Source: Rhizobiales bacterium 2SD (GTDB taxonomy: Bacteria > Pseudomonadota > Alphaproteobacteria > Rhizobiales > Beijerinckiaceae). Taken from it: DNA of 64,000 nucleotides. Every line of letters begins with the position of its first letter. Position 1 is the stretch's first letter. The notes beneath the pieces are model-generated. The model made no database searches and was not told where the DNA came from. It saw nothing but the letters and a program-made list of their open reading frames with translations. Location of the stretch: positions 1 to 64,000 of the forward strand of contig SCMY01000015.1 in NCBI GenBank assembly GCA_005502805.1, read 5' to 3'. The translations under genes were made by a program, and so were the position numbers. Below are positions 1 to 64,000 of this stretch, piece by piece.

Positions 1-2617
<2,617 letters not shown>

Positions 2618-2758
2618 GGCCGCAATATGGGCGCGATTTGCAACGGATGCGAGAGGGGGCGACGCGCGAGGCGTCGCTCTGATGACAGGAGTTGACAGGA
2701 GGCAGAATATCAACTCTTACTTGCATCTGCTCAAAAAATACAATCAGGAGCGGCGGCC
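2618..2758. promoter_or_regulatory. Divergent intergenic region between uvrB and the restriction-modification gene
   Basis: This 141-bp gap is more AT-rich than its flanks on the right side. It carries a 7-bp inverted repeat, GAGTTGA (2689-2695) and TCAACTC (2710-2716), whose left arm overlaps a TTGACA (2692-2697) that could be a -35 box. No convincing -10 is seen. A Shine-Dalgarno AGGAG at 2746-2750 serves the ATG at 2759. The repeat could be an operator for the restriction-modification gene; that is inference. Confidence 0.4.
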
Positions 2759-5700
2759 ATGCTGGGGGGCGGGGTCGCGCCGGATGCGGCGGAGGTCGAG
2801 GCCTTCATCGCGCGCTGGCGCATATCTGAGGGGGCCGAGCGGGCCTCGTTTCCATCGTTCATCAGCGAGTTCTGCGAGCTGTTGCGGATCGAGCGCCCGC
2901 AGCCGCCGACCAGCGACGCCGAGGCGGTGGCCTATCGCTTCGAGTATCCCGTCCGGCAATTCGGACCGGACGGTTCAGCGACTACCGGCCGGATCGACCT
3001 CTACCGGAAGAGCTGCTTCGCCATGGAGGCCAAGCAGCTACGGCTGAAAGGCCAAGCCAAGGAAATCCTGCCGGCAGGCGATGCGGATCACGAGCGGACC
3101 GGTGCGCTGCGCGGACGACGCGGCGCCGATCGCGGCCTCGACGTGATGATGCTGAACGCCAAGCGCCAGGCCGAACAGTATTGCCGCGCTTTGCCCGCCG
3201 CGCATGGCTGGCCGCCCTTCATCATCCTCTGCGATGTCGGCCACTGCTTCGAGTTCTATGCGGACTTCTCCGGGCAGGGGAAGAACTACGCCCAGTTCCC
3301 CGACAGGCACCGCTTCCGGGTCTATCTCGAAGATCTGCGCGATCCCGCCATCCGGGCCTGGATCGCACGCATCTGGAGCGATCCCTACTCGCTCGACCCG
3401 GCCCGCCAGGCGGCCCAGGCAACACGCCAGATCGCCGAGCGCCTCGCAGCCGTCTCGAAGGCGCTGGAGCGCCGGCACGATCCGGAGGATGTCGCGCTGT
3501 TCCTGATGCGCTGCGTCTTCACCATGTTCGCCGAGGATGTCCGCCTGATCCCGGCCGACAGCTTCAAGCGGCTGCTGCGCGAATGCCTGGAAGCGCCGAA
3601 GAGCTTCAAGCCGCTGCTCGAAGATCTCTGGCGCGCCATGGACAAAGGCGGCTACTCCTCTGCCGTCCGTGCCGAGCTGAAGCGCTTCAACGGCCGCATG
3701 TTCGCCGAGCCGCAGGTGTTCGCGCTCGGCCGGGACGGCATCGCCGAGCTGCTCGCCGCCGCCGAGCATGACTGGAGCCTGGTCGACCCCGCCATCTTCG
3801 GCACCTTGCTCGAACAGGCGCTGGAGCCGGCCGAGCGCGCGAGGCTGGGGGCGCACTACACGCCGCGCTCCTATGTCGAGCGCCTGGTGGTCGAAACCGT
3901 GATCGCACCTCTGCGCGACGACTGGCGCAATGTCCTGGCGGCAGCGCAGCAGGCGCGCGACGGAAGCAATGCCAAGGCCGCTCTCGGGCTTGTCGAGGAT
4001 TTCCATAGCCGGCTTAGCGAGACGCGCGTACTCGACCCGGCCTGTGGGACCGGAAATTTTCTTCACGTCGCCCAGGACCTGATGAAGCGGCTCGAGGGGG
4101 AGGTGCTGGAGGTCGCAGCCGAGCTCGGGGCGACGGAACACCTCGGTGGTTTCGGCGCGCGCGGAGTCGGTCCCTGGCAGTTCTTTGGCATCGACGCCAA
4201 TCGTCGGGCGGTGGCGATCGCCGACCTGATGCTCTGGATCGGCTATCTGCAATGGCATCTGCGCACCCGCGCCTTCGCACCGAGCGAGCCGATCCTGGAG
4301 GAGCTGACCCAGATCGTGCCGGGCGACGCCCTGCTCGTCTGGAACGACTGGCCGGTGCCGCTCATCGAAGGCGGGCGCGAGGTCACGCCGCGCAATCCGC
4401 GCCGGCCGGACTGGCCGGAGGTCGAGTTCATCGTCGGCAACCCGCCTTTCATCGGCGGCAAGGACCTGCGCAGCCGGCTCGGCGACGGCTATGTCGGGGC
4501 GCTGCGCGCCGCCTATCCGCAGATGAACGAGAGCGCCGACCTGGTGATGTACTGGTGGGACAGGGCGGCCGAACTGCTCGTCGCACCAGCGACGACGCTG
4601 CGACGCTTCGGCTTCGTCACCACCAACTCGATCACGCAATTGTTCCAGCGCCGCGTGGTCGAACGGCATCTGAACGCGAAGAAGCCGGTCTCGCTGCTGC
4701 TCGCCATCGCTGATCATCCCTGGACCAAGGCTGGCAAGGATACGGCAGCCGTGCGGATCGCGATGACGGTCGTGGAAACCGGCCGGCATGACGGACGGCT
4801 GCTGGAGGTGATCGCGGAATCGGGGCTCGATACCGACCAACCGCGCGTGGAGGTGCGCGAGCGGCGGGGGACGATCAATTCCGACCTCAGCATCGGCGTC
4901 GACCTCACCCGGACCACGGGCCTGCTCGGGAACGAAGGCCTGTGCTCACCGGGCGTGAAGCTGCACGGCGCCGGCTTCCTCGTCACGCCAACAGAGGCCG
5001 AAGCACTCGGGCTCGGGCGACGGCCGGGGCTCGACAATCATATCCGCCACTATCGCAATGGCCGCGACCTGACCGCGCATTCGCGCGACGTCATGGCGAT
5101 CGACCTGTTCGGGCTCTCCGCCGCCGAGGTGCGCCAGCGCTTCCCGGAGGTGTACCAGCACGTCAAGCTGCGGGTGAAGGAGGACAAGGATGCCAGTGGG
5201 CGCGTCATCGGGCGCGACGCCAACAACCGGGCGAGCTATCGCGAGCTGTGGTGGTTGTTCGGCGAACCCCGCAGGGAACTGCGCCCGGCTCTGGCGGGTC
5301 TGCAGCGTTATATCGCTACGGTCGAGACGGCCAAGCACCGCGTCTTCCAATTCCTCGACGCAAGCATCCTGCCGGACAACATGCTGATCGCCGTCGCGCT
5401 TTCGGACGCCTTCCATCTCGGGGTGCTGTCCTCGCGCATCCATTGCGTCTGGGCCTTGCAGTCCGGCGGCTGGCTCGGCATCGGCAACGACCCGCGCTAT
5501 TCCAAATCGCGCTGCTTCGATCCCTTCCCCTTTCCCGAGATCACCGAGGCGCAGAAGCAGATGATCCGCGAAGCAGCTGAAGTGCTTGATGCGCTGCGCA
5601 AGGACGTGCTGGCGCGGCATTCCGACCTGACGCTGACCGGGCTCTACAATGTCCGCGAGGCGATCCTCGCCGGCAGGTCCCTTTCCGCCGCCGAGGCCGA

Positions 5701-6205
5701 TATCCGCGATCGCGGGCTGGTGCTGATCCTGAACGAGCATCACGAGGCGATCGACACCGCCGTCGCAGCCGTTTACGGGCTCCCGGTCACTGCCGAGGAC
5801 GAGACGATCCTGGCGACGCTGGTCGCGCTCAACCGCGACCGGGCCCGCGAGGAAGAGCGCGGGACGATGCGCTGGCTGCGGCCGGACTATCAGCGGCCGC
5901 GCTTCGGGCGGGAGGCGGCTGTCGGCGAGCAGATCGAGGCGGCCGAGTTGCTCGTGCTGCCGGCGCCGGGGAGCGCCAAGCCGGTCTTCCCGACCCAGCC
6001 GGTCGAACGGGTGGCGGCCGTTCTGGCGGTGCTGGCGACCGCGACCATGCCGCTCGATGCCACGGCGATCGCGCAGCGTTTCCGGCAAGGGCTCAAGGTC
6101 CGCGCTGCAATCGCAGCGATCCTAGTGTCTCTGGCACGGGTCGGCGAGGTCTCGGCCGATGAGGGGAAAACCCGCTTCGGGCGCAGATTCGCCGCCGCGG
6201 GCTGA
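2759..6205 (+). CDS. Type IIL (MmeI-like) fused restriction endonuclease / adenine-N6 methyltransferase
   Basis: A single 1148-residue polypeptide that should both cut and methylate DNA, as MmeI-family Type IIL enzymes do. The N-terminal nuclease has D80-x9-E90-A-K92 (in GRIDLYRKSCFAMEAKQ), the same spacing as the PD-(D/E)XK site of MmeI. A helical connector follows, then methyltransferase motif I DPACGTGNF near residue 425 and catalytic motif IV NPPF near 560. The C-terminal half holds the presumed target-recognition domain. Both active sites look intact, so the gene is probably functional. There is no separate methylase or specificity gene nearby, which fits the family. Recognition sequence cannot be read from the protein. 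It is flanked by housekeeping genes without integrase or repeats, so recent transfer is not evident. AGGAG at 2746-2750 supports the start. Confidence 0.88.
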   Translation: MLGGGVAPDAAEVEAFIARWRISEGAERASFPSFISEFCELLRIERPQPPTSDAEAVAYRFEYPVRQFGPDGSATTGRIDLYRKSCFAMEAKQLRLKGQAKEILPAGDADHERTGALRGRRGADRGLDVMMLNAKRQAEQYCRALPAAHGWPPFIILCDVGHCFEFYADFSGQGKNYAQFPDRHRFRVYLEDLRDPAIRAWIARIWSDPYSLDPARQAAQATRQIAERLAAVSKALERRHDPEDVALFLMRCVFTMFAEDVRLIPADSFKRLLRECLEAPKSFKPLLEDLWRAMDKGGYSSAVRAELKRFNGRMFAEPQVFALGRDGIAELLAAAEHDWSLVDPAIFGTLLEQALEPAERARLGAHYTPRSYVERLVVETVIAPLRDDWRNVLAAAQQARDGSNAKAALGLVEDFHSRLSETRVLDPACGTGNFLHVAQDLMKRLEGEVLEVAAELGATEHLGGFGARGVGPWQFFGIDANRRAVAIADLMLWIGYLQWHLRTRAFAPSEPILEELTQIVPGDALLVWNDWPVPLIEGGREVTPRNPRRPDWPEVEFIVGNPPFIGGKDLRSRLGDGYVGALRAAYPQMNESADLVMYWWDRAAELLVAPATTLRRFGFVTTNSITQLFQRRVVERHLNAKKPVSLLLAIADHPWTKAGKDTAAVRIAMTVVETGRHDGRLLEVIAESGLDTDQPRVEVRERRGTINSDLSIGVDLTRTTGLLGNEGLCSPGVKLHGAGFLVTPTEAEALGLGRRPGLDNHIRHYRNGRDLTAHSRDVMAIDLFGLSAAEVRQRFPEVYQHVKLRVKEDKDASGRVIGRDANNRASYRELWWLFGEPRRELRPALAGLQRYIATVETAKHRVFQFLDASILPDNMLIAVALSDAFHLGVLSSRIHCVWALQSGGWLGIGNDPRYSKSRCFDPFPFPEITEAQKQMIREAAEVLDALRKDVLARHSDLTLTGLYNVREAILAGRSLSAAEADIRDRGLVLILNEHHEAIDTAVAAVYGLPVTAEDETILATLVALNRDRAREEERGTMRWLRPDYQRPRFGREAAVGEQIEAAELLVLPAPGSAKPVFPTQPVERVAAVLAVLATATMPLDATAIAQRFRQGLKVRAAIAAILVSLARVGEVSADEGKTRFGRRFAAAG

Positions 6206-6296
6206 GGACGTCACCCAAGCGTCACGGCGCTGTCGCGCGACTGCAAACTCCGGACGCGAAGCGGGGCCGTCCCGCCCTTCCGCAACGGAGTGTCCC

Positions 6297-7655
6297 ATGC
6301 GTCTGCGCCTCGCCGCCGCCTTGCTTCTGTCGTCCACCATGCTCGCCGGCGCGCAGGATGCGCCGAAGGAGTTTCCGGCCAAGCTGGTCGGCCACGCTTT
6401 GCTGCCGGCCAACACCATCATCCCGGCCCCGGCCGATGCGCCGGCCGATCTCAAGGTCTCCGGCAAGTTCACCACGCCGGGCAAGCGCGTCGAGCAGGTC
6501 GGCACGGTGATGGGTCTGTCGGGTGGCCGGCCGACCGGCCTCTCCACGCCCTTCGCCGGCCAGCCTGTGCAGGGCTTCTCCGGCATCCGCTCGCTGGGCA
6601 ATGGCGAGTTCCTGGTGCTGACCGACAACGGCTTCGGCGCCAAGGCGAACTCGCCGGACGCGATGCTGTTCTTCCACCGCCTCAAGGCCGATTTCGACGG
6701 CGGCAAGATCGAGCGTACCGCGACCACCTTCCTGCACGATCCCGACAAGAAGGTGCCGTTCCGCATCGCCAATGAAGGCACCGAGAGGCGCTACCTGACC
6801 GGCGCCGATTTCGATCCCGAGTCGATCCAGCCGATCGGTGGCAAGTACTGGATCGGCGACGAGTTCGGGCCCTATCTCATTCGCGTCGACGCCACCGGCA
6901 AGGTCGAGGCGGTGTTCGAGACCACGGTCGACGGCAAGCCGGCCCGCTCGCCCGACCATTATGCCGTGACCACGCCGGGCGCGCCGAACCTGCCGGTCGA
7001 GTTCAATGTCCGCCGCTCCAAGGGCTATGAGGGCATGGCGCAGTCGCCGGACGGCCGCTTCCTCTACCCGCTGCTGGAAGGCCCGCTCTGGAACGCCGAG
7101 ACCAAGGGCAATGAAGAGGTCGACGGCAAGGAAGTGCTGCGCGTCCTCGAATTCGACGTGCAGAACGAGAAGTGGACCGGCCGCTCCTGGTTCTTCCCGC
7201 TCGAGCAGAAGGGCCTGGCCATCGGCGACTTCAACATGATCGACGCCACGGCCGCGCTGATCATCGAGCGCGACAACGGCGAAGGCACCGCCGACCGCGC
7301 CTGCGCGCCCAGTCAGAAGGGCCCCGACTGCTTCCACGACCTCGCCAAGTTCAAGCGCATCGTCAAGATCGAGATGACCGACGCCAATGTCGGCAAGCCC
7401 GTGCGCAAGGTCGGCTATATCGACCTGATGAAGATCGCCGATCCCGACAAGAAGGCGAAGCAGGGCGCGATCGACGGCGTGCTGCCCTTCCCGTTCTTCA
7501 CCATCGAGAATGTCGACGTGGTCGATCTCGCCAATGGCATCATCGTGGTCGGCAACGACAACAACCTGCCGTTCTCGTCGTCGCGCGACCCGAAGAAGGC
7601 GGATGACAACGAGCTGGTGCTGCTTCAAGTCAAGGAACTACTCACCGCCAAGTGA
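6297..7655 (+). CDS. Secreted esterase-like activity of phytase family protein
   Basis: A 452-residue exported protein of the phytase-like esterase family (PF13449/COG4222), predicted beta-propeller. The ATG at 6297 is chosen because it opens a clear Sec signal peptide (MRLRLAAALLLSSTMLAGAQ) and has GGAG at 6287-6290; an in-frame extension further upstream has no such support. Family motifs include GFSGIRSLGNGEFLVLTDNGFG, the acidic segment EFGPYLIRVDATG, and KGYEGMAQSPDGRFLYPLLEG. The biological substrate is unknown; family members are annotated from phytase similarity but activity on phytate is rarely shown. It follows the restriction gene by 91 bp on the same strand, but the long gap and different role argue against a functional link. 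Confidence 0.82.
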   Translation: MRLRLAAALLLSSTMLAGAQDAPKEFPAKLVGHALLPANTIIPAPADAPADLKVSGKFTTPGKRVEQVGTVMGLSGGRPTGLSTPFAGQPVQGFSGIRSLGNGEFLVLTDNGFGAKANSPDAMLFFHRLKADFDGGKIERTATTFLHDPDKKVPFRIANEGTERRYLTGADFDPESIQPIGGKYWIGDEFGPYLIRVDATGKVEAVFETTVDGKPARSPDHYAVTTPGAPNLPVEFNVRRSKGYEGMAQSPDGRFLYPLLEGPLWNAETKGNEEVDGKEVLRVLEFDVQNEKWTGRSWFFPLEQKGLAIGDFNMIDATAALIIERDNGEGTADRACAPSQKGPDCFHDLAKFKRIVKIEMTDANVGKPVRKVGYIDLMKIADPDKKAKQGAIDGVLPFPFFTIENVDVVDLANGIIVVGNDNNLPFSSSRDPKKADDNELVLLQVKELLTAK

Positions 7656-7720
7656 GCGACGCCTCCGACTGAAGTCTCGACTAAGTCGAACACCGCCGGC
7701 ATCAAGTCGTCAGGCGCCTC

Positions 7721-7742
7721 ATGGCCGGCTCACGCCGGCCAT
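7721..7742. terminator. Hairpin downstream of the phytase-like gene
   Basis: A perfect 9-bp stem, ATGGCCGGC (7721-7729), loop TCAC, GCCGGCCAT (7734-7742), lies 66 bp after the stop codon and is followed by GTCCATTT. The T-run is short, so it is a possible rather than canonical intrinsic terminator. Confidence 0.45.
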
Positions 7743-7762
7743 GTCCATTTAATGGTCAGCCC

Positions 7763-7791
7763 TTGAGCTGTTTCTGCTTCAAGCGTATAAT
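7763..7791 (+). promoter_or_regulatory. Sigma-70-type promoter of the SPW-repeat gene
   Basis: TTGAGC (7763-7768), a 17-bp spacer and a perfect TATAAT (7786-7791). This is the closest match to the housekeeping consensus that I found in the window. It lies 67 bp upstream of the SPW gene start, so the transcript would begin with a leader of about 60 nt that contains the stem-loop at 7804-7823. Confidence 0.75.
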
Positions 7792-7803
7792 GTATTCGAC
7801 CAA

Positions 7804-7823
7804 GCGCCTCGTGCGCGAGGCGC
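7804..7823 (+). other. Stem-loop in the 5' leader of the SPW-repeat mRNA
   Basis: GCGCCTCG (7804-7811), loop TGCG, CGAGGCGC (7816-7823) form a perfect 8-bp stem between the promoter and the ribosome-binding site. It could stabilise the mRNA or influence translation; nothing more can be said from sequence. Confidence 0.4.
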
Positions 7824-7857
7824 CGTGGTTGGATGATCTTCACCGATGGAGGTGATC

Positions 7858-8220
7858 ATGTTGACCGCGAATATGAGTGGAAAACGGCCGCAGGACTGGC
7901 TCAACCTGATCCTCGGCGCACTCCTGTTCATCTCGCCCTGGATGATGGGCTTCCTGGCCGACACCATGCCGACCCGCAATGCCTGGCTGGTCGGGGCCGT
8001 GCTCGCCCTGATCGCAATCGCGGCGCTCACCGCCTTCGCCGAATGGGAGGAATGGGTCAATCTGGCGCTCGGCCTCTGGCTGATCGCCGCGCCTTGGGTG
8101 CTCGGCTTCACCGGCAATACCGGCGCCTTCCGGACGCATCTGGTGCTCGGCCTGCTGACGGCGTTCGTCTCGGCCTGGGCCGTCTGGAACTACCGGCACG
8201 AACCGCACGCCACCGTGTGA
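7858..8220 (+). CDS. SPW-repeat small membrane protein
   Basis: A 120-residue inner-membrane protein with two copies of the SPW motif, SPWMMGF and APWVLGF, each at the end of a hydrophobic segment; four transmembrane helices are likely. ATG at 7858 is chosen over the in-frame ATG at 7846 because GGAGG at 7848-7852 sits at proper distance from 7858. The family (PF03779) has no established biochemical role. The strong consensus promoter and the strong terminator around it make it a free-standing, probably well expressed unit, which is what can be said about its job. Confidence 0.85.
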   Translation: MLTANMSGKRPQDWLNLILGALLFISPWMMGFLADTMPTRNAWLVGAVLALIAIAALTAFAEWEEWVNLALGLWLIAAPWVLGFTGNTGAFRTHLVLGLLTAFVSAWAVWNYRHEPHATV

Positions 8221-8227
8221 CTGAGTC

Positions 8228-8265
8228 GCCGGGCCTGCCAGACCGGCAGGCCCGGCTTCCTTGTT
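8228..8265. terminator. Intrinsic terminator between SPW gene and nicB (convergent)
   Basis: A perfect 12-bp stem, GCCGGGCCTGCC (8228-8239), loop AGACC, GGCAGGCCCGGC (8245-8256), followed by TTCCTTGTT. It terminates the SPW transcript and, as it lies between convergent genes, may also end the nicAB transcript. Confidence 0.8.
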
Positions 8266-8297
8266 AGCGAAGGGCCTTCCTCGCACGCGACCTGTGC

Positions 8298-11200
8298 TCA
8301 GTGCGCCGCCTTGCGCGCCCTCGCGATCGCATCCTCGATGCCGCTCCAAGCCGGTTTCTCGGGCGCGAAGCGCCCGCGGAGATAAGCCGCCAGATCCGCA
8401 AGCTGGCGATCGTCCAGTGCCGTCGCGAAGGAGGGCATCGAGCCGATGCCGTGCTGGCCGCCTTCGAGCAGCATGTTGACGAGATTGGCCGGCGTCACCG
8501 CATGCAACTTCGACGACAGGCCGAGCGCTGGGCCGGCGTTGAGGAGCGGAGCGGCGCGGCCGGTCTCATGGCAGGCGGCGCAGGCGCCCCCATAGAGTCG
8601 CGCAGCCGGTGAGGTCGCGGGGTTTGCCGCGGACGCCGTCATCGCCTCGATGCGCTTGACGCGTTCCGTGGCCTCCGCTTCCGGCAGAGGCTCGCTCAGC
8701 GAGGCCAGATAGGCCGCCATCGCCCGGATATCAGTATCGGGCAATTCCCTGAGCTCGGCGATCACCGGCGCCATCGGGCCTGAAGCCGCGCCGTGATGCT
8801 GCGAAGTGCCAGTCTTAAGATAAGCGTAGAGCTCGGCCTCGCTCCACGGGATCGGGCCAGCCGAGAGCTTCGTCAGCGCCGGCGCCTCCCAGCCCTCGGC
8901 TTGGCCGCCAGCGAGATAAGCGCTGCCGCCCTTCTCCGCACCGAGCGCATTGCGCGGCGTGTGGCAGGCGCCGCAATGGCCTAGCCCATCGACGAGATAA
9001 CGCCCGCGATTCCATTCGGCTGAGCGCGCCGGATCGGGCTTCAGCTCGCCGCTCCGGTTGAACAGCAGGTTCCAGCCTGCCAGCAGCGGGCGCAGGTTGA
9101 ACGGGAAGGTGAGCTTGCTCGGCTCGTTCTCCTGCCGCACCGCCGGCTGCGACATCAGGAAGGCGTAGAGCGCCTGCAGGTCTGCCTCGCTCGCCTTGGC
9201 GAAGCTCGGATAGGGGAAGGCCGGGTAGAGCTGGCGGCCGTCGCGGTGCAGGCCGGTGCGCATCGCCCGCTCGAAGGCGGCATAGGACCAGTTGCCGATG
9301 CCGGTCTCGACATCTGGCGTGATGTTGGTGGTCATCACCGTGCCGAACGGTGTCGGCAGCGCGAGCCCACCGGCGTAAGCGCCGCCGTCCTTGGCCGTGT
9401 GGCAGACAGCGCAGGCGCCGAGCGCGGCGAGCTGGCGGCCGCGCTCGATCGTCGCCGCCGACCAGGTCGACGGGTCCGGCCTAGCGATCGGCGCGATCGA
9501 CGGCGCGAAGGCAAGCGAGACCGCGGCGAAGGTCGCGGCGCCCGCCACGGCCGCGCCGAGCTTGCTCCACCAGGGCAGGCGTTTTGTCGGCTCGCGCGGC
9601 GGGGCCTTCAACAGCGGCGTCCCGTTGAGACCGGCGAGCACCCGCTCCGGCGTCAGCGGCAATTCGCGGAAGCGCACCCCGGTCGCGTCATAGACCGCGT
9701 TGACGATCGCCGCCGCGCTCGGGACCGAAGCCGACTCGCCTGCGCCCATCGGCGGCAGATGCTGGCGATCCATCAGCATGACGTCGATCGCCGGCAGTTC
9801 CGGGAAGGTCAGCACCGGGTAGGAGCCCCAGTCGCGGCTGGCGACGGCGGTGGTCTGCGAGAACGTCACCTCCTCGCGCAGCACCCGGCTGGTCGATTGC
9901 AGGACATTGCCGTGGATCTGGTGCGTCACCCCGGCGGGGTTGACCATCATGCCGGTGTCCTGGCCGACCGTGACGCGGGAGACCGTGACCTCGCCGGTGG
10001 TGCGGTTGACCGCGACATCGGCGACCCAGGCAGCCCAAGCGGCGCCGACGCCCGGCCAGCTGCCATGGACATAGCGCGCCTGGGCGAAGCCGCGCCCGCG
10101 CAGGACATCGCCGTCCTGCTCCATGCGCGGGCCGACATGCGGCTGCCAGTTCGCCCGCTCGGCGGTCGCCCGCGTCAGCTCGGCGGCGCGCTCGTCATTG
10201 ATATGGCGCAGGCGGAATTCGACGGGGTCGACCCCGGCCTCATGCGCGAGCTCGTCGATATAGCTCTCATGGGCGAAGACGTTCGGCATGGCCGAGACGC
10301 CGCGCAGCCAGGACGCCCGCACGATCGGCGGCATGTCATAGGCCGTCAGCCGCATGTTTTCGTAAGTGTAGGACGGCACGGCGGTGCGGTCGCCCATCCG
10401 CAGCGTCGCCGGCTGGTTCGGGATGCGCCCGGTCAGCAGCAGCGCCAGGGTCGGCGCGGCGTTGGACGGATACCAGGTGTGGAAGTCATAGGCTTTCAGC
10501 GCGCCGCCCGGCCCGAGCCCGCCCTTGATGTCGATCAGCTGGGCCGCGCCCTTCGGCTCCCAGAGATTCTCCTGCTCGCGGGTGAGCTGGACCCGAACCG
10601 GCGCCCCGACCGCGCGCGAGAGCAGCACCGCATCGGCCACGACGTCGTCGGCGCAGTTGCGGCCATAGCAGCCGGCGGCTTCGAAGCGGATGACGTCGAT
10701 CCGCTCCTTCGGCAAGCCGGTGAGCACGGCAAGGTCGTTCTGCAGCGGATAGGGGTTCTGGCTGCCGGTCCAGACGGTGATTCCATCCGCGCGCACATCG
10801 GCGACGGCGCAGGACGGGCCGATCGAGCCATGCATGTGGTAGGGCCAGACATAGGTGCGATCCAGCCGCGTCTCGAGGCTCTCCAGCGCCGTGTCGACAT
10901 CGCCCTCTTCCGCGAGCAGGCGCGGCGTCGAGGGATGGGTGCGCAGCGCCTGGCCGAGATCGGAGAGATCCGGCGGGGTGAACTCGCGCCATTGCGTCCG
11001 GAGCTTCGAAGCAGCTTCTGCCGCCCATTCCTCGCGCTCGGCGACGATGCCGATGAAGTCGCCCTCGACCACGACAGCACGGATGCCGGGCACGTCGGCG
11101 ATCGACTCGCGATCGACCGCGATCAGGCTCCTGCCGACGAAATCGCCGGCATCCATGCCGGCATAGGGCGGACGCACCACCCGGCCATGCAGCATGCCCG

Positions 11201-11822
11201 GCACGCGGACGTCGTGGACGTAAGCGAAGCTGCCGGTAACCTTGGCGGGGATGTCGACGCGGGCGACCGAGCGGCCGACGAGCCTGTGCCGGTCGGCCTG
11301 CTTGAACTCAGCGCTCTCGGCCAACGGCAAAAGGATGCGCTCATTGGCGAGCAGTGTGTCGAGGCCGATGGCCGGCGCCGTCTCGCCCTTGCGCGAGATC
11401 ACGCCGTCGCTCAGCGCAATCTCGTCCTCGCCGCAGCTCAGCGCGGCGGCTGCGAGGCTGATCAACCGGCCCCTAATCTGCGTCGCCGCTATCCTGATCG
11501 CGACCGAGGTGACCTGGATCGTCTCGCTGGCGATGGTCGGGCCCTGGTCGGGCGTGTCGGCGGTGTCGCCGAGCACCATCTCGACCGCGTCGAAGGGGAA
11601 ATCGAGCTCCTCCGCCACCATCTGGGCCAGCGCAGTCCGGATGCCGGTGCCGAGATCGACATGGCCGCTGAAGGCGAGGACGCGGCCTTCCGCCGTCAGG
11701 CAGACATGCAAATCGAGCCCGTCCTCGGGCGCGGCGTCGGCGGGGGCACCCTTGCGCGGCGCGACCACGCCGATCACCCCGGCGCGCTTCAGCAGCGCCT
11801 TGCGGGAGAGGGATTCGCTCAT
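8298..11822 (-). CDS. nicB: Nicotinate dehydrogenase subunit B: molybdopterin domain fused to triple-heme cytochrome c
   Basis: The large subunit (1174 residues) of a NicAB-type molybdenum hydroxylase that would convert nicotinate to 6-hydroxynicotinate with water as oxygen donor. Residues 1 to about 740 are a xanthine-dehydrogenase-family molybdopterin domain (HVDLGTGIRTALAQMVAEEL, GAGESASVPS). After one hydrophobic segment, about residues 755-775, come three CxxCH hemes: CAVCH near 800, CGACH near 949, CAACH near 1080. This is the layout described for Pseudomonas putida NicB, in which electrons leave by cytochrome c to the respiratory chain rather than to NAD. The start overlaps the nicA stop by ATGA, implying coupled translation. 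The related isoquinoline 1-oxidoreductases share this fold; nicotinate is favoured because hnr, enamidase and a NicR-like regulator are co-regulated here. Confidence 0.83.
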   Translation of the reverse strand: MSESLSRKALLKRAGVIGVVAPRKGAPADAAPEDGLDLHVCLTAEGRVLAFSGHVDLGTGIRTALAQMVAEELDFPFDAVEMVLGDTADTPDQGPTIASETIQVTSVAIRIAATQIRGRLISLAAAALSCGEDEIALSDGVISRKGETAPAIGLDTLLANERILLPLAESAEFKQADRHRLVGRSVARVDIPAKVTGSFAYVHDVRVPGMLHGRVVRPPYAGMDAGDFVGRSLIAVDRESIADVPGIRAVVVEGDFIGIVAEREEWAAEAASKLRTQWREFTPPDLSDLGQALRTHPSTPRLLAEEGDVDTALESLETRLDRTYVWPYHMHGSIGPSCAVADVRADGITVWTGSQNPYPLQNDLAVLTGLPKERIDVIRFEAAGCYGRNCADDVVADAVLLSRAVGAPVRVQLTREQENLWEPKGAAQLIDIKGGLGPGGALKAYDFHTWYPSNAAPTLALLLTGRIPNQPATLRMGDRTAVPSYTYENMRLTAYDMPPIVRASWLRGVSAMPNVFAHESYIDELAHEAGVDPVEFRLRHINDERAAELTRATAERANWQPHVGPRMEQDGDVLRGRGFAQARYVHGSWPGVGAAWAAWVADVAVNRTTGEVTVSRVTVGQDTGMMVNPAGVTHQIHGNVLQSTSRVLREEVTFSQTTAVASRDWGSYPVLTFPELPAIDVMLMDRQHLPPMGAGESASVPSAAAIVNAVYDATGVRFRELPLTPERVLAGLNGTPLLKAPPREPTKRLPWWSKLGAAVAGAATFAAVSLAFAPSIAPIARPDPSTWSAATIERGRQLAALGACAVCHTAKDGGAYAGGLALPTPFGTVMTTNITPDVETGIGNWSYAAFERAMRTGLHRDGRQLYPAFPYPSFAKASEADLQALYAFLMSQPAVRQENEPSKLTFPFNLRPLLAGWNLLFNRSGELKPDPARSAEWNRGRYLVDGLGHCGACHTPRNALGAEKGGSAYLAGGQAEGWEAPALTKLSAGPIPWSEAELYAYLKTGTSQHHGAASGPMAPVIAELRELPDTDIRAMAAYLASLSEPLPEAEATERVKRIEAMTASAANPATSPAARLYGGACAACHETGRAAPLLNAGPALGLSSKLHAVTPANLVNMLLEGGQHGIGSMPSFATALDDRQLADLAAYLRGRFAPEKPAWSGIEDAIARARKAAH

Positions 11823-12310
11823 GATGTCGCCACGTCCTGCCGGCCTCGCTCGGCGGCGAGCATCACCGCCTTGACGATCTCGACATGGGTGCCGCAGCGG
11901 CAAAGATTATGGCGCAGCGCCTCGCGCACCTCCGCCTCGCTCGGATCGGGCTGGACGTCGAGGAAGGCCTTCGCTGTCATCACCATGCCGGCGATGCAGT
12001 AGCCGCATTGCGCCGCCTGCTCGTCGATGAAGGCCTGCTGCAGCGGATGCGGCGTCTCGATGCTGCCAAGGCCTTCGAGCGTGACGATCTCGCGATCTTC
12101 CGCCAGCCTGACCGGCAGGGCACAGGCGCGCGCCGCCTGGCCATCGACCAGCACCGTGCAGGCGCCGCATTCGCCGAGGCCGCAGCCGAATTTGGGACTG
12201 TTGAGGCAGAGGTCGTTGCGCAGGAAGAACAGCAGTGGCGTCTGGGGTTCGCCCTCGATTTCATGGCTCGCGCCGTTGACGCGAAGCGTGAAGCGCTTCG
12301 TCGTCCTCAT
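11819..12310 (-). CDS. nicA: Nicotinate dehydrogenase subunit A, two [2Fe-2S] clusters
   Basis: The small iron-sulfur subunit (163 residues) that relays electrons from the molybdenum centre in NicB. The plant-type ferredoxin motif CGLGECGACTVLVDG with a following Cys is near residues 46-67, and the helical second-cluster motif is QCGYC...NLCRCGTH in the C-terminal half. The ATG at 12310 gives the usual family start (RxxxRFTLRVNG); a longer in-frame start near 12415 would run through the operator and is rejected. It is first in a two-gene operon with nicB (4-bp overlap). An 18-bp palindrome centred about 67 bp upstream is identical in its core to sites at the other nicotinate genes, so repression by the NicR-like MarR protein is expected. 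Confidence 0.86.
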   Translation of the reverse strand: MRTTKRFTLRVNGASHEIEGEPQTPLLFFLRNDLCLNSPKFGCGLGECGACTVLVDGQAARACALPVRLAEDREIVTLEGLGSIETPHPLQQAFIDEQAAQCGYCIAGMVMTAKAFLDVQPDPSEAEVREALRHNLCRCGTHVEIVKAVMLAAERGRQDVATS

Positions 12311-12368
12311 GGCTCGCCCGAGCGGGGCGAGGCGCGCCTGATCGTCCTGATCGTCACGGCCACCAAGA

Positions 12369-12386
12369 TCATTCGTATACGAATGA
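12369..12386. promoter_or_regulatory. NicR-type operator upstream of nicAB
   Basis: TCATTCGTATACGAATGA is a perfect 18-bp palindrome. On the minus strand a possible -35 (TTGCAG, 12415-12410) lies 37.5 nt from its centre, so bound repressor would cover the -10/+1 zone of the nicA promoter. Its half-site ACGAATGA recurs exactly at 13854-13860 plus neighbours, and its core recurs at 62145-62162. Confidence 0.82.
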
Positions 12387-12442
12387 GAATAAGGATAAAT
12401 CGAAGGGAGCTGCAAGCGGGATTTCAGCGCTGAAGCATACCA

Positions 12443-12537
12443 CCGTCATGCTCGCCCTTGTGGCGAGCATCCACGTCTTGAACACCGCTCTCGAAGAATG
12501 AAGACGTGGATGGTCGGGACAAGCCCGACCATGACGG
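12443..12537. repeat. REP-like imperfect inverted repeat
   Basis: Two arms, 12443-12479 and 12501-12537, begin and end with CCGTCATG / CATGACGG and share the inner segments CATCCACGTCTT / AAGACGTGGATG. The middle of each arm differs. It lies between the 3' end of the enamidase gene and the nicA promoter. Similar extragenic palindromes are common in Hyphomicrobiales genomes; the transcript could fold into a large hairpin that ends enamidase transcription. Confidence 0.75.
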
Positions 12538-12558
12538 AAAGGTGCGGAGAAACGACTG

Positions 12559-13755
12559 CTAATGCCCCACCGACGGGATCTTCTCCGCCGGCGGGGTGTT
12601 GCGGCTGATGCCGCTGCGGACGATGCCGTCGATCACGATCATGCCGATGCCGGGCAGGTCGCCAAGCTGGATCGAGTCGAGGAAATTCCTGCCGGCCGAA
12701 TGCTGGGCCTTGTCCATGAAGACGAAATCGGCGGTACGGCCGACCTCGATCAGCCCGCAATCGAGGCTGCGCATCCGGGCGGTGTTGCCGGTGGCAAAGC
12801 AGAACGCGACTTCGGCCGGGACGTCACCGAGCGAGGACAGCATCGAGACCATTCTGATGATGCCGAGCGGCTGCACGCCCGAGCCGGCCGGCCCGTCGGT
12901 GCCGAGGATGACGCGCTTGAGATCGCCCATCTCGCGGGCGACGCGCAGCGTATAGAGCGCGGCGCGCTCATTGCCGTTATGCACCAGTTCGAGGCCGCGC
13001 TTGCAGCCCTCGCAGATGCAGCGGATCTCCTTGTCCGGCAGGGCCGTGTGGCCGCCATTGATGTGGCCGACGACATCGGTGTCGGCCTCCAGCACGACAT
13101 CGGCGCCGATCAGCCCGGAGCCGGGGATCGAGGGGCCGCCGGTGTGGATGGTCGACTGGATCCCGTATTTGCGGGCCCAGGCCACCATTTCTCTGGCGCG
13201 CGCCCCGTCCTTGACGCCGCCGAGCCCGACCTCGCCGAGCAGCTTCACGCCGGCATCGGCCAGGTCCTTGAAGTCCTGCTCGACCATGCCGGGCTCGATC
13301 ACCGGCGCTCCGGCATGGACCTTGACGCCGCCGGGACGGAAGGCGGTGAAGGCGCGCTGGGCATAGATCGCCATCGCCTTCAGGCCGACGATGTCCTTGG
13401 GCCGGCCGGGGGTGTGGACCTCGCCGGCCGAGATCATGGTGGTGACGCCGCCATGCATGGTCGAATCGATCCAGCCGAGCTGGTTCTGGCGCGGCGTCCA
13501 GTCGCCGGCGACCGGGTGGACATGGCTGTCGATCAGCCCGGGCGAGAGCACGGTGCCGTTGGCGTCGATCACCGTATCGGCCTGGTCGGTGTCGAGATCC
13601 TTGAAACGGCCGACCGCGGCGATCCGGCCGCCGATGGCGACGAGCGTGTCGGCTTCGAGGATCGGGCGCTCGATATCGCCGGAAAGCATCAGGCCGATAT
13701 TCTTCACCACCAGCTTGTGGGTGCTGCTGACCGTGGTCGCCTGCTGTTCAGCCAT
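12559..13755 (-). CDS. ena: Enamidase-like amidohydrolase (nicotinate pathway)
   Basis: A 398-residue amidohydrolase-superfamily enzyme. It matches the enamidase of Eubacterium barkeri, which opens 1,4,5,6-tetrahydro-6-oxonicotinate to 2-formylglutarate plus ammonia. Diagnostic stretches are DSHVHPVAGDWTPRQ (metal-binding H78 and H80), STMHGGVTTMISAGEVHTPGRP, KLLGEVGLGG, STIHTGG, VGHINGG and the late ILGTDGPAGSG with the conserved Asp. It is transcribed away from the ferredoxin gene; one operator sits between them, with a TTGACA (13890-13885, minus strand) at the right distance on its side. Dihydroorotase-like or imidazolonepropionase-like roles are possible for this superfamily, but the gene context strongly favours enamidase. 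Confidence 0.85.
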   Translation of the reverse strand: MAEQQATTVSSTHKLVVKNIGLMLSGDIERPILEADTLVAIGGRIAAVGRFKDLDTDQADTVIDANGTVLSPGLIDSHVHPVAGDWTPRQNQLGWIDSTMHGGVTTMISAGEVHTPGRPKDIVGLKAMAIYAQRAFTAFRPGGVKVHAGAPVIEPGMVEQDFKDLADAGVKLLGEVGLGGVKDGARAREMVAWARKYGIQSTIHTGGPSIPGSGLIGADVVLEADTDVVGHINGGHTALPDKEIRCICEGCKRGLELVHNGNERAALYTLRVAREMGDLKRVILGTDGPAGSGVQPLGIIRMVSMLSSLGDVPAEVAFCFATGNTARMRSLDCGLIEVGRTADFVFMDKAQHSAGRNFLDSIQLGDLPGIGMIVIDGIVRSGISRNTPPAEKIPSVGH

Positions 13756-13815
13756 CGTATCCGCCCTGTCGCCGTTGTTCGAAATCTGCCGCCATCCTCA
13801 TCGCCACAAGCCCGA

Positions 13816-13890
13816 TTGACAAGCATGGCGGGATGCGAGATATTGTTTGTATACGAATGAATTTCTGCCCCGTTCGGACCCGGCTGTCAA
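13816..13890. promoter_or_regulatory. Divergent ena / fdxA promoters sharing one NicR-type operator
   Basis: The operator TTTGTATACGAAT (13846-13858) is centred at 13851.5. A perfect TTGACA on the plus strand (13816-13821) is followed after 17 bp by GATATT (13839-13844) for the ferredoxin gene. A perfect TTGACA on the minus strand (13890-13885) faces the enamidase gene, though its -10 is weak. The two -35 boxes start 35.5 and 38.5 nt from the operator centre, so a single bound dimer could shut both promoters. Confidence 0.72.
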
Positions 13891-13906
13891 GCAGCAAGGA
13901 TCGCGC

Positions 13907-14236
13907 ATGCCTTACGCCGTCACCAGCGCCTGCATCCGTTGCAAGTACATGGATTGCGTCGAGGTCTGCCCGGTCGACTGCTTCTACGAGGGCGAGAACA
14001 TGCTCGTCATCCACCCGGACGAATGCATCGACTGCGGCGTCTGCGAGCCGGAATGCCCGGCCGAAGCGATCGTCGCCGACAGCGCCGATGGGGCCGAGCA
14101 ATGGCTGGCCTTGAACGCGCGGCTGGCGCCGCTCTGGCCGAACATCACCCAGAAGAGCGAGCCGCCGGCGGATGCCGACGACTGGAAGGGAATACCGGAC
14201 AAGATCGACCTGCTTTCCGAACGCCCGGCAATGTGA
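13907..14236 (+). CDS. fdxA: 7Fe ferredoxin, FdxA type
   Basis: A 109-residue ferredoxin with a [3Fe-4S] and a [4Fe-4S] cluster. Cys ligands are in [17 protein letters not shown] (C9, C12, C17, C21, C25) and [12 protein letters not shown] (C40, C43, C46, C50); the roughly 50-residue C-terminal extension is usual for FdxA. ATG at 13907 has AAGGA at 13896-13900; an earlier TTG in frame would start inside the operator and is rejected. Its promoter carries the same operator as the nicotinate genes. Hnr of E. barkeri is ferredoxin-dependent, so this protein is the natural candidate donor, with the next gene supplying electrons from NADPH. FdxA is often housekeeping in this group, so the dedicated role is inferred from regulation. 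Confidence 0.93.
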
Positions 14237-14296
14237 TATTGGGTGGCCTGCATCCGATAATCTGCTAAATCGCTAGACTATCTAAGGATCGACGAG

Positions 14297-15070
14297 ATGA
14301 GCAATTTCTACGAGGAGCGCGTCCTCTCCGTCCATCACTGGACCGATACGCTCTTCAGCTTCACGACGACCCGCGACACGACCTTCCGCTTCAAGAACGG
14401 CCAGTTCACGATGATCGGGCTCAAGGTCGGCGAGAAGCCGCTGCTGCGCGCCTACAGCGTCGCCAGCACTAATTACGACGAGAACCTCGAGTTCTTCTCG
14501 ATCAAGGTGCCGGACGGCCCGCTGACCTCGCGCCTGCAGAACCTGCAGGTCGGCGATCCCATCATCATCGGCAAGAAGGCGACGGGCACGCTGGTGCTCG
14601 ACAACCTCAAGGACGGCAAACGCCTGTTCCTGCTCGGCACCGGCACGGGCCTTGCCCCCTTCCTGTCGCTGATCCGCGATCCCGAGACCTATGAGCGCTA
14701 CGAGAAGGTCGTGCTCGTCCATGGCTGCCGCCAGGTCTCCGAGCTGGCCTATGGCGAGCGTATCCAGCAGGAACTGCCGAACGACGAGTTTTTGGGCGAG
14801 ATGATCCGCGAGCAGCTGATCTACTACCCGACCGTGACGCGCGAACCCTTCCGCAATCGCGGCCGCATCACCGACCTGCTGACCTCCGGCCAGCTCTTCA
14901 GCGATACCGGCCTGGGCCCGTTCGATCCGGCGGGCGACCGCTTCATGCTCTGCGGCAGCCCGCAGATGCTGGTCGACCTCAAGCAGATCTTCGACGAGCG
15001 CGGCCTGGAAGAGGGCAATCACGGCGAGGCCGGCGACTACGTCATCGAGAAGGCTTTCGCCGAGCGCTGA
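14297..15070 (+). CDS. fpr: Ferredoxin-NADP+ reductase
   Basis: A 257-residue FAD enzyme of the bacterial Fpr type that exchanges electrons between NADP(H) and ferredoxin or flavodoxin. The FAD motif RAYSVAST is near residue 51, the NADP-binding GTGTGLAPFLSLIRD near 116, and LCGSPQML near 217; the C-terminus AFAER is typical of alphaproteobacterial subclass members. It starts 60 bp after fdxA on the same strand, so it may be cotranscribed and serve the nicotinate ferredoxin. The gap is AT-rich enough (GATAATCTGCTAAATC region) to hold its own promoter, so a general redox role is equally possible. Confidence 0.93.
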   Translation: MSNFYEERVLSVHHWTDTLFSFTTTRDTTFRFKNGQFTMIGLKVGEKPLLRAYSVASTNYDENLEFFSIKVPDGPLTSRLQNLQVGDPIIIGKKATGTLVLDNLKDGKRLFLLGTGTGLAPFLSLIRDPETYERYEKVVLVHGCRQVSELAYGERIQQELPNDEFLGEMIREQLIYYPTVTREPFRNRGRITDLLTSGQLFSDTGLGPFDPAGDRFMLCGSPQMLVDLKQIFDERGLEEGNHGEAGDYVIEKAFAER

Positions 15071-15079
15071 GGCGCACCT

Positions 15080-15166
15080 CCGTCATTGCGAGGAGCATAG
15101 CGACGAAGCAATCCAGGGGCGTTGAGCAAGCCCTCCTGGATTGCTTCGCTTCGCTCGCAATGACGG
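15080..15166. repeat. REP-like inverted repeat
   Basis: Arms begin CCGTCATTGCGAG (15080-15092) and end CTCGCAATGACGG (15154-15166), with further pairing through GCAATCCAGG / CCTGGATTGC. It lies just after fpr and could act as a transcription end or mRNA stabiliser. It differs in sequence from the repeat at 12443-12537. Confidence 0.75.
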
Positions 15167-15244
15167 TAGACGTTCCGGCATTTTGCCGAATGCGCCATGG
15201 CCTGCTACCTGTCCGGCAAATCACTTCCGCAGACGAGTAGCGCC

Positions 15245-15487
15245 ATGACCGACACCCTTCCCGACCGCCTGTCCTCCAACCCCAACAGCCCCTTCTACAA
15301 CGAGGAGCTGCTGGCACGGGATATCGGCGTCCGCTTCAAGGGCGTCGAGAAGACCAATGTCGAGGAATACTGCATCAGCGAGGGCTGGGTCCGCCTCACC
15401 GCCGGCAATGCCAAGGACCGCCACGGCAATCCGATGACGGTGAAGCTCAAGGGCACGGTCGAGCCCTATTTCCGCAACGCCGAGTGA
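15245..15487 (+). CDS. DUF3297 family protein
   Basis: An 80-residue soluble protein of the DUF3297 family, with the family pattern SNPNSPFYNEELLARDIGVRF near the start and MTVKLKGTVEPYF near the end. No catalytic motif or membrane segment is visible and the function is unknown. The ATG at 15245 is the first that gives the family N-terminus (MTDTLPDRLSSNP). The 3' end overlaps the convergent DUF1772 gene by 22 bp. Confidence 0.85.
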   Translation: MTDTLPDRLSSNPNSPFYNEELLARDIGVRFKGVEKTNVEEYCISEGWVRLTAGNAKDRHGNPMTVKLKGTVEPYFRNAE

Positions 15488-15969
15488 GGCGTGCCGCGGG
15501 CGATCGCCAGCGCGAAAGCGGCGGTCGCCAGCACTGAAAGCCCGGCGCGCACCGCGTGGAGCGACCCCCAACGCTCGATCAGCGCCCGGCTCGCCGCTCC
15601 CGCCTGCTCGGCGCCAAGCGCCAGCAGCGCGTTGTTCACCGGCGCGATGACAATCAGCGTGAACGGCAGGTTGGCGAGCATCAGCGCCGCGCCGACCTGC
15701 CAGAGCGGGTTCCGCACCCGCCACCAGGCGAGCGCGCCGACAAGGCTCGCCAGCACGGCGAGCCCGGCCTGCATCCGCGCCGCGCGCGGGTAGCTTTCCT
15801 GCCATTGCTGCAATAGTGCGCCGTCCGTGAGCGCCAGCCGCGCCGGCTGCTCGGCGACCAGGATGTAGATCGCCGCGCCCGCGAACAAAGTCGCCAGGAT
15901 CAGAGCGACGAGGCCCGTGGCGGAAGCACTGCTTTTCTGCGCGATCGCTTCGAGATGAGTGTCAGGCAT
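15466..15969 (-). CDS. DUF1772 (anthrone-oxygenase-like) membrane protein
   Basis: A 167-residue integral membrane protein of the DUF1772 family, with about four hydrophobic segments (for example TGLVALILATLFAGAAIYILVAEQPARL). Some relatives are annotated as anthrone oxygenases, but most bacterial members have no known substrate. The start at 15969 is chosen because GGGGAG at 15978-15983 is well placed for it; the ATG at 15975 is too close. It is divergent from a MarR gene and a 10-bp inverted repeat lies between them, so the MarR protein probably controls it. Confidence 0.78.
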   Translation of the reverse strand: MPDTHLEAIAQKSSASATGLVALILATLFAGAAIYILVAEQPARLALTDGALLQQWQESYPRAARMQAGLAVLASLVGALAWWRVRNPLWQVGAALMLANLPFTLIVIAPVNNALLALGAEQAGAASRALIERWGSLHAVRAGLSVLATAAFALAIARGTPHSALRK

Positions 15970-15990
15970 GGCCATCTCCCCGAAATAAAC

Positions 15991-16020
15991 AGCATGCTAT
16001 ATATCATTGCATAGCATGCT
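15991..16020. promoter_or_regulatory. Probable operator of the divergent DUF1772 / MarR pair
   Basis: AGCATGCTAT (15991-16000) and ATAGCATGCT (16011-16020) are perfect 10-bp inverted arms around a 10-nt AT-rich centre. Each arm contains AGCATGCT, itself a palindrome. The site sits between the start codons at 15969 and 16054, where a MarR dimer would regulate both genes. Confidence 0.7.
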
Positions 16021-16053
16021 GTTCAATTGCAATCTCGCCGGATCGAGCCCTGC

Positions 16054-16497
16054 ATGACCAGCTTCAAGAGCAACTCCGCCGGCTATCTCGCCAATCACGT
16101 CGCCCGCCTGTTCGCCCGCGAGCTCGCCGAGGCGGTGCGCCCGCTCGGCCTCGCCCCGGCGCAGTTCATGGTGCTGCTCGAACTCTGGCGCGAGGAGGGG
16201 CTGACGCAGAAAGATCTGGTCGGCCGGCTCGATGTCGAGCAGGCGACCATGGCGGCGACGCTCGCCCGGATGGAGCGCGACGGCCTGATCGAGCGCCGCC
16301 CCGACCAAGCCGATGCCCGCGCCCGCCGCATCCAGCTCACGGTAAGAGCACGGGCACTGCAGGAGCCGGCGCTCGCTGCCGCCAAGAGCGTCAATGCGCG
16401 CGCTCTGGCCGGCTTTTCCGAAGCGGAACGCGAGGTCCTGCTGTCCGGCCTGCGCCGCATCGTCGGCGCGCTCTCGCGCAACGCCGTGCTAGGCTAA
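16054..16497 (+). CDS. MarR family transcriptional regulator
   Basis: A 147-residue winged-helix regulator. The recognition region is LTQKDLVGRLDVEQATMAATLARMERDGLIERRPDQADARARRIQLT, the classical MarR DNA-binding domain with its wing DxRxRRIxLT. ATG at 16054 starts the family N-terminus. It is divergent from the DUF1772 gene and probably autoregulates through the inverted repeat at 15991-16020. It is not the nicotinate regulator: its promoter lacks the GTATAC-type operator. Confidence 0.9.
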   Translation: MTSFKSNSAGYLANHVARLFARELAEAVRPLGLAPAQFMVLLELWREEGLTQKDLVGRLDVEQATMAATLARMERDGLIERRPDQADARARRIQLTVRARALQEPALAAAKSVNARALAGFSEAEREVLLSGLRRIVGALSRNAVLG

Positions 16498-16515
16498 ATC
16501 GGCTTTCCCGCGTGC

Positions 16516-17316
16516 CTAGAGGTCGCGGAGCCAGGTCGTGACCTCACGCACGGCGGCCTGGGGGGTCATCCGGTGGTCCGCGGGGACGACGAGGCGGCGT
16601 CCGACCCTGCTGGACACCGAATCCTGCATGGCAGGCCGGTCCTCCGAACCGATGACCCAGAGGATCGGTGCGCTCACTCGCGGTGCGGTGTTCGCCATAT
16701 TGGCCTGCCCGTCCGGGTCGAAGAAACTCGCATAGGCTTCGGCCGTCGTCTTGATCGGGTAGGCGCGGCCGAGATTGTAGTCGAGGAACGTCGCCGTCTC
16801 GCGCCCTCGGCCGGCTGCGACCATCGCCTTGGCCCGGTCGAGACTGTCGCCAAGGAATTGCAGGATGTTTGCCGGCCGGTGGCCGGGCGCCATCGCCACC
16901 ACCGCTGCGACGCCGCTGAAGCGTGCCGCGTAGGCAAGACTCAGATTCGCCCCGAGACTTTGGCCTGCGAGGACGATCTTGGGACGGCCCGCGCTCCGCA
17001 GACGGGCGATCGGTCCATTGAGCTCGGCCAAAGTCTGATCATAGGGGCGATAATTGCCGCCGGCCCAGGACAGGCGTGGCATGACGACCTGCGCTCCTTC
17101 GGCGCGAAGCGCATTGGCAACCGGGTTGATCAATTGCTGGTTTGCACCCTTGCCATGCACGAGGACCACGCCGAGGCTCGACAGCGCTGCAGCGTGTGCA
17201 GTGCGCGGAAGTGCCGTGGCGGCAGCCGCGGCTGCAGAAAGGCCGACAAGGCTTCGCCGTGAAATGCCGGGGATCGATGCGATCTGGTCAATCTCGCCGT
17301 GATCGTGGTCTCTCAT
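16516..17316 (-). CDS. Tat-exported alpha/beta hydrolase
   Basis: A 266-residue serine hydrolase. A twin-arginine signal, SRRSLVGLSAAAAAATA, spans about residues 19-35, so the protein is exported folded. The nucleophile elbow is GQSLGA, an acidic residue follows in GSEDRP, and the catalytic His is likely in ADHRM. The VHGKGANQ segment forms the oxyanion side. Its substrate is unknown. The ATG at 17316 is preceded by a purine-rich GGGAAGGGAT. It shares strand with the LuxR gene 112 bp upstream. Confidence 0.8.
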   Translation of the reverse strand: MRDHDHGEIDQIASIPGISRRSLVGLSAAAAAATALPRTAHAAALSSLGVVLVHGKGANQQLINPVANALRAEGAQVVMPRLSWAGGNYRPYDQTLAELNGPIARLRSAGRPKIVLAGQSLGANLSLAYAARFSGVAAVVAMAPGHRPANILQFLGDSLDRAKAMVAAGRGRETATFLDYNLGRAYPIKTTAEAYASFFDPDGQANMANTAPRVSAPILWVIGSEDRPAMQDSVSSRVGRRLVVPADHRMTPQAAVREVTTWLRDL

Positions 17317-17428
17317 ATCCCTTCCCCCCGATTTCTCGTCGAAACGCGTTGGAGCGCTCACGCGAGCGATCATCGGGCATGATCAGACGCTGCTTCCTGT
17401 TTGCAGGCACCCCATATTTGAGGGGCGC

Positions 17429-18526
17429 TCAGCTCGGCATCGGGCCGCGCAGCAGGCCAACGAGTTCGGCCTGGCGAGTCACTCCGGTCTTGGCGAAGAC
17501 CTGCCTCAACGTCGAGCGAGCCGTTCCCTCCGTCCAGCGGAGCGTGGCCGCGGCGTCGCGCGGGGTGTGGCCAGCCGCGATCAGAGCCGCCAGCCGTGCT
17601 TCCGAGGGCGTAAGGTCGAACAGGCCGGCGACGATGTCGGCTGACGGCGCCTTGATCTGGACCAGAGGTGTTGCGACCAGGATCGCGGTTGCCCGGGTGA
17701 AAAGATCGTTGGCTGCGCCTTTGATCGGCACGAGGTGAAAGATGACCGGGGGGTGCTCGTCGCGCGCTCGCATCGGGATCGAGCGGACCGCCGCCATCTG
17801 TCCACCCCGATCCAATGCCTCCAGAGCAGTCGTGAAAAGTGCATCGGCGCCGGGGTCCATAAGCTTCAGGCGCGAAGGCAGGTCATCCAGGACCGACGGC
17901 ATAAGACGGGTGAGCGACCTGTTGGCGGTGAGCATTCGCCCACCTTTGCCGAGGACGGCTGCCGCCAGATTCATCAGTTCCAGCGCGGCCGCTGCACTGC
18001 GTGCACGCTCCAGCTCCAGGTGATTGGCAATCAGAGCGGAGCGGGCGAGATGGGGCCGGACGCGATCGAGCACGGCCACGATTTCGCGCGGGAACGGCCC
18101 CTCGGCATAAGGCTTCTCGACATTGAGGACCGCGATGTCGCCGGATGGGATGGTGATCGTGGTCGCGGCGCCCGAGCCATAGCCGCGTGGGATCAGGAAG
18201 TCGCGATAGAGCGGCAATTGCTCGGCTTCGCCTGGCGCGAAAACGTCGGCGTCGGTGACGAAACCGGCATGGCGGAGCGCGATGGCGCGCTTGGTCCGCT
18301 CGTTCTGCGCACCGCCCTGGGCGAGCCAAATCTCGTCCCACATCTCCTTGAACGCGGCACTCGTGCTGACCACCGACAGCCGCGTCTCGCTGATCCGGGA
18401 GCACAAGGCAGCGGTCGCATCACAATCGCGCGCCAGTCCGGTAAGCCAGCCCTGCCACCGTTCGGGAACGACGGCAGCCTCGTAAAGGCCATCGATCAGC
18501 GCCTCGAACCCATCGCCGAACGGCAA
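17429..18526 (-). CDS. LuxR-type helix-turn-helix regulator with large N-terminal sensor region
   Basis: A 365-residue regulator. The last ~60 residues are a GerE/LuxR helix-turn-helix (LTPSEARLAALIAAGHTPRDAAATLRWTEGTARSTLRQVFAKTGVTRQAELVGLL). The N-terminal 280 residues show no recognisable acyl-homoserine-lactone pocket motif and may be a PAS-like sensor. No receiver aspartate cluster is seen. It is upstream of and on the same strand as the Tat-exported hydrolase, a plausible target; that link is inference. Confidence 0.82.
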   Translation of the reverse strand: MPFGDGFEALIDGLYEAAVVPERWQGWLTGLARDCDATAALCSRISETRLSVVSTSAAFKEMWDEIWLAQGGAQNERTKRAIALRHAGFVTDADVFAPGEAEQLPLYRDFLIPRGYGSGAATTITIPSGDIAVLNVEKPYAEGPFPREIVAVLDRVRPHLARSALIANHLELERARSAAAALELMNLAAAVLGKGGRMLTANRSLTRLMPSVLDDLPSRLKLMDPGADALFTTALEALDRGGQMAAVRSIPMRARDEHPPVIFHLVPIKGAANDLFTRATAILVATPLVQIKAPSADIVAGLFDLTPSEARLAALIAAGHTPRDAAATLRWTEGTARSTLRQVFAKTGVTRQAELVGLLRGPMPS

Positions 18527-18560
18527 ACAGAGCCTCCTCCTCGCAATCGTATAGCCAGAA

Positions 18561-19106
18561 CTAGCATGTTTCTTGGCCCAGCGCCTTGTAGAAGAAGGTC
18601 GAGCCGCAATCGCGCCCGTCGGGCATCAGCGCATAGCGCGGAATGGTGCCGACTTCCGTCCAGCCCAGCCGATTATAGAGCCGACGTGCCGCTCCGGCCT
18701 CGTCGGTGTCGAGCACCAGCAGGTCGCGTCCGAGCGCCAGCGCGGCGGCCTCCGCCGACCGCATCAACGCCTCGCCGATGCCGCGGCGGCGCGCGCGCGA
18801 ATGCACCAGCACCTTGGCGATCTCGGCGCGATGCGGCTGGTTGGGCTTTCCCACCGGATGGAGCTGCGCCGTGCCGACGATGCCGCTCCCATCGCGCGCC
18901 ACGAAGAGCAGGATCCGCCCTGCGGCGACTTCCGCCGCGATGCCGCGCCAGAAGCTCTCGAAATCGGCGGATGTGTTCCAGTCCATGAAGCCGACCGAGG
19001 CGCCGTTCGCCACGGAATCGCGCAGGATCTCCGCCAGAGCCGGCACAGCTGCCAGCGCTCCATCGCCGTCGAGCTGTTCGATGGTCATCGTGTCCGGCGC
19101 CGTCAT
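18561..19106 (-). CDS. GNAT family N-acetyltransferase
   Basis: A 181-residue acetyltransferase. The acetyl-CoA-binding motif A is AEIAKVLVHSRARRRGIGEALMRSAEAAAL, with RRRGIG as the Q/RxxGxG/A loop, followed by LDTDEAGAARRLYNRLGWTEVGTIPRYAL. The C-terminal TFFYKAL is common in the subgroup annotated as tabtoxin- or aminoglycoside-resistance-like acetyltransferases, but the substrate cannot be told. Start at 19106 is chosen as the first Met giving a compact domain. The 243-bp gap upstream is divergent from the YiiX-like gene; I see no clear operator in it. Confidence 0.88.
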   Translation of the reverse strand: MTAPDTMTIEQLDGDGALAAVPALAEILRDSVANGASVGFMDWNTSADFESFWRGIAAEVAAGRILLFVARDGSGIVGTAQLHPVGKPNQPHRAEIAKVLVHSRARRRGIGEALMRSAEAAALALGRDLLVLDTDEAGAARRLYNRLGWTEVGTIPRYALMPDGRDCGSTFFYKALGQETC

Positions 19107-19349
19107 GATCCGTCTCCTTTGCACCGCCAATCAGCGGCACAATCCATTATGCAAGATTAATTCCAACATAGTGGATCGCACGTAGCAAGATCGCCACGGT
19201 TCGCCGTCAACTCGGATTTTACGACGTTCGGCGAATCCCGGTCTCCCCGGCGCAAATCCGGCAGGTGATTTCCGAAAAAGTCACGGGCTCGCGGTTGACT
19301 CGGAAAGTGGGAGACGCCGGAGACGGCGCCGGCGCGACGGGAGGCGTCG

Positions 19350-20117
19350 ATGAACAGGGGGCTGGAATTCATCGGTCGCTCGGTGGTCCGCTTCATCACG
19401 CGCAGCAAGCCGCAGAGTGATCCGGTCGATCGCAAGGCCATGGCGCGGCTCGAAGCGGCGCTCCGCCCCGGCGACGTGCTCCTGGTCGAGGGCCGCATGA
19501 AGGTCTCGGCGGCGATCAAATACCTGACGCAGTCGACCTGGTCGCATGCAGCTCTCTATGTCGGCGACACCGGCAAGGTCAGCCCGGAAGGCGAGCCGCT
19601 GGTGCTGGCCGAGGTCGAGATGGATGTCGGCTGCGTGCTCTCGCCCTTGTCGAAATACGGCGCCTTCGGCACCCGCATCTGCCGGCCACAGGCATTGGAC
19701 CGCGAAGGCCGCCAGACGGCGATCGACTATGTGCTGGAGCGACTCGGCACCCAATACGATCTCAAGAACATTCTCGACCTGGCGCGCTGGCTGATCCCGG
19801 TGCCATGGGCGCCCGCCAGCCTGCGCCGGCGCATGATCGCGCTCGGCTCCGGCGATCCGACGCGGGCGATCTGCTCGACCCTGATTGCCCAGGCCTTCGA
19901 GGCGGCGCGCTATCCGGTGCTGCCGACGGTCGAATACGCACAGGCGATGGGCGAGGAGACCATCCGGGAAATCCTGCATATCCGGCATCACTCGCTCTAC
20001 ATGCCGCGCGATTTCGACATCTCGCCCTATTTCTCGGTGGTGAAGCCGACGCTGGAGGCGGGCTTCGACTATCGGGCGCTGAACTGGGCCAAGGAAAGGC
20101 TGCTCGCGGCGGAGTGA
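19350..20117 (+). CDS. YiiX/YebB-like NlpC/P60 family cysteine hydrolase
   Basis: A 255-residue papain-like hydrolase of the YiiX group of permuted NlpC/P60 proteins. The His is in the STWSHAALYVG block and the catalytic Cys in RAICSTLIAQAF, in the permuted order typical of the group. An RPGDVLLVEG segment near residue 40 is also characteristic. There is no signal peptide, so it probably acts in the cytoplasm or at the membrane. Members cleave amide or ester bonds; the substrate is unknown. It is 60 bp upstream of lepA on the same strand. Confidence 0.82.
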   Translation: MNRGLEFIGRSVVRFITRSKPQSDPVDRKAMARLEAALRPGDVLLVEGRMKVSAAIKYLTQSTWSHAALYVGDTGKVSPEGEPLVLAEVEMDVGCVLSPLSKYGAFGTRICRPQALDREGRQTAIDYVLERLGTQYDLKNILDLARWLIPVPWAPASLRRRMIALGSGDPTRAICSTLIAQAFEAARYPVLPTVEYAQAMGEETIREILHIRHHSLYMPRDFDISPYFSVVKPTLEAGFDYRALNWAKERLLAAE

Positions 20118-20177
20118 AGCGCCCCGCAATCGCCGCAGACCCTTGGCGCAACCCGCGCGCACTGCTATGGCGCGCGC

Positions 20178-21983
20178 ATGAGCACCCGCAGCTTCGACAA
20201 TATCCGCAACTTCTCGATCGTGGCCCATATCGACCACGGCAAGTCGACTCTGGCCGACCGGCTGATCCAGCAGACCGGCACGGTCGCCGCGCGCGACATG
20301 AGCGAGCAGATCCTCGACTCGATGGACATCGAGAAGGAGCGCGGCATCACCATCAAGGCGCAGACCGTCCGGCTGGACTATCAGGCCAAGGACGGCAAGA
20401 CCTACATTTTGAACCTGATGGACACGCCCGGGCACGTCGACTTCGCCTATGAGGTCTCGCGCTCGCTGGCGGCCTGCGAAGGCTCGCTGCTGGTCGTCGA
20501 CGCCTCGCAGGGCGTCGAGGCACAGACGCTGGCGAACGTCTACCAGGCGCTCGACGCCGGCCACGAGATCGTCACCGTCCTCAACAAGATCGACCTGCCC
20601 GCCGCCGAGCCGGAGCGGATCAAGCAGCAGATCGAGGACGTCATCGGCCTCGACGCCTCCGAGGCCGTGCCGATCTCGGCCAAGACCGGCCTCAACATCG
20701 AGGGCGTGCTCGAAGCGATCGTCGAGAAGCTGCCGGCGCCGAAGGGCGATGCCGAGGCGACCCTCAAGGCGATGCTGGTCGACAGCTGGTACGACGCCTA
20801 TCTCGGCGTCGTCGTGCTCGTGCGCATCATCGACGGCGTGCTGAAGAAGGGCATGACGATCCGGATGATGCGCGCCAACGCCAGCTACGGCGTCGACCGC
20901 GTCGGCGTCTTCAAGCCGAAGATGCTCGAAGTGAAGGAACTCGGACCCGGCGAGGTCGGCTTCTTCACCGCCTCGATCAAGGAAGTCGCCGACACCGCCG
21001 TCGGCGACACCATCACCGACGACCGCAAGCCGATCGCCGAGCCGCTGCCGGGCTTCAAGCCGGTGCAGCCGGTGGTGTTCTGCGGCATCTTCCCAGTCGA
21101 CGCCGCCGATTTCGAGGTTCTGCGCAGCGCCATGGCGAAGCTGCGCCTGAACGACGCCTCGTTCTCCTATGAGATGGAGACCTCGGCGGCGCTCGGCTTC
21201 GGCTTCCGCTGCGGGTTCCTCGGGCTGCTGCATCTGGAGATCATCCAGGAGCGGCTCGAACGCGAGTTCAACCTCAACCTGATCTCGACCGCGCCGTCGG
21301 TCGTCTATCACCTGCGCCTGCGCGACGGCTCGACGCTGGAGCTGCACAACCCGGCCGACATGCCGGACGTGATGAAGATCGAGTTCATCGAGGAGCCGTG
21401 GATCCGCGCCACGATCTTCACGCCGGACGAATATCTCGGCTCGGTGCTGAAGCTCTGCCAGGACCGGCGCGGCCTGCAGATCGATCTCAATTATGTCGGC
21501 TCGCGCGCCAAGGTCGTCTACGACCTGCCGCTGAACGAGGTCGTGTTCGACTTCTACGATCGGCTGAAATCGATCTCGAAGGGCTACGCCTCCTTCGACT
21601 ACCAGATCACCGACTACCGCGAGGGCGATCTCGTGCGCATGTCGATCCTGGTCAATGCCGAGCCGGTCGACGCGCTCTCCATGCTGGTCCACCGCTCGCG
21701 CGCCGACGCGCGCGGCCGCGCGATGTGCGAGAAGCTCAAGGAGCTGATCCCGCCGCACATGTTCCAGATTCCGGTGCAGGCCGCCATCGGCGGCAAGATC
21801 ATCGCCCGCGAGACCATCCGGGCGCTGCGCAAGGACGTGACCGCCAAGTGCTATGGCGGCGACGCCTCGCGCAAGCGCAAGCTCCTGGACAAGCAGAAGG
21901 AAGGCAAGAAGAAGATGCGGCAGTTCGGCCGCGTCGAGATCCCGCAGGAAGCCTTCATCGCGGCGCTGAAGATGGACAGCTGA
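20178..21983 (+). CDS. lepA: Elongation factor 4 (LepA)
   Basis: A 601-residue translational GTPase that remodels stalled or back-translocated ribosomes. G1 [10 protein letters not shown] is near residue 17, G3 DTPGHVDF near 81, G4 NKID near 135. The LepA-specific C-terminal domain is present ([38 protein letters not shown]). Length is normal for the family. The start at 20178 gives the conserved [12 protein letters not shown] spacing, though no strong Shine-Dalgarno is visible. Confidence 0.98.
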
Positions 21984-22080
21984 GCGAGCACGCTCGGCTG
22001 CATCGCCTTGCATTCCAGGGAACCATCCCGCCTGACACGGTGTTGATCCTCAAGCCCTCAACCGAAGGGAGGACAGCATC

Positions 22081-22389
22081 ATGGACAGACGCTCATTCCT
22101 TGCGAGCCTGGTCGGCGGCCTGGCTGCGGCTGGCAGCCTCGGCACGGCGGCGCTCGCCGCACCGCAGCCGGGGCCGGCGGTAGAGCCGCGCCGGCCTGAC
22201 GATGCACCGCAGGTCGATCCCGAGGTGTTGGACAAGACCGAGGCCGACTATTCCCAGTACTATTACTACCGTCGCCGGCCGCGCTGGCGCAGGCGCTACT
22301 GGCGTCGCCGTTACTATTACCGGCCACGTTATTACTATCGCCGCCGCTACTACCGGCCGCGCTACTATTATCGCCGGCGGTATTGGTAG
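22081..22389 (+). CDS. Small Tat-exported protein with Tyr/Arg-rich tail
   Basis: A 102-residue protein with three parts. Residues 1-27 are a twin-arginine signal (DRRSFLASLVGGLAAAG...ALAA). Residues 28-57 are Pro/Asp/Glu-rich. From residue 58 to the end almost every residue is Tyr, Arg, Trp or Pro, in runs such as YYYRPRYYYRRRYYRPRYYY. The coding DNA is itself a short tandem repeat of TACTAT/CGCCGG units. AGGGAGGA upstream supports the start. Similar Tyr/Arg-rich secreted proteins occur in Hyphomicrobiales without assigned function; binding to polyanions or crosslinking through tyrosines is conceivable but unproven. Confidence 0.7.
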   Translation: MDRRSFLASLVGGLAAAGSLGTAALAAPQPGPAVEPRRPDDAPQVDPEVLDKTEADYSQYYYYRRRPRWRRRYWRRRYYYRPRYYYRRRYYRPRYYYRRRYW

Positions 22390-22410
22390 CGTTTGGTGAA
22401 TGTCTGGCCT

Positions 22411-22438
22411 CCCGCGCGAGCTGTTGAACTCGCGCGGG
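22411..22438. terminator. Bidirectional terminator hairpin
   Basis: A perfect 10-bp stem, CCCGCGCGAG (22411-22420), loop CTGTTGAA, CTCGCGCGGG (22429-22438), with outer GGCC/GGCC able to extend it. It lies exactly between the convergent Tyr/Arg-protein and HAD genes. There is no T-run, so its strength is uncertain. Confidence 0.6.
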
Positions 22439-22451
22439 ATCTGGCCGGATG

Positions 22452-23078
22452 TCAGAGATTGGCGCCGAGGCCGCGCAATTCGGCCCTGAGGTCGATCGGC
22501 TCGACGAAGTGCACTGCCTGCATGCCGACCGAGCGAGCGGCATCGATGTTTTTGGCGCTGTCGTCGACGAAGATGCACTCGCCGGCGCTCAGCCCGTAGC
22601 GCTCCAACAGCACATTGTAGATCGCCGGATCAGGCTTGAGCAGCCGCTCATGCGCCGAGACGATCACGCCGTCGAAGCTCTGCAGGAAGGGGAAGCGGAT
22701 CAGGCACTCCGCCCATTTCTCGCGCGAAAAATTGGTGATGGCGTAGACCTCTTCGCCCTTCGCCTTGAGCTCGGCCAGGGTCGCCACACTGTCTTCGATC
22801 GTCGAAGGCACCGTCTCGTGCCAGCGTTCGTCGAAAGCTTTGATCTCAGCCTCCCATTCCGGATGCTCCGCCACCAGCAGCGCCACCGCCTCGGACCAGG
22901 GCCGGCCGCGATCCTGTTCGAGATTCCAGGCGGCAGTACACACGTTCTTCAGGAACCAGTCGCGCTTGGCATCGTCCGGAATCAGGTTGCGATAGAGATG
23001 GAACGGATCCCAGCGCAGCAGGACATTGCCGACATCGAACACGACCTTGCGATTCTCAGGCACGACAGGCTTCTCCAT
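22452..23078 (-). CDS. HAD family hydrolase (phosphatase-like)
   Basis: A 208-residue haloacid-dehalogenase-superfamily protein. Motif I is FDVGNVLLRWD, where the usual second Asp is Gly, as in the YihX-type sugar-phosphatase subgroup. Motif II is ITNFS, the motif III Lys is in LLKPDPAIY, and motif IV is FVDDSAKN. It most likely removes phosphate from a small sugar phosphate; the substrate is not determined. Start at 23078 (MEKPVVPENRK) is chosen to match the usual short lead before motif I. Confidence 0.85.
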   Translation of the reverse strand: MEKPVVPENRKVVFDVGNVLLRWDPFHLYRNLIPDDAKRDWFLKNVCTAAWNLEQDRGRPWSEAVALLVAEHPEWEAEIKAFDERWHETVPSTIEDSVATLAELKAKGEEVYAITNFSREKWAECLIRFPFLQSFDGVIVSAHERLLKPDPAIYNVLLERYGLSAGECIFVDDSAKNIDAARSVGMQAVHFVEPIDLRAELRGLGANL

Positions 23079-23165
23079 TCCAGTTCGCGACGATGGGATC
23101 GCGCGGCTCACGTCCTTGTGCGCGAGCGGGCGTAACTTTCACACCGATTCTGGCGTATTCGCGTT

Positions 23166-23266
23166 GGAGCATTTTCGAGCGAAGTGGATACCGGTTCGCG
23201 TAAAGAAAATGCGACCAGCCAGGAGCGAGAGCATTTCCGCGATCCGAAGGAACGCGAAAATGCTCT
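23166..23266. repeat. REP-like inverted repeat upstream of msrQ
   Basis: GAGCATTTTCG (23167-23177) pairs with CGAAAATGCTC (23255-23265), enclosing a second GAGCATTTcCGCG. The internal stretch AGCGAAGTGGATACCGGTT resembles an intergenic repeat that I know to be common in this bacterial order. It fills most of the 211-bp gap between the divergent HAD and msrQ genes. Confidence 0.65.
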
Positions 23267-23289
23267 GGGATCGACAATCAAGGTGACGA

Positions 23290-24195
23290 ATGGCTTTCGC
23301 AGCAGCCAGCTACTGGCCCTGGAATGACCGGCAGGGGCGCTTTTCCGCCTTGCGCGCCGGCTGCTTCGCGCTCGTCCTCGTTCCGGCACTCATCCTCGCC
23401 TGGCAAGCCTGGAGTCACCAGCTCGGCTCGAAGCCGTGGACGCAGGCTGTGCACGACACCGGCACCTGGGCCCTGCGCATCCTCGTCATCACCCTCGCGG
23501 TCACGCCACTGCGCCGCATCCTCGACTGGAACAAGCTGATCGGCATCCGCCGCATGCTCGGCTTGTCGGCCATGGTGTATGCGCTCGGCCATCTCACTCT
23601 CTACTGTATCGACCTCGCCTTCGACTGGGGCCTGATCCTCTCCGAGATCGTCAAGCGCTTCTATCTCGTCGTCGGCATCACCGCGCTCATCGGCCTCGTC
23701 GTGCTCGGCACGACATCGACCGACGGCATGATCCGCCGGCTGGGTTCCGGCCGCTGGCAGCGCCTGCACAACCTCGTCTACCCGATCGCCTGCCTCGGCC
23801 TGTTCCATTTCGCACTGCAGTCGAAGATCGATGTCACCCAGCCGGTTCTGCTGACCGGGCTGCTCGCGCTGCTGCTGGCCTATCGCGGCCTCTACCGGTT
23901 CAAGATTCCGCTGAGTTTCGCGTCGCTGGCGCTGACAGCGATTGGTGTCGGCCTCGCCACCGCTCTGGCCGAGACCGCCTGGTACGCCTTCGCAACCGGC
24001 GCCTCGGCCTGGCTGATCTTCCAGGCCAATGCCGACATCGTGGTCTATCAGGATTGGACGGCGCAGCGCCCGGGCCATTGGGTCGCAATTGTCGGGCTCG
24101 CGCTCGCGATCCTCCACCTCTTCCGCAAGCCTGCGGCGAAGCCGGAGCGGCGTCAGCGTCGGCCGGCGATGGCCTCGGAAGCCGCCGGCGGCTGA
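23290..24195 (+). CDS. msrQ: MsrQ, heme-binding membrane subunit of the periplasmic methionine sulfoxide reductase
   Basis: A 301-residue membrane protein of the ferric-reductase-like family that passes electrons from the quinone pool to MsrP, which repairs oxidised methionines in periplasmic proteins. Six hydrophobic segments are visible. Heme-ligand His candidates lie in YALGHLTLY, RLHNLVYP and LFHFALQ. The C-terminus is an Arg-rich cytoplasmic tail. The catalytic partner msrP is not within this window, so it must lie elsewhere or another partner is used. Confidence 0.85.
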   Translation: MAFAAASYWPWNDRQGRFSALRAGCFALVLVPALILAWQAWSHQLGSKPWTQAVHDTGTWALRILVITLAVTPLRRILDWNKLIGIRRMLGLSAMVYALGHLTLYCIDLAFDWGLILSEIVKRFYLVVGITALIGLVVLGTTSTDGMIRRLGSGRWQRLHNLVYPIACLGLFHFALQSKIDVTQPVLLTGLLALLLAYRGLYRFKIPLSFASLALTAIGVGLATALAETAWYAFATGASAWLIFQANADIVVYQDWTAQRPGHWVAIVGLALAILHLFRKPAAKPERRQRRPAMASEAAGG

Positions 24196-24198
24196 GGT

Positions 24199-25458
24199 TC
24201 AGCCCTCGCGCCGCGCCAGCTCCAGCACGGTCTCGATCAGGACGCGGATGGCGATGCCGGCGTCGAGCTCGGTCATGTTCTCGAGCGGCGAGTGGCTGAT
24301 ACCCTTCTCGCAGCGCACGAACAGCATGGCAGAGGGGCAGAGCCGCGCCATCGCCATGGCGTCGTGGCCAGCACCGGACGGCAGGCGGCGGGCCGAGAGA
24401 TTGGAACCGGTGCGGGCGATACCGGTGGCGAGCGCCTCCTGCAGATCCGCCGCCATCGGCGTCGCATCCTCGCGCGAATAGGGCGTGATGGTCAGGCCGA
24501 CGCCGCGCCGCGCCGCGATCTCGCCGAAGCGCTGCTGGATCTGCCGCTCCATGGCGGCGACGGTCGCACCGACGGGCGCGCGATAGTCGATGGTGAAATC
24601 GACCGCGCCGGGCACGACATTGGTGGCACCGGGATCGGGCCGGAACACGCCGACGGTGCCGACCGCTTGGTCGTGGCTGCCGGCGATCTCCTCCAGCGCC
24701 AGCGCCATCTCGGCGGCGGCGGTCAGCGCATCCTTGCGCAGCTTCATCGGCACGGTGCCGGCATGGCCGGCCTCGCCGGTGACGCGCACGGCGGCGCGGC
24801 TCTGGGCATTGATCGCGGTGACGATACCGACCGCCTCGTTCTCGACCTCGAGCACCGGCCCCTGCTCGATATGGACTTCGAGATAGGCCTTGACCGAGCC
24901 CGGTTTGCGGGCAAGCGCCGCGATCCCCGCCGGGTCGCCACCGAAGGCGACGAGCGCGTCGCGCAGCACGACGCCGTCGGCATCGCGCGATTCGAGCCAG
25001 GCCGGATCGTAATGGCCGATCAGCGCCGAGGAGGTCGAGAGCGAGGTCGGGAAGCGCACCGTCTCCTCGTCGCCGAAAGCGACGACCTCGAGCGCGAAGG
25101 GCAAGGTGATGCCGGCGTCACGGATCGCCTGCGCCGCCAGGATGCCGGCGACGACGCCGAGATTGCCATCGAAGCGCCCGCCATCGCGGACCGTATCGAT
25201 ATGCGAGCCGATCAGCACCGCCGGCAGCCCGGGTGTTGCGCCTTCGCGCCGTCCCTGCACCGAGCCGGCGGCGTCGATGAAGGCGGTCAGCCCCGCGACC
25301 TCCATCGCGCCCTTGACGTATTCCGCCGCCTGCCGGTGCGAGGGCGAGAGATAGAGCCGGGTCAGCTTGCCCGGCTCGTCGCTGAAGCGGTTGATGCCAG
25401 CAAGGGTGGCGAAAGCGCGGGCGCCGAGAACGGCGGGAGACGGCAGGGTCGTGGTCAT
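24199..25458 (-). CDS. Allantoate amidohydrolase-like Zn-dependent hydrolase (M20 family)
   Basis: A 419-residue peptidase-M20-fold amidohydrolase of the allantoate amidohydrolase / N-carbamoyl-amino-acid hydrolase group. Metal and catalytic residues are in GSHIDTVRDGGRFDG, FGDEETVRFP (paired Glu), EVHIEQGPVLE and the late ISHSPLE. The dimerisation domain sits at about residues 215-330. The substrate within the group (allantoate, ureidoglycine, N-carbamoyl-beta-alanine) cannot be fixed from sequence. It is 69 bp downstream of an SDR gene on the same strand. No other purine or pyrimidine catabolic gene is adjacent. Confidence 0.83.
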   Translation of the reverse strand: MTTTLPSPAVLGARAFATLAGINRFSDEPGKLTRLYLSPSHRQAAEYVKGAMEVAGLTAFIDAAGSVQGRREGATPGLPAVLIGSHIDTVRDGGRFDGNLGVVAGILAAQAIRDAGITLPFALEVVAFGDEETVRFPTSLSTSSALIGHYDPAWLESRDADGVVLRDALVAFGGDPAGIAALARKPGSVKAYLEVHIEQGPVLEVENEAVGIVTAINAQSRAAVRVTGEAGHAGTVPMKLRKDALTAAAEMALALEEIAGSHDQAVGTVGVFRPDPGATNVVPGAVDFTIDYRAPVGATVAAMERQIQQRFGEIAARRGVGLTITPYSREDATPMAADLQEALATGIARTGSNLSARRLPSGAGHDAMAMARLCPSAMLFVRCEKGISHSPLENMTELDAGIAIRVLIETVLELARREG

Positions 25459-25527
25459 GGGTTCAATCTAGCGGGCCGGCCATGGATGTGGCCAGCCCGC
25501 TTTAACGCGGTGCGATCGATTTGCGTG

Positions 25528-26274
25528 TCAGTAGGTAGCGCGCCCGCCCGACAGGTCGAAGACCGAACCGGTGGTGAAGCTGTTCTCGGCCGAAGCCAGG
25601 AAGGCGACCATAGAGGCGACCTCCTCCGGCAGCAGGAAACGCCCGCGCGGGATCTTGGCCAGCATGTAGCCGATATGCTCGTCACTCATCTGGTCGAAGA
25701 TGCGGGTGCGGGCGGCGGCGGGGGTGATGCAGTTCACCGCGATATCCTGCTGCGCCAGCTCCTTGCCGAGCGACTTGGTCAGGGCGATCACCGCCGCCTT
25801 CGAGGCCGAATAGGCCGAAGCGTTCGGATTGCCTTCCTTGCCGGCGATCGAGGCGACCAGCACAAGCCGGCCGTAATTGCGCTTGATCATGCCGGGGATC
25901 ACCGCCTGGCAGCAATGCAAGGTGCCATCGACATTGAGGCGCATGATCTTCGCCCATTCGTCGAGCGGATATTCCCAGGTCTTCAGGTTAGGCCCGGCGA
26001 TGCCGGCGCTGGTGACGAGGATGTCGACGCTGCCATGGCGCTGTTCCAGCTCCGCGGCGGCGGCGTTCACAGCCTTGGCGTCGGTCACGTCGATGGACAG
26101 GCCGCTCGCAGCCGGGCCGATCGCAGCGGCGGCCTCAGTGGCGAGCTTGCCGTCGAGATCCCAGATCGCGACCTTGGCGCCGCTGGCGGCGAGACGTTCG
26201 GCCACTGCACGGCCGATCCCCTGCGCACCGCCGGTGACGATGGCGACCCGGCCCTTTAAATCGATTTGGTTCAT
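25528..26274 (-). CDS. Short-chain dehydrogenase/reductase (SDR)
   Basis: A 248-residue classical SDR. The cofactor motif TGGAQGIG is at residues 14-21, an Asp follows in WDLDG suggesting NAD preference, the NAG motif is replaced by TSAGI, and the catalytic tetrad residues are Ser in VASIAG and Y-x3-K in YSASK. The C-terminal SGGRATY is common in the FabG-like sugar/hydroxyacid SDRs. It is upstream of the M20 amidohydrolase and may be cotranscribed with it. The substrate is unknown. Confidence 0.88.
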   Translation of the reverse strand: MNQIDLKGRVAIVTGGAQGIGRAVAERLAASGAKVAIWDLDGKLATEAAAAIGPAASGLSIDVTDAKAVNAAAAELEQRHGSVDILVTSAGIAGPNLKTWEYPLDEWAKIMRLNVDGTLHCCQAVIPGMIKRNYGRLVLVASIAGKEGNPNASAYSASKAAVIALTKSLGKELAQQDIAVNCITPAAARTRIFDQMSDEHIGYMLAKIPRGRFLLPEEVASMVAFLASAENSFTTGSVFDLSGGRATY

Positions 26275-26451
26275 TGAACGAATGCCCCTTCTGACGTCAG
26301 AGGAAGCCTAACCGAAAGAGCCCGCCGACGAACATCCCATTTCACATGAGAGGGTTGCATTCGCCCGACGCCTCCACCCTGTCGAGGCTCGTCAGGGGGG
26401 CTCGATTCCGTTATTCTGTCGGGCCTGCTCCTGCAGGTGGAGGCGGCCGTC

Positions 26452-27420
26452 ATGCGCGCCGTATTCTACGAAGCCAACGGGCCCGCGCGGGACGTGCTGC
26501 GGATCGACGAGATGCCGGCGCCTGATCCTGGCCCCGGCGAGGTTCGGGTGCGCCTGCGAACCTCGGGCGTCAATCCATCGGACGTGAAGAGCCGCGGCCA
26601 CCGCAAACCGGCCTTTCAACGCGTGATCCCTCATAGCGACGGCGCCGGGGAGATCGAGGCGGTCGGCGACGGGGTTTCGCCCTCGCGCATCGGCGAGCGC
26701 GTCTGGATCTGGAATGGGCAATGGCAACGCCCGTTCGGAACGGCCGCCGAGCAGATCGTACTGCCCGCCCGGCAGGCGGTGCGTCTGCCCGACGATGTCG
26801 GCTTTCCGGAAGGAGCGACGCTCGGGATACCCGCGCTGACCGGCTTCCATGCCGTCGAGCTGACCGGGGCCGAGAACGGCGCGAGTTTGCTCGTGTCCGG
26901 TGGCGCGGGCTGCGTGAGCCAATACGCCATCCAGTTCGCCAAATCGTGCGGTACGATGGTGATCACGACGATATCCTCGCCGGACAAGGCTGCGGCCGCA
27001 CGCGAAGCCGGTGCCGATCATTGCATCGACTACAGGCGCGAGGATGTCGGCACACGTGTCGCCGAGATCACCGGTGGGCGCGGTGTCGACGCGATCATCG
27101 AGATGAACCTGTCGGCCAATGCCGGCCTGATACCCGCGACATTGCGGCCGAAGGGCTGCGTGATCGTCTACGGCACCGAGGCGGAGGCGACAATCCCGGC
27201 CTTCCCCTGCCTGGTCAACTCCGTCACGCTGCGCTTCTTTCTGATCTATCAACTCGACGCGGAGCAGCGCGATCGCGCCATTGCCGGCATCACCCGCGCG
27301 CTCGAACAGGGGTGGTTGGTCAGTCGCGTCGGCCCGACCTTCCCGCTTGCCGAAACCGCGGCGGCGCATGAAGCGGTCGAACAGGGGACGATCGGCAACG
27401 TCATCGTGACCATTCCCTAG
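26452..27420 (+). CDS. NADPH:quinone reductase / zeta-crystallin-type MDR oxidoreductase
   Basis: A 322-residue medium-chain dehydrogenase/reductase without structural zinc. It has VRLRTSGVNPSDVKSRG, the nucleotide-binding VSGGAGCVSQYAIQFAK (a slightly unusual GGAGCV instead of GGAGGV), and DAIIEMNLSANAGL. Start at 26452 is preferred over the GTG at 26437 because GGAGG at 26439-26443 is correctly spaced. The gene stands alone, divergent from the SDR and convergent with the glycosyltransferase gene. Confidence 0.86.
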   Translation: MRAVFYEANGPARDVLRIDEMPAPDPGPGEVRVRLRTSGVNPSDVKSRGHRKPAFQRVIPHSDGAGEIEAVGDGVSPSRIGERVWIWNGQWQRPFGTAAEQIVLPARQAVRLPDDVGFPEGATLGIPALTGFHAVELTGAENGASLLVSGGAGCVSQYAIQFAKSCGTMVITTISSPDKAAAAREAGADHCIDYRREDVGTRVAEITGGRGVDAIIEMNLSANAGLIPATLRPKGCVIVYGTEAEATIPAFPCLVNSVTLRFFLIYQLDAEQRDRAIAGITRALEQGWLVSRVGPTFPLAETAAAHEAVEQGTIGNVIVTIP

Positions 27421-27426
27421 CTGTGC

Positions 27427-27443
27427 CTGAGGTTTGGCCTCAG
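27427..27443. terminator. Short hairpin between convergent genes
   Basis: CTGAGG (27427-27432), loop TTTGG, CCTCAG (27438-27443), 7 bp after the MDR stop codon and just before the convergent glycosyltransferase end. There is no T-run; a weak terminator at best. Confidence 0.35.
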
Positions 27444-27471
27444 CAGTCCGGTCGGCAAGTCTGCCGGCTGC

Positions 27472-28929
27472 TCAACGGGCGTTGCGGAAGGCGCGCGGGC
27501 TGAACGCGGTGCGAAGGATGATGCCGATGTCGAGCCAGAACGACCAGTTGTCGATGTACCAGTGATCATAGGCGATGCGGCGGGCCATCTTGTCGTCGGT
27601 GTCGGTCTCACCGCGCAGGCCGTTGACCTGGGCCCAGCCGGTGATGCCGGGCTTGACGTTGTGACGCCTCGCATAGAGCGCGATCTTGCGCTGGAACTCG
27701 CGATCATGGGCGAGCGCATGGGGGCGTGGGCCGACCAGCGACATCTGCCCGGCGATGACGTTGAGCAGCTGCGGTAGCTCGTCGAGATTATAGCGGCGCA
27801 GGAAGCCGCCGACACGGGTGATGCGCGGGTCATTGCGCGTGGCCTGCTTGACCACCTCGCCATCATCCGTCGTCGTCATCGTGCGAAACTTGAAGATCCG
27901 GAACGGCTCCTGGTTGAAACCGTAGCGGCGCTGCAGGAACAGCACCGGCCCCTTTGAATCGAGCTTGATTGCAAGGGCGACGAGCAGCAGCACCGGCAGG
28001 CTCGCGATCAGGATCGCGCTCGCGGCGAGGACATCGAAGACGCGCTTGAACAGGATCTGCGCGAAGGAGAGCGCCGGGCGCGTCAGCCGCAGCGAGGCGA
28101 GCGAGCCGATCCGCACGATATGGGGATTGTCGAAACGATCCATGACCCGCTCCGGCGTCAGATGGATCGCGACCGGCAGGTTCATGAAGGCATCGACACA
28201 GGCATCGATCGTCTCCTGGTCCGACCAGGGCAGGGCAATGAAGACGGCGTCGGGCTTGAGGTCGCGGGCGCGCGCCGAAGCCGTAGCGAGATCGGCGGCG
28301 AGCGCCGCCTGCGGATCGTTGATCCGGCGCGGATCGTTGCTGCGCAGGAAGGCGACGTCGACGATCGAAAAGCCGATGTTCCAGGGCTGGTGACGCGCGA
28401 CGAAGGACATCACCTCGCTCTCGCGGCCGATCAGGAAGACGCGCTCGGAGGTAATCCGCCCGGTCTTCGAGGCCATCGAGATGGTGCGCACGATCGCCGA
28501 GCGGGCGAGCGCGATCAGCGGCACGCCGGCGACATAGGTGACGAGCACGACCGCGCGCGAATACTGGTCGTTGACCTTGGCCATGAAGACGATGGCGACG
28601 AAGGCGATCATCGTCAGGTTCCAGACCGCGAAGGCCGAGGCGATCTGGCCCTTGGTCGAGAGATAGTTCTCGAGGCGGTAGCGACCGCGCATCAGGTTGG
28701 TGAAGACGAAGATCGCAGCGATCATCGAGGCGAGCTCGACGGTGATCTTGTCGTTGCCGAGATGGCGATAGGCGACGAAGTGATAAGCGATCGAAGTACC
28801 GGCGACCACGGTGGCGACCGTCACCGCATCGACCAACGCGGTGATCAGCCCGATCCAGTGACGCAGGGCGTTGGCGCGCCTGTCGGCTGCGGTGGCGACT
28901 TCGTAGTTCAGGTCGTTGACGCTCATCAT
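27472..28929 (-). CDS. Undecaprenyl-phosphate sugar phosphotransferase (exopolysaccharide initiation)
   Basis: A 485-residue membrane enzyme of the WcaJ/ExoY polyprenyl-phosphate hexose-1-phosphate transferase family, which loads the first sugar of a surface polysaccharide onto undecaprenyl phosphate. Four N-terminal membrane helices and a CoA-binding-like middle region are followed by the catalytic part: KRVFDVLAASAILIASLP, RRYGFNQEPFRIFKFRTM, LRRYNLDELPQLLNVIAGQMSLVGPRPHA, and PGITGWAQVNGLRGETD. The ATG pair at 28929/28926 is the only start that keeps the usual short N-terminus. It is divergent from a WecG/TagA-type glycosyltransferase, so the two likely build the same polymer. Confidence 0.9.
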   Translation of the reverse strand: MMSVNDLNYEVATAADRRANALRHWIGLITALVDAVTVATVVAGTSIAYHFVAYRHLGNDKITVELASMIAAIFVFTNLMRGRYRLENYLSTKGQIASAFAVWNLTMIAFVAIVFMAKVNDQYSRAVVLVTYVAGVPLIALARSAIVRTISMASKTGRITSERVFLIGRESEVMSFVARHQPWNIGFSIVDVAFLRSNDPRRINDPQAALAADLATASARARDLKPDAVFIALPWSDQETIDACVDAFMNLPVAIHLTPERVMDRFDNPHIVRIGSLASLRLTRPALSFAQILFKRVFDVLAASAILIASLPVLLLVALAIKLDSKGPVLFLQRRYGFNQEPFRIFKFRTMTTTDDGEVVKQATRNDPRITRVGGFLRRYNLDELPQLLNVIAGQMSLVGPRPHALAHDREFQRKIALYARRHNVKPGITGWAQVNGLRGETDTDDKMARRIAYDHWYIDNWSFWLDIGIILRTAFSPRAFRNAR

Positions 28930-29282
28930 GCCGCGCTCGCTCGATCGCAGGCGGTCCGATTTCGGCACAGATGATGCGCCGGAGGCCGCCTTCCCCGTCG
29001 ACGTGGCAAGGGCGATGCCGTAGCGACATGCGGCGGATCCTGTGCGAAATGCGCTGGAAATGGCCCCGTTGTGCACTCGCCGCCCGCAACTCGACCGGCG
29101 CCCGTTCCAGAACGGGACAAACGGCGGGACAGGGGCGGACAGGCCAGCGAAACCCACTGTCGGATCAGGGAAAGACAGTGTTCATCCTATGGCGGGGTTC
29201 CGCTTGACCCCGGCAAGAAACGCAACGAAGACGATAGCCTACGCCGTCAGCATGGCTGACCTGTGCGCCAGCAGCGATCGAG
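28930..29282. promoter_or_regulatory. 353-bp divergent intergenic region between two polysaccharide genes
   Basis: No convincing gene is seen. It contains the inverted repeat CCCGTTC (29101-29107), CA, GAACGGG (29110-29116), followed by a GGGACAAACGGCGGGACAGG repeat-like stretch, and a small hairpin ACTGTC / GACAGT around 29156-29179. One of these may bind a regulator of the divergent pair. No strong -35/-10 pair was recognised. Confidence 0.4.
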
Positions 29283-30083
29283 ATGAACGTCGTTCTCTTC
29301 CAGACCTCGCAGCGACGGGCTGCCCTCGCCGACCTGCCCGAACCGGCGCGCCGCGACATCGCTGGCATCCCGGTCGCAGCTGCGACAAGCGATGAGGCGC
29401 TCGCCCTGATCGACCATGCCTTTGACGGCGGCGGTCACCTCCATCTGGCCTATTGCAACGCCAATCTCGTCAACATCGCCGCGCGCGACGCCGGCTTGCG
29501 CGAGCGCCTTGCCCACTTCCTGATTTTGCCCGACGGAATCGGCGTCGACATCGCCTCGCGCCTGCTCTACGGCGCCGCCTTTCCCGCCAATCTCAACGGC
29601 ACCGATTTCACGCCGGCCATCCTCGCCGCACGCAAACGGCCGCTGCGCGTGATGCTGCTGGGCGGGCGGCCGGGCGTCGCGGAGCGCGCGGCGACCAGGC
29701 TGCGCGCCGACCATCCGCAGCATCGCTTCACGGTGCTGAGCCATGGCTATTTCGGACCGGACGAGGAAGCGGCCCTGCTGGCGCGGCTCGCGCTCGAGCG
29801 GCCCGACCTCCTGCTGGTCGCGTTCGGCAATCCGCGGCAGGAGCAGTGGATCGCCGATCATATCGAGGCCCGCCATTGCGCGGTCGCAGCCGGCATCGGC
29901 GCCCTGTTCGACTTCCTCGCCGGCGAGGTGGCACGCGCGCCGGAAACCTTGCGGGCGTTGCGCCTCGAATGGACCTACCGGCTCTGGCTCGAGCCGCGCC
30001 GGCTCTGGCGGCGCTACGTCGTTGGCAACCCGGCTTTCCTCATGCGCGTGCTGCGCCAGAAGCTGACGCGGCGCAGTACGTGA
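29283..30083 (+). CDS. WecG/TagA/CpsF family glycosyltransferase
   Basis: A 266-residue GT26 enzyme that transfers a sugar (ManNAc or ManNAcA in WecG and TagA) onto a lipid-linked acceptor. Family blocks are HLAYCNANLVNIA, LPDGIGVDIASRLLYG, NGTDFTPAIL, LLGGRPGVAERAA, LLLVAFGNPRQEQWI and GIGALFDFLAGEVARAPETLRALRLEWTYRLWLEPRRLWRRY; the last is the family C-terminal membrane-association region. It is divergent from the sugar phosphotransferase, which fits an exopolysaccharide pair. Confidence 0.92.
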   Translation: MNVVLFQTSQRRAALADLPEPARRDIAGIPVAAATSDEALALIDHAFDGGGHLHLAYCNANLVNIAARDAGLRERLAHFLILPDGIGVDIASRLLYGAAFPANLNGTDFTPAILAARKRPLRVMLLGGRPGVAERAATRLRADHPQHRFTVLSHGYFGPDEEAALLARLALERPDLLLVAFGNPRQEQWIADHIEARHCAVAAGIGALFDFLAGEVARAPETLRALRLEWTYRLWLEPRRLWRRYVVGNPAFLMRVLRQKLTRRST

Positions 30084-30089
30084 GCCTCT

Positions 30090-31184
30090 TTACGGCTTCT
30101 TCCCGACGATGAAACCGAAGAGCGGGCCGGCGCCGATCATCACCAGGAAGACCCTGATGATGTGATGGGCCGCGACGAAGGCGACCTCGGTGTGCAGCGC
30201 TAGCGCGATCAGGCTCATCTCGGCGAGCCCCCCCGGCGAATAGGCCAGGATCAGCGGCACCGGCTTGTGGCTGGAGACATGCGCCACCAGGAAGGCGAAG
30301 ACCAGCGTCAGCACCACCAGGATCACGGTCGAGCCGAGCGAGAGCAGGAGGATGCGCAGGATCGCCTGCGGCGGCGTGCCGACAAAACGGCAGCCGATGG
30401 TGACGCCGAGGATGAGCTGGGCGACGTTGACGATCTCATAGGGCGGCACGGAATCGCTGAACCCCACGAGATGCACGATGGCAGAGACCAGCATCGGCCC
30501 GAGCAATTGCTTCGCCGGCAGCCGCAGCGCGTGGGCGAGCATCACGCCGACGATCGCGCTGGCGACCAGCCAGAACCAGGCGAGCGCCGAGGTCTGGAAC
30601 ATGGACGGGCCGGTATTGCGGTTGATGCCGAGCGAGACGCCTTCGAGCCATTGCACGATGAAGGGCAGCGTCATCACCACCAGCAGGATGCGGGCGGAGT
30701 GGATCAGCGCGATGGTGCGGGCATCGCCCCCCTTCTCCTCGCCGGTGATCACCATCTCGACGAGGCCGCCGGGCATGCCGGAGAAGAAGGCAGTCACCGG
30801 ATCATAGCCGGCGACGCGGCGGAAATAGGTGACGCAGCACAGGCCGCAGGCGACCATGAACAGCACGAGGCCGCCAATCGTCGGCAGCCAGTTCGGCATC
30901 TGCGCGACGATCTCGGGCTTGAAGCCGGAGCCGAGCATCACGCCGATCACCGCCGACATGGGCGGGCGGATCACCGGCGGCGCGGCCACCGGCGCGCGGG
31001 CGATGGCAGCCACGGTGCAGAACACCATAGAGCCGAGCATCCAGGGCAATGGCAGGCGGTAGTAAGCAAAGAGCCAGCCACCGATCGTGCCGAGCGCGAG
31101 GGCGAACAGGAACCGGCGCCAGGGAAAGCGTCGCGGCGACAATTCGCTAATGCCGTCAATCGCATCCCTCAGCAGATCCCGCAT
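30090..31184 (-). CDS. AbrB family (ammonia monooxygenase-like) membrane protein
   Basis: A 364-residue membrane protein of the PF05145 family, with two homologous halves of about five helices (GLPLPWMLGSMV-type motifs in the first, AKQLLGPMLVSAIVHLVG in the second, and SPGGLAEMSLIAL near the end). The family name is historical; no ammonia oxidation activity is implied. Similar proteins in E. coli (AbrB) regulate aidB expression by an unknown route. Start at 31184 has GGAGGTGAT at 31193-31201. The 256-bp gap upstream to the EamA gene shows no clear motif. Confidence 0.85.
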   Translation of the reverse strand: MRDLLRDAIDGISELSPRRFPWRRFLFALALGTIGGWLFAYYRLPLPWMLGSMVFCTVAAIARAPVAAPPVIRPPMSAVIGVMLGSGFKPEIVAQMPNWLPTIGGLVLFMVACGLCCVTYFRRVAGYDPVTAFFSGMPGGLVEMVITGEEKGGDARTIALIHSARILLVVMTLPFIVQWLEGVSLGINRNTGPSMFQTSALAWFWLVASAIVGVMLAHALRLPAKQLLGPMLVSAIVHLVGFSDSVPPYEIVNVAQLILGVTIGCRFVGTPPQAILRILLLSLGSTVILVVLTLVFAFLVAHVSSHKPVPLILAYSPGGLAEMSLIALALHTEVAFVAAHHIIRVFLVMIGAGPLFGFIVGKKP

Positions 31185-31440
31185 CGTCCCGATCACCTCC
31201 CCGGACGCATGCCTGCGGCAGCGCCACGGCGTTGCTATACGCCATCTGCATGACGATGACAGGGCTTTGTCGGAATGACGGCTTTGCCCTCGCGGCGGAG
31301 CCGACAGACATGGCGGCAGCCGTGCCGGGCAACCCTGCCATGCCTGCAAGCCACTGACGGAAGGGCGAAAACTCAGCGACAGTCAGATCCTGCGGAGATC
31401 TGAGAGGCCGCCGGCGTCTTCCGCCCGGCTCGGGACAGCC

Positions 31441-32535
31441 ATGAGCGAAGACCGCCTTTCGGAAGCGACGGGTCGCGGCAGCGAGGCCATCGGCCTGGCC
31501 GAGGTGCTGCCCGCCGCCACGGACGAGGACGGCAGTCCGCCGGAACCTCCGGAACCGCGTCCGCCCGAACCGCCGCTGCCACCGGTCCTGTCGACCCCGT
31601 CCCGTGAGGACTGGCTCGCCGCACGCCGCAACCGCGCCCGCCTGTGGTGGCGCGGGGCGAGCCCGAACCTGCGCGGCACCGTCTACATGATCACAGCGCT
31701 GCTGGTTTACGCGGTGATGGTCGGCGCCTTCAAACATCTCGGCACGGCGATCCCGTTGATCGAGACGCTGATGATCCGCCAGATCATCATGAGCACGGTA
31801 GTCTTCATGATCGCCGGCCGCAGCCTGCCACTGGCCTTCAAGACCGACCGGCCGGGCCTGCAGATCTTCCGCGGCCTGATCACGTTGGCCTCGATGCTGT
31901 GCGGCTTCAGCGCCCTGCTCTACATCCCGCTCGCCCAGGCGACGGCGATCAGCTTCAGCCAGGTGCTGTTCGTCACGGTCGCCGCCGTGCTGATCCTGAA
32001 GGAGCGCGTCGATGCGGCGCGCTGGATCGCGACCATCCTCGGCTTCGTCGGCGTTTTGATCATGCTCAATCCGTCGAGCGAAGGCCTGAACGTCTGGGCG
32101 CTGATGTCGGTCGGCGGGGCGCTGTTCGGCGCCGGCATCACCATCAGCGTGCGCATCCTCGGCACCAGCGAGCGCACCGAGACGATCCTGATCTATCAGG
32201 GCCTGGTGCTGATGGTCGTGCTTGCCTGGCCGGCCTGGGCCTTCTGGGTCTGGCCGACACAGGAGCAATGGTTCTGGCTGGTGCTGCTCAGCCTGTTCGG
32301 CACCGCCGGGCAATGGCTGATCACCAAGGCCTATCAGGTCGGCGAGGCCGCTGCTTTGGCACCGCTCGATTTCAGCCGCCTGATCCTGGCCGGCTTCACC
32401 GGCTTCGTCTTCTTCTCGGAAGTGCCGTCGCTGACGACGCTGATCGGCGCCACCATCGTCATCGGCGCGACACTCTACACGATGCGCCGCAATGCCCGCG
32501 GCCGCCCCGGCTCCGACCTCTCATCTCCGCCCTGA
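31441..32535 (+). CDS. EamA/DMT family transporter
   Basis: A 364-residue drug/metabolite-transporter-superfamily protein with ten predicted helices in two EamA repeats. Residues 1-75 are a hydrophilic Pro-rich extension (PPEPPEPRPPEPPLPP) that is unusual in length. The first repeat includes ALLVYAVMVGAFKHLG and ILGFVGVLIMLNPSSEG; the second ends LIGATIVIGATLYTMRRNARGR. The substrate is unknown. It is 20 bp upstream of the acetamidase/formamidase gene, so the two may be cotranscribed and the transporter may move the amide or its product. Confidence 0.86.
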   Translation: MSEDRLSEATGRGSEAIGLAEVLPAATDEDGSPPEPPEPRPPEPPLPPVLSTPSREDWLAARRNRARLWWRGASPNLRGTVYMITALLVYAVMVGAFKHLGTAIPLIETLMIRQIIMSTVVFMIAGRSLPLAFKTDRPGLQIFRGLITLASMLCGFSALLYIPLAQATAISFSQVLFVTVAAVLILKERVDAARWIATILGFVGVLIMLNPSSEGLNVWALMSVGGALFGAGITISVRILGTSERTETILIYQGLVLMVVLAWPAWAFWVWPTQEQWFWLVLLSLFGTAGQWLITKAYQVGEAAALAPLDFSRLILAGFTGFVFFSEVPSLTTLIGATIVIGATLYTMRRNARGRPGSDLSSPP

Positions 32536-32555
32536 CCGACCAACGAGACCAGACC

Positions 32556-33491
32556 ATGGCGCACCACCAGCTCGACGCTTCCCTCGCCACCTGCCATTGG
32601 GGCTATTTCGACGCCGGACTGAAGCCGGTGCTGGAGATCGAGAGCGGCGACAGCGTCACCATCCGCACGGTCACCGGCGGCCCCGCCCATCTGCCCGAGG
32701 GCAATGCGACGATCCCGCCGGAGATCCACGAGATCCATGAGAAAGCCGAGCGCATGGTGCCCGGCCATATCCTCACTGGCCCGATCGCGGTGAAGGGCGC
32801 CAGGCCCGGCCAGGTGCTGGAGGTGCAGATCAGGAGCGTGAAGCCGCGCACCGATTTCGGCTACACCATGTTCCGCCCGCTCGGCGGCACGCTGCCGGAC
32901 GAGTTCGATTATCACGCCTTCCGCTTCATCCATCTCGACCGCGAGCGCAACATCGCCAACCTGCCCTGGGGCATGGAGCTACCGCTCGCCCCGTTCTTCG
33001 GAGTGATGGGCACTGCGCCGCCGAAGCATTGGGGCCGGGTGACCTCGCTGATCCCACGCGCCTTCGGCGGCAATCTCGACAACAAGGAGCTGGGCGCCGG
33101 CGCGACGCTCTATCTGCCGGTGTTCGTCGAGGGCGCGCTGTTCTCCTGCGGCGATGGTCATGGCACACAGGGCGATGGCGAGGTCTGCATCACCGCGATC
33201 GAAACTGCGCTGGAAGGCACCTTCGAATTCCACCTGCGCGAGGACCTGTCTTTCGCCATGCCGCGGGCGGAGACGAAGAGCCACCACATCACCATGGGGA
33301 TCGACCCCGACCTCGACATCTGCGCCCAGAATGCACTGCGCGAGATGATCGACCTGATCACCTCCAGGACGAAGCTGACGCGGGATGAGGCCTATATGCT
33401 CTGCAGCCTCGCCGCCGATCTGCGGGTGACCCAGACTGTCAACGGCTCCAAAGGCATCCACTGCATGCTGCCGAAGAGCCTGGTAGCATAG
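32556..33491 (+). CDS. Acetamidase/formamidase family protein
   Basis: A 311-residue amidase of the FmdA/AmdA family, which hydrolyses short aliphatic amides to ammonia and the acid. Family blocks are HWGYFDAGLKPVLEIESGDSVTI, GHILTGPIAVKGARPGQVLEV, IPRAFGGNLDNKELGAGATLYLPVFVEGALFSCGDGHGTQGDGEV and SLAADLRVTQTVNGSKGIHCMLPK. Length is on the short side of normal. It follows the EamA gene by 20 bp. Confidence 0.93.
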   Translation: MAHHQLDASLATCHWGYFDAGLKPVLEIESGDSVTIRTVTGGPAHLPEGNATIPPEIHEIHEKAERMVPGHILTGPIAVKGARPGQVLEVQIRSVKPRTDFGYTMFRPLGGTLPDEFDYHAFRFIHLDRERNIANLPWGMELPLAPFFGVMGTAPPKHWGRVTSLIPRAFGGNLDNKELGAGATLYLPVFVEGALFSCGDGHGTQGDGEVCITAIETALEGTFEFHLREDLSFAMPRAETKSHHITMGIDPDLDICAQNALREMIDLITSRTKLTRDEAYMLCSLAADLRVTQTVNGSKGIHCMLPKSLVA

Positions 33492-33513
33492 CGGCCCCGG
33501 CTCGACGCCATAT

Positions 33514-33536
33514 TGCGGTCCGGATTTCGGACCGCA
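33514..33536. promoter_or_regulatory. Inverted repeat upstream of hxlR-type gene (copy 1)
   Basis: TGCGGTCCG (33514-33522), GATTT, CGGACCGCA (33528-33536) is a perfect 9-bp inverted repeat 30 bp upstream of the HxlR gene. The 20-mer TGCGGTCCGGATTTCGGACC is repeated exactly at 34636-34655. It could be the regulator's own operator, or a terminator hairpin for the amidase gene. Confidence 0.55.
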
Positions 33537-33566
33537 TTGGGCGATCCTTCGTGCTAGGCTGGCGCC

Positions 33567-34250
33567 ATGAGCAGCTATGGTCAGTTCTGTGCGATGGCGC
33601 GCGCCCATGAGACGCTCGGCGGACGCTGGACGCTGCTGATCGTGCGCGAGATCCTCTGCGGCAGCGGCCGTTTCAACGACATCCGCCGCGGCATTCCCCG
33701 CATCTCCAAGACGATGCTGTCGGAGCGGCTGCAGGCGCTGGTCCAGGCCGGTGCACTCCGCCGCAGCGAGGCGGCCGCCGGCCCCGAATACGCCCTGACC
33801 GAGGCGGGCCTCGAACTCGCCGAATTGGTCAAGGCGATGGGCGTCTGGGGCCAGCGCTGGCTACCGCGCCATGCCGAACGCGAAGACCTCGATCTCGAAC
33901 CGCTTCTGGTAGACATGCAGCGGCGCGTGCGCTTCGCGGCATTGCCGGAGGAGCCGCTGGTCATTCGCTTCGAGATTGCCGGTCATCCCGTTCGTTTCCT
34001 GCTGCTCAAGCATACGGAAGCCTCGTTCTGCAGCCAGAATCCGGGCTTTCCGGAAGCGCTCATTTTGCGTGGCCCGCTCTCGGCATTCGTCGCCTGGTGG
34101 CGCGGCGATGTCAGCTTCGCCGAAAGCGGCCGGCTCGGCCTGTCGCTCTCAGGACCGCGGGACCTGGTCCGGGCCTTTCCCGGCTGGTTCGAGCTCTATC
34201 TCTTCGCCGGCGTCGCGCCGGCGCATCCCGATGAAAGGGCAAGCGCATGA
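33567..34250 (+). CDS. HxlR-type winged-helix transcriptional regulator
   Basis: A 227-residue regulator. Residues 1-105 are an HxlR domain (LGGRWTLLIVREILCGSGRFNDIRRGIPRISKTMLSERLQALVQAGAL...YALTEAGLEL). The remaining ~120 residues, which include LLLKHTEASFCSQNPGF, resemble the SCP2-like ligand domain found in long HxlR proteins. It overlaps the DUF488 gene by 4 bp (ATGA), and a perfect inverted repeat lies just upstream. Confidence 0.88.
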   Translation: MSSYGQFCAMARAHETLGGRWTLLIVREILCGSGRFNDIRRGIPRISKTMLSERLQALVQAGALRRSEAAAGPEYALTEAGLELAELVKAMGVWGQRWLPRHAEREDLDLEPLLVDMQRRVRFAALPEEPLVIRFEIAGHPVRFLLLKHTEASFCSQNPGFPEALILRGPLSAFVAWWRGDVSFAESGRLGLSLSGPRDLVRAFPGWFELYLFAGVAPAHPDERASA

Positions 34251-34633
34251 GCGTCCGTGTTGTCCGCCTCGGCACCCCGCGTGCTCCCGCCGAAGGCACC
34301 CGCATCGGCACGGTCCGGCGCGTGCCGCGGGGCGTGCCGAAGGAACGCTATGCCAGCGAGAACTGGTTCGACGTCTGGTTCCCGGTGCTGTCGCCGACAC
34401 CTGAATTGATGGCGCAGGCCAAAGCAGCGGACAGCGAGAAGGACTGGGCCGGCTTCGCCCGCGCCTTCAAGGCCGAGATGGCCGAGCCGGCGCCACGCCA
34501 TGCGCTCGACCTGCTGGCGACGCTGTCGCATGGCGCCGACTTCTCGGTCGGCTGCTATTGCGAGAACGAGGCGCATTGCCATCGCTCGGTGCTGCGGGCG
34601 CTGCTCGTCGAGCGCGGCGCCAGGTTCGCCTGA
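34247..34633 (+). CDS. DUF488 family protein
   Basis: A 128-residue protein of the DUF488 family. The C-terminal signature is VGCYCENEAHCHRSVLRALL, with the paired Cys/His arrangement (CYC...HCHRS) typical of the family. The family function is not established. Translational coupling to the HxlR gene (ATGA overlap) suggests the two form one unit. Confidence 0.88.
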   Translation: MSVRVVRLGTPRAPAEGTRIGTVRRVPRGVPKERYASENWFDVWFPVLSPTPELMAQAKAADSEKDWAGFARAFKAEMAEPAPRHALDLLATLSHGADFSVGCYCENEAHCHRSVLRALLVERGARFA

Positions 34634-34635
34634 GA

Positions 34636-34655
34636 TGCGGTCCGGATTTCGGACC
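34636..34655. promoter_or_regulatory. Copy 2 of the HxlR-associated motif
   Basis: TGCGGTCCGGATTTCGGACC is identical over 20 bases to 33514-33533. It is 60 bp upstream of the cysteine-synthase-like gene and directly after the DUF488 stop. The pair brackets the hxlR-DUF488 unit. Confidence 0.5.
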
Positions 34656-34715
34656 TGACCGGATCAGGCTTTCGGGCGAGAAGGCGGAAAGCTTCTCGCT
34701 TCCAAGGATCGCCGC

Positions 34716-35657
34716 ATGACCCCGCCGACCATTCTCGACCATATCGGCAGGACCTCGCTCGTTCAGCTGCGCCATGTCGTGCCGGCCAACGGCGCTCGCA
34801 TCCTGCTCAAGCTCGAGAGCGAGAACCCGACCGGCAGCATGAAGGACCGGATGGCGCTCGCCATGATCGCGGCGGCTGAGGCCGACGGGCGCCTGAAACC
34901 CGGTGGGGCGGTGGTCGAATACACCGGCGGCAGTACCGGCGTCTCGCTGGCGCTGGTCTGCGCGGTCAAGCGCCATCCCCTGCACATCGTCACCTCCGAC
35001 GCCTTTGCCCGGGAAAAGCTAGACCATATGGCGATCCTCGGTGCGAAGCTGACCGTGATCGAAAGCGAGAGCGGCAGGATGACGGAGAAGCTGACCCGCG
35101 ACATGATCGCGACCGCAGGCGTCATCGCGCAAGAGACCGGCGCCTTCTGGACCGACCAGATGAAGAACCGCGACCAGCTTGCCGCCTATGAGACGATGGC
35201 GGCGGAGATCTGGGAGCAGACGGGCGGACAGGTCGACGGCTTCGTCCAGAGCGTCGGCACCGCCGCCTCGCTCATCGGCATCGCCGCCGGGCTGCGGGCC
35301 CGGAAGGAGACAATCCGCATCGCCGCGGTTGAGCCGGCAGAATCGCCGGTGCTCTCCGGCGGCGCGCCCGGCGCGCACAAGATCGACGGGATCGGCGCGG
35401 GCTTCGTCGTACCGCTCTGGCAGGATGGCACCGCCGATGCGATCGAGCGGGTCTCGACGCAGGAGGCCCAGGCGATGGCGCTCCGGCTGGCGCGCGAGGA
35501 AGGCCTGTTCGCCGGACTCTCCACCGGCGCCAACATCATCGCCGCCTTGAAGCTCGCCGAGGGGCTGCACCGGGATGCGACAGTCGTCAGCGTGATGTGC
35601 GATACCGGCATGAAGTACTTTGGCAGCTACCGCGCCGCGCTGGCCGCCACGGCCTGA
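34716..35657 (+). CDS. PLP-dependent cysteine synthase family enzyme
   Basis: A 313-residue fold-type II PLP enzyme. The PLP Lys is in [12 protein letters not shown] and the phosphate/substrate loop in [12 protein letters not shown]. The loop that is usually GTGGT is here [10 protein letters not shown], which differs from housekeeping CysK/CysM. This suggests a relaxed or different substrate (cysteine synthase, cystathionine beta-synthase or diaminopropionate-type reactions). [10 protein letters not shown] near the C-terminus and MCDTGMKYF are family features. Confidence 0.87.
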
Positions 35658-35704
35658 ACCGGCCCCTCTCGCCAGCCGGGCGCGGCCATGCTAACCGCTC
35701 CGGC

Positions 35705-36550
35705 ATGACCGAGACTGGACAAGCCCGCATCCAAGCCCGCTTTGCCGCCTGCGCCGCGGCGGGCCGCGCCGCGCTGGTGACCTATGTCACCGCCGGCGAC
35801 CCCGATTTCGACACCGGCAGCGCGATCCTGAACGCCTTGCCGGCGGCCGGCGCCGACATCATCGAGCTCGGCGTGCCCTTCACCGACCCGATGGCGGACG
35901 GCGTGCCGGTCCAGCTCGCCGGCCAGCGCGCCCTCAAGGCCGGGCAGACGCTGAAGAAGACGCTCGCCATGGTCTCCGCCTTCCGCAAGGCCGGGCACGA
36001 CACGCCGATCGTGCTGATGGGCTATTACAACCCGATCTGGGCCTATGGCGTCGACGCCTTCCTCAAGGACGCCCGTATCGCCGGGATCGACGGGCTGATC
36101 GTCGTCGACCTGCCGCCGGAGGAGGACGAGGAGCTTTGCCTGCCGGCGCTCGCCGCCGGCGTCAGCTTCATCCGTCTGGCGACGCCGACCACCGACGACA
36201 AGCGCCTGCCGCGCGTGCTGCAGAACACCTCCGGCTTCGTCTACTATGTCTCGATGACCGGCGTGACCGGCGGCGCGATCGCCAATTATGACGCGGTCGG
36301 CGCGGCGGTCGCCCGGATCAAGCAACATACCACGCTGCCGGTCGCGGTCGGCTTCGGCGTCAAGACGCCCGCCGATGCGATCGCGATCGCCAAGGGCGCC
36401 GACGGCGTCGTCGTCGGCTCGGCCCTGGTCGAGCGCGTCCGGCTCTCGCTCGATGGCGAGGGCAAGGCCACGGAAAAGACGGTTTCGGCTGTCACCTCGC
36501 TGGTCGCCGAGCTCGCGGCCGGCGTCCGCTCCGTCGCCAAGGCGGCCTGA
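35705..36550 (+). CDS. trpA: Tryptophan synthase alpha chain
   Basis: A 281-residue TIM barrel that cleaves indole-3-glycerol phosphate to indole for TrpB. It has the catalytic Glu in [18 protein letters not shown]-type motif (here [18 protein letters not shown]) and the catalytic Asp in [10 protein letters not shown], plus [11 protein letters not shown] and the phosphate loop [10 protein letters not shown]. It precedes accD and folC on the same strand. Its usual partners trpF and trpB are 5 kb away on the opposite strand, so TrpAB assembly needs expression from two separate promoters. Confidence 0.97.
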
Positions 36551-36639
36551 GCCGCCAGATTGAAAGTGCGAGACGGATTCCTGGCCGCTTCGAGGCGGCC
36601 TCATCGAATCCGGCTCCAGCGTAATTCGAGGATGATCCG

Positions 36640-37536
36640 ATGAACTGGATTTCCGAAGTCGTCCGTCCGCGCATCAAGACCCTGTTCAAGCGCGAGACCC
36701 CGGAGAATCTCTGGATCAAGTGCCCGGATTCCGGGCAGATGGTCTTCCACAAGGATGTCGAGGCCAATGGCTTCGTCATCCCCGGCTCCGACCACCATAT
36801 GCGCGTCACCGCGCAGGACCGGCTGCGGCTGACCTTCGACGAAGGCAAGTGGATCGATGTCGCCCTGCCCGAGGCGGTGGCCGATCCGCTGAAGTTCCGC
36901 GACGAGAAGCGCTATACCGATCGGATCAAGGACGCCCGCGCCAAGACCGGCGCAGCGGACTCCATCAAGGTCGGTTATGGCCGCGTCCAGGGCCTGCCGA
37001 TGACAGTCGCGGTCCAGGATTTCCACTTCATGGCCGGCTCGCTCGGCATGTCCGCCGGCGAGGCCTTCATCAAGGCCGCCGAGACGGCGCTGGAGAAGAA
37101 GACGCCTCTGGTCGTGTTCGCCTGCGGCGGCGGCATGCGCATGCAGGAGGGCATCCTGTCCCTGATGCAGATGCCGCGCACGACCGTGGCCGTTCGGCGT
37201 TTGAAGGCGGCGAAGCTGCCCTATTTCGTGGTGCTCACGGACCCCACGACCGGCGGCATCACCGCCTCCTACGCCATGCTCGGCGATGTCCATATCGCCG
37301 AGCCCGGCGCCCTCATCGGCTTCGCCGGACCGCGCGTGATCGAGCAGACGATCCGCGAGAAACTGCCGGACGGCTTCCAGCGCGCCGAATATCTCAAGGA
37401 GCACGGCATGGTCGACATGGTCGTCCACCGCCACCAGCTCCCCGCGACTTTGGCGCGGCTCGGCCGCTTGTTTACCAAGCAGCCGCTGCCAGCCGTCAAC
37501 GCACCGGAACCCGAGCCGCAGCCGGCCGCTGCCTGA
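36640..37536 (+). CDS. accD: Acetyl-CoA carboxylase carboxyltransferase subunit beta
   Basis: A 298-residue subunit that, with AccA, transfers CO2 from carboxybiotin to acetyl-CoA in fatty-acid synthesis. The N-terminal zinc ribbon of E. coli AccD (four Cys) is degenerate here: in KCPDSGQ...[10 protein letters not shown] only one Cys remains, as in other alphaproteobacteria. The crotonase-fold core is complete ([72 protein letters not shown]). It lies between trpA and folC, 34 bp from folC. Confidence 0.97.
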
Positions 37537-37570
37537 CCGCCTCCACCCCGGCCGGGAGGCCGGTGTCCCG

Positions 37571-38893
37571 ATGAGCACATCCGACCTCTTGCTGGCGCGC
37601 TTCCTTGCGCTGCATCCCAAGCTGATCGACCTCTCGCTCGGGCGCATATTGCGCCTGCTGGAGCGGCTGGGCGACCCGCAGAAGAAGCTGCCGCCGGTGA
37701 TTCATGTCGCCGGCACCAACGGCAAGGGCTCGACCATCGCCTTCATGCGGGCGATCCTCGAAGCGGCCGGCCTCTCGGTCCATGTCTACACCTCGCCGCA
37801 CCTGGTGCGCTTCCATGAGCGCATCCGGCTCGGCCAGCCGGGCGGCGGGCGCTTTGTCGACGAGGCCGTCCTGGTCGAGGCGCTGGAGCGCTGCGAGAAG
37901 GCCAATGCCGGCGATTCCATCACCTTCTTCGAAATCACCACTTCGGCTGCGCTGCTGCTCTTTTCCGAGCACAAGGCCGATGTCGTACTGCTCGAAGTCG
38001 GGCTCGGCGGGCGCTACGACACCACGAACGTGATCGACCACCCGGCCTGCACGGTGGTGACGCCGGTCTCGCTCGACCATTCCGAATATCTCGGCGACAC
38101 CGTCACCAAGATCGCCGGCGAGAAGGCGGGCATCTTCAAGCGCGGCGCCCCCGCCGTGATCGCACCGCAGGAGCCCGAGCCGACCGCGGTCCTGGAAGCG
38201 GCGGCCGAGCGTGTCGGCGCCTCGAAGCTCCTGGTCGGCCTGCAGGACTTCAACGTCCACGAGGATGGCGGCCGGCTGGTCTATGAGGACGCCGACGGCC
38301 TGCTCGACCTGCCGCTGCCGCGCCTCGCCGGGCGCCATCAACATACCAATGCCGGCACCGCGATCGCCGCCCTGCGCGCCGCCGGCTATGGCGGTTTACC
38401 CGCCGCAGCCTTCGAGCGCGGCATGACCGAGGCCGAATGGCCGGCGCGCCTGCAGAGGCTGGCGCGCGGCAAGCTTGCCGAGCTCGCGCCGGCTGGGGCT
38501 GAGCTCTGGCTCGACGGCGGCCACAATCCCGATGGCGGGCGCGTGCTCGCCCAGGCGATGGCGGATCTCGAGGAGAAGAACCCGGCGCCGCTCGTCATGA
38601 TCGCCGGCCTGCTCGCGACCAAGGATGCGCGGGCGACGCTCGGCCATTTCAAGGGACTGGCGCAGGTGCTGTTCGCCGTCTCGATGCAGAACCAGCTCGC
38701 GGCGCGCACGGCTGAGGAGGTCGCGACGCTGGCGCGCGAGGCCGGCCTCAAGGCCGAGGTCGCCGGCTCGGTCGAGCAGGCGCTTCGCGAGATCGCGTCA
38801 CGGAATTGGCCAGCACCGCCGCGTATCCTGATCTGTGGCTCGCTCTACCTCGCAGGCGAGGTCCTGGCAGCCAACGGCACGCCGCCGGTTTGA
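37571..38893 (+). CDS. folC: Bifunctional folylpolyglutamate synthase / dihydrofolate synthase
   Basis: A 440-residue Mur-ligase-family enzyme that adds glutamate to dihydropteroate and folates. The P-loop is HVAGTNGKGST near residue 47, followed by YTSPHLVRFHERIR, EVGLGGRYDTTNVI, the Lys-bearing GEKAGIFKRG and WLDGGHNPDGG. The position after accD matches the conserved alphaproteobacterial order. Confidence 0.96.
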   Translation: MSTSDLLLARFLALHPKLIDLSLGRILRLLERLGDPQKKLPPVIHVAGTNGKGSTIAFMRAILEAAGLSVHVYTSPHLVRFHERIRLGQPGGGRFVDEAVLVEALERCEKANAGDSITFFEITTSAALLLFSEHKADVVLLEVGLGGRYDTTNVIDHPACTVVTPVSLDHSEYLGDTVTKIAGEKAGIFKRGAPAVIAPQEPEPTAVLEAAAERVGASKLLVGLQDFNVHEDGGRLVYEDADGLLDLPLPRLAGRHQHTNAGTAIAALRAAGYGGLPAAAFERGMTEAEWPARLQRLARGKLAELAPAGAELWLDGGHNPDGGRVLAQAMADLEEKNPAPLVMIAGLLATKDARATLGHFKGLAQVLFAVSMQNQLAARTAEEVATLAREAGLKAEVAGSVEQALREIASRNWPAPPRILICGSLYLAGEVLAANGTPPV

Positions 38894-38915
38894 CCCGCAC
38901 GCGACGAGAAGCGCC

Positions 38916-39329
38916 ATGCCGATCTCCGAATTGACGACGCTCGGACTGATCCTGCTCTGCGGCGCACTCGGCGGCTGCGTGACCTCGGGCGACAAGGTCA
39001 CTGACGGCATCGACCGTGCCGTCGCCGGCGAACCGACCTTCATGCAGCAGACCTACATGACCATGGACACGCGTTGCCGGCAGGTAAAGCGGCCGACCGC
39101 CGTGCTGACCCAGAAGCCGCAGCACGGCAGCGTCCGGATGCTGACGCGCAAGGCTGCGGCGGTCTATGGCCCTGGCCCCTACGCTCATTGCGACGGCAAG
39201 GTCGGCAAGGCGCTCGCCTTCGAATACACGTCCGCCCCCGATTATCGTGGCCGCGACAGTTTCGAAGTCCGCGTGCGCTATTCCGATGGCGAGATCCGCC
39301 ATGGCCGTTATGAAATCGAGGTGCGCTAA
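38916..39329 (+). CDS. Small lipoprotein of unknown function
   Basis: A 137-residue protein with a signal peptide ending in the lipobox LGGC (Cys near residue 21), so it is lipid-anchored. The mature part ends in an Ig-like or cadherin-like strand pattern (PDYRGRDSFEVRVRYSDGEIRHGRYEIEVR). No enzyme motif is seen. It lies 22 bp after folC but is functionally unrelated by sequence. Confidence 0.75.
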   Translation: MPISELTTLGLILLCGALGGCVTSGDKVTDGIDRAVAGEPTFMQQTYMTMDTRCRQVKRPTAVLTQKPQHGSVRMLTRKAAAVYGPGPYAHCDGKVGKALAFEYTSAPDYRGRDSFEVRVRYSDGEIRHGRYEIEVR

Positions 39330-39343
39330 AGCAGGAGCGAGCC

Positions 39344-40186
39344 GTGAACAGAGCTTTCGGCAAAGGCGGTCCGGCGGTCTCGCGGATCGGCCAGGGCACC
39401 TGGAATATCGAGCGTGCCCCGCGCAGCGAGGCGATCGTAGCGCTGCGAAGCGGGCTCGATCTCGGGCTCTCCCATATCGACACGGCCGAGATGTATGGCG
39501 ATGGGCGCGCCGAGGAGATCACCGGTGAGGCGCTCGCCGGGCGGCGCGACGAGGTCTTCCTGGTCTCCAAGGTGTTGCCGCACAACGCCTCGAAGGCCGG
39601 CACACGCAAGGCCTGCGAGCAGTCGCTGCGCCGGCTCAGGACCGATCGGCTCGACTGCTACCTCTTGCACTGGCGCGGCTCATACCCGCTGGCGGAGACC
39701 TTTGCGGCGTTCGAGGAACTCAGGACCGAGGGCAAGATCCTGTCCTGGGGCGTCAGCAATTTCGACGTCGCCGATCTCGACGAGGCCCTGCGCGTCGCCG
39801 GCTCCGGCAAGGTCGCCTGCAACCAGGTGCTCTACCATCTGCGCGAACGGGCGATCGAACACGCCGTGATCCCCTGGTGCGAGCGCAACGGCGTCGCCGT
39901 CACCGCCTACAGCCCATTCGGGCAGGACGATTTTCCGGAAGAAAGCTCGGCGCAGGGCAAGGTGCTCGCCGAGATCGCCGCAGCGCACAACGCGAGCCCG
40001 CGCCAGGTCGCGCTCGCCTTCCTGACGCGCAAGTCGTCCGTTTTCGCAATCCCGAAGGCGGCCAAGGCTGATCATGCGCAGGACAATGCCGGCGCGCTCG
40101 GGCTTCAGCTCAGCGACAATGATGTCGCCCGGCTCGACGCAGCCTTCCCGCGCGGTCCGAAACCGCGCGGGCTGCCGATGCTGTAG
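39344..40186 (+). CDS. Aldo/keto reductase
   Basis: A 280-residue NADPH-dependent AKR barrel. The catalytic Asp and Tyr are in HIDTAEMYGDGRAEEI, the Lys in FLVSKVLPHN and the His in YLLHWRG. The C-terminal cofactor loop is FAIPKAAKADHAQDNAGAL. The start is GTG at 39344 with AGGAG at 39333-39337. The substrate is unknown. Confidence 0.9.
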   Translation: MNRAFGKGGPAVSRIGQGTWNIERAPRSEAIVALRSGLDLGLSHIDTAEMYGDGRAEEITGEALAGRRDEVFLVSKVLPHNASKAGTRKACEQSLRRLRTDRLDCYLLHWRGSYPLAETFAAFEELRTEGKILSWGVSNFDVADLDEALRVAGSGKVACNQVLYHLRERAIEHAVIPWCERNGVAVTAYSPFGQDDFPEESSAQGKVLAEIAAAHNASPRQVALAFLTRKSSVFAIPKAAKADHAQDNAGALGLQLSDNDVARLDAAFPRGPKPRGLPML

Positions 40187-40198
40187 GCCTTTGTCCAG

Positions 40199-40244
40199 GC
40201 ATCGGATTCGTCCGAAAAGTGGTGCCCACTTTTCGGTCCGATGC
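40199..40244. terminator. Bidirectional hairpin between convergent genes
   Basis: An outer arm GCATCGGA and inner arm CCGAAAAGTGG (40212-40222) pair with CCACTTTTCGG (40226-40236) and TCCGATGC across a TGC loop. The AAAAGTGG...CCACTTTT core resembles a repeat common in Hyphomicrobiales intergenic regions. Its position between the convergent AKR and SIMPL genes fits a shared terminator. Confidence 0.7.
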
Positions 40245-40247
40245 CGC

Positions 40248-40985
40248 TTACTTCTCGATCCGCCAGACCGTGCGCAGCGCGGCGCTGACGGTGACCTCGC
40301 CCGGCTCGACCTGGACCGGCGCAGCGCCGGCTGCCATGCGGTAGGCCCTGACATCGCCCATCGGGCGCGCCGGTGGCTCGGCCTCGGCCTCGACGATCGA
40401 GACGAGCTCGCCGACCTTGACGCCGAGGCGCTTGGCATAGATCTCGGCCCGCGCGCGCGCCGCTTCCGCCGCCTTGTCGCGGGCCTGGTCCTTGGCCTTG
40501 TCCTCGTCGGCGAGACCGAAGCTGATGCCGGACATGTCGTTGGCGCCGGCCGTGACGAGAGCGTCGATCAGCGGACCGGCCTTGGCGATGTCGCGCACGA
40601 TCACAGTGATGCCGGTGCGGGCCTCATAGCCGTCTATCTTCGGCGCGCGCGCCTGCGGCGAGGACGAGGCGGAAGGCTGCGTCATCCGCGGCGTCAGCGC
40701 GATCTGCGAGGTCGAGAGATCGCCCTGGGCGACGCCGGCCGCCTTGACCGCCTCGATCAGCTTGGCCAGCGCCGGAGTGTTCTTCGACAGCGCTTCCGCT
40801 GCGGTCTTGCCCTCGCTGACCACGCCGGCATGGACGGTGGCGAGATCAGGCTTCACCCTGACTTCGCCGGTGGTCTGGATCACGATGCCTTCCGCCGGCG
40901 CGAGCGGTCCAGCCGTCTGCGCGTGCACGGGAGCGGAAAACGCCGCGAGCGCGGCGATGAGCAGGGCCTTCTTGGTCTTCGACAT
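40248..40985 (-). CDS. Periplasmic SIMPL-domain protein (DUF541)
   Basis: A 245-residue exported protein of the SIMPL/DUF541 family, with a Sec signal peptide (SKTKKALLIAALAAFSAPVHAQ). The body contains VKPDLATVHAGVVSEGKTAAEAL, DLSTSQIALTPRM, GYEARTGITVIVRDI and a long Ala/Arg/Lys helix (DKAKDQARDKAAEAARARAEIYAKRLGVKVGEL). The family occurs in outer-membrane stress contexts, but its action is unknown. Start at 40985 follows AAGGA at 40994-40998. Confidence 0.87.
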   Translation of the reverse strand: MSKTKKALLIAALAAFSAPVHAQTAGPLAPAEGIVIQTTGEVRVKPDLATVHAGVVSEGKTAAEALSKNTPALAKLIEAVKAAGVAQGDLSTSQIALTPRMTQPSASSSPQARAPKIDGYEARTGITVIVRDIAKAGPLIDALVTAGANDMSGISFGLADEDKAKDQARDKAAEAARARAEIYAKRLGVKVGELVSIVEAEAEPPARPMGDVRAYRMAAGAAPVQVEPGEVTVSAALRTVWRIEK

Positions 40986-41081
40986 GATCATCCTTCGCTG
41001 AGGAATAGTCCGCGGAAGCGAGCTCCGCTTCCGCGACGCGACCATGCGCAACCTATTGGGGCAGCATCAGGACGACACGTG

Positions 41082-42295
<1,214 letters not shown>

Positions 42296-42299
<4 letters not shown>

Positions 42300-42979
42300 G
42301 CCTGGCCTGCCTTCTTCAACTGTTCGGCCGCCGAGCGGGCGGCCCTGACGAATTCCGCGATCTTCCCGACATCCTTGATGCCGGGCGCGCTTTCGACCCC
42401 GGAGGAGACGTCGACGCCGTCCGGCCTCGCGATACGGATAGCGTCCGCGACATTCGCCGGATCGAGCCCGCCCGATAGCATGAAGCGGAAAGCCGGGTCG
42501 AGGCCGGCGAGCAGGCTCCAGTCGAAGGGCTTTCCATGCCCGCCCGGATAGGCAGCGTCCTTGGGCGGCTTGGCGTCGAGCAGGATACGATCGGCGACAC
42601 CGTGATAGCGCGCCGCCTGCTCCAGATCGACGGCACTGGCGACGCCGAGCGCTTTCATCACCGGCAGGCCGGTTGCGGCCTTGATCGCGGCGACCTGCTC
42701 CGGCGTCTCCTTGCCGTGCAACTGCATCCAATCGGGCCGCACGATCCGCGCCAGTTCGGCCGCCTGCTCCGGCGCATAGTCGACGACCAGCGCGACGATC
42801 CCCGTCCTGCCGCGCGCCTGTGCGGCAAGCTCGGCCGCACGCTCCGGCGTGACGTAGCGCGGGCTCTTCGGGTGGAAGTTGAGGCCGATCATCTCGGCGT
42901 CGGCGGCGAGCGCCGCCTCCAGCGTCTCCGGGGTCGAGAGGCCGCAGATCTTGATCGGGAAGGCATCGCCATGTGTCAT
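42296..42979 (-). CDS. trpF: Phosphoribosylanthranilate isomerase
   Basis: A 227-residue TIM barrel that isomerises N-(5-phosphoribosyl)anthranilate in tryptophan synthesis. It has KICGLSTPE (catalytic Cys), [35 protein letters not shown] (catalytic Asp), [12 protein letters not shown] and [14 protein letters not shown]. It is first in the trpF-trpB pair. The 88-bp gap upstream is divergent from the TAXI gene and shows no evident attenuator. Confidence 0.96.
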
Positions 42980-43067
42980 GCGGGCGCTCTAGCACATAGC
43001 CCTTCCTGCCGCACTCGTGACATGATGATTGCCGAGATCGAGAGCATAGGGTGAGAGCGGGCGAGGA

Positions 43068-44363
43068 ATGGGGCGGCGTTTCTTTGCAGGTCTGGCGGCA
43101 TTTCTGCTGATGGCCGGCCTCGTCGCGCTCGGCGTCTACCTGTGGAGCCAGCCCAGGACGCTGAAGCTCGCGGTCGGCCCGCTCGGCTCGGACGATGCCA
43201 GGCTCGCCGCCGCTCTGGTCCAGGGGCTCAGCCGCGAGAAGAAGCCGGTGCGCCTGCGGCTCGTCCTGACCGAGGGCTCGGCCGAGAGCGCCAAGCGGAT
43301 CGATGAGGGCAAGGTCGATCTCGTCATCGTCCGCCCCGATATCGCCTTGCCGGCCAAGGCCGACACCGCGCTGATCACCCGCCGTTCCTTCCCCTTCTTC
43401 ATCGGCTCCAAGACTCTCGGCACCGACCGCGTCTCCGGCCTGCGCGGCAAGCGCATCGGCGTGGTGCAGACCCCGGCCGGCAACATCGACCTGCTGAAGC
43501 TCGTGCTCTCGCAATATGAGGTGAAGCCGGAGGAGGTGACGATCGTCCCACTCTGGCCGGAGGATATCTCGACCACCATCGCCGACGGCCATATCGATGT
43601 GCTTTTCGCCGTCAATGCGCTGAGTGCCCGCGTCGTCACCGAAGCGGCCAGCCGCCTGCACCGGGCCTTCGGCGAGCATCCGACCATTATCCCGATCCGC
43701 GAGGCCGATGCGCTGGCCGCCCGCAACCGCGCCATCGAGGCGGGCGAGATGATCCGCGGCGCGCTCGGCGGCGATCCGCCGCTCCCTGCCGAGAACCTGC
43801 CGACGATCTCGATCACCTCGCGCCTGATGGCGGCGCAGTCGCTCGACGACGCGAGGGTCGGCGAGCTCGTCAGCGCGATCCTGTCGCTGCGCGTCACGCT
43901 CGCCACGGAATTGCCGGCGATCCAGGGGCTGGAGACGCCGGAGACCGACAAGGATGCGCCACTCGCCGTGCATCCGGGCGCCGCCGCCTTCATCGATGGC
44001 GAGCAGGAGACCTTCTTCGAGCGCTATGGCGACTGGTTCTATCTCGGCGTGATGGCGCTCTCGCTGCTCGGCTCCGGCGCTGCCGGCCTGCTCGGCTATG
44101 ACAGCTCGGCCCGCCGCAAGCGCGCCATGGCCGATCTCAGCCGCCTCGTCGTCCTGCTCGGCGCGATGCGGACCGCGGCGGACGAGCCCGAGCTTTCGGC
44201 GATGGAACGCGAGGCCGACGCCATCCTTGCCGGCGTTCTGGCGAACTATGCGCGTGGAGACATCGATTCCGGTGGCATCGGCGCCTATCGCTTCGCCATG
44301 GACCAGCTCGGCCGCGCGGCAACCGAACGGCGCCTCGCACTGCTGGAAGGCGCGGCTGAGTAA
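43068..44363 (+). CDS. TAXI family TRAP-type solute-binding protein, membrane anchored
   Basis: A 431-residue protein whose first 325 residues are a TAXI-type periplasmic binding domain ([69 protein letters not shown]). An N-terminal hydrophobic segment ([22 protein letters not shown]) lacks a cleavage site and is probably an anchor. A second membrane segment ([21 protein letters not shown]) near residue 330 is followed by a cytoplasmic tail of ~80 residues. No TRAP permease is adjacent. The layout suggests a sensor or anchored binding protein rather than a normal transporter subunit. Confidence 0.82.
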
Positions 44364-44430
44364 TCAGCTTTATTCCTGCCGCAAAGGCGGGTCATCCGTT
44401 CGCGTATTCTTTGTCCCGGTGACCTCCCGA

Positions 44431-44793
44431 ATGGCTACGACCCTCGCAAGTGCCGCCCTCATCCTCGGGGCGCTCGTCCTTCTTCCCGTCTCGTCGACAT
44501 CAGCCCAGACCGAGCCGGCGCCGCCCTCGCAGATCACGGGAGCCTGGCCAGAGGTGAAATGCCAGCGCTGGCACAGTGCCTATGATGAGGCGCTCAGGCG
44601 TTTCAGCAGGAAGGGGCTCGGGCAGGAGTTCATCACCGGCAACGAAGCCTTCATCGCCTCCGGCTGCCAGAGCCCGCCGGATGTCTGCCCACGCAGCGCC
44701 GAGGAGCTCAACTTCGCCAATGTCATGGTGATGGCGGGCATGAATGCCGGGCTTTCGTCGACCTTCATGCCCTACGCCTGTCGCAAGTCGTAA
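44431..44793 (+). CDS. Small exported protein of unknown function
   Basis: A 120-residue protein with a signal peptide (MATTLASAALILGALVLLPVSSTSAQ) and four Cys in the mature part (VKCQRW, SGCQSP, DVCPRS, YACRKS), which could form two disulfides. No family is recognised. The start at 44431 is the first Met with a good signal sequence; a GTG at 44419 would add four residues. It follows the TAXI gene by 67 bp. Confidence 0.6.
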   Translation: MATTLASAALILGALVLLPVSSTSAQTEPAPPSQITGAWPEVKCQRWHSAYDEALRRFSRKGLGQEFITGNEAFIASGCQSPPDVCPRSAEELNFANVMVMAGMNAGLSSTFMPYACRKS

Positions 44794-44799
44794 CAGCCT

Positions 44800-45705
44800 C
44801 TAGAGCAGCGACATGTGCAGGCTGGTGCCCGCGAGGACGCCATCGGCGACGGCGAGCGCGACGCTGTGCCGGGCGGTCGCGGCATCGCCCGCCGCGTAGA
44901 CGCCGGGAATGCTCGTCTGCTTCATGGCGTCGACACGCAGCAGCGGGCCGAACGGACCGTCGTCGAAGGCGCAGCCGAGCTCTTCCGCCAACGGGCTCGC
45001 CGGGCAGATGCCGGCGGCGACGAACAGCGCCTTGACCGGCGCCAGCCGGCCATCGGCGAGACGCAGGCCGGCCATCGCCCTGCCTTCGCCCTCGGCAGCG
45101 ACGATGGGCACGCGCTCGACTGACACGCCGCGCCGCGCCAGCAGGGCGGCCGCCTCGGCGTCCGGCTCGGCCTCGCCATTGAGGAACAGCGTGACCTCGC
45201 CCCAATCGGCGACGAGCGCCGCCTTCAGGGCCGAGAACGAGCCACTCGCCAGCACGCCGAGCTTGCCGCCACCGAGCTCGTAGCCGTCGCAATAGGGGCA
45301 ATGCAGCACGCTCTTACCCCAGCGTTCCTTGAGGCCGGGGATCGCGGGCAGCTCGTCGCGCACGCCGGTCGCGAGCAGCAGGCGGCGCGCTCGGTGCTCG
45401 CCTCCGCTGGAATCGACGACGCTGAACCCGTCTTCCGCGACTCCGGCCTCGCTTGCCCTGGCATCCCGCCACGCAACGGTCGGATAGGCGAGCAACTGCG
45501 CCTTCGCCTCGGCGACGATCGCCGCCGGCTCGCGCCCGTCCTGGCCGAGGAAGCCATGCGAATGGCTGGAGAAGCGGTTACGCCGCTGGCCCTCGTCGAT
45601 CATCAGAATATTTCGGCGCGCCCGCGCCAGCTGCAAACCGGCCGAGAGACCGGCGAAACTGCCGCCGACGATGATGGCGTCATAGGGCTTTGTCGTGCTT
45701 GGCAT
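44800..45705 (-). CDS. Thioredoxin-reductase-like NAD(P)/FAD-dependent oxidoreductase
   Basis: A 301-residue two-dinucleotide-fold flavoprotein. FAD binding is at [20 protein letters not shown], the possible redox motif is CPYCDGYE near residue 135, and the C-terminal FAD motif is [12 protein letters not shown]. The second half lacks a strict GxGxxG for NADPH ([16 protein letters not shown]), as in the group of short TrxR-like proteins found beside regulators. Its 5' end overlaps the upstream Rrf2 gene by 26 bp, so the two form an operon. Confidence 0.83.
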
Positions 45706-46141
45706 GGACCTGTCTCCGTTCGTCGAAGCGGCGGCTGAAATCCGCCGCGAGATCGGACAGCCGCACGCGGTCGAAATGGCCGGCGAGCAGCGCCTCAGCC
45801 TCGGCGAAAGCTTCGCCCAGGGCCGCATTCACCGCCTGCTCGACCAGGCATTGCGGGCTCTCGCTGCGATGGCCGAGCGCGATCAGCGCGGGCTCGCCAA
45901 GCGCGCGGTGAACGTCGCCGAGCGTGATCGCATCCAGCGCGCGCGCCAGCGTCCAGCCGCCGCCATGACCCTTCTCCGAGCGCACCAGCCCCGTTTCGCG
46001 CAAGCCCGCCATGGTGCGGCGGATCACGACCGGATTGGTGCCGAGGCAGACCGCGAGCTCCTCCGAGGTCATCGGAGCGCCGCGATCGGCCATGTGCAGC
46101 AGCACGTGAAGGGTGGCCGAGAGGCGGCTGTCCTGTTTCAT
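45680..46141 (-). CDS. Rrf2 family transcriptional regulator
   Basis: A 153-residue winged-helix regulator of the Rrf2 family. The domain reads [77 protein letters not shown]. The three-Cys iron-sulfur cluster pattern of IscR is absent; only isolated Cys occur, so it is of the YwnA-like kind that senses something else, possibly by thiol chemistry. ATG at 46141 begins the family sequence and overlaps a perfect inverted repeat, implying autorepression. Confidence 0.88.
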
Positions 46142-46161
46142 GTAACTTTTAATGTTACATG
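46139..46161. promoter_or_regulatory. Probable operator of the Rrf2 operon
   Basis: CATGTAAC (46139-46146), TTTTAAT, GTTACATG (46154-46161) is a perfect 8-bp inverted repeat. The left arm includes the Rrf2 start codon on the minus strand, so binding would block the ribosome-binding region of the DNA and transcription start rather than a classic upstream promoter site. Confidence 0.7.
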
Positions 46162-46335
46162 ATTGCGTGCCTGTCAAGCACCGGGCGAGACGAGGGCCCC
46201 GCCCGGTTTCGGTTGCCCGAACGCCCTCCAGCGTTTATGTGCAGCGCAACGAATTCCAGATTCACGCAACGCACAGGCTGCGCCGGCCGGGCTTTCCCCG
46301 CCGGCTCGCGGTCTTGAACCAAGGCCGTTTCCCGC

Positions 46336-48159
<1,824 letters not shown>

Positions 48160-48161
48160 AT

Positions 48162-48728
48162 TTGGCCCCTGTCGGCGCCCCGGTCGAGATCCTGCTGATC
48201 ACCGGCCCGGCCGGTGTCGGCAAATCGACCCTGTGCTGGGAGATGGGTACGGTGCTGGCTGAGGCCGGCATCGCCCATGTCGCGATCGAGAGCGACGAGC
48301 TCGATCGTGTCTTCCCCAAGCCCGGCGCTGAGGAACTCGCTCCGCTGGCGCCCAGCGCCCGTGACATCAGCCAGCTCAACCTCGCTGCGCTCTGGGGCAC
48401 CTATCGCGCCCTCGGCCACAACCGCCTGATCATGTCCGGTGTAATGCTTCATGTCGGCTTCGACAAAAGCTGGATCCTCGCCGCGATCCCGGAGGCCCGC
48501 ATCACCGTGGTGCGTCTGCGTGCCGGCGACGCGGCGCTGCTCGCAAGGCTCGACCGTCGCGAGACGGGGGCGGGCCGCGACACCCAGGTCGAGCGCTCCT
48601 TGCGCCAGGCGAAACGCATGGCTGACGAAAACGGAACGGGTTTCATCGTTGTCGAGACCGACGGTCGCTCGCCCACCGAGCTGGCTGGTTTCGTGCTCGG
48701 CAAGGCCGGCTGGCTCCCGGTCTCCTGA
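48162..48728 (+). CDS. P-loop nucleoside/nucleotide kinase-like ATPase
   Basis: A 188-residue P-loop protein with Walker A GPAGVGKST near residue 17 and an acidic IESDELDRVF after the second strand. The overall pattern fits a small-molecule kinase (shikimate/gluconate kinase-like or chloramphenicol-phosphotransferase-like), but no specific family is recognised. The TTG at 48162 is the earliest possible start, two bases after the typA stop; the exact start is uncertain. Confidence 0.7.
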   Translation: MAPVGAPVEILLITGPAGVGKSTLCWEMGTVLAEAGIAHVAIESDELDRVFPKPGAEELAPLAPSARDISQLNLAALWGTYRALGHNRLIMSGVMLHVGFDKSWILAAIPEARITVVRLRAGDAALLARLDRRETGAGRDTQVERSLRQAKRMADENGTGFIVVETDGRSPTELAGFVLGKAGWLPVS

Positions 48729-48840
48729 CCGATAGCTTAGGCCGTTCGATCATCGCGGACCCGCCCTGCAGCAGGCGCCATTGTCTCGCGCTTTCAGCTC
48801 TGCTCCCTTGCGCTCCGCTACTAAGGGGAAGGATGTCATC

Positions 48841-49779
48841 ATGCAGTTCCGCAATCTCGGCCGCTCCGGCCTGCGCGTCTCGCTCGTCGGCCTCGGCTGC
48901 AATAATTTCGGCGGCCGGATCGAGCTGGAGGCGGCGCGCAAGGTCGTCGACGCCGCGATCGAGCATGGCATCACCCTGTTCGACACCGCTGACATCTACG
49001 GCAATCGCGGCGGCTCGGAGCTGGCGCTCGGCGAACTGCTCGGCGCCCGCCGCAAGGACATCGTGCTCGCCAGCAAGTTCGGCATGAACATGGACGAGGA
49101 GGGCGTGAAGAAGGGCGGCTCGCGGCGCTACATCATCGAGGCGGTCGAAGCCTCGCTGAAGCGGATGAAGACCGACTGGATCGACCTTTACCAGCTGCAT
49201 CGGCCCGACCCGCTGACTCCGATCGAGGAGACGCTCCGCGCCCTCGACGACCTGATCCGCCAGGGCAAGATCCGCTATATCGGCTGCTCGAACCTGCCGT
49301 CCTGGCAGGTCGCCGATGCCCATTGGACCGCCAAGACGCTCGCCATCGAGGGGTTCGCCTCGGCACAGGACGAGTACAGCCTCCTGGTACGCGGCGCCGA
49401 GAAGGAGCTGATCCCGGCTATCAGCCATTTCGGCATGGGGCTCCTGCCCTATTTCCCGCTGGCCAACGGCCTGCTCACCGGCAAGTACCAGCGCAATGCC
49501 CCGATGCCGGAGGGCGCGCGCATGACCCGCGAGGCGCAACGCGCCGGCGAAGTGCTGACCGAGGCGAATTGGGAAAGGACCGAAAAGCTCGCCGCCTTCT
49601 GCGAGGCACGTGGCAAGACGCTGCTCGAACTCGCCTTCTCCTGGCTGGCCGCCCAGCCGGTCGTCTCCAGCGTCATCGCCGGCGCGACGAAGCCGGAGCA
49701 GATCGCCGCCAACGTCAAGGCGGCGGACTGGGCGCTGACTCCGGAGGAGCTCGCCGAGATCGACGCGATCACGCGCTGA
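48841..49779 (+). CDS. Aldo/keto reductase
   Basis: A 312-residue AKR of the YghZ/voltage-gated K+ channel beta-like group. The catalytic Asp and Tyr are in LFDTADIYGNRGGSELALGE, the Lys in IVLASKFGMN and the His in LYQLHRPDPLTPIEETL. The cofactor loop near the C-terminus is SSVIAGATKPEQIAANVKA. ATG at 48841 has GGGGAAGGA upstream. The substrate is unknown. It is not closely related to the AKR at 39344-40186. Confidence 0.91.
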   Translation: MQFRNLGRSGLRVSLVGLGCNNFGGRIELEAARKVVDAAIEHGITLFDTADIYGNRGGSELALGELLGARRKDIVLASKFGMNMDEEGVKKGGSRRYIIEAVEASLKRMKTDWIDLYQLHRPDPLTPIEETLRALDDLIRQGKIRYIGCSNLPSWQVADAHWTAKTLAIEGFASAQDEYSLLVRGAEKELIPAISHFGMGLLPYFPLANGLLTGKYQRNAPMPEGARMTREAQRAGEVLTEANWERTEKLAAFCEARGKTLLELAFSWLAAQPVVSSVIAGATKPEQIAANVKAADWALTPEELAEIDAITR

Positions 49780-49932
49780 TATCCGCCGCGAGAGCGCCTC
49801 AAAGACGCCCAACCGCACAGCGAAAGCATTAACCTTGTCTCCCTGCCCATGCGACGGGGCGGGGAGGCTGTTGTCAAATCCCCGCGCCTGGGGTTCCCTT
49901 GCGCAACTACAGCGGAGGCCGCTGACTTCGTG

Positions 49933-51177
49933 ATGCGCATCGCCCATCTCCTGGCGTTCGCCTTGTCCCTGACCGTCCTGCCCGCCATGGCGCAGGACAA
50001 GCCGGCGACCGCGCCACAACCGGAGCCGGAGCCGATGCGCATCGTGCTGACGCGCAGCGCCGAGCCCTGCGAGCCCGATTGCCGCGAATGGCTCGCCGCC
50101 CAGGGGGCGATCACCAAGGACACGCCGGCCGAATTGCGCCGTGCGCTCGCCGAGCTGAACGGTCGCAAGCTGCCACTGCTGGTCTATTCGACCGGCGGCA
50201 CGGTCGAAGCGGCAATCGCCATGGGCGAGCTCGTCCGCAAGAGCAGCCTCGACATCGCCGTCGCCCGCACCGTCTTCAGCCAGCGCGATCCGGCGCTCGG
50301 CACCATCGACGAGCGCAGCCCGCTCTGTGCTTCGGCCTGCACGCTCTTCCTCGCCGGAGGGCAACGCCGGATCATCCCGCCGCAAGCACGCATCGGCGTG
50401 CACCAGCAGACCATCGTCGAAACCGAGACGACGACGGTGCGCGACTACAAGATCGTGCGCGGGCGCAGGGAACTGGTCGACGAGCGAACCGAGACGCGAA
50501 CAGTCAAGCAGGAGCAGGCGACCGGCGAGATCGACGCCAAGATGCGGCGCTATCTCGACGCCATGGGGCTCGACCGTTCCTTCATCGAGGTGACGGTGTC
50601 GACGCCCGCCGACACGATGCGCTACCTCAAGCCCGAGGAGATGCGCGCGACAACCATCGCGACCGAAGTCGGGCCCGCTTCGCTCGCCTTCTCAGAGCTC
50701 CGCTCGGGGCTCGCTCCTGTGCCCGGCTCCTCGCGGAGCCTGAGCGCGGCGCCGGTGCTGCCAGCGACATTGATCGCCCCCGCAAAACCCATCGGCTCGG
50801 TCGAACTCGGAGCCCACCGCGGGAGCAAGCTGCGGCTGGCGCTCGCTGTCGGCGAAGGGCGCTACCAGCAGACGGCGCTGCTGCAGATGCGGCTTCTTTT
50901 GGGAGACACGCCGATCCCGACCCGCTTGCGTTCGGTCACGGTGACCTTGCCGAGCGGCCCGCCGATTGTCCTGCGCAATGAGGACGGCGGCGATCCCGAG
51001 GCGGCGATGACGGCCGATGTCCTGCGCGAAACCCTATGCACCCTGACCGACAGGACCGCAGTGTCGCTGAAAATCGACCCACCGGCAGAAGACAGCCCAC
51101 CTTCGAGCTGGCAGCGCAGCAACACGGCCGCCGAACTCCTGCGTTTGCCGACATTGCGGGCGGCAATCTGCCGCTGA
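49933..51177 (+). CDS. Exported ClpP-fold (COG3904-like) protein
   Basis: A 414-residue protein with a Sec signal peptide (MRIAHLLAFALSLTVLPAMAQ). The first half resembles periplasmic ClpP/crotonase-fold proteins of the COG3904 type: LPLLVYSTGGTVEAAIAMGELVRK, then the possible nucleophile Ser in CASACTLFLAGGQRR, and a His in ARIGVHQQ. The second half is a beta-rich domain with no recognisable family. A catalytic role is suggested by the Ser/His arrangement but not proven. Confidence 0.75.
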   Translation: MRIAHLLAFALSLTVLPAMAQDKPATAPQPEPEPMRIVLTRSAEPCEPDCREWLAAQGAITKDTPAELRRALAELNGRKLPLLVYSTGGTVEAAIAMGELVRKSSLDIAVARTVFSQRDPALGTIDERSPLCASACTLFLAGGQRRIIPPQARIGVHQQTIVETETTTVRDYKIVRGRRELVDERTETRTVKQEQATGEIDAKMRRYLDAMGLDRSFIEVTVSTPADTMRYLKPEEMRATTIATEVGPASLAFSELRSGLAPVPGSSRSLSAAPVLPATLIAPAKPIGSVELGAHRGSKLRLALAVGEGRYQQTALLQMRLLLGDTPIPTRLRSVTVTLPSGPPIVLRNEDGGDPEAAMTADVLRETLCTLTDRTAVSLKIDPPAEDSPPSSWQRSNTAAELLRLPTLRAAICR

Positions 51178-51224
51178 CGAGCCCGTTACGAAATTCCATC
51201 CGGAACCAACCGCTTTCCGGCATG

Positions 51225-51255
51225 TGAAATCGATTACATGCACGTTTTGCGTGCA
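51225..51255. promoter_or_regulatory. Probable LacI/ROK-type operators upstream of the xylose-type ABC operon
   Basis: TGAAATCGATTACA (51225-51238) is a palindrome with one mismatch and has the centre-CG look of LacI-family operators. It abuts TGCACG (51239-51244), TTTTG, CGTGCA (51250-51255), a second perfect inverted repeat. A TTGACG at 51280-51285 may be a -35 box; no clear -10 is seen. Confidence 0.5.
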
Positions 51256-51366
51256 ATCGGCATTGCCTTCAATGTGTGCTTGACGGGCCTCGGCCGATAC
51301 GCTCACCTTCCCTCCAATCCGACGCGCCGCACGACAGAGCGCGGCCGCAAACGAGGGAGAAACGCC

Positions 51367-52416
51367 GTGTTGAGACGCCATTTTCTCGCCGCAGGCCTCG
51401 CGCTCGCGGCCTTCGGCAGCGCATTCCCCGCTTCCGCCCAGAGCAAGGGCCCGGTGATCGGGGTGAGCTGGTCGAACTTCCAGGAAGAGCGCTGGAAAAC
51501 CGACGAGGCGGCGATCAAGGCGGCGATCGAGAAGGTCGGCGGCACCTATCTCTCGGCCGATGCGCAATCCTCGCCCGCCAAGCAGCTCACCGATGTCGAG
51601 AGCCTGATCGCGCGCGGCGCCAAGGCGATCATCGTGCTGGCCCAGGACGCGCAGGCGATCCGCCCGGCGGTGCAGAAGGCGGTCGACGAAGGCATCGCGA
51701 TCGTCGGCTATGACCGGCTGATCGAGATCCCGCAGGCCTTCTACCTGACCTTCGACAATGTCGAGGTCGGCAGGATGATGGCGCGCGAAATCCAGAAGGC
51801 GAAGCCGGAAGGCAACTACGTCTTCATCAAGGGCTCGAGTTCGGACCCGAACGCCAATTTCCTGTTCCAGGGCTCGATCGAGGTGCTGAAACCGGCGATC
51901 GATGCCGGCAAGATCAAGAATGTCGGCGAGGCCTATACCGATGGCTGGCTGCCGGCCAACGCCCAGCGCAACATGGAGCAGTTCCTGACGCGCAACGCCA
52001 ACAAGGTCGACGCCGTCATCGCCGCCAATGACGGCACCGGCGGCGGCGCCATCGCCGCACTCGCCGCGCAGGGCCTCGCCGGCTCCGTGCCGGTCTCCGG
52101 CCAGGACGCCGACCGGGCAGCGCTCAACCGCGTCGCGCTCGGCACCCAGACGGTGACGATCTGGAAGGATGCGCGCGAGCTCGGGCGCAATGCCGCCGAG
52201 ATCGCGATCAAGCTCGCCGGCGGCGCCAAGCTGACCGAGGTCGCAGGTGCGACCGCCTGGGACCAGGGGCCGAGCAAGGCCAAGATGACCGCGCTGTTCT
52301 TGAAGCCGGTGCCGGTGACCAAGGACAATCTCGGCGTGGTGATCGAGGCCGGCTGGGCGCCAAAGGCAGCCGTCTGCCAGGGCGTCGCCGCCGGCAAGGT
52401 CAAGGCCTGTGACTGA
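51367..52416 (+). CDS. xylF: D-xylose-type ABC transporter substrate-binding protein
   Basis: A 349-residue periplasmic sugar-binding protein. The signal peptide is [24 protein letters not shown]. It follows E. coli XylF closely in pattern: [74 protein letters not shown] and [20 protein letters not shown]. The start is GTG at 51367 with GAGGGAG upstream. It overlaps the permease gene by 8 bp. Xylose is the best guess for the ligand. Confidence 0.88.
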
Positions 52417-53713
52417 AAGCGTACCAGCGCCGGCAACGCCGTCGCAGGATGCGAAGAGCTTCGCCGACCATCTGCGCGCGATCGAGTTCGACGCGCGGAT
52501 GGTCGGCATGATCGCCGCGCTGGCGGTGATCTGGCTAGGCTTCAACTGGCTCTCGGGCGGCGCCTTCCTGACGCCGCGCAATCTCTGGAACCTCTCGGTC
52601 CAGACCGCTTCGGTCGCGGTGATGGCCTGCGGCATGGTGCTGGTCATCGTCACCCGCAACATCGACCTCTCGGTCGGCTCCATGCTCGGCTTCGTCGGCA
52701 TGGTTACCGGCCTCGTCCAGGCGCAACTGCTCCCCGGCCTGCTCGGCTTCGAACACCCGGCCACCTGGTTGCTCTCGATTGCGGCGGCGGTCGCGCTCGG
52801 CGGGCTGATCGGCCTGTTCCAGGGCGCGCTGATCGCCTATCTCGCCATCCCTTCCTTCATCGTCACGCTCGGCGGCCTCCTGGTCTGGCGCGGCGGCGCC
52901 TGGTGGGTGACGCAGGGCCAGACCATCGCGCCGATGGATTCGCGCTTCCGTCCCCTCGGGGGCGGCATCGAGGGCGCGATCGGCACGACCGCGTCCTGGG
53001 CGATCGGCCTTATCATCTGCGCCCTGATCATCGCCGGGATCGCCTTCGCCCGGCGTCGGCGCAAGCGTTACGGTTTCGCCCTGCGCCCACTCTGGGCCGA
53101 GATCGTACTGGCCGCACTCGCCTGCGGCACCGTGCTCGGCGCGGTGATGATCGCCAACGCCTACGCCCTGCCGGCCGGGGTCGCCCGGCGCCTCACCGAG
53201 GCGAAAGGCGGCACCTGGCCCGAAGGCGGGCTCATCATCGGCCATGGCCTCGCCGTGCCGGTTCTGCTCGCGCTCGCGGTCGGTGTCGCCATGAGCTTCC
53301 TGGCGCGCCGCCTGCGTTTCGGGCGCTATGTCTTCTCGATCGGCGGCAATCCCGAGGCCGCCCAGCTCTCCGGCGTCAACACGCGAAAAGTGCTGATGCT
53401 GGTCTACGGGCTGATGGGCATGCTGGTCGGCATCGCTGCCTGCATCTCGACCGCCCGCCTCAATGCCGCGACCAACTCGGCCGGCCAGCTCGACGAGCTC
53501 TATGTCATCGCCGCGGCGGTGATCGGCGGCACCTCGCTGGCCGGCGGCATCGGCACCATCGCCGGCGCGATGCTGGGCGCCCTGGTGATGCAGTCGCTGC
53601 AATCGGGTATGGTGCTGATCGGCGTCGACACGCCCCTGCAGAACATCGTCGTCGGCATCGTGCTCGTCCTCGCCGTCTGGCTCGACGGGCTCTATCGCAA
53701 GCGGCTGGGTTAG
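52409..53713 (+). CDS. xylH: Sugar ABC transporter permease, XylH type
   Basis: A 434-residue permease of the ribose/xylose branched family. It has ten or more hydrophobic segments, the EAA-like block [29 protein letters not shown], and [61 protein letters not shown] central polar insert around residues 210-270 (RRRRKRYGF...[15 protein letters not shown]) is typical of XylH rather than RbsC. It starts with GTG inside the xylF 3' end. Confidence 0.9.
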
Positions 53714-53731
53714 CGGGATGAGCGCGGCAAA

Positions 53732-53874
53732 CTCCCCTGTCATTCCGGGTCGCCGCGCAGTGGTGAGCCCGGAACCCACGACTGGGCGAGCGCGATCGAC
53801 GGGGTCGTATTTGAGGGTTTACCCGGCCTTGGGTTCCGGGTTCTCGCTTCGCGAGCCCCGGAATGACAGGGGAG
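53732..53874. repeat. REP-like inverted repeat between xylH and xylG
   Basis: CTCCCCTGTCATTCCGG (53732-53748) pairs with CCGGAATGACAGGGGAG (53858-53874), and inner segments GGAACCCA / TGGGTTCC also pair. It fills the 171-bp gap between the permease and ATPase genes of one operon, where it may lower expression of the distal gene. Confidence 0.8.
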
Positions 53875-53884
53875 GAGCCTGCCC

Positions 53885-54664
53885 ATGGACATGACCACGC
53901 CCCTCGTCGAGATGCGCGAGATCTCGATCGCCTTCGGCGGCATCAAGGCGGTCGACCATGCCAGCGTCGACCTGCATGCCGGCGAGGTGGTCGGCCTGCT
54001 CGGTCATAACGGCGCCGGCAAGTCGACGCTGATCAAGATTCTGTCGGGAGCCTATCACGCTGACGCCGGCGAGATCAGGATCGCCGGCAAGCCGGTATCG
54101 ATCTCCTCGCCCCGCGATGCCAAGCGCCACGGCATCGAGACGATCTACCAGACGCTCGCTCTGGCGGACAATGTCGACGCCGCCGCCAACATCTTTCTCG
54201 GCCGCGAGCTCCTGACCTCGTGGGGCACGCTCGACGACAGCGCCATGGAAGCCGAGACCCGCAAGGTGATGGGCCGGCTCAACCCGCATTTCCGCCGTTT
54301 CAAGGAGCCGGTGAAGGCGCTCTCCGGCGGCCAGCGCCAGTCGGTCGCGATCGCCCGTGCGATCTATTTCAACGCGCGGGTGCTGATCATGGACGAGCCG
54401 ACCGCGGCGCTCGGGCCGGCCGAGACCAAGCAGGTCGCCGACCTCATCCTCGAATTGAAGAAGCAGGGCATCGGCATCTTCCTGATCAGCCATGACCTGC
54501 ACGACGTCTTCGACCTCGCCGACCGCGTCAGCGTGATGAAGAACGGCAAGGTGGTCGGCACCGCCCATGTCCGTGACGTCACACAGGACGAGGTGCTCGG
54601 CATGATCATATCCGGCAAATGCCCGCCCGGCGCAGTGGCCGGGCCGGGCGCGCTACGCAGCTAG
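53885..54664 (+). CDS. Sugar ABC transporter ATP-binding protein, single-domain
   Basis: A 259-residue ATPase with Walker [11 protein letters not shown]-loop YQTLALADN, signature LSGGQRQ, Walker B VLIMDEP and H-loop ISHDLHD. At 259 residues it is a single nucleotide-binding domain, like FrcA, whereas XylG proper is a tandem of two (~510). It presumably powers the XylFH pair. The order F-H-G and the short ATPase resemble rhizobial frcBCA layout. Confidence 0.92.
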
Positions 54665-54692
54665 CAGCGCTGGCGAAAGGACAGGACGCGCC

Positions 54693-55277
54693 TCAGCGCA
54701 AACCGTCCTCGCCCTTGGCTTCGACATGGGTGAGCCCGCCGACGCGCGGCAGCGGCCGGCCGCCACTGGTCAGGGCGACCGCGACGACGATCTCGCCGGC
54801 GCGCGGCGCATCGGGAATGCGCACTTCCATGCCGTCGAAATGGCTGCGGACATAGGCCGCCGCCTTGTGGCCGAGCGGCACGTCGAGGACGACGCCGAGC
54901 GAGCCGCGCTTCTTCGAGGACGGGATCAGTGCCGGCGCCTTGCCCAGGAGCTTGCGCAGGGGCGCGCCCAGCTTGGGATGCAGGATCGCGGCGGCATGCT
55001 CCAATTCGCCGTCCTCGCCGACGGCCGCCGCCTTGCCATAGCCTTGGACCGCCTCGCCCTCGATGCCGAGCGCGGCGAGCGCATGGCGGCCGAGCAGGTC
55101 GCCGAGCTCCTCGCCGATGTCGATCAGCTCGGAGAGGTCGTCCTGATAGGTGCCGGCGAAGGGGTTGGCGATCACCGCGACCGCCGCGGCGCGCTTGATC
55201 GGCGGCGAGACGGGCCGGCCGAGCTCGCTATGGGTCTCGTCGAGGATGGTGACGATCTTGCGGATCCTCGCTGTCAT
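54693..55277 (-). CDS. PF06684 (amino acid synthesis, formerly DUF1185) family protein, copy 2
   Basis: A 194-residue protein of PF06684. Members have a Bacillus-chorismate-mutase-like fold; the name reflects guesswork and no reaction is established. Shared blocks with the upstream paralog are AVAVIANPFAG, VQGYGKAAAVG-x3-GELEH, PSSKKRGSLG-x2-LDVPLGH, YVRSHFDGMEVRIPDAP and the C-terminal KGEDGLR. It is the last gene of the hnr operon and overlaps the upstream copy by 4 bp (ATGA). The duplication within a nicotinate operon suggests a heteromeric complex or two consecutive steps. Whether it acts on a ring-opening product is inference. Confidence 0.85.
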   Translation of the reverse strand: MTARIRKIVTILDETHSELGRPVSPPIKRAAAVAVIANPFAGTYQDDLSELIDIGEELGDLLGRHALAALGIEGEAVQGYGKAAAVGEDGELEHAAAILHPKLGAPLRKLLGKAPALIPSSKKRGSLGVVLDVPLGHKAAAYVRSHFDGMEVRIPDAPRAGEIVVAVALTSGGRPLPRVGGLTHVEAKGEDGLR

Positions 55278-55858
55278 CGCAGGCCGTCCTCGCCCTTGAT
55301 CTCGCTCGCCTTGAGGCCGCCGACACGGGCATGGATGCGCGGTCCGGTCGCCATCACCAGCGCGAACAGCAATTCATCGGCCTTGGGCGCATCGGTGATG
55401 CCGATCTCGAAGGCGTCGAAATGGCTGCGGACATAGGACGCGTTGACATGGGTGACGGGGATGTCGAGGCGCGTGCCGGGGCCGCCGACCTTCTTGGTCG
55501 AGGGCACGATCGCCTTGGCGTCGCCCAACAACTCGCGCATGGCGTAGCCGCCAGGGACATGCCAGAGCGCGCCATGCTCGAGCTCGCCGTTAGCGCCTAC
55601 AATGGCGCCCTTGCCATAGCCCTGGATCGCCTTGGCATCGCCGCCCATTGCGGCGAGCAGGCGCTGCGCCATGGCGAGGCCGAAGGGCTTGAGATCGTCC
55701 ATGAAGCCTTGGATGTCCTCGACATAGCGGCCGGCATAGGGGTTGGCGATCACGGCGAGCGCCGCGCCGCGCTTCAACGGCGTCGCTGCAACCGGGCCGC
55801 CCTCATGGAAGATTTCCTCGACGGTCACGGCGTATTTTCGCACGGCGATCTCAGGCAC
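55274..55858 (-). CDS. PF06684 (amino acid synthesis, formerly DUF1185) family protein, copy 1
   Basis: A 194-residue paralog of the next gene. Shared blocks are LAVIANPYAGRYVEDI, IQGYGKGAIVGANGELEHGA, PSTKKVGGPGTRLDIPVTHVNASYVRSHFDAFEIGITDAPKA and KGEDGLR at the C-terminus. GTG at 55858 is chosen as start because GGAG ends 8 bases upstream; a TTG at 55864 is too close to that site. It overlaps the UPF0280 gene upstream by 8 bp and the second copy by 4 bp, so the four genes from hnr onward are tightly coupled. Function is unknown. Confidence 0.85.
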   Translation of the reverse strand: MPEIAVRKYAVTVEEIFHEGGPVAATPLKRGAALAVIANPYAGRYVEDIQGFMDDLKPFGLAMAQRLLAAMGGDAKAIQGYGKGAIVGANGELEHGALWHVPGGYAMRELLGDAKAIVPSTKKVGGPGTRLDIPVTHVNASYVRSHFDAFEIGITDAPKADELLFALVMATGPRIHARVGGLKASEIKGEDGLR

Positions 55859-56738
55859 GGGCAAGTCTCCTCTCGGGCTTTTCTTGAACGATCATAGGCG
55901 TGGCGAGCGCACGGCTCACACCCTGCAGATGCATGGCGGCCGAGACGATCAAGCCTGCCGCCCGCAGGCGCTCCGCCTCGGCGAGGCCGGCGGCTAGCGC
56001 GGTTTCGATCTCATCGACGGCCAGCGGGCCGACATCGCGGGTCACCAGCCGTTCGCCGAGATCGCTGTCGCTTTGGATCGTGTTAGCGGGCTGACGCTCG
56101 ACCGCAGGATGGCCGGGCAGGTCGATCGCATTGGCGATCACGGTCGCGGCGGCGTCGGCCATGGCCGCGGTCGGGGCCAGAACCGTCACCGCCTCGGCGA
56201 TGCCGAACGAAAAGCTGCGGCCGGGATAGCCTGATGTCGCAATGCCGGCGACGCCGTCCTCAGGCCGAATCGTCGCGGTGGCGAAGAACTCCGGTCGGTC
56301 GGGGCGTTTCACCAGCCCAATGCGGAACTGCTCGCCGGGAGCGAGATGCAGGGCGATGTCGCCGCCATTGTTGACATAGGCGCGCTGGAGCGGTGCAGCC
56401 CGGCACATCACGATGAGGATCTCTTGCGCCACCGAACCGGCGACGGCGGCCATCGGCGTGATGAAGCCGCGCTCGGCGAAAGGGCTGACGGCCGCATGCA
56501 TGCGCCGGGCGACCTGTCCGAGCGGCTGCGGACTCGTCCGACTCACCGCCGTGCGCAGCAGCTTCAATTCATCGCAGAGCTCGGCGAGCAGACCGTCGAA
56601 GCGAACGATGGCAGCTTCATGCGCAGCCTTGACCGCGCTCTGTTCGCCGACGGCCTCGATGACGAGATCGATCGGCCCCTGCTGCAGGAGCAGGCGCCGG
56701 CCATCCGGCAGAATGCGCGCGGAGGGCTTTTCCCACAT
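55851..56738 (-). CDS. UPF0280 family protein (ApbE-like fold)
   Basis: A 295-residue protein of UPF0280, a family related to ApbE flavin transferases. The ApbE-like stretch VNNGGDIALHL is present near residue 125, along with PMAAVAGSVAQEILI and SSGYPGRSFSFG-type text (here TSGYPGRSFSFG). It lies 4 bp after hnr in the same operon. Because Hnr is an iron-sulfur flavoprotein in E. barkeri, a role in attaching or handling its flavin is an attractive guess. However, I see no canonical ApbE target ([S/D]GAT-like) in this Hnr. A role on a pathway intermediate is an equal alternative. Confidence 0.84.
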   Translation of the reverse strand: MWEKPSARILPDGRRLLLQQGPIDLVIEAVGEQSAVKAAHEAAIVRFDGLLAELCDELKLLRTAVSRTSPQPLGQVARRMHAAVSPFAERGFITPMAAVAGSVAQEILIVMCRAAPLQRAYVNNGGDIALHLAPGEQFRIGLVKRPDRPEFFATATIRPEDGVAGIATSGYPGRSFSFGIAEAVTVLAPTAAMADAAATVIANAIDLPGHPAVERQPANTIQSDSDLGERLVTRDVGPLAVDEIETALAAGLAEAERLRAAGLIVSAAMHLQGVSRALATPMIVQEKPERRLARA

Positions 56739-56742
56739 CGCC

Positions 56743-58227
56743 CTAGCCGAGCGAGCGGCGCGGCTGCTCCGGCGCCAGCGGCCAGGGATTGTCCGGGCGC
56801 TGCGGCAGGCGCAGGCGGCTGCCGCCCTTCAGCGAAACGAGCGGCTGGATCGCGTCCATATGGCCGCCGAGCGCCTCGTAGTCGCTCAGGCTCATGGTGA
56901 ATTCGAGCGGCGCGACCAGAGCCGGCGTCGGCACATAGCCGAAGGCGTTCTCGGGCAGGCGGGTGACGTCGACCATGAAGGTGATGCCACCACCCGGCCA
57001 GATATAGACCGGGGCGCCACCGCAAGTGACATAGGTCAGCGCATCCTTCACCGAGCGGGTCAGGCGGACCGGGTTCTCGGTGACGCCGGCGCGCAGCGAG
57101 CCACCGGCGCCGCCGATGAACAGCACGGTGGAGAGCGCCGGCTCGCAATTCTCGGCGATGCGCTCGACCGGTTCGACCAGCGGCTGCGGCATCTGCATCT
57201 CGACCGGAACGAGGTTCTCGTCGAGCTCGTAATAGGCGGCGTGCTCGCCGGTGGTCGAGACCATCAGCAGGCGCAGGCCGGGATAGGCGACCTTGGGGTC
57301 GAACGGCCCGAGAATGGTCAGGGGGTCGCTGATATTGGTGCCGCCCCAGCCGGTGCCGGGCTGCGCCACCTGGAAATAGCGGCCGGGGGTCGAGCGCCGA
57401 CCCTTCATCTTGATGCCGGTGCCCGCCATGCCGAGCAGCTTGCCGGCCTGATGCTCGGAGAGCACGCCGGTGATGTGATCGTCGACGACGACGACCTCGT
57501 CGACCTTGCCATGCCATTGCTTGGCGAAGATGCCGATCGTCGCCGAGCCGCAGCCGACGCGCATCCGGCTTTCCTGGATGCCGTTGACGATCGGCGGCTT
57601 GCCGGCCTGGACGATCACCGTCTCGCCCTCGTCGATGGTGAGCTCGACCGCCTTGCCGTTGCTGAGCTGGAGCAGCGCGTCGCAGGTGACGCGGCCCTCC
57701 TTCTTCGAGCCGCCGGTGAGGTGGTGGACGCCGCCGAGCGAGAGCATCTGCGAGCCGTATTCGCCGGTGGTGACGTGGCCGATCGCCTCGCCCTCGACGC
57801 GCACCGTCGCCTGCTCCGGGCCGAGGAAGCGGTCGGTGTCGATCTTCACCTTGACGCCGCAATAGCTGAAGATGCCCTCGGTCACGACGGTGACCATGTC
57901 GACGCCGTCAACCTCAGAGGAGACGATGAACGGGGCCGGCTTGTAGTCGGGATAGGTGGTTCCGGCGCCGATCGCAGTGATGAAGGTGCCCTGCTGGTGG
58001 ACGATCTCGCCGTCCCACTCACGGCTCCCGGCGAAGGGAACGACCTCGCCGCCATGCTCCAGCGTGCGCTCTAGCACGATATGCGGCTCCATCCGCACCA
58101 GCTCGCCATCGACATTGCCGTAGCGATCGCAGGCGCCGACGGCGCCCGGCTTGATGAAGCACATCACCGGGCAGGCATCGCAACGGATCTTGTCGTCCGC
58201 GACCGGGCTCGCTTCGTCCAGCGCCAT
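56743..58227 (-). CDS. hnr: 6-Hydroxynicotinate reductase
   Basis: A 494-residue iron-sulfur flavoprotein homologous to Hnr of Eubacterium barkeri, which reduces 6-hydroxynicotinate to 1,4,5,6-tetrahydro-6-oxonicotinate with ferredoxin. The N-terminal cluster motif is C16-x2-C19-x3-C23-x9-C33 (RCDACPVMC...GACDRYG). Other blocks are TVVTEGIFSYCGVKVKIDTDR, RMRVGCGSATIGIFAKQWHG and VTCGGAPVYIWPGGGITFMVDV. GGGAGG upstream supports ATG 58227. It heads an operon with UPF0280 and two PF06684 genes. Its promoter (TTGACT at 58307-58302 on the minus strand) is followed by a NicR-type operator. Such a reductive step in an aerobic alphaproteobacterium matches the route reported for Azorhizobium. Confidence 0.87.
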   Translation of the reverse strand: MALDEASPVADDKIRCDACPVMCFIKPGAVGACDRYGNVDGELVRMEPHIVLERTLEHGGEVVPFAGSREWDGEIVHQQGTFITAIGAGTTYPDYKPAPFIVSSEVDGVDMVTVVTEGIFSYCGVKVKIDTDRFLGPEQATVRVEGEAIGHVTTGEYGSQMLSLGGVHHLTGGSKKEGRVTCDALLQLSNGKAVELTIDEGETVIVQAGKPPIVNGIQESRMRVGCGSATIGIFAKQWHGKVDEVVVVDDHITGVLSEHQAGKLLGMAGTGIKMKGRRSTPGRYFQVAQPGTGWGGTNISDPLTILGPFDPKVAYPGLRLLMVSTTGEHAAYYELDENLVPVEMQMPQPLVEPVERIAENCEPALSTVLFIGGAGGSLRAGVTENPVRLTRSVKDALTYVTCGGAPVYIWPGGGITFMVDVTRLPENAFGYVPTPALVAPLEFTMSLSDYEALGGHMDAIQPLVSLKGGSRLRLPQRPDNPWPLAPEQPRRSLG

Positions 58228-58263
58228 GCTTGATCCTCCCGCAGAGCGGGTCTTAAGAATTTT

Positions 58264-58307
58264 GTTTGTGTACAAACGATACTGGCGCGCCTCTTAGACC
58301 AAGTCAA
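58264..58307 (-). promoter_or_regulatory. hnr promoter with NicR-type operator
   Basis: On the minus strand TTGACT (58307-58302) is a likely -35. The operator GTTTGTGTACAAAC (plus-strand coordinates 58264-58277) is palindromic except for its two central bases and is centred 36.5 nt from the -35 start, covering the expected -10/+1. It lies 37 bp upstream of the hnr start codon. Confidence 0.75.
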
Positions 58308-58428
58308 GACAGCGGCGAGGCGTGAGGCGGCCGTGCATTCTACGCCCGTTCCCAGGATTGGCCCACAGCCTCGGCCGCCACGGCGGAGCTCGCGCTGGTT
58401 CGTCGGTGGGATGGGAGCGCGGTCGCCA

Positions 58429-58446
58429 AATCTTGCATACAAGATT
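58429..58446. promoter_or_regulatory. Middle NicR-type operator between hnr and nadC-like gene
   Basis: AATCTTGCATACAAGATT is an 18-bp palindrome with one mismatched pair next to the centre. It is more than 100 bp from either promoter. It may serve DNA looping between the flanking operators, or a further promoter (a TAAATAAT stretch is adjacent on the minus strand). Confidence 0.65.
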
Positions 58447-58537
58447 ATTTATGGCGCTTCTGAGCCGGATATGTACCCGGCGGAGATGACCTCCATATGA
58501 CGCGATTGGCGGTTGCAAGTACGGCATCGATGGCGCA

Positions 58538-58580
58538 TTGACAGCCAAATTTTCCCGCTGCTATTGTTTGCATACAAACA
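58538..58580 (+). promoter_or_regulatory. Promoter and NicR-type operator of the nadC-phnN/deoA operon
   Basis: TTGACA (58538-58543), an 18-bp spacer and TATTGT (58562-58567). The operator TGTTTGCATACAAACA (58565-58580, one mismatched pair) overlaps the -10 and is centred 34.5 nt from the -35 start. The transcript would begin about 40 nt before the start codon at 58620. Confidence 0.77.
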
Positions 58581-58619
58581 TGTTTGGAGCGGCAGCGCCG
58601 CGGGAGAGAGGACCCTTCC

Positions 58620-59453
58620 ATGTATGACGTCTTCGCCACGGACCGCCTGATCGACCATTGGCTTGTCGAGGATATCGGCGCCTGCGACCTCACCGTCCAG
58701 GTGATGATCGAGCCGGGCGAGACCGGCAAGTTCCACATGAACGCCCGCGAGCCGATGATCGTCGCCGGCGTCGAGGTCGCGGCCCGTGTGTTCAAGCGCT
58801 ACGATCCCGAGCTCAAGGTGACCCTGCGCGTCAAGGACGGCGACAAGGTCGAGAAGGGCGCCATCCTGGTCGAGATCGAGGGCTCGGCCCGCAGCGTGCT
58901 CACCGCCGAGCGCACCGCGCTCAACATCGCCCAGCGTCTTTCCGGCATCGCCAACGAGACCGCCCGCTACGCCGCCGCAATGGCCGGCAGCAAGGCGCGG
59001 CTGATCGACACTCGCAAGACCACGCCCGGCCTGCGCATGATGGAAAAGCACGCCGTGACCTGCGGCGGCGGCCTCAACCACCGCCTCGGCCTCGACAATG
59101 GCGTGATGATCAAGGACAACCACATCGCCGTCTGCGGCAGCATCACCGCCGCCGTCGAGCGCGCCCGCAAGAAGCTGCCGGTACTGACCAAGCTCGAGGT
59201 CGAATGCGACCGGCTCGAGCAGGTCGAGGAGGCCGCCAAGGCCGGCGCCGACGTGATCATGCTCGACAACATGTCGGTCGCCGACATGACCAAGGCGGTC
59301 GCGCTGATCGCCGGCCGCGCTAAGGTCGAGGCCTCCGGCGGCATCAATATCGACACGATCGGCCCGATCTCCAGGACCGGCGTCGACTACATCTCGACCA
59401 GCAAGATCACGCAGTCGGCGCCGGCGGTGGATATCGGCCTCGACGAAGCCTGA
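58620..59453 (+). CDS. NadC-type nicotinate-nucleotide pyrophosphorylase (quinolinate phosphoribosyltransferase-like)
   Basis: A 277-residue member of the NadC family, which converts quinolinate plus PRPP to nicotinate mononucleotide and CO2. Signature blocks are AERTALNIAQRLSGIANETARY, RLIDTRKTTPGLRMMEKHAVTCGGGLNHRLGLDNGVMIKDNHI (PRPP and pyridine-acid contacts), LEVECDRLEQVEEA, DVIMLDNM and VEASGGINIDTI. The Arg/Lys residues of the active site appear intact. Finding NadC inside a catabolic regulon rather than with nadAB is odd. It may be a second NadC that protects NAD synthesis, or may act on a related pyridine. It is 19 bp upstream of the phnN/phosphorylase fusion, which could make its PRPP. 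Confidence 0.86.
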   Translation: MYDVFATDRLIDHWLVEDIGACDLTVQVMIEPGETGKFHMNAREPMIVAGVEVAARVFKRYDPELKVTLRVKDGDKVEKGAILVEIEGSARSVLTAERTALNIAQRLSGIANETARYAAAMAGSKARLIDTRKTTPGLRMMEKHAVTCGGGLNHRLGLDNGVMIKDNHIAVCGSITAAVERARKKLPVLTKLEVECDRLEQVEEAAKAGADVIMLDNMSVADMTKAVALIAGRAKVEASGGINIDTIGPISRTGVDYISTSKITQSAPAVDIGLDEA

Positions 59454-59472
59454 GCAAAGATGCGGCCAAGGA

Positions 59473-61515
59473 ATGCGGCAAGGCACCTTCTTCCTCGTCG
59501 TCGGCCCGAGCGGGGCCGGCAAGGACTCGCTGATCGACGGCGCCCGCACCCTGCTGGAGCCGACGGGCCGCTATGTCTTCGCGCGCCGCGTCGTCACCCG
59601 CCCCGCGGGATCGCCGGGCGAGGACCATGAGGCGGCGACGGACGAGGCCTTCGACGCGCGCGAGGCCAAGGGCGATTTCCTGATCACCTGGGGCGCCCAT
59701 GGCCTGCGCTACGGCCTGCCGGCCGAACTGAAGCGCCTGGTCGAAGCCGGCCGCAACGTCATCGCCAACGGCTCGCGCGCCACGATCGCGGCGCTCGCCC
59801 CCCGCCTGCCGCGCTTCGTCGTCGTCGAGGTCACCGCGCCGCCCGAGGTGCTCGCCGCCCGCATCGCCGGGCGCGGGCGCGAGAGCGGCGAAGCGATCGA
59901 GAAACGCCTGTCGCGCACGGTCGAGCCGCGCCCGGAAGGGATCAGGGCGGCAACGATCTGCAACGATCAGAGCGTCGAGATCGGCATCGAGCGCTTCGTC
60001 GCCGCGGTCGAGGCCGCCGCCAACACGATGCGCCTGCGCCGCCTGCCGCTCTTCGCGGGACGGACACATTGCGCCTATCTCCCGGCCAAGGGCGAGATCG
60101 TCAACGGCTTCGACTATCTCGGGCCGGGCCGGATCGAGATTTCTGGCGCGACGGCCAGCATCCGCTCGAATGTTCAGGTGGTCGATTCATCCGCCCTGCT
60201 CGGCGGCGACGAGATCGGCCTCTCGGCCGAGGCCTTCGACGAGCTCGGCCTATCCGAAGGCAGCGAAGTCACGATCCGGCGCACGCCCTCGCCGGAGAGC
60301 CGGGTGGCGCTGACCCGCAAGATCCAGGGCGGCGAGCTCACGGAAGAGCAATACCACACGCTGATCCGCGACATCGTCGAGGCCCGCTATCCCGATGGCG
60401 AGGTCGCGGCCTTCCTGGTCGCGGCAACGCAGAAACTCTCCGACGACGAGGTCATCGCGCTGGCACGAGTGCGGACCCGCTTCGCCCAGAAGATCACCTG
60501 GCCGGACAAGATCGTCGTCGACAAGCATTCGATGGGCGGCATTCCCGGCAGCCGGATCACGCTGATCGTCGTGCCGATCGTGGCGGCCCATGGCGCCTTC
60601 CTGATGCCGAAGACATCCTCGCGCGCCATCACCTCGGCGGCGGGCACGGCCGATGCGATGGAGGCGCTCGCCCGCGTCGAATTGAACCCAACCGAGCTGC
60701 GCGCCTGCGTGGAAAAGGCGCGTGGCTGCATCGCCTGGAACGGGCGATTGAACCACTCGGTCGTCGACGACGTGATGAACGCGATCACGCGGCCGCTCGG
60801 CATCGATTCCAATCGCTGGTCGGTCGCCTCGATCCTGTCGAAGAAGCTCACGGCCGGCTCGACCCATGTCATCGTCGACCTGCCCTATGGCCCACGCGCC
60901 AAGCTGAAGAGCGAGGCGGAAGCCGCCGAGCTGGCGCAACTGTTCGAGACCGTAGGCAGCGGGCTCGGCCTCGTCGTCAAGGCCTTTCCGACCGATGGCA
61001 GCCGCCCGATCGGGCGCGGCATCGGGCCGGCGCTGGAATGCCGCGATGTCGGCTGGGTGCTCGACAACGATCCGCAGGCGCCGGCCGACCTGGTCGAGAA
61101 GGCGCTGTTCTTCGCCAGCCGTATCCTCGCCTGGGACCCGGCGCTCGGCTCGATCGCGGCTGGGCGAGCGCGCGCCGAGGAGCTGCTGCGCTCCGGCGCG
61201 GCGCGGACCGCCTTCGAAAGGATCATCGATGCGCAGGGGCGGCGCGAGCCGCCGGTCGCGCCGGGGCTGCTGGTCCATACCGTGCGCTCGCCGAAGGCCG
61301 GGACCGTCACCGAGATCGACGGCTGGGCGGTTGCGGGCATCGCAAGGCGGGCCGGAGCTCCCTTCGACAAGGCCGCCGGGATCGACCTGCGCCGCCATGT
61401 CGGCGACACCGTTGCAGCAGGCGATCCGCTCTTCGCCATCCACGCCAGCGCCTCGAGCGATCTCGACGAGGCCAAGGCGATGGCGGAGGAGTGCGACTGC
61501 TACGTGATCAGCTAA
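59473..61515 (+). CDS. Fusion of PhnN ribose 1,5-bisphosphokinase and AMP-phosphorylase-type nucleotide phosphorylase
   Basis: One uninterrupted 680-residue frame. Residues 1-185 are PhnN, which makes PRPP from ribose 1,5-bisphosphate: Walker A GPSGAGKDS at 11-19, then VTRPAGSPGEDHEAATDEAF and a GRGRESG lid. Residues ~195-680 are a thymidine-phosphorylase-superfamily domain of the archaeal AMP phosphorylase type: an N-terminal beta domain, KHSMGGIPGSR near 350 (the P-G-S-R variant marks nucleotide rather than nucleoside users), PKTSSRAITSAAGTADAMEAL near 380-400, and DGSRPIGRGIGPALE near 515. In archaea the phosphorylase yields base plus ribose 1,5-bisphosphate, the PhnN substrate. The fusion would therefore channel NMP to PRPP. 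The nucleotide used (AMP, CMP, or a pyridine nucleotide) cannot be told. Confidence 0.85.
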   Translation: MRQGTFFLVVGPSGAGKDSLIDGARTLLEPTGRYVFARRVVTRPAGSPGEDHEAATDEAFDAREAKGDFLITWGAHGLRYGLPAELKRLVEAGRNVIANGSRATIAALAPRLPRFVVVEVTAPPEVLAARIAGRGRESGEAIEKRLSRTVEPRPEGIRAATICNDQSVEIGIERFVAAVEAAANTMRLRRLPLFAGRTHCAYLPAKGEIVNGFDYLGPGRIEISGATASIRSNVQVVDSSALLGGDEIGLSAEAFDELGLSEGSEVTIRRTPSPESRVALTRKIQGGELTEEQYHTLIRDIVEARYPDGEVAAFLVAATQKLSDDEVIALARVRTRFAQKITWPDKIVVDKHSMGGIPGSRITLIVVPIVAAHGAFLMPKTSSRAITSAAGTADAMEALARVELNPTELRACVEKARGCIAWNGRLNHSVVDDVMNAITRPLGIDSNRWSVASILSKKLTAGSTHVIVDLPYGPRAKLKSEAEAAELAQLFETVGSGLGLVVKAFPTDGSRPIGRGIGPALECRDVGWVLDNDPQAPADLVEKALFFASRILAWDPALGSIAAGRARAEELLRSGAARTAFERIIDAQGRREPPVAPGLLVHTVRSPKAGTVTEIDGWAVAGIARRAGAPFDKAAGIDLRRHVGDTVAAGDPLFAIHASASSDLDEAKAMAEECDCYVIS

Positions 61516-61538
61516 CTCGCGGCTGAACCCACACACGT

Positions 61539-61648
61539 GTCATCCCGGCCAAGCCGCGCGGCGGTGTAGAGCCGGGATCCATTCCGGAACCTCTATCGGA
61601 AAGGCTCCGGAATGGGTCCCGGGTCTCCCTTCGGTCGTCCGGGATGAC
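61539..61648. repeat. REP-like inverted repeat
   Basis: GTCATCCCGG (61539-61548) pairs with CCGGGATGAC (61639-61648); inner GGAACC...GGCTCCGGAATGGGTCCC segments partly pair. It separates the convergent ends of the phnN/phosphorylase fusion and the MarR gene and may end both transcripts. Confidence 0.75.
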
Positions 61649-61679
61649 CCGCGTTTAAACTTGATCTGTCTGGGAAACC

Positions 61680-62135
61680 TCAGCGCAGCTGCTTCAACAG
61701 CGCGACCAGCGTCGCTCGCTGGTTGGTTGCAAGCGGCGCCAGCGTCACCTTGGTGACCGTCTCGGCCTTGGGCAGCAATTCGCGGGTATAGTCGACGCCG
61801 GCCGGACTGAGCTCGACGATGAGGCGACGGCCATCCTGGGGATCGGGCTTGGTCTGGACCAGCTTGCGCTTGAGCAGGCGGTCGACCACGCCCTTGATCG
61901 TGGCGGCGTCCATCGCGGTCTGGCGTCCCAGCAGGTTCTGCGAGGAGCCGCCATCCTGATAGAGCCGCGCCAGCACCGCCCATTGCGTTGGCGTCAGGTC
62001 GCTCCCCATGATCTCGTTGAAGATCGAGACATGGCGCTGCGCCGCCTGGCGCATGATGAAGCCGACCTGCTCGGCGAGATCATAGCTCTCATCGGCAGGC
62101 TCGGGCGTCTCGGCCGCAGTGCTCGGTCGCACCAT
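61680..62135 (-). CDS. nicR: MarR family repressor of nicotinate catabolism (NicR/BpsR-like)
   Basis: A 151-residue winged-helix regulator. The pattern EQVGFIMRQAAQRHVSIFNEIMG-x-DLTPTQWAVLARLYQDGGSSQNLLGRQTAMDAATIKGVVDRLLKRKLV matches the NicR/BpsR subgroup, which in Pseudomonas and Bordetella represses nicotinate catabolism and is released by 6-hydroxynicotinate. The wing is DPQDGRRLIVELS. ATG 62135 is preceded by GAGG. An 18-bp perfect palindrome lies directly upstream, so it likely represses itself as well as the five other units that carry the same site. Confidence 0.83.
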   Translation of the reverse strand: MVRPSTAAETPEPADESYDLAEQVGFIMRQAAQRHVSIFNEIMGSDLTPTQWAVLARLYQDGGSSQNLLGRQTAMDAATIKGVVDRLLKRKLVQTKPDPQDGRRLIVELSPAGVDYTRELLPKAETVTKVTLAPLATNQRATLVALLKQLR

Positions 62136-62144
62136 CGCTGATCC

Positions 62145-62162
62145 TCGTTCGTATACGAACGA
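62145..62162. promoter_or_regulatory. NicR-type operator upstream of the MarR gene
   Basis: TCGTTCGTATACGAACGA is a perfect 18-bp palindrome whose right arm ends 10 bp from the start codon region. It shares the CGTATACG core with the nicAB operator at 12369-12386, 50 kb away. No strong -35 is visible on its upstream side. Confidence 0.82.
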
Positions 62163-62247
62163 TATTCCTAGCGCGCTTTTCTGGCGACCGGAACCGGCTG
62201 GATCGCCGAGAATCACGCTTCGTCCACGACATCAGCGAAGCAGGTCC

Positions 62248-63360
62248 TCAGACGCTCGTCCAGCGACCCTCGCGGAAGCTCTTGGCGGCCGCCTCGACCG
62301 TGCGCTCGATGCGCAAGCCGGCCTCGAAATCGAGGATATGTGCCGGCTCGCCGGCGATGGCCCGCAGCAGTTCGCGGCATTCGATGATCTTGAGCTCGTT
62401 GAAGCCGAGGCCATGGCCGGGCGCCGGGATGAAGCGGCCATAGGGCTCGTGCGCCGGGGCGGTCAGGATACGGCGGAAGCCTTGGACGTCAGCGGCGCCC
62501 TCGGCGGTGTAGAGCTCGATCTCGTTCATCCGCTCCTGGTCATAGGCGATCGTGCCCTTCGCGCCGAAGACCTGCAGCGCGATCCGGCCCTTGCGGCCCC
62601 AGGCCGAGCGGTTGAGGGCAACGAGCCCGGACGCGCCGGACGACAGGCGCAGCAGCAGCGTGGCGATGTCGTGGGTCTCGACCGCGCGGCTGCCGCCAGC
62701 CGCAAGTGGACGCTCGGCATAGGGCTTTGCCATGTCGGCCATGACGGCTTCGACCTCGCCGATCAGCACCTTGAGCAGCGAGAAGGCATGGACACCGAAA
62801 TCGTCGAGCGCGCCATGGCCCGACGCGGATTCGCTCTTCCAGGAAAAGAGCGCGCCGGCATCGGCCATGAAGTCCTCGTCCATCTCGACGCGGACATGGT
62901 TGACCGGCCCGATCGCGCCATCGGCGATCAGGCGCTGCGCCAGCCGGATCGCCGGGTTCTGGATGTAGTTGTAGCCGAGGGCCGCGACCGTACCGGCCGC
63001 CTTGGCCGCCGCCAGCATCGCTTGCGCATCGCCGAGGCTGGTCGCCATCGGCTTCTCGCACCAGACATGCTTGCCGGCTTTCAGCGCCGCGATCGCCATT
63101 TCGGCATGAAAGGCGTTCGGCGTGGTGATCGAGACGACGTCGACATCGGGATGGGCGATGAGCGCCTTCCAGTCGGCGGTCGACTCGGCAAAGCCGAACT
63201 CGCCGGCCCGCTGCGCCGCCAGCACTTCATCGACCTCGCAGAGCATAGCGAGCTTCGGCCGCGGCACATCGCCGAAGACCGGAGCGACCGCGTTCCACGC
63301 CAAGGCATGGCACTTGCCCATATAGCCGGTGCCGATCAGGCCGACGCCGAGCGCGCGCAT
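62248..63360 (-). CDS. Gfo/Idh/MocA family oxidoreductase
   Basis: A 370-residue NAD(P)-dependent sugar or inositol dehydrogenase-like enzyme. The Rossmann motif is GLIGTGYMGKCHA, followed by VVSITTPNAFHAEMAIAALKAGKHVWCEKPMATS, with the conserved EKP. The C-terminal domain includes DDFGVHAFSLLKVLIGEVEAV, with the conserved Asp/His pair, and PAPGHGLGFNELKIIECRELLRAI. It starts 51 bp after the ABC ATPase gene on the same strand. Together they suggest uptake and oxidation of one carbohydrate. Confidence 0.9.
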   Translation of the reverse strand: MRALGVGLIGTGYMGKCHALAWNAVAPVFGDVPRPKLAMLCEVDEVLAAQRAGEFGFAESTADWKALIAHPDVDVVSITTPNAFHAEMAIAALKAGKHVWCEKPMATSLGDAQAMLAAAKAAGTVAALGYNYIQNPAIRLAQRLIADGAIGPVNHVRVEMDEDFMADAGALFSWKSESASGHGALDDFGVHAFSLLKVLIGEVEAVMADMAKPYAERPLAAGGSRAVETHDIATLLLRLSSGASGLVALNRSAWGRKGRIALQVFGAKGTIAYDQERMNEIELYTAEGAADVQGFRRILTAPAHEPYGRFIPAPGHGLGFNELKIIECRELLRAIAGEPAHILDFEAGLRIERTVEAAAKSFREGRWTSV

Positions 63361-63410
63361 GAGCAATCTCCATAGCGAAGAGGTGAAAAGGACCGGATGT
63401 TCGCCGGGCG

Positions 63411-64000
63411 TCAGACCGTGCCGCCGAGCTCCTCGGAGACCGCCTGCAATTCCTTGCCGCCGGCCATCAGGTTCTGCAGCTCGTCCATGGCGATGCCGGA
63501 CTTGGCGTAGGTGCCGAGCGTCTTGCCGCGGTTGAGCACGGTGAAGCGGTCGCCGACGGCATAGGCGTGGCGGACATTGTGGGTGATGAAGATCACGCCT
63601 AGGCCCTTGGCGCGGACGAGGTTGATGTATTTCAGCACCATCGAGGTCTGGGCGACGCCGAGCGCCGAGGTCGGCTCGTCCAGGATCAGCACCTTGGCGC
63701 CGAAATAGACGGCGCGGGCGATGGCGACGCATTGGCGCTCGCCACCCGAGAGCGTGCCGACCGCCTGATGGGGATCACGGATATCGATGCCGATCCTGTG
63801 CATCTCGTCGCGGGTCACCGCATGGGCGAGGTCGAAATCGATCCATTTCAGCGGGCCGAAGCCACGGATCGGCTCGCGCCCCATGAAGAAGTTCCGCGTG
63901 ATCGACATCAGCGGGATCATCGCCAGGTCCTGGTAGACGGTGGCGATGCCGGCATCGAGTGCGTCGCGCGGGCTGGAGAAGGCGACCGGCCGGCCCTCGA
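63411..64000 (-). CDS. Sugar ABC transporter ATP-binding protein (N-terminus cut by window edge)
   Basis: The last ~196 residues of a carbohydrate ABC ATPase; Walker A lies beyond the right edge. Visible are the Q-loop [10 protein letters not shown], signature [14 protein letters not shown], Walker [13 protein letters not shown] and H-loop ITHNVRHAY. The reading frame ends at 63411 after one nucleotide-binding domain, so it is again the short FrcA type. It is cotranscribed with the downstream Gfo/Idh/MocA gene. Confidence 0.92.

Follow-up and report, generated by a model that had tools for sequence, protein, structure and literature searches.

A conserved gene pair of nadC and a PhnN-phosphorylase fusion as a putative quinolinate-to-nicotinate cassette of proteobacteria

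In the window analysed here (64,000 nucleotides, positions 1 to 64,000 of contig SCMY01000015.1, assembly GCA_005502805.1, Rhizobiales bacterium 2SD), a nadC-type gene is followed, 19 bases downstream by its ORF coordinates, by a gene whose single open frame of 680 amino acids joins a PhnN half to an NMP-phosphorylase-type half (Table 1). We propose that the two genes probably form a catabolic cassette that would turn quinolinate into nicotinate while recycling PRPP as a cofactor. If true, this would reveal a nucleotide-dependent route of bacterial quinolinate breakdown in which an NMP phosphorylase and PhnN cooperate. It would also explain why genes annotated plainly as phnN adjoin nadC, and would mean that the phnN and nadC labels at such loci, seen in two annotated records, conceal a catabolic pathway.

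Table 1. Features of the window considered in this work
Feature	Position	Strand	Basis or remark
Molybdopterin hydroxylase with cytochrome c domains	8298..11903	-	Pfam MoCoBD_1, MoCoBD_2, Cytochrom_C
2Fe-2S subunit of molybdopterin hydroxylase	11819..12415	-	Fer2_2
Enamidase	12559..13755	-	2vun_A ENAMIDASE, E 3.3e-107, residues 14-393
Ferredoxin	13847-14236	+	FdxA model NF045490 over cut-off
Ferredoxin-NADP reductase-like gene	14297-15070	+	NF008178 156.5 bits, under cut-off 390
Sugar-type ABC transporter	51238..54664	+	binding protein 51238-52416, permease 52409-53713, ATPase 53885-54664; Pfam
AA_synth (PF06684) protein 2, paralogue of protein 1	54693..55277	-	Pfam
AA_synth (PF06684) protein 1	55274..55864	-	Pfam
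UPF0280 / PRK04334 family protein	55851..56738	-	NF003322 391 bits, cut-off 290
hnr, 6-hydroxynicotinate reductase-like	56743..58275	-	beside nadC; homologues align from about 58227
nadC-type quinolinate phosphoribosyltransferase	58620..59453	+	TIGR00078; solved QAPRTases down to E 8.4e-66
PhnN domain, ribose 1,5-bisphosphokinase type	59473..60012	+	fusion residues 1-180; fusion gene 59473-61515
NMP-phosphorylase-type domain	60028..61515	+	fusion residues 186-680, stop codon included
MarR-type regulator adjoining fusion	61680..62216	-	PF12802

Architecture of the fusion protein

The preliminary description of this DNA had read the long frame as a PhnN kinase joined to an AMP-phosphorylase-type domain, and profile scores and motifs bear out the fused frame itself. 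The PhnN half exceeds the cut-off of TIGR02322 (184.5 bits against 156, residues 4-179; NCBIfam), while the narrower PRK10078 model scores 101, under its cut-off of 153; in the translated sequence an intact Walker A motif, GPSGAGKDS, occupies residues 11-19, and KHSMGGIPGSR residues 351-361. The second half exceeds the NCBIfam cut-offs of PRK04350 thymidine phosphorylase (NF003338; 603.9 bits against 434, residues 186-674) and TIGR02645 (462.2 against 434.6), by which profile matches it belongs to the thymidine-phosphorylase-2 / NMP phosphorylase superfamily. Among solved structures an AMP phosphorylase matches it best, in a fold look-up whose rows mostly span residues 273-680, one of them starting at 184, and hardly cover the PhnN half. 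The more specific name must nevertheless be withdrawn, as the half reaches 392.3 bits with the curated AMP phosphorylase equivalog TIGR03327, for which NCBIfam sets a cut-off of 535.

The fusion is not an assembly artefact, a possibility raised at the outset, because many other assemblies carry it too. Selection data argue likewise: measured against an orthologue of 84% identity (L120), dN/dS was 0.176/0.558 in PhnN, 0.143/0.464 in residues 181-272 and 0.073/0.490 in the core, and all parts are under purifying selection. At five loci phnN and the phosphorylase are separate adjacent genes, and at three (L172, L176, L177) the phosphorylase lacks a PhnN half.

In alignments, residues 423, 425, 428 and 436 of the fusion differ from archaeal AMP phosphorylase, and also from 12 unfused relatives with the exception of one arginine at 425; the fusion reads WNGRLNH where the archaeal enzyme has WGGALNL. 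R425, H428 and N436 were considered as a mark of NaMN specificity and rejected, the NadC-less fusions of group B having the same residues. Because group B is, by alignment and tree, itself nested within the cassette clade, these residues mark the whole fused clade and say nothing on the base.

Pairing of nadC with the fusion

The cassette NadC scores 325.1 bits with TIGR00078 (cut-off 198.4; NCBIfam). Alignments with 5hup, 1x1o and 5hul place in it the stretches ER, RK, NHR and K(D/E)NH, which we take to be the conserved functional stretches of QAPRTase. It is the sole NadC match in the window's own genome. In five cassette genomes nadA and a nadB relative occur with no nadC at that locus, and the only NadC match of these genomes is that of the cassette; in all eight nadA genomes without the cassette, nadC lies near nadA. 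Being the sole NadC match of those five genomes, the cassette enzyme can probably carry out the NadC reaction.

The named loci are the best 80 of at least 525 relatives. In 74 of these 80, a NadC gene precedes the fusion in the same orientation by no more than 1.5 kb, and in 67 of the 74 the distance is at most 69 bases; a MarR relative occurs within 3.5 kb in 15 of the 74. In the genus-level set, all 33 NadC genes of cassette type are directly upstream of the fusion or of a fusion piece, a weak match in G329 (33%, E 2.3e-4) being excluded from both NadC classes. None of 16 housekeeping nadC loci has the fusion as a neighbour. These counts rest on tblastn, which found the nadC of L034 that codon-usage gene calls missed; the order and named sets share some DNA (L033 = L192, L035 = L161 and L037 = L174, by identical coordinates or sequence). 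The neighbourhood singled out in the preliminary description thus recurs unevenly, nadC being present nearly always and hnr at part of the loci, though with strong co-occurrence at genome level in the genus.

The pair is found in alpha-, beta- and gammaproteobacteria beside differing transporters, and its NadC in Pseudomonas, Caballeronia or Cupriavidus shares 76-79% identity with that of the window. Of 16 named cassette genomes, 8 have a second NadC, whose identity to the NadC of the window is 41-45% (further matches of 31-33% in G369, G370 and G371 were not scored as such), and G375 has a second NadC of cassette type (74%). The NadC tree leaves a single origin of the cassette NadC unproven, the bootstrap trees showing one change in 18% of cases. 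Fusions without NadC occur in six genomes of one genus, where the locus reads as cytochrome bc1 genes and NadC has no match in the genome, and at L181 and L185, where none was found in the fetched flank; nested by the tree within the cassette clade, they look like later losses. As the fusion is conserved and genetically tied to nadC, PRPP from its PhnN half could serve NadC. To that extent the idea that the fusion feeds its neighbour survives, while the general salvage route from NMP to PRPP in which it had been embedded gives way to a catabolic cycle as the better reading.

Association with nicotinate degradation

Both neighbours originally named are in place, the hnr-like gene on the minus strand beside nadC. 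Its product is 71% identical to a depositor-named 6-hydroxynicotinate reductase (hnr) in CP030828.1, and 67-71% identical to depositor-named reductases, a name carried by 7 of 15 among the matches listed; Pfam and NCBIfam gave no match. In the genus, hnr was found in 32 of 33 cassette genomes against 8 of 34 others (Fisher p 1.8e-10, uncorrected for phylogeny), in some cases far from the cassette (e.g. G316); it was not found in G315, which has the cassette. Among the named cassette genomes, 9 of 16 have hnr, 7 of 16 a NicX relative (identity 51% or more) and 15 of 16 either one; these 16 were hand-picked for spread among cassette carriers only, and one NicX match is the query's own genome. 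Neither gene was found in G376. The nicotinate pathways marked by hnr and by NicX share their first steps only. Because hnr co-occurs with the cassette, nicotinate catabolism is its likely context, not the unexpected neighbour that it had first seemed.

Within the best 80 of at least 525 loci, the fetched flank contains a marker of nicotinate catabolism at 28 of the 74 with NadC (hnr, enamidase or NicX in 24 of the 28), and no such marker was seen there at 46 of the 74; at L155, NicX and NicF relatives adjoin the cassette. Relatives of the molybdopterin hydroxylase, which we take to be the candidate large subunit of nicotinate dehydrogenase, were present in the fetched flank at 14 of these 80 loci, and an enamidase relative at 9. 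None of the 16 housekeeping nadC loci has nicotinate-catabolic neighbours. Other phosphorylase loci, some of them short, show a marker in 1 of 17 cases, namely a 24% molybdenum hydroxylase match with its small subunit. In the order hnr is common: it occurs in 6 of the 11 genomes whose phosphorylase is unfused and in 6 of 6 with a NadC-less fusion, once only as a fragment.

Two other readings were rejected. A de novo NAD route from aspartate does not suit as the general role, as nadA is present in 5 and missing from 28 of the 33 cassette genomes of the genus. For a kynurenine-type origin of quinolinate, the distribution of nbaC shows no link (14 of 33 cassette genomes against 18 of 34 others, with a match in G360, under the cut-off, not counted). 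Both nadA and nbaC are missing from 18 of the 33.

Proposed cycle and alternatives

In the cycle that we favour, NadC would convert quinolinate (pyridine-2,3-dicarboxylate) and PRPP into NaMN, CO2 and PPi, the ribosyl group on the ring nitrogen easing decarboxylation. The phosphorylase half would then split NaMN with Pi into nicotinate and ribose 1,5-bisphosphate, which the PhnN half would convert with ATP into PRPP and ADP; the net reaction would be quinolinate + ATP + Pi -> nicotinate + CO2 + ADP + PPi. Nicotinate would enter the cell's own nicotinate pathway, in this genome probably that of a molybdenum hydroxylase, 6-hydroxynicotinate reductase and enamidase. NaMN is the most probable NMP: the neighbouring NadC would produce it, and its phosphorolysis would close the cycle. 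We infer that the three reactions would run in this direction in vivo, with NaMN as the phosphorylase's substrate and quinolinate as the imported compound. It is rather plausible that the cycle provides a "ribonucleotide handle", in which the acid is transiently placed on ribose 5-phosphate, decarboxylated and phosphorolysed off, and the bifunctional protein rebuilds PRPP, here a cofactor of degradation and not a building block. No NaMN-cleaving phosphorylase is known to us, and that of the cassette would be the first.

An unlikely alternative, although the one that fares best, is quinolinate salvage for NAD, with NadC making NaMN and the fusion supplying PRPP from AMP, CMP and UMP; it is close to what the preliminary description had proposed. 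The absence of any other NadC from the window's genome, the probable use of the cassette NadC in place of the nadC that nadA-nadB lack in five genomes and the AMP phosphorylase as best solved relative all favour it, and quinolinate salvage by a lone NadC is known from Bordetella and streptococci according to the available part of PMC11452294. It does not, however, predict the link to nicotinate degradation at either sampling level, and half of the 16 named cassette genomes own another NadC, while none of the 16 housekeeping nadC loci adjoins a fusion. The missed TIGR03327 cut-off and the four residues unlike archaeal AMP phosphorylase also tell against it. A phosphorylase draining NaMN would, for its part, oppose the NAD use of the cassette NadC that is apparent in the five genomes, a counterpoint to the catabolic cycle.

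Recycling of pyridine nucleotides, in which the phosphorylase would degrade NaMN or NMN from NAD turnover for catabolism and NadC would be a side branch, seems improbable to us. The occurrence of hnr, once as a fragment, in all six genomes that have the fusion and no NadC match and the three PhnN-less phosphorylase loci would suit it, but NadC is the most constant partner in the best 80 of at least 525 loci, the NadC-less forms are nested within the NadC-bearing clade, and hnr is common in the order of the genomes concerned. NadC-less fusions, PhnN-less phosphorylases and the frequency of hnr in the order are likewise counterpoints to the quinolinate cycle. That the neighbour genes reflect chance or hitch-hiking without metabolic meaning is very improbable: the marker-free flanks of 46 of the 74 loci and a Fisher test that ignores phylogeny speak for it, yet the pair has been kept beside different transporters in three proteobacterial classes, its NadC is far more similar across those genomes than is their second NadC to that of the window, and the link covers two nicotinate pathways.

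Relation to known systems

The available part of PMC9700705 describes both halves of the chemistry, the archaeal NMP phosphorylase TK0352 forming ribose 1,5-bisphosphate (R15P) from NMPs and PhnN turning R15P into PRPP. The pentose bisphosphate pathway of archaea uses an NMP (AMP) phosphorylase (PDB 4ga4, 4ga5); unlike that enzyme, the phosphorylase found here is fused to PhnN and lies beside nadC, and its R15P would go to PRPP instead of R15P isomerase and Rubisco. Its PhnN half resembles other TIGR02322 proteins in profile score and intact Walker A, and differs in the C-terminal fusion and in having nadC rather than phosphonate genes as its constant neighbour, judged from the nadC counts.

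The arrangement had been called undescribed, which holds in part only. The available part of PMC11452294 reports that in Variovorax and Jezberella bug27 adjoins nadC and phnN, that B. pertussis Bug27 binds quinolinate with submicromolar affinity, and that growth on quinolinate showed no defect after inactivation of bug69, the last a counterpoint to the cycle. The fusion of Variovorax L163 is followed by a binding protein that aligns with Bug27 along 300 residues (E 7.4e-135), which speaks for quinolinate as the compound concerned. What an annotated record of Variovorax labels phnN beside the Bug27 gene is the fusion; nadC, phnN and the Bug27 gene thus stand together in both descriptions. That paper, however, frames the genes as NAD biosynthesis, and by word count its main text contains neither "thymidine phosphorylase" nor "catabol". 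Among the matches listed in our literature search, none concerned a NaMN phosphorylase, a PhnN-phosphorylase fusion or a catabolic NadC.

Aerobic quinolinate degradation via 6-hydroxyquinolinate serves the same catabolic end, but there hydroxylation precedes decarboxylation and no nucleotide intermediate is formed. The Eubacterium barkeri-type clusters of alphaproteobacteria contain, besides hnr, the genes for the first three steps and those of two conserved proteins without assigned function, as given in the available part of PMC3511419. Their counterparts in the window would be the hnr-like gene, the molybdenum hydroxylase and an enamidase matching 2vun; nadC and the phosphorylase are not named in that part, and here they would add an entrance for quinolinate.

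Other genes of the window

Among the best 80 of at least 525 loci, relatives of the UPF0280 protein occur at 20 and of AA_synth protein 1 at 13, and several loci have a second AA_synth copy. The ferredoxin and ferredoxin-NADP reductase-like genes may possibly provide the electron supply of the hydroxynicotinate reductase. The transporter of the window is of sugar type, a counterpoint to quinolinate import; judged by its sequence it is possibly an importer, and it occupies the same place in L082 and L083.

Conservation of the nadC-fusion cassette

The preliminary description had reported a nadC-type gene beside a frame joining PhnN to an AMP phosphorylase-type half, and this observation was confirmed. 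Within the window's genus, a cassette-type NadC (68-100% identity) occurs in 33 of 67 genomes, and the fusion or a piece of it lies downstream in all 33 carriers. Alignment covered almost the full query length for 29 of these fusions; three (G328, G337 and G342) are interrupted by contig ends. The fusion of G349 (locus L118) remains a single open frame with some 35 residues inserted around residue 226.

A sample of 297 genomes of the order gave near-full-length fusion matches in nine besides the window's own. Three (L033, L034 and L035) carry a TAXI/DctM TRAP transporter along with NadC and the fusion; six, all of one genus (L036-L041), carry the fusion in genomes without a NadC match, at a locus with Rieske, cytochrome b and cytochrome c1 genes, as judged by eye (bc1-type fusions).

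A contig scan of named genomes supplied the 80 loci counted below, the best 80 of 525 relatives, which span alpha-, beta- and gammaproteobacteria (e.g. Bosea, Rhodoplanes, Variovorax, Cupriavidus, Caballeronia and Pseudomonas). A same-strand NadC gene lies upstream of the phosphorylase or fusion in 74 of these 80, and in 67 of these pairs the gap is no more than 69 bases. Among the other six, L174 corresponds to the bc1-type locus of G183, L146 and L179 begin at the edge of a contig, and L172, L181 and L185 have no NadC within the fetched flank. phnN and the phosphorylase are separate neighbouring genes in five of the 80 (L162, L164, L168, L170 and L195). The phosphorylase N-terminal domain is wholly or largely absent from the Caballeronia loci and some others; at L181, L183-L189, L191, L193 and L194 PhnN is joined nearly straight to the phosphorylase core, the loss falling within residues 180-273. 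Two metagenomic Rhodospirillaceae loci (L176 and L177) contain nadC, the 6-hydroxynicotinate reductase-like gene hnr, UPF0280 and a phosphorylase without PhnN. Two plasmid records (L198 and L199) label the entire fusion phnN, so that its phosphorylase half is hidden in annotation.

Evolutionary relationships

The phosphorylase core tree splits into two clades, each supported at 100/99: one comprises the 12 unfused relatives, the other every cassette form, split form and bc1-type fusion. Because the bc1-type fusions are nested in a fork with cassette forms (98/98), their lack of NadC is probably a secondary loss. The cassette NadC of Pseudomonas, Caballeronia and Cupriavidus is 76-79% identical to that of the window, and the second NadC of these genomes 41-45%; the two kinds form distinct clusters, in a tree that does not prove a single origin of the cassette NadC. 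The unfused phosphorylases (L042-L052) are about 500 aa long and often accompanied by a Prs-like gene (identified by scan at one locus) and by a neighbour resembling an MBL-fold enzyme; these loci perhaps represent another module for ribose 1,5-bisphosphate (R15P) or PRPP.

Association with nicotinate degradation

Gene clusters such as that of the window have been assigned to the nicotinate pathway via THON (PMC3511419). UPF0280 and the AA_synth pair accompany hnr.

Putative nicotinate-degradation genes and their neighbours in the window
Feature	Position	Remarks
Mo-hydroxylase	8298-12415	
Enamidase	12559-13755	2vun match, E 3.3e-107
Ferredoxin and reductase-like genes		
hnr-type gene	adjoins cassette	71% identity to a gene labelled 6-hydroxynicotinate reductase
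UPF0280 protein	adjoins cassette	
Two AA_synth proteins (PF06684)	54693-55864; adjoin cassette	tandem paralogous pair

Within the genus, hnr was found in 32 of 33 cassette genomes versus 8 of 34 cassette-free ones, the sole exception among carriers, G315, being an assembly 92% complete in 310 contigs. Among 16 named cassette genomes picked by hand, in a search that covered cassette carriers alone, nine have hnr and seven (including the genome of the NicX query itself) a NicX relative at 51% identity or more; one genome combines them and another, G376, lacks both. At L155, the only one of the 80 loci (the best of 525 relatives) with NicX in its flank, the NicX relative adjoins the cassette (7cn3, E 4.5e-113), and a second neighbour matches 3ot4/3uao (E 1.5e-96; tabulated as a putative isochorismatase), which we take to be maleamate amidase. 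None of 16 housekeeping nadC control loci of 20 kb each contained any cassette or catabolic gene sought, and among 17 bc1-type or unfused phosphorylase loci, some of them short, one contained a marker, a 24% Mo-hydroxylase match. Counting against an hnr-cassette association is the frequency of hnr across the order: 6 of the 11 genomes that encode an unfused phosphorylase carry it, as do all six with bc1-type fusions, one of these six as a fragment only.

A putative route from quinolinate to nicotinate

Archaeal NMP phosphorylase makes R15P, and PhnN makes PRPP (PMC9700705). The preliminary description proposed general salvage of NMP to PRPP for the adjacent NadC-like enzyme. This reading is supported in part, by the conserved tie between fusion and nadC, but conversion of quinolinate to nicotinate with recycling of PRPP seems to us, with moderate confidence, the better explanation. 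Built on a gene pair whose conservation and context were observed directly, this scheme would join three reactions end to end: quinolinate, the compound presumably taken up, would be converted by NadC to NaMN, the phosphorylase would act on NaMN, with flow towards nicotinate, and PhnN would return the resulting R15P to PRPP.

The fusion has the motif PKTSSRAITSAAGTAD in common with archaeal AMP phosphorylase, and nucleoside phosphorylases have a different sequence there, a pattern that fits a 5'-phosphorylated substrate. The stretch WNGRLNH (residues 422-428) matches neither the archaeal sequence nor that of the unfused relatives; this fits a different base, although the stretch marks the entire fused clade.

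As to where quinolinate comes from, 5 of the 33 genus cassette genomes have nadA and 14 have nbaC; searches found neither in 18. In the five nadA genomes (L106-L110), no nadC adjoins nadA and the nadB relative, and the sole NadC match is that of the cassette; nadC lies near nadA in all eight cassette-free nadA genomes of the genus. This suggests that the cassette NadC is a functional quinolinate phosphoribosyltransferase, which may also serve NAD synthesis.

Transport genes

Among the 80 loci, the best of 525 relatives, 24 carry TAXI/DctM TRAP genes, 21 an NMT1-type and nine a Bug-type binding-protein gene (one together with NMT1), and 27 none of the three. All but one of the nine Bug genes lie directly downstream of the fusion. 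The Bug protein of Variovorax L163 aligns to Bug27 across 300 residues; the remaining ones were compared with the L163 protein alone. Quinolinate binding by Bug27 and Bug69 has been measured, and bug27 of Variovorax adjoins nadC and phnN (PMC11452294); the same source cites loss of bug69 as causing no growth defect on quinolinate. In the annotated record of Variovorax SRS16, this "phnN" is the fusion: the gene spans 2154 bases, and the next one encodes a tripartite tricarboxylate binding protein.
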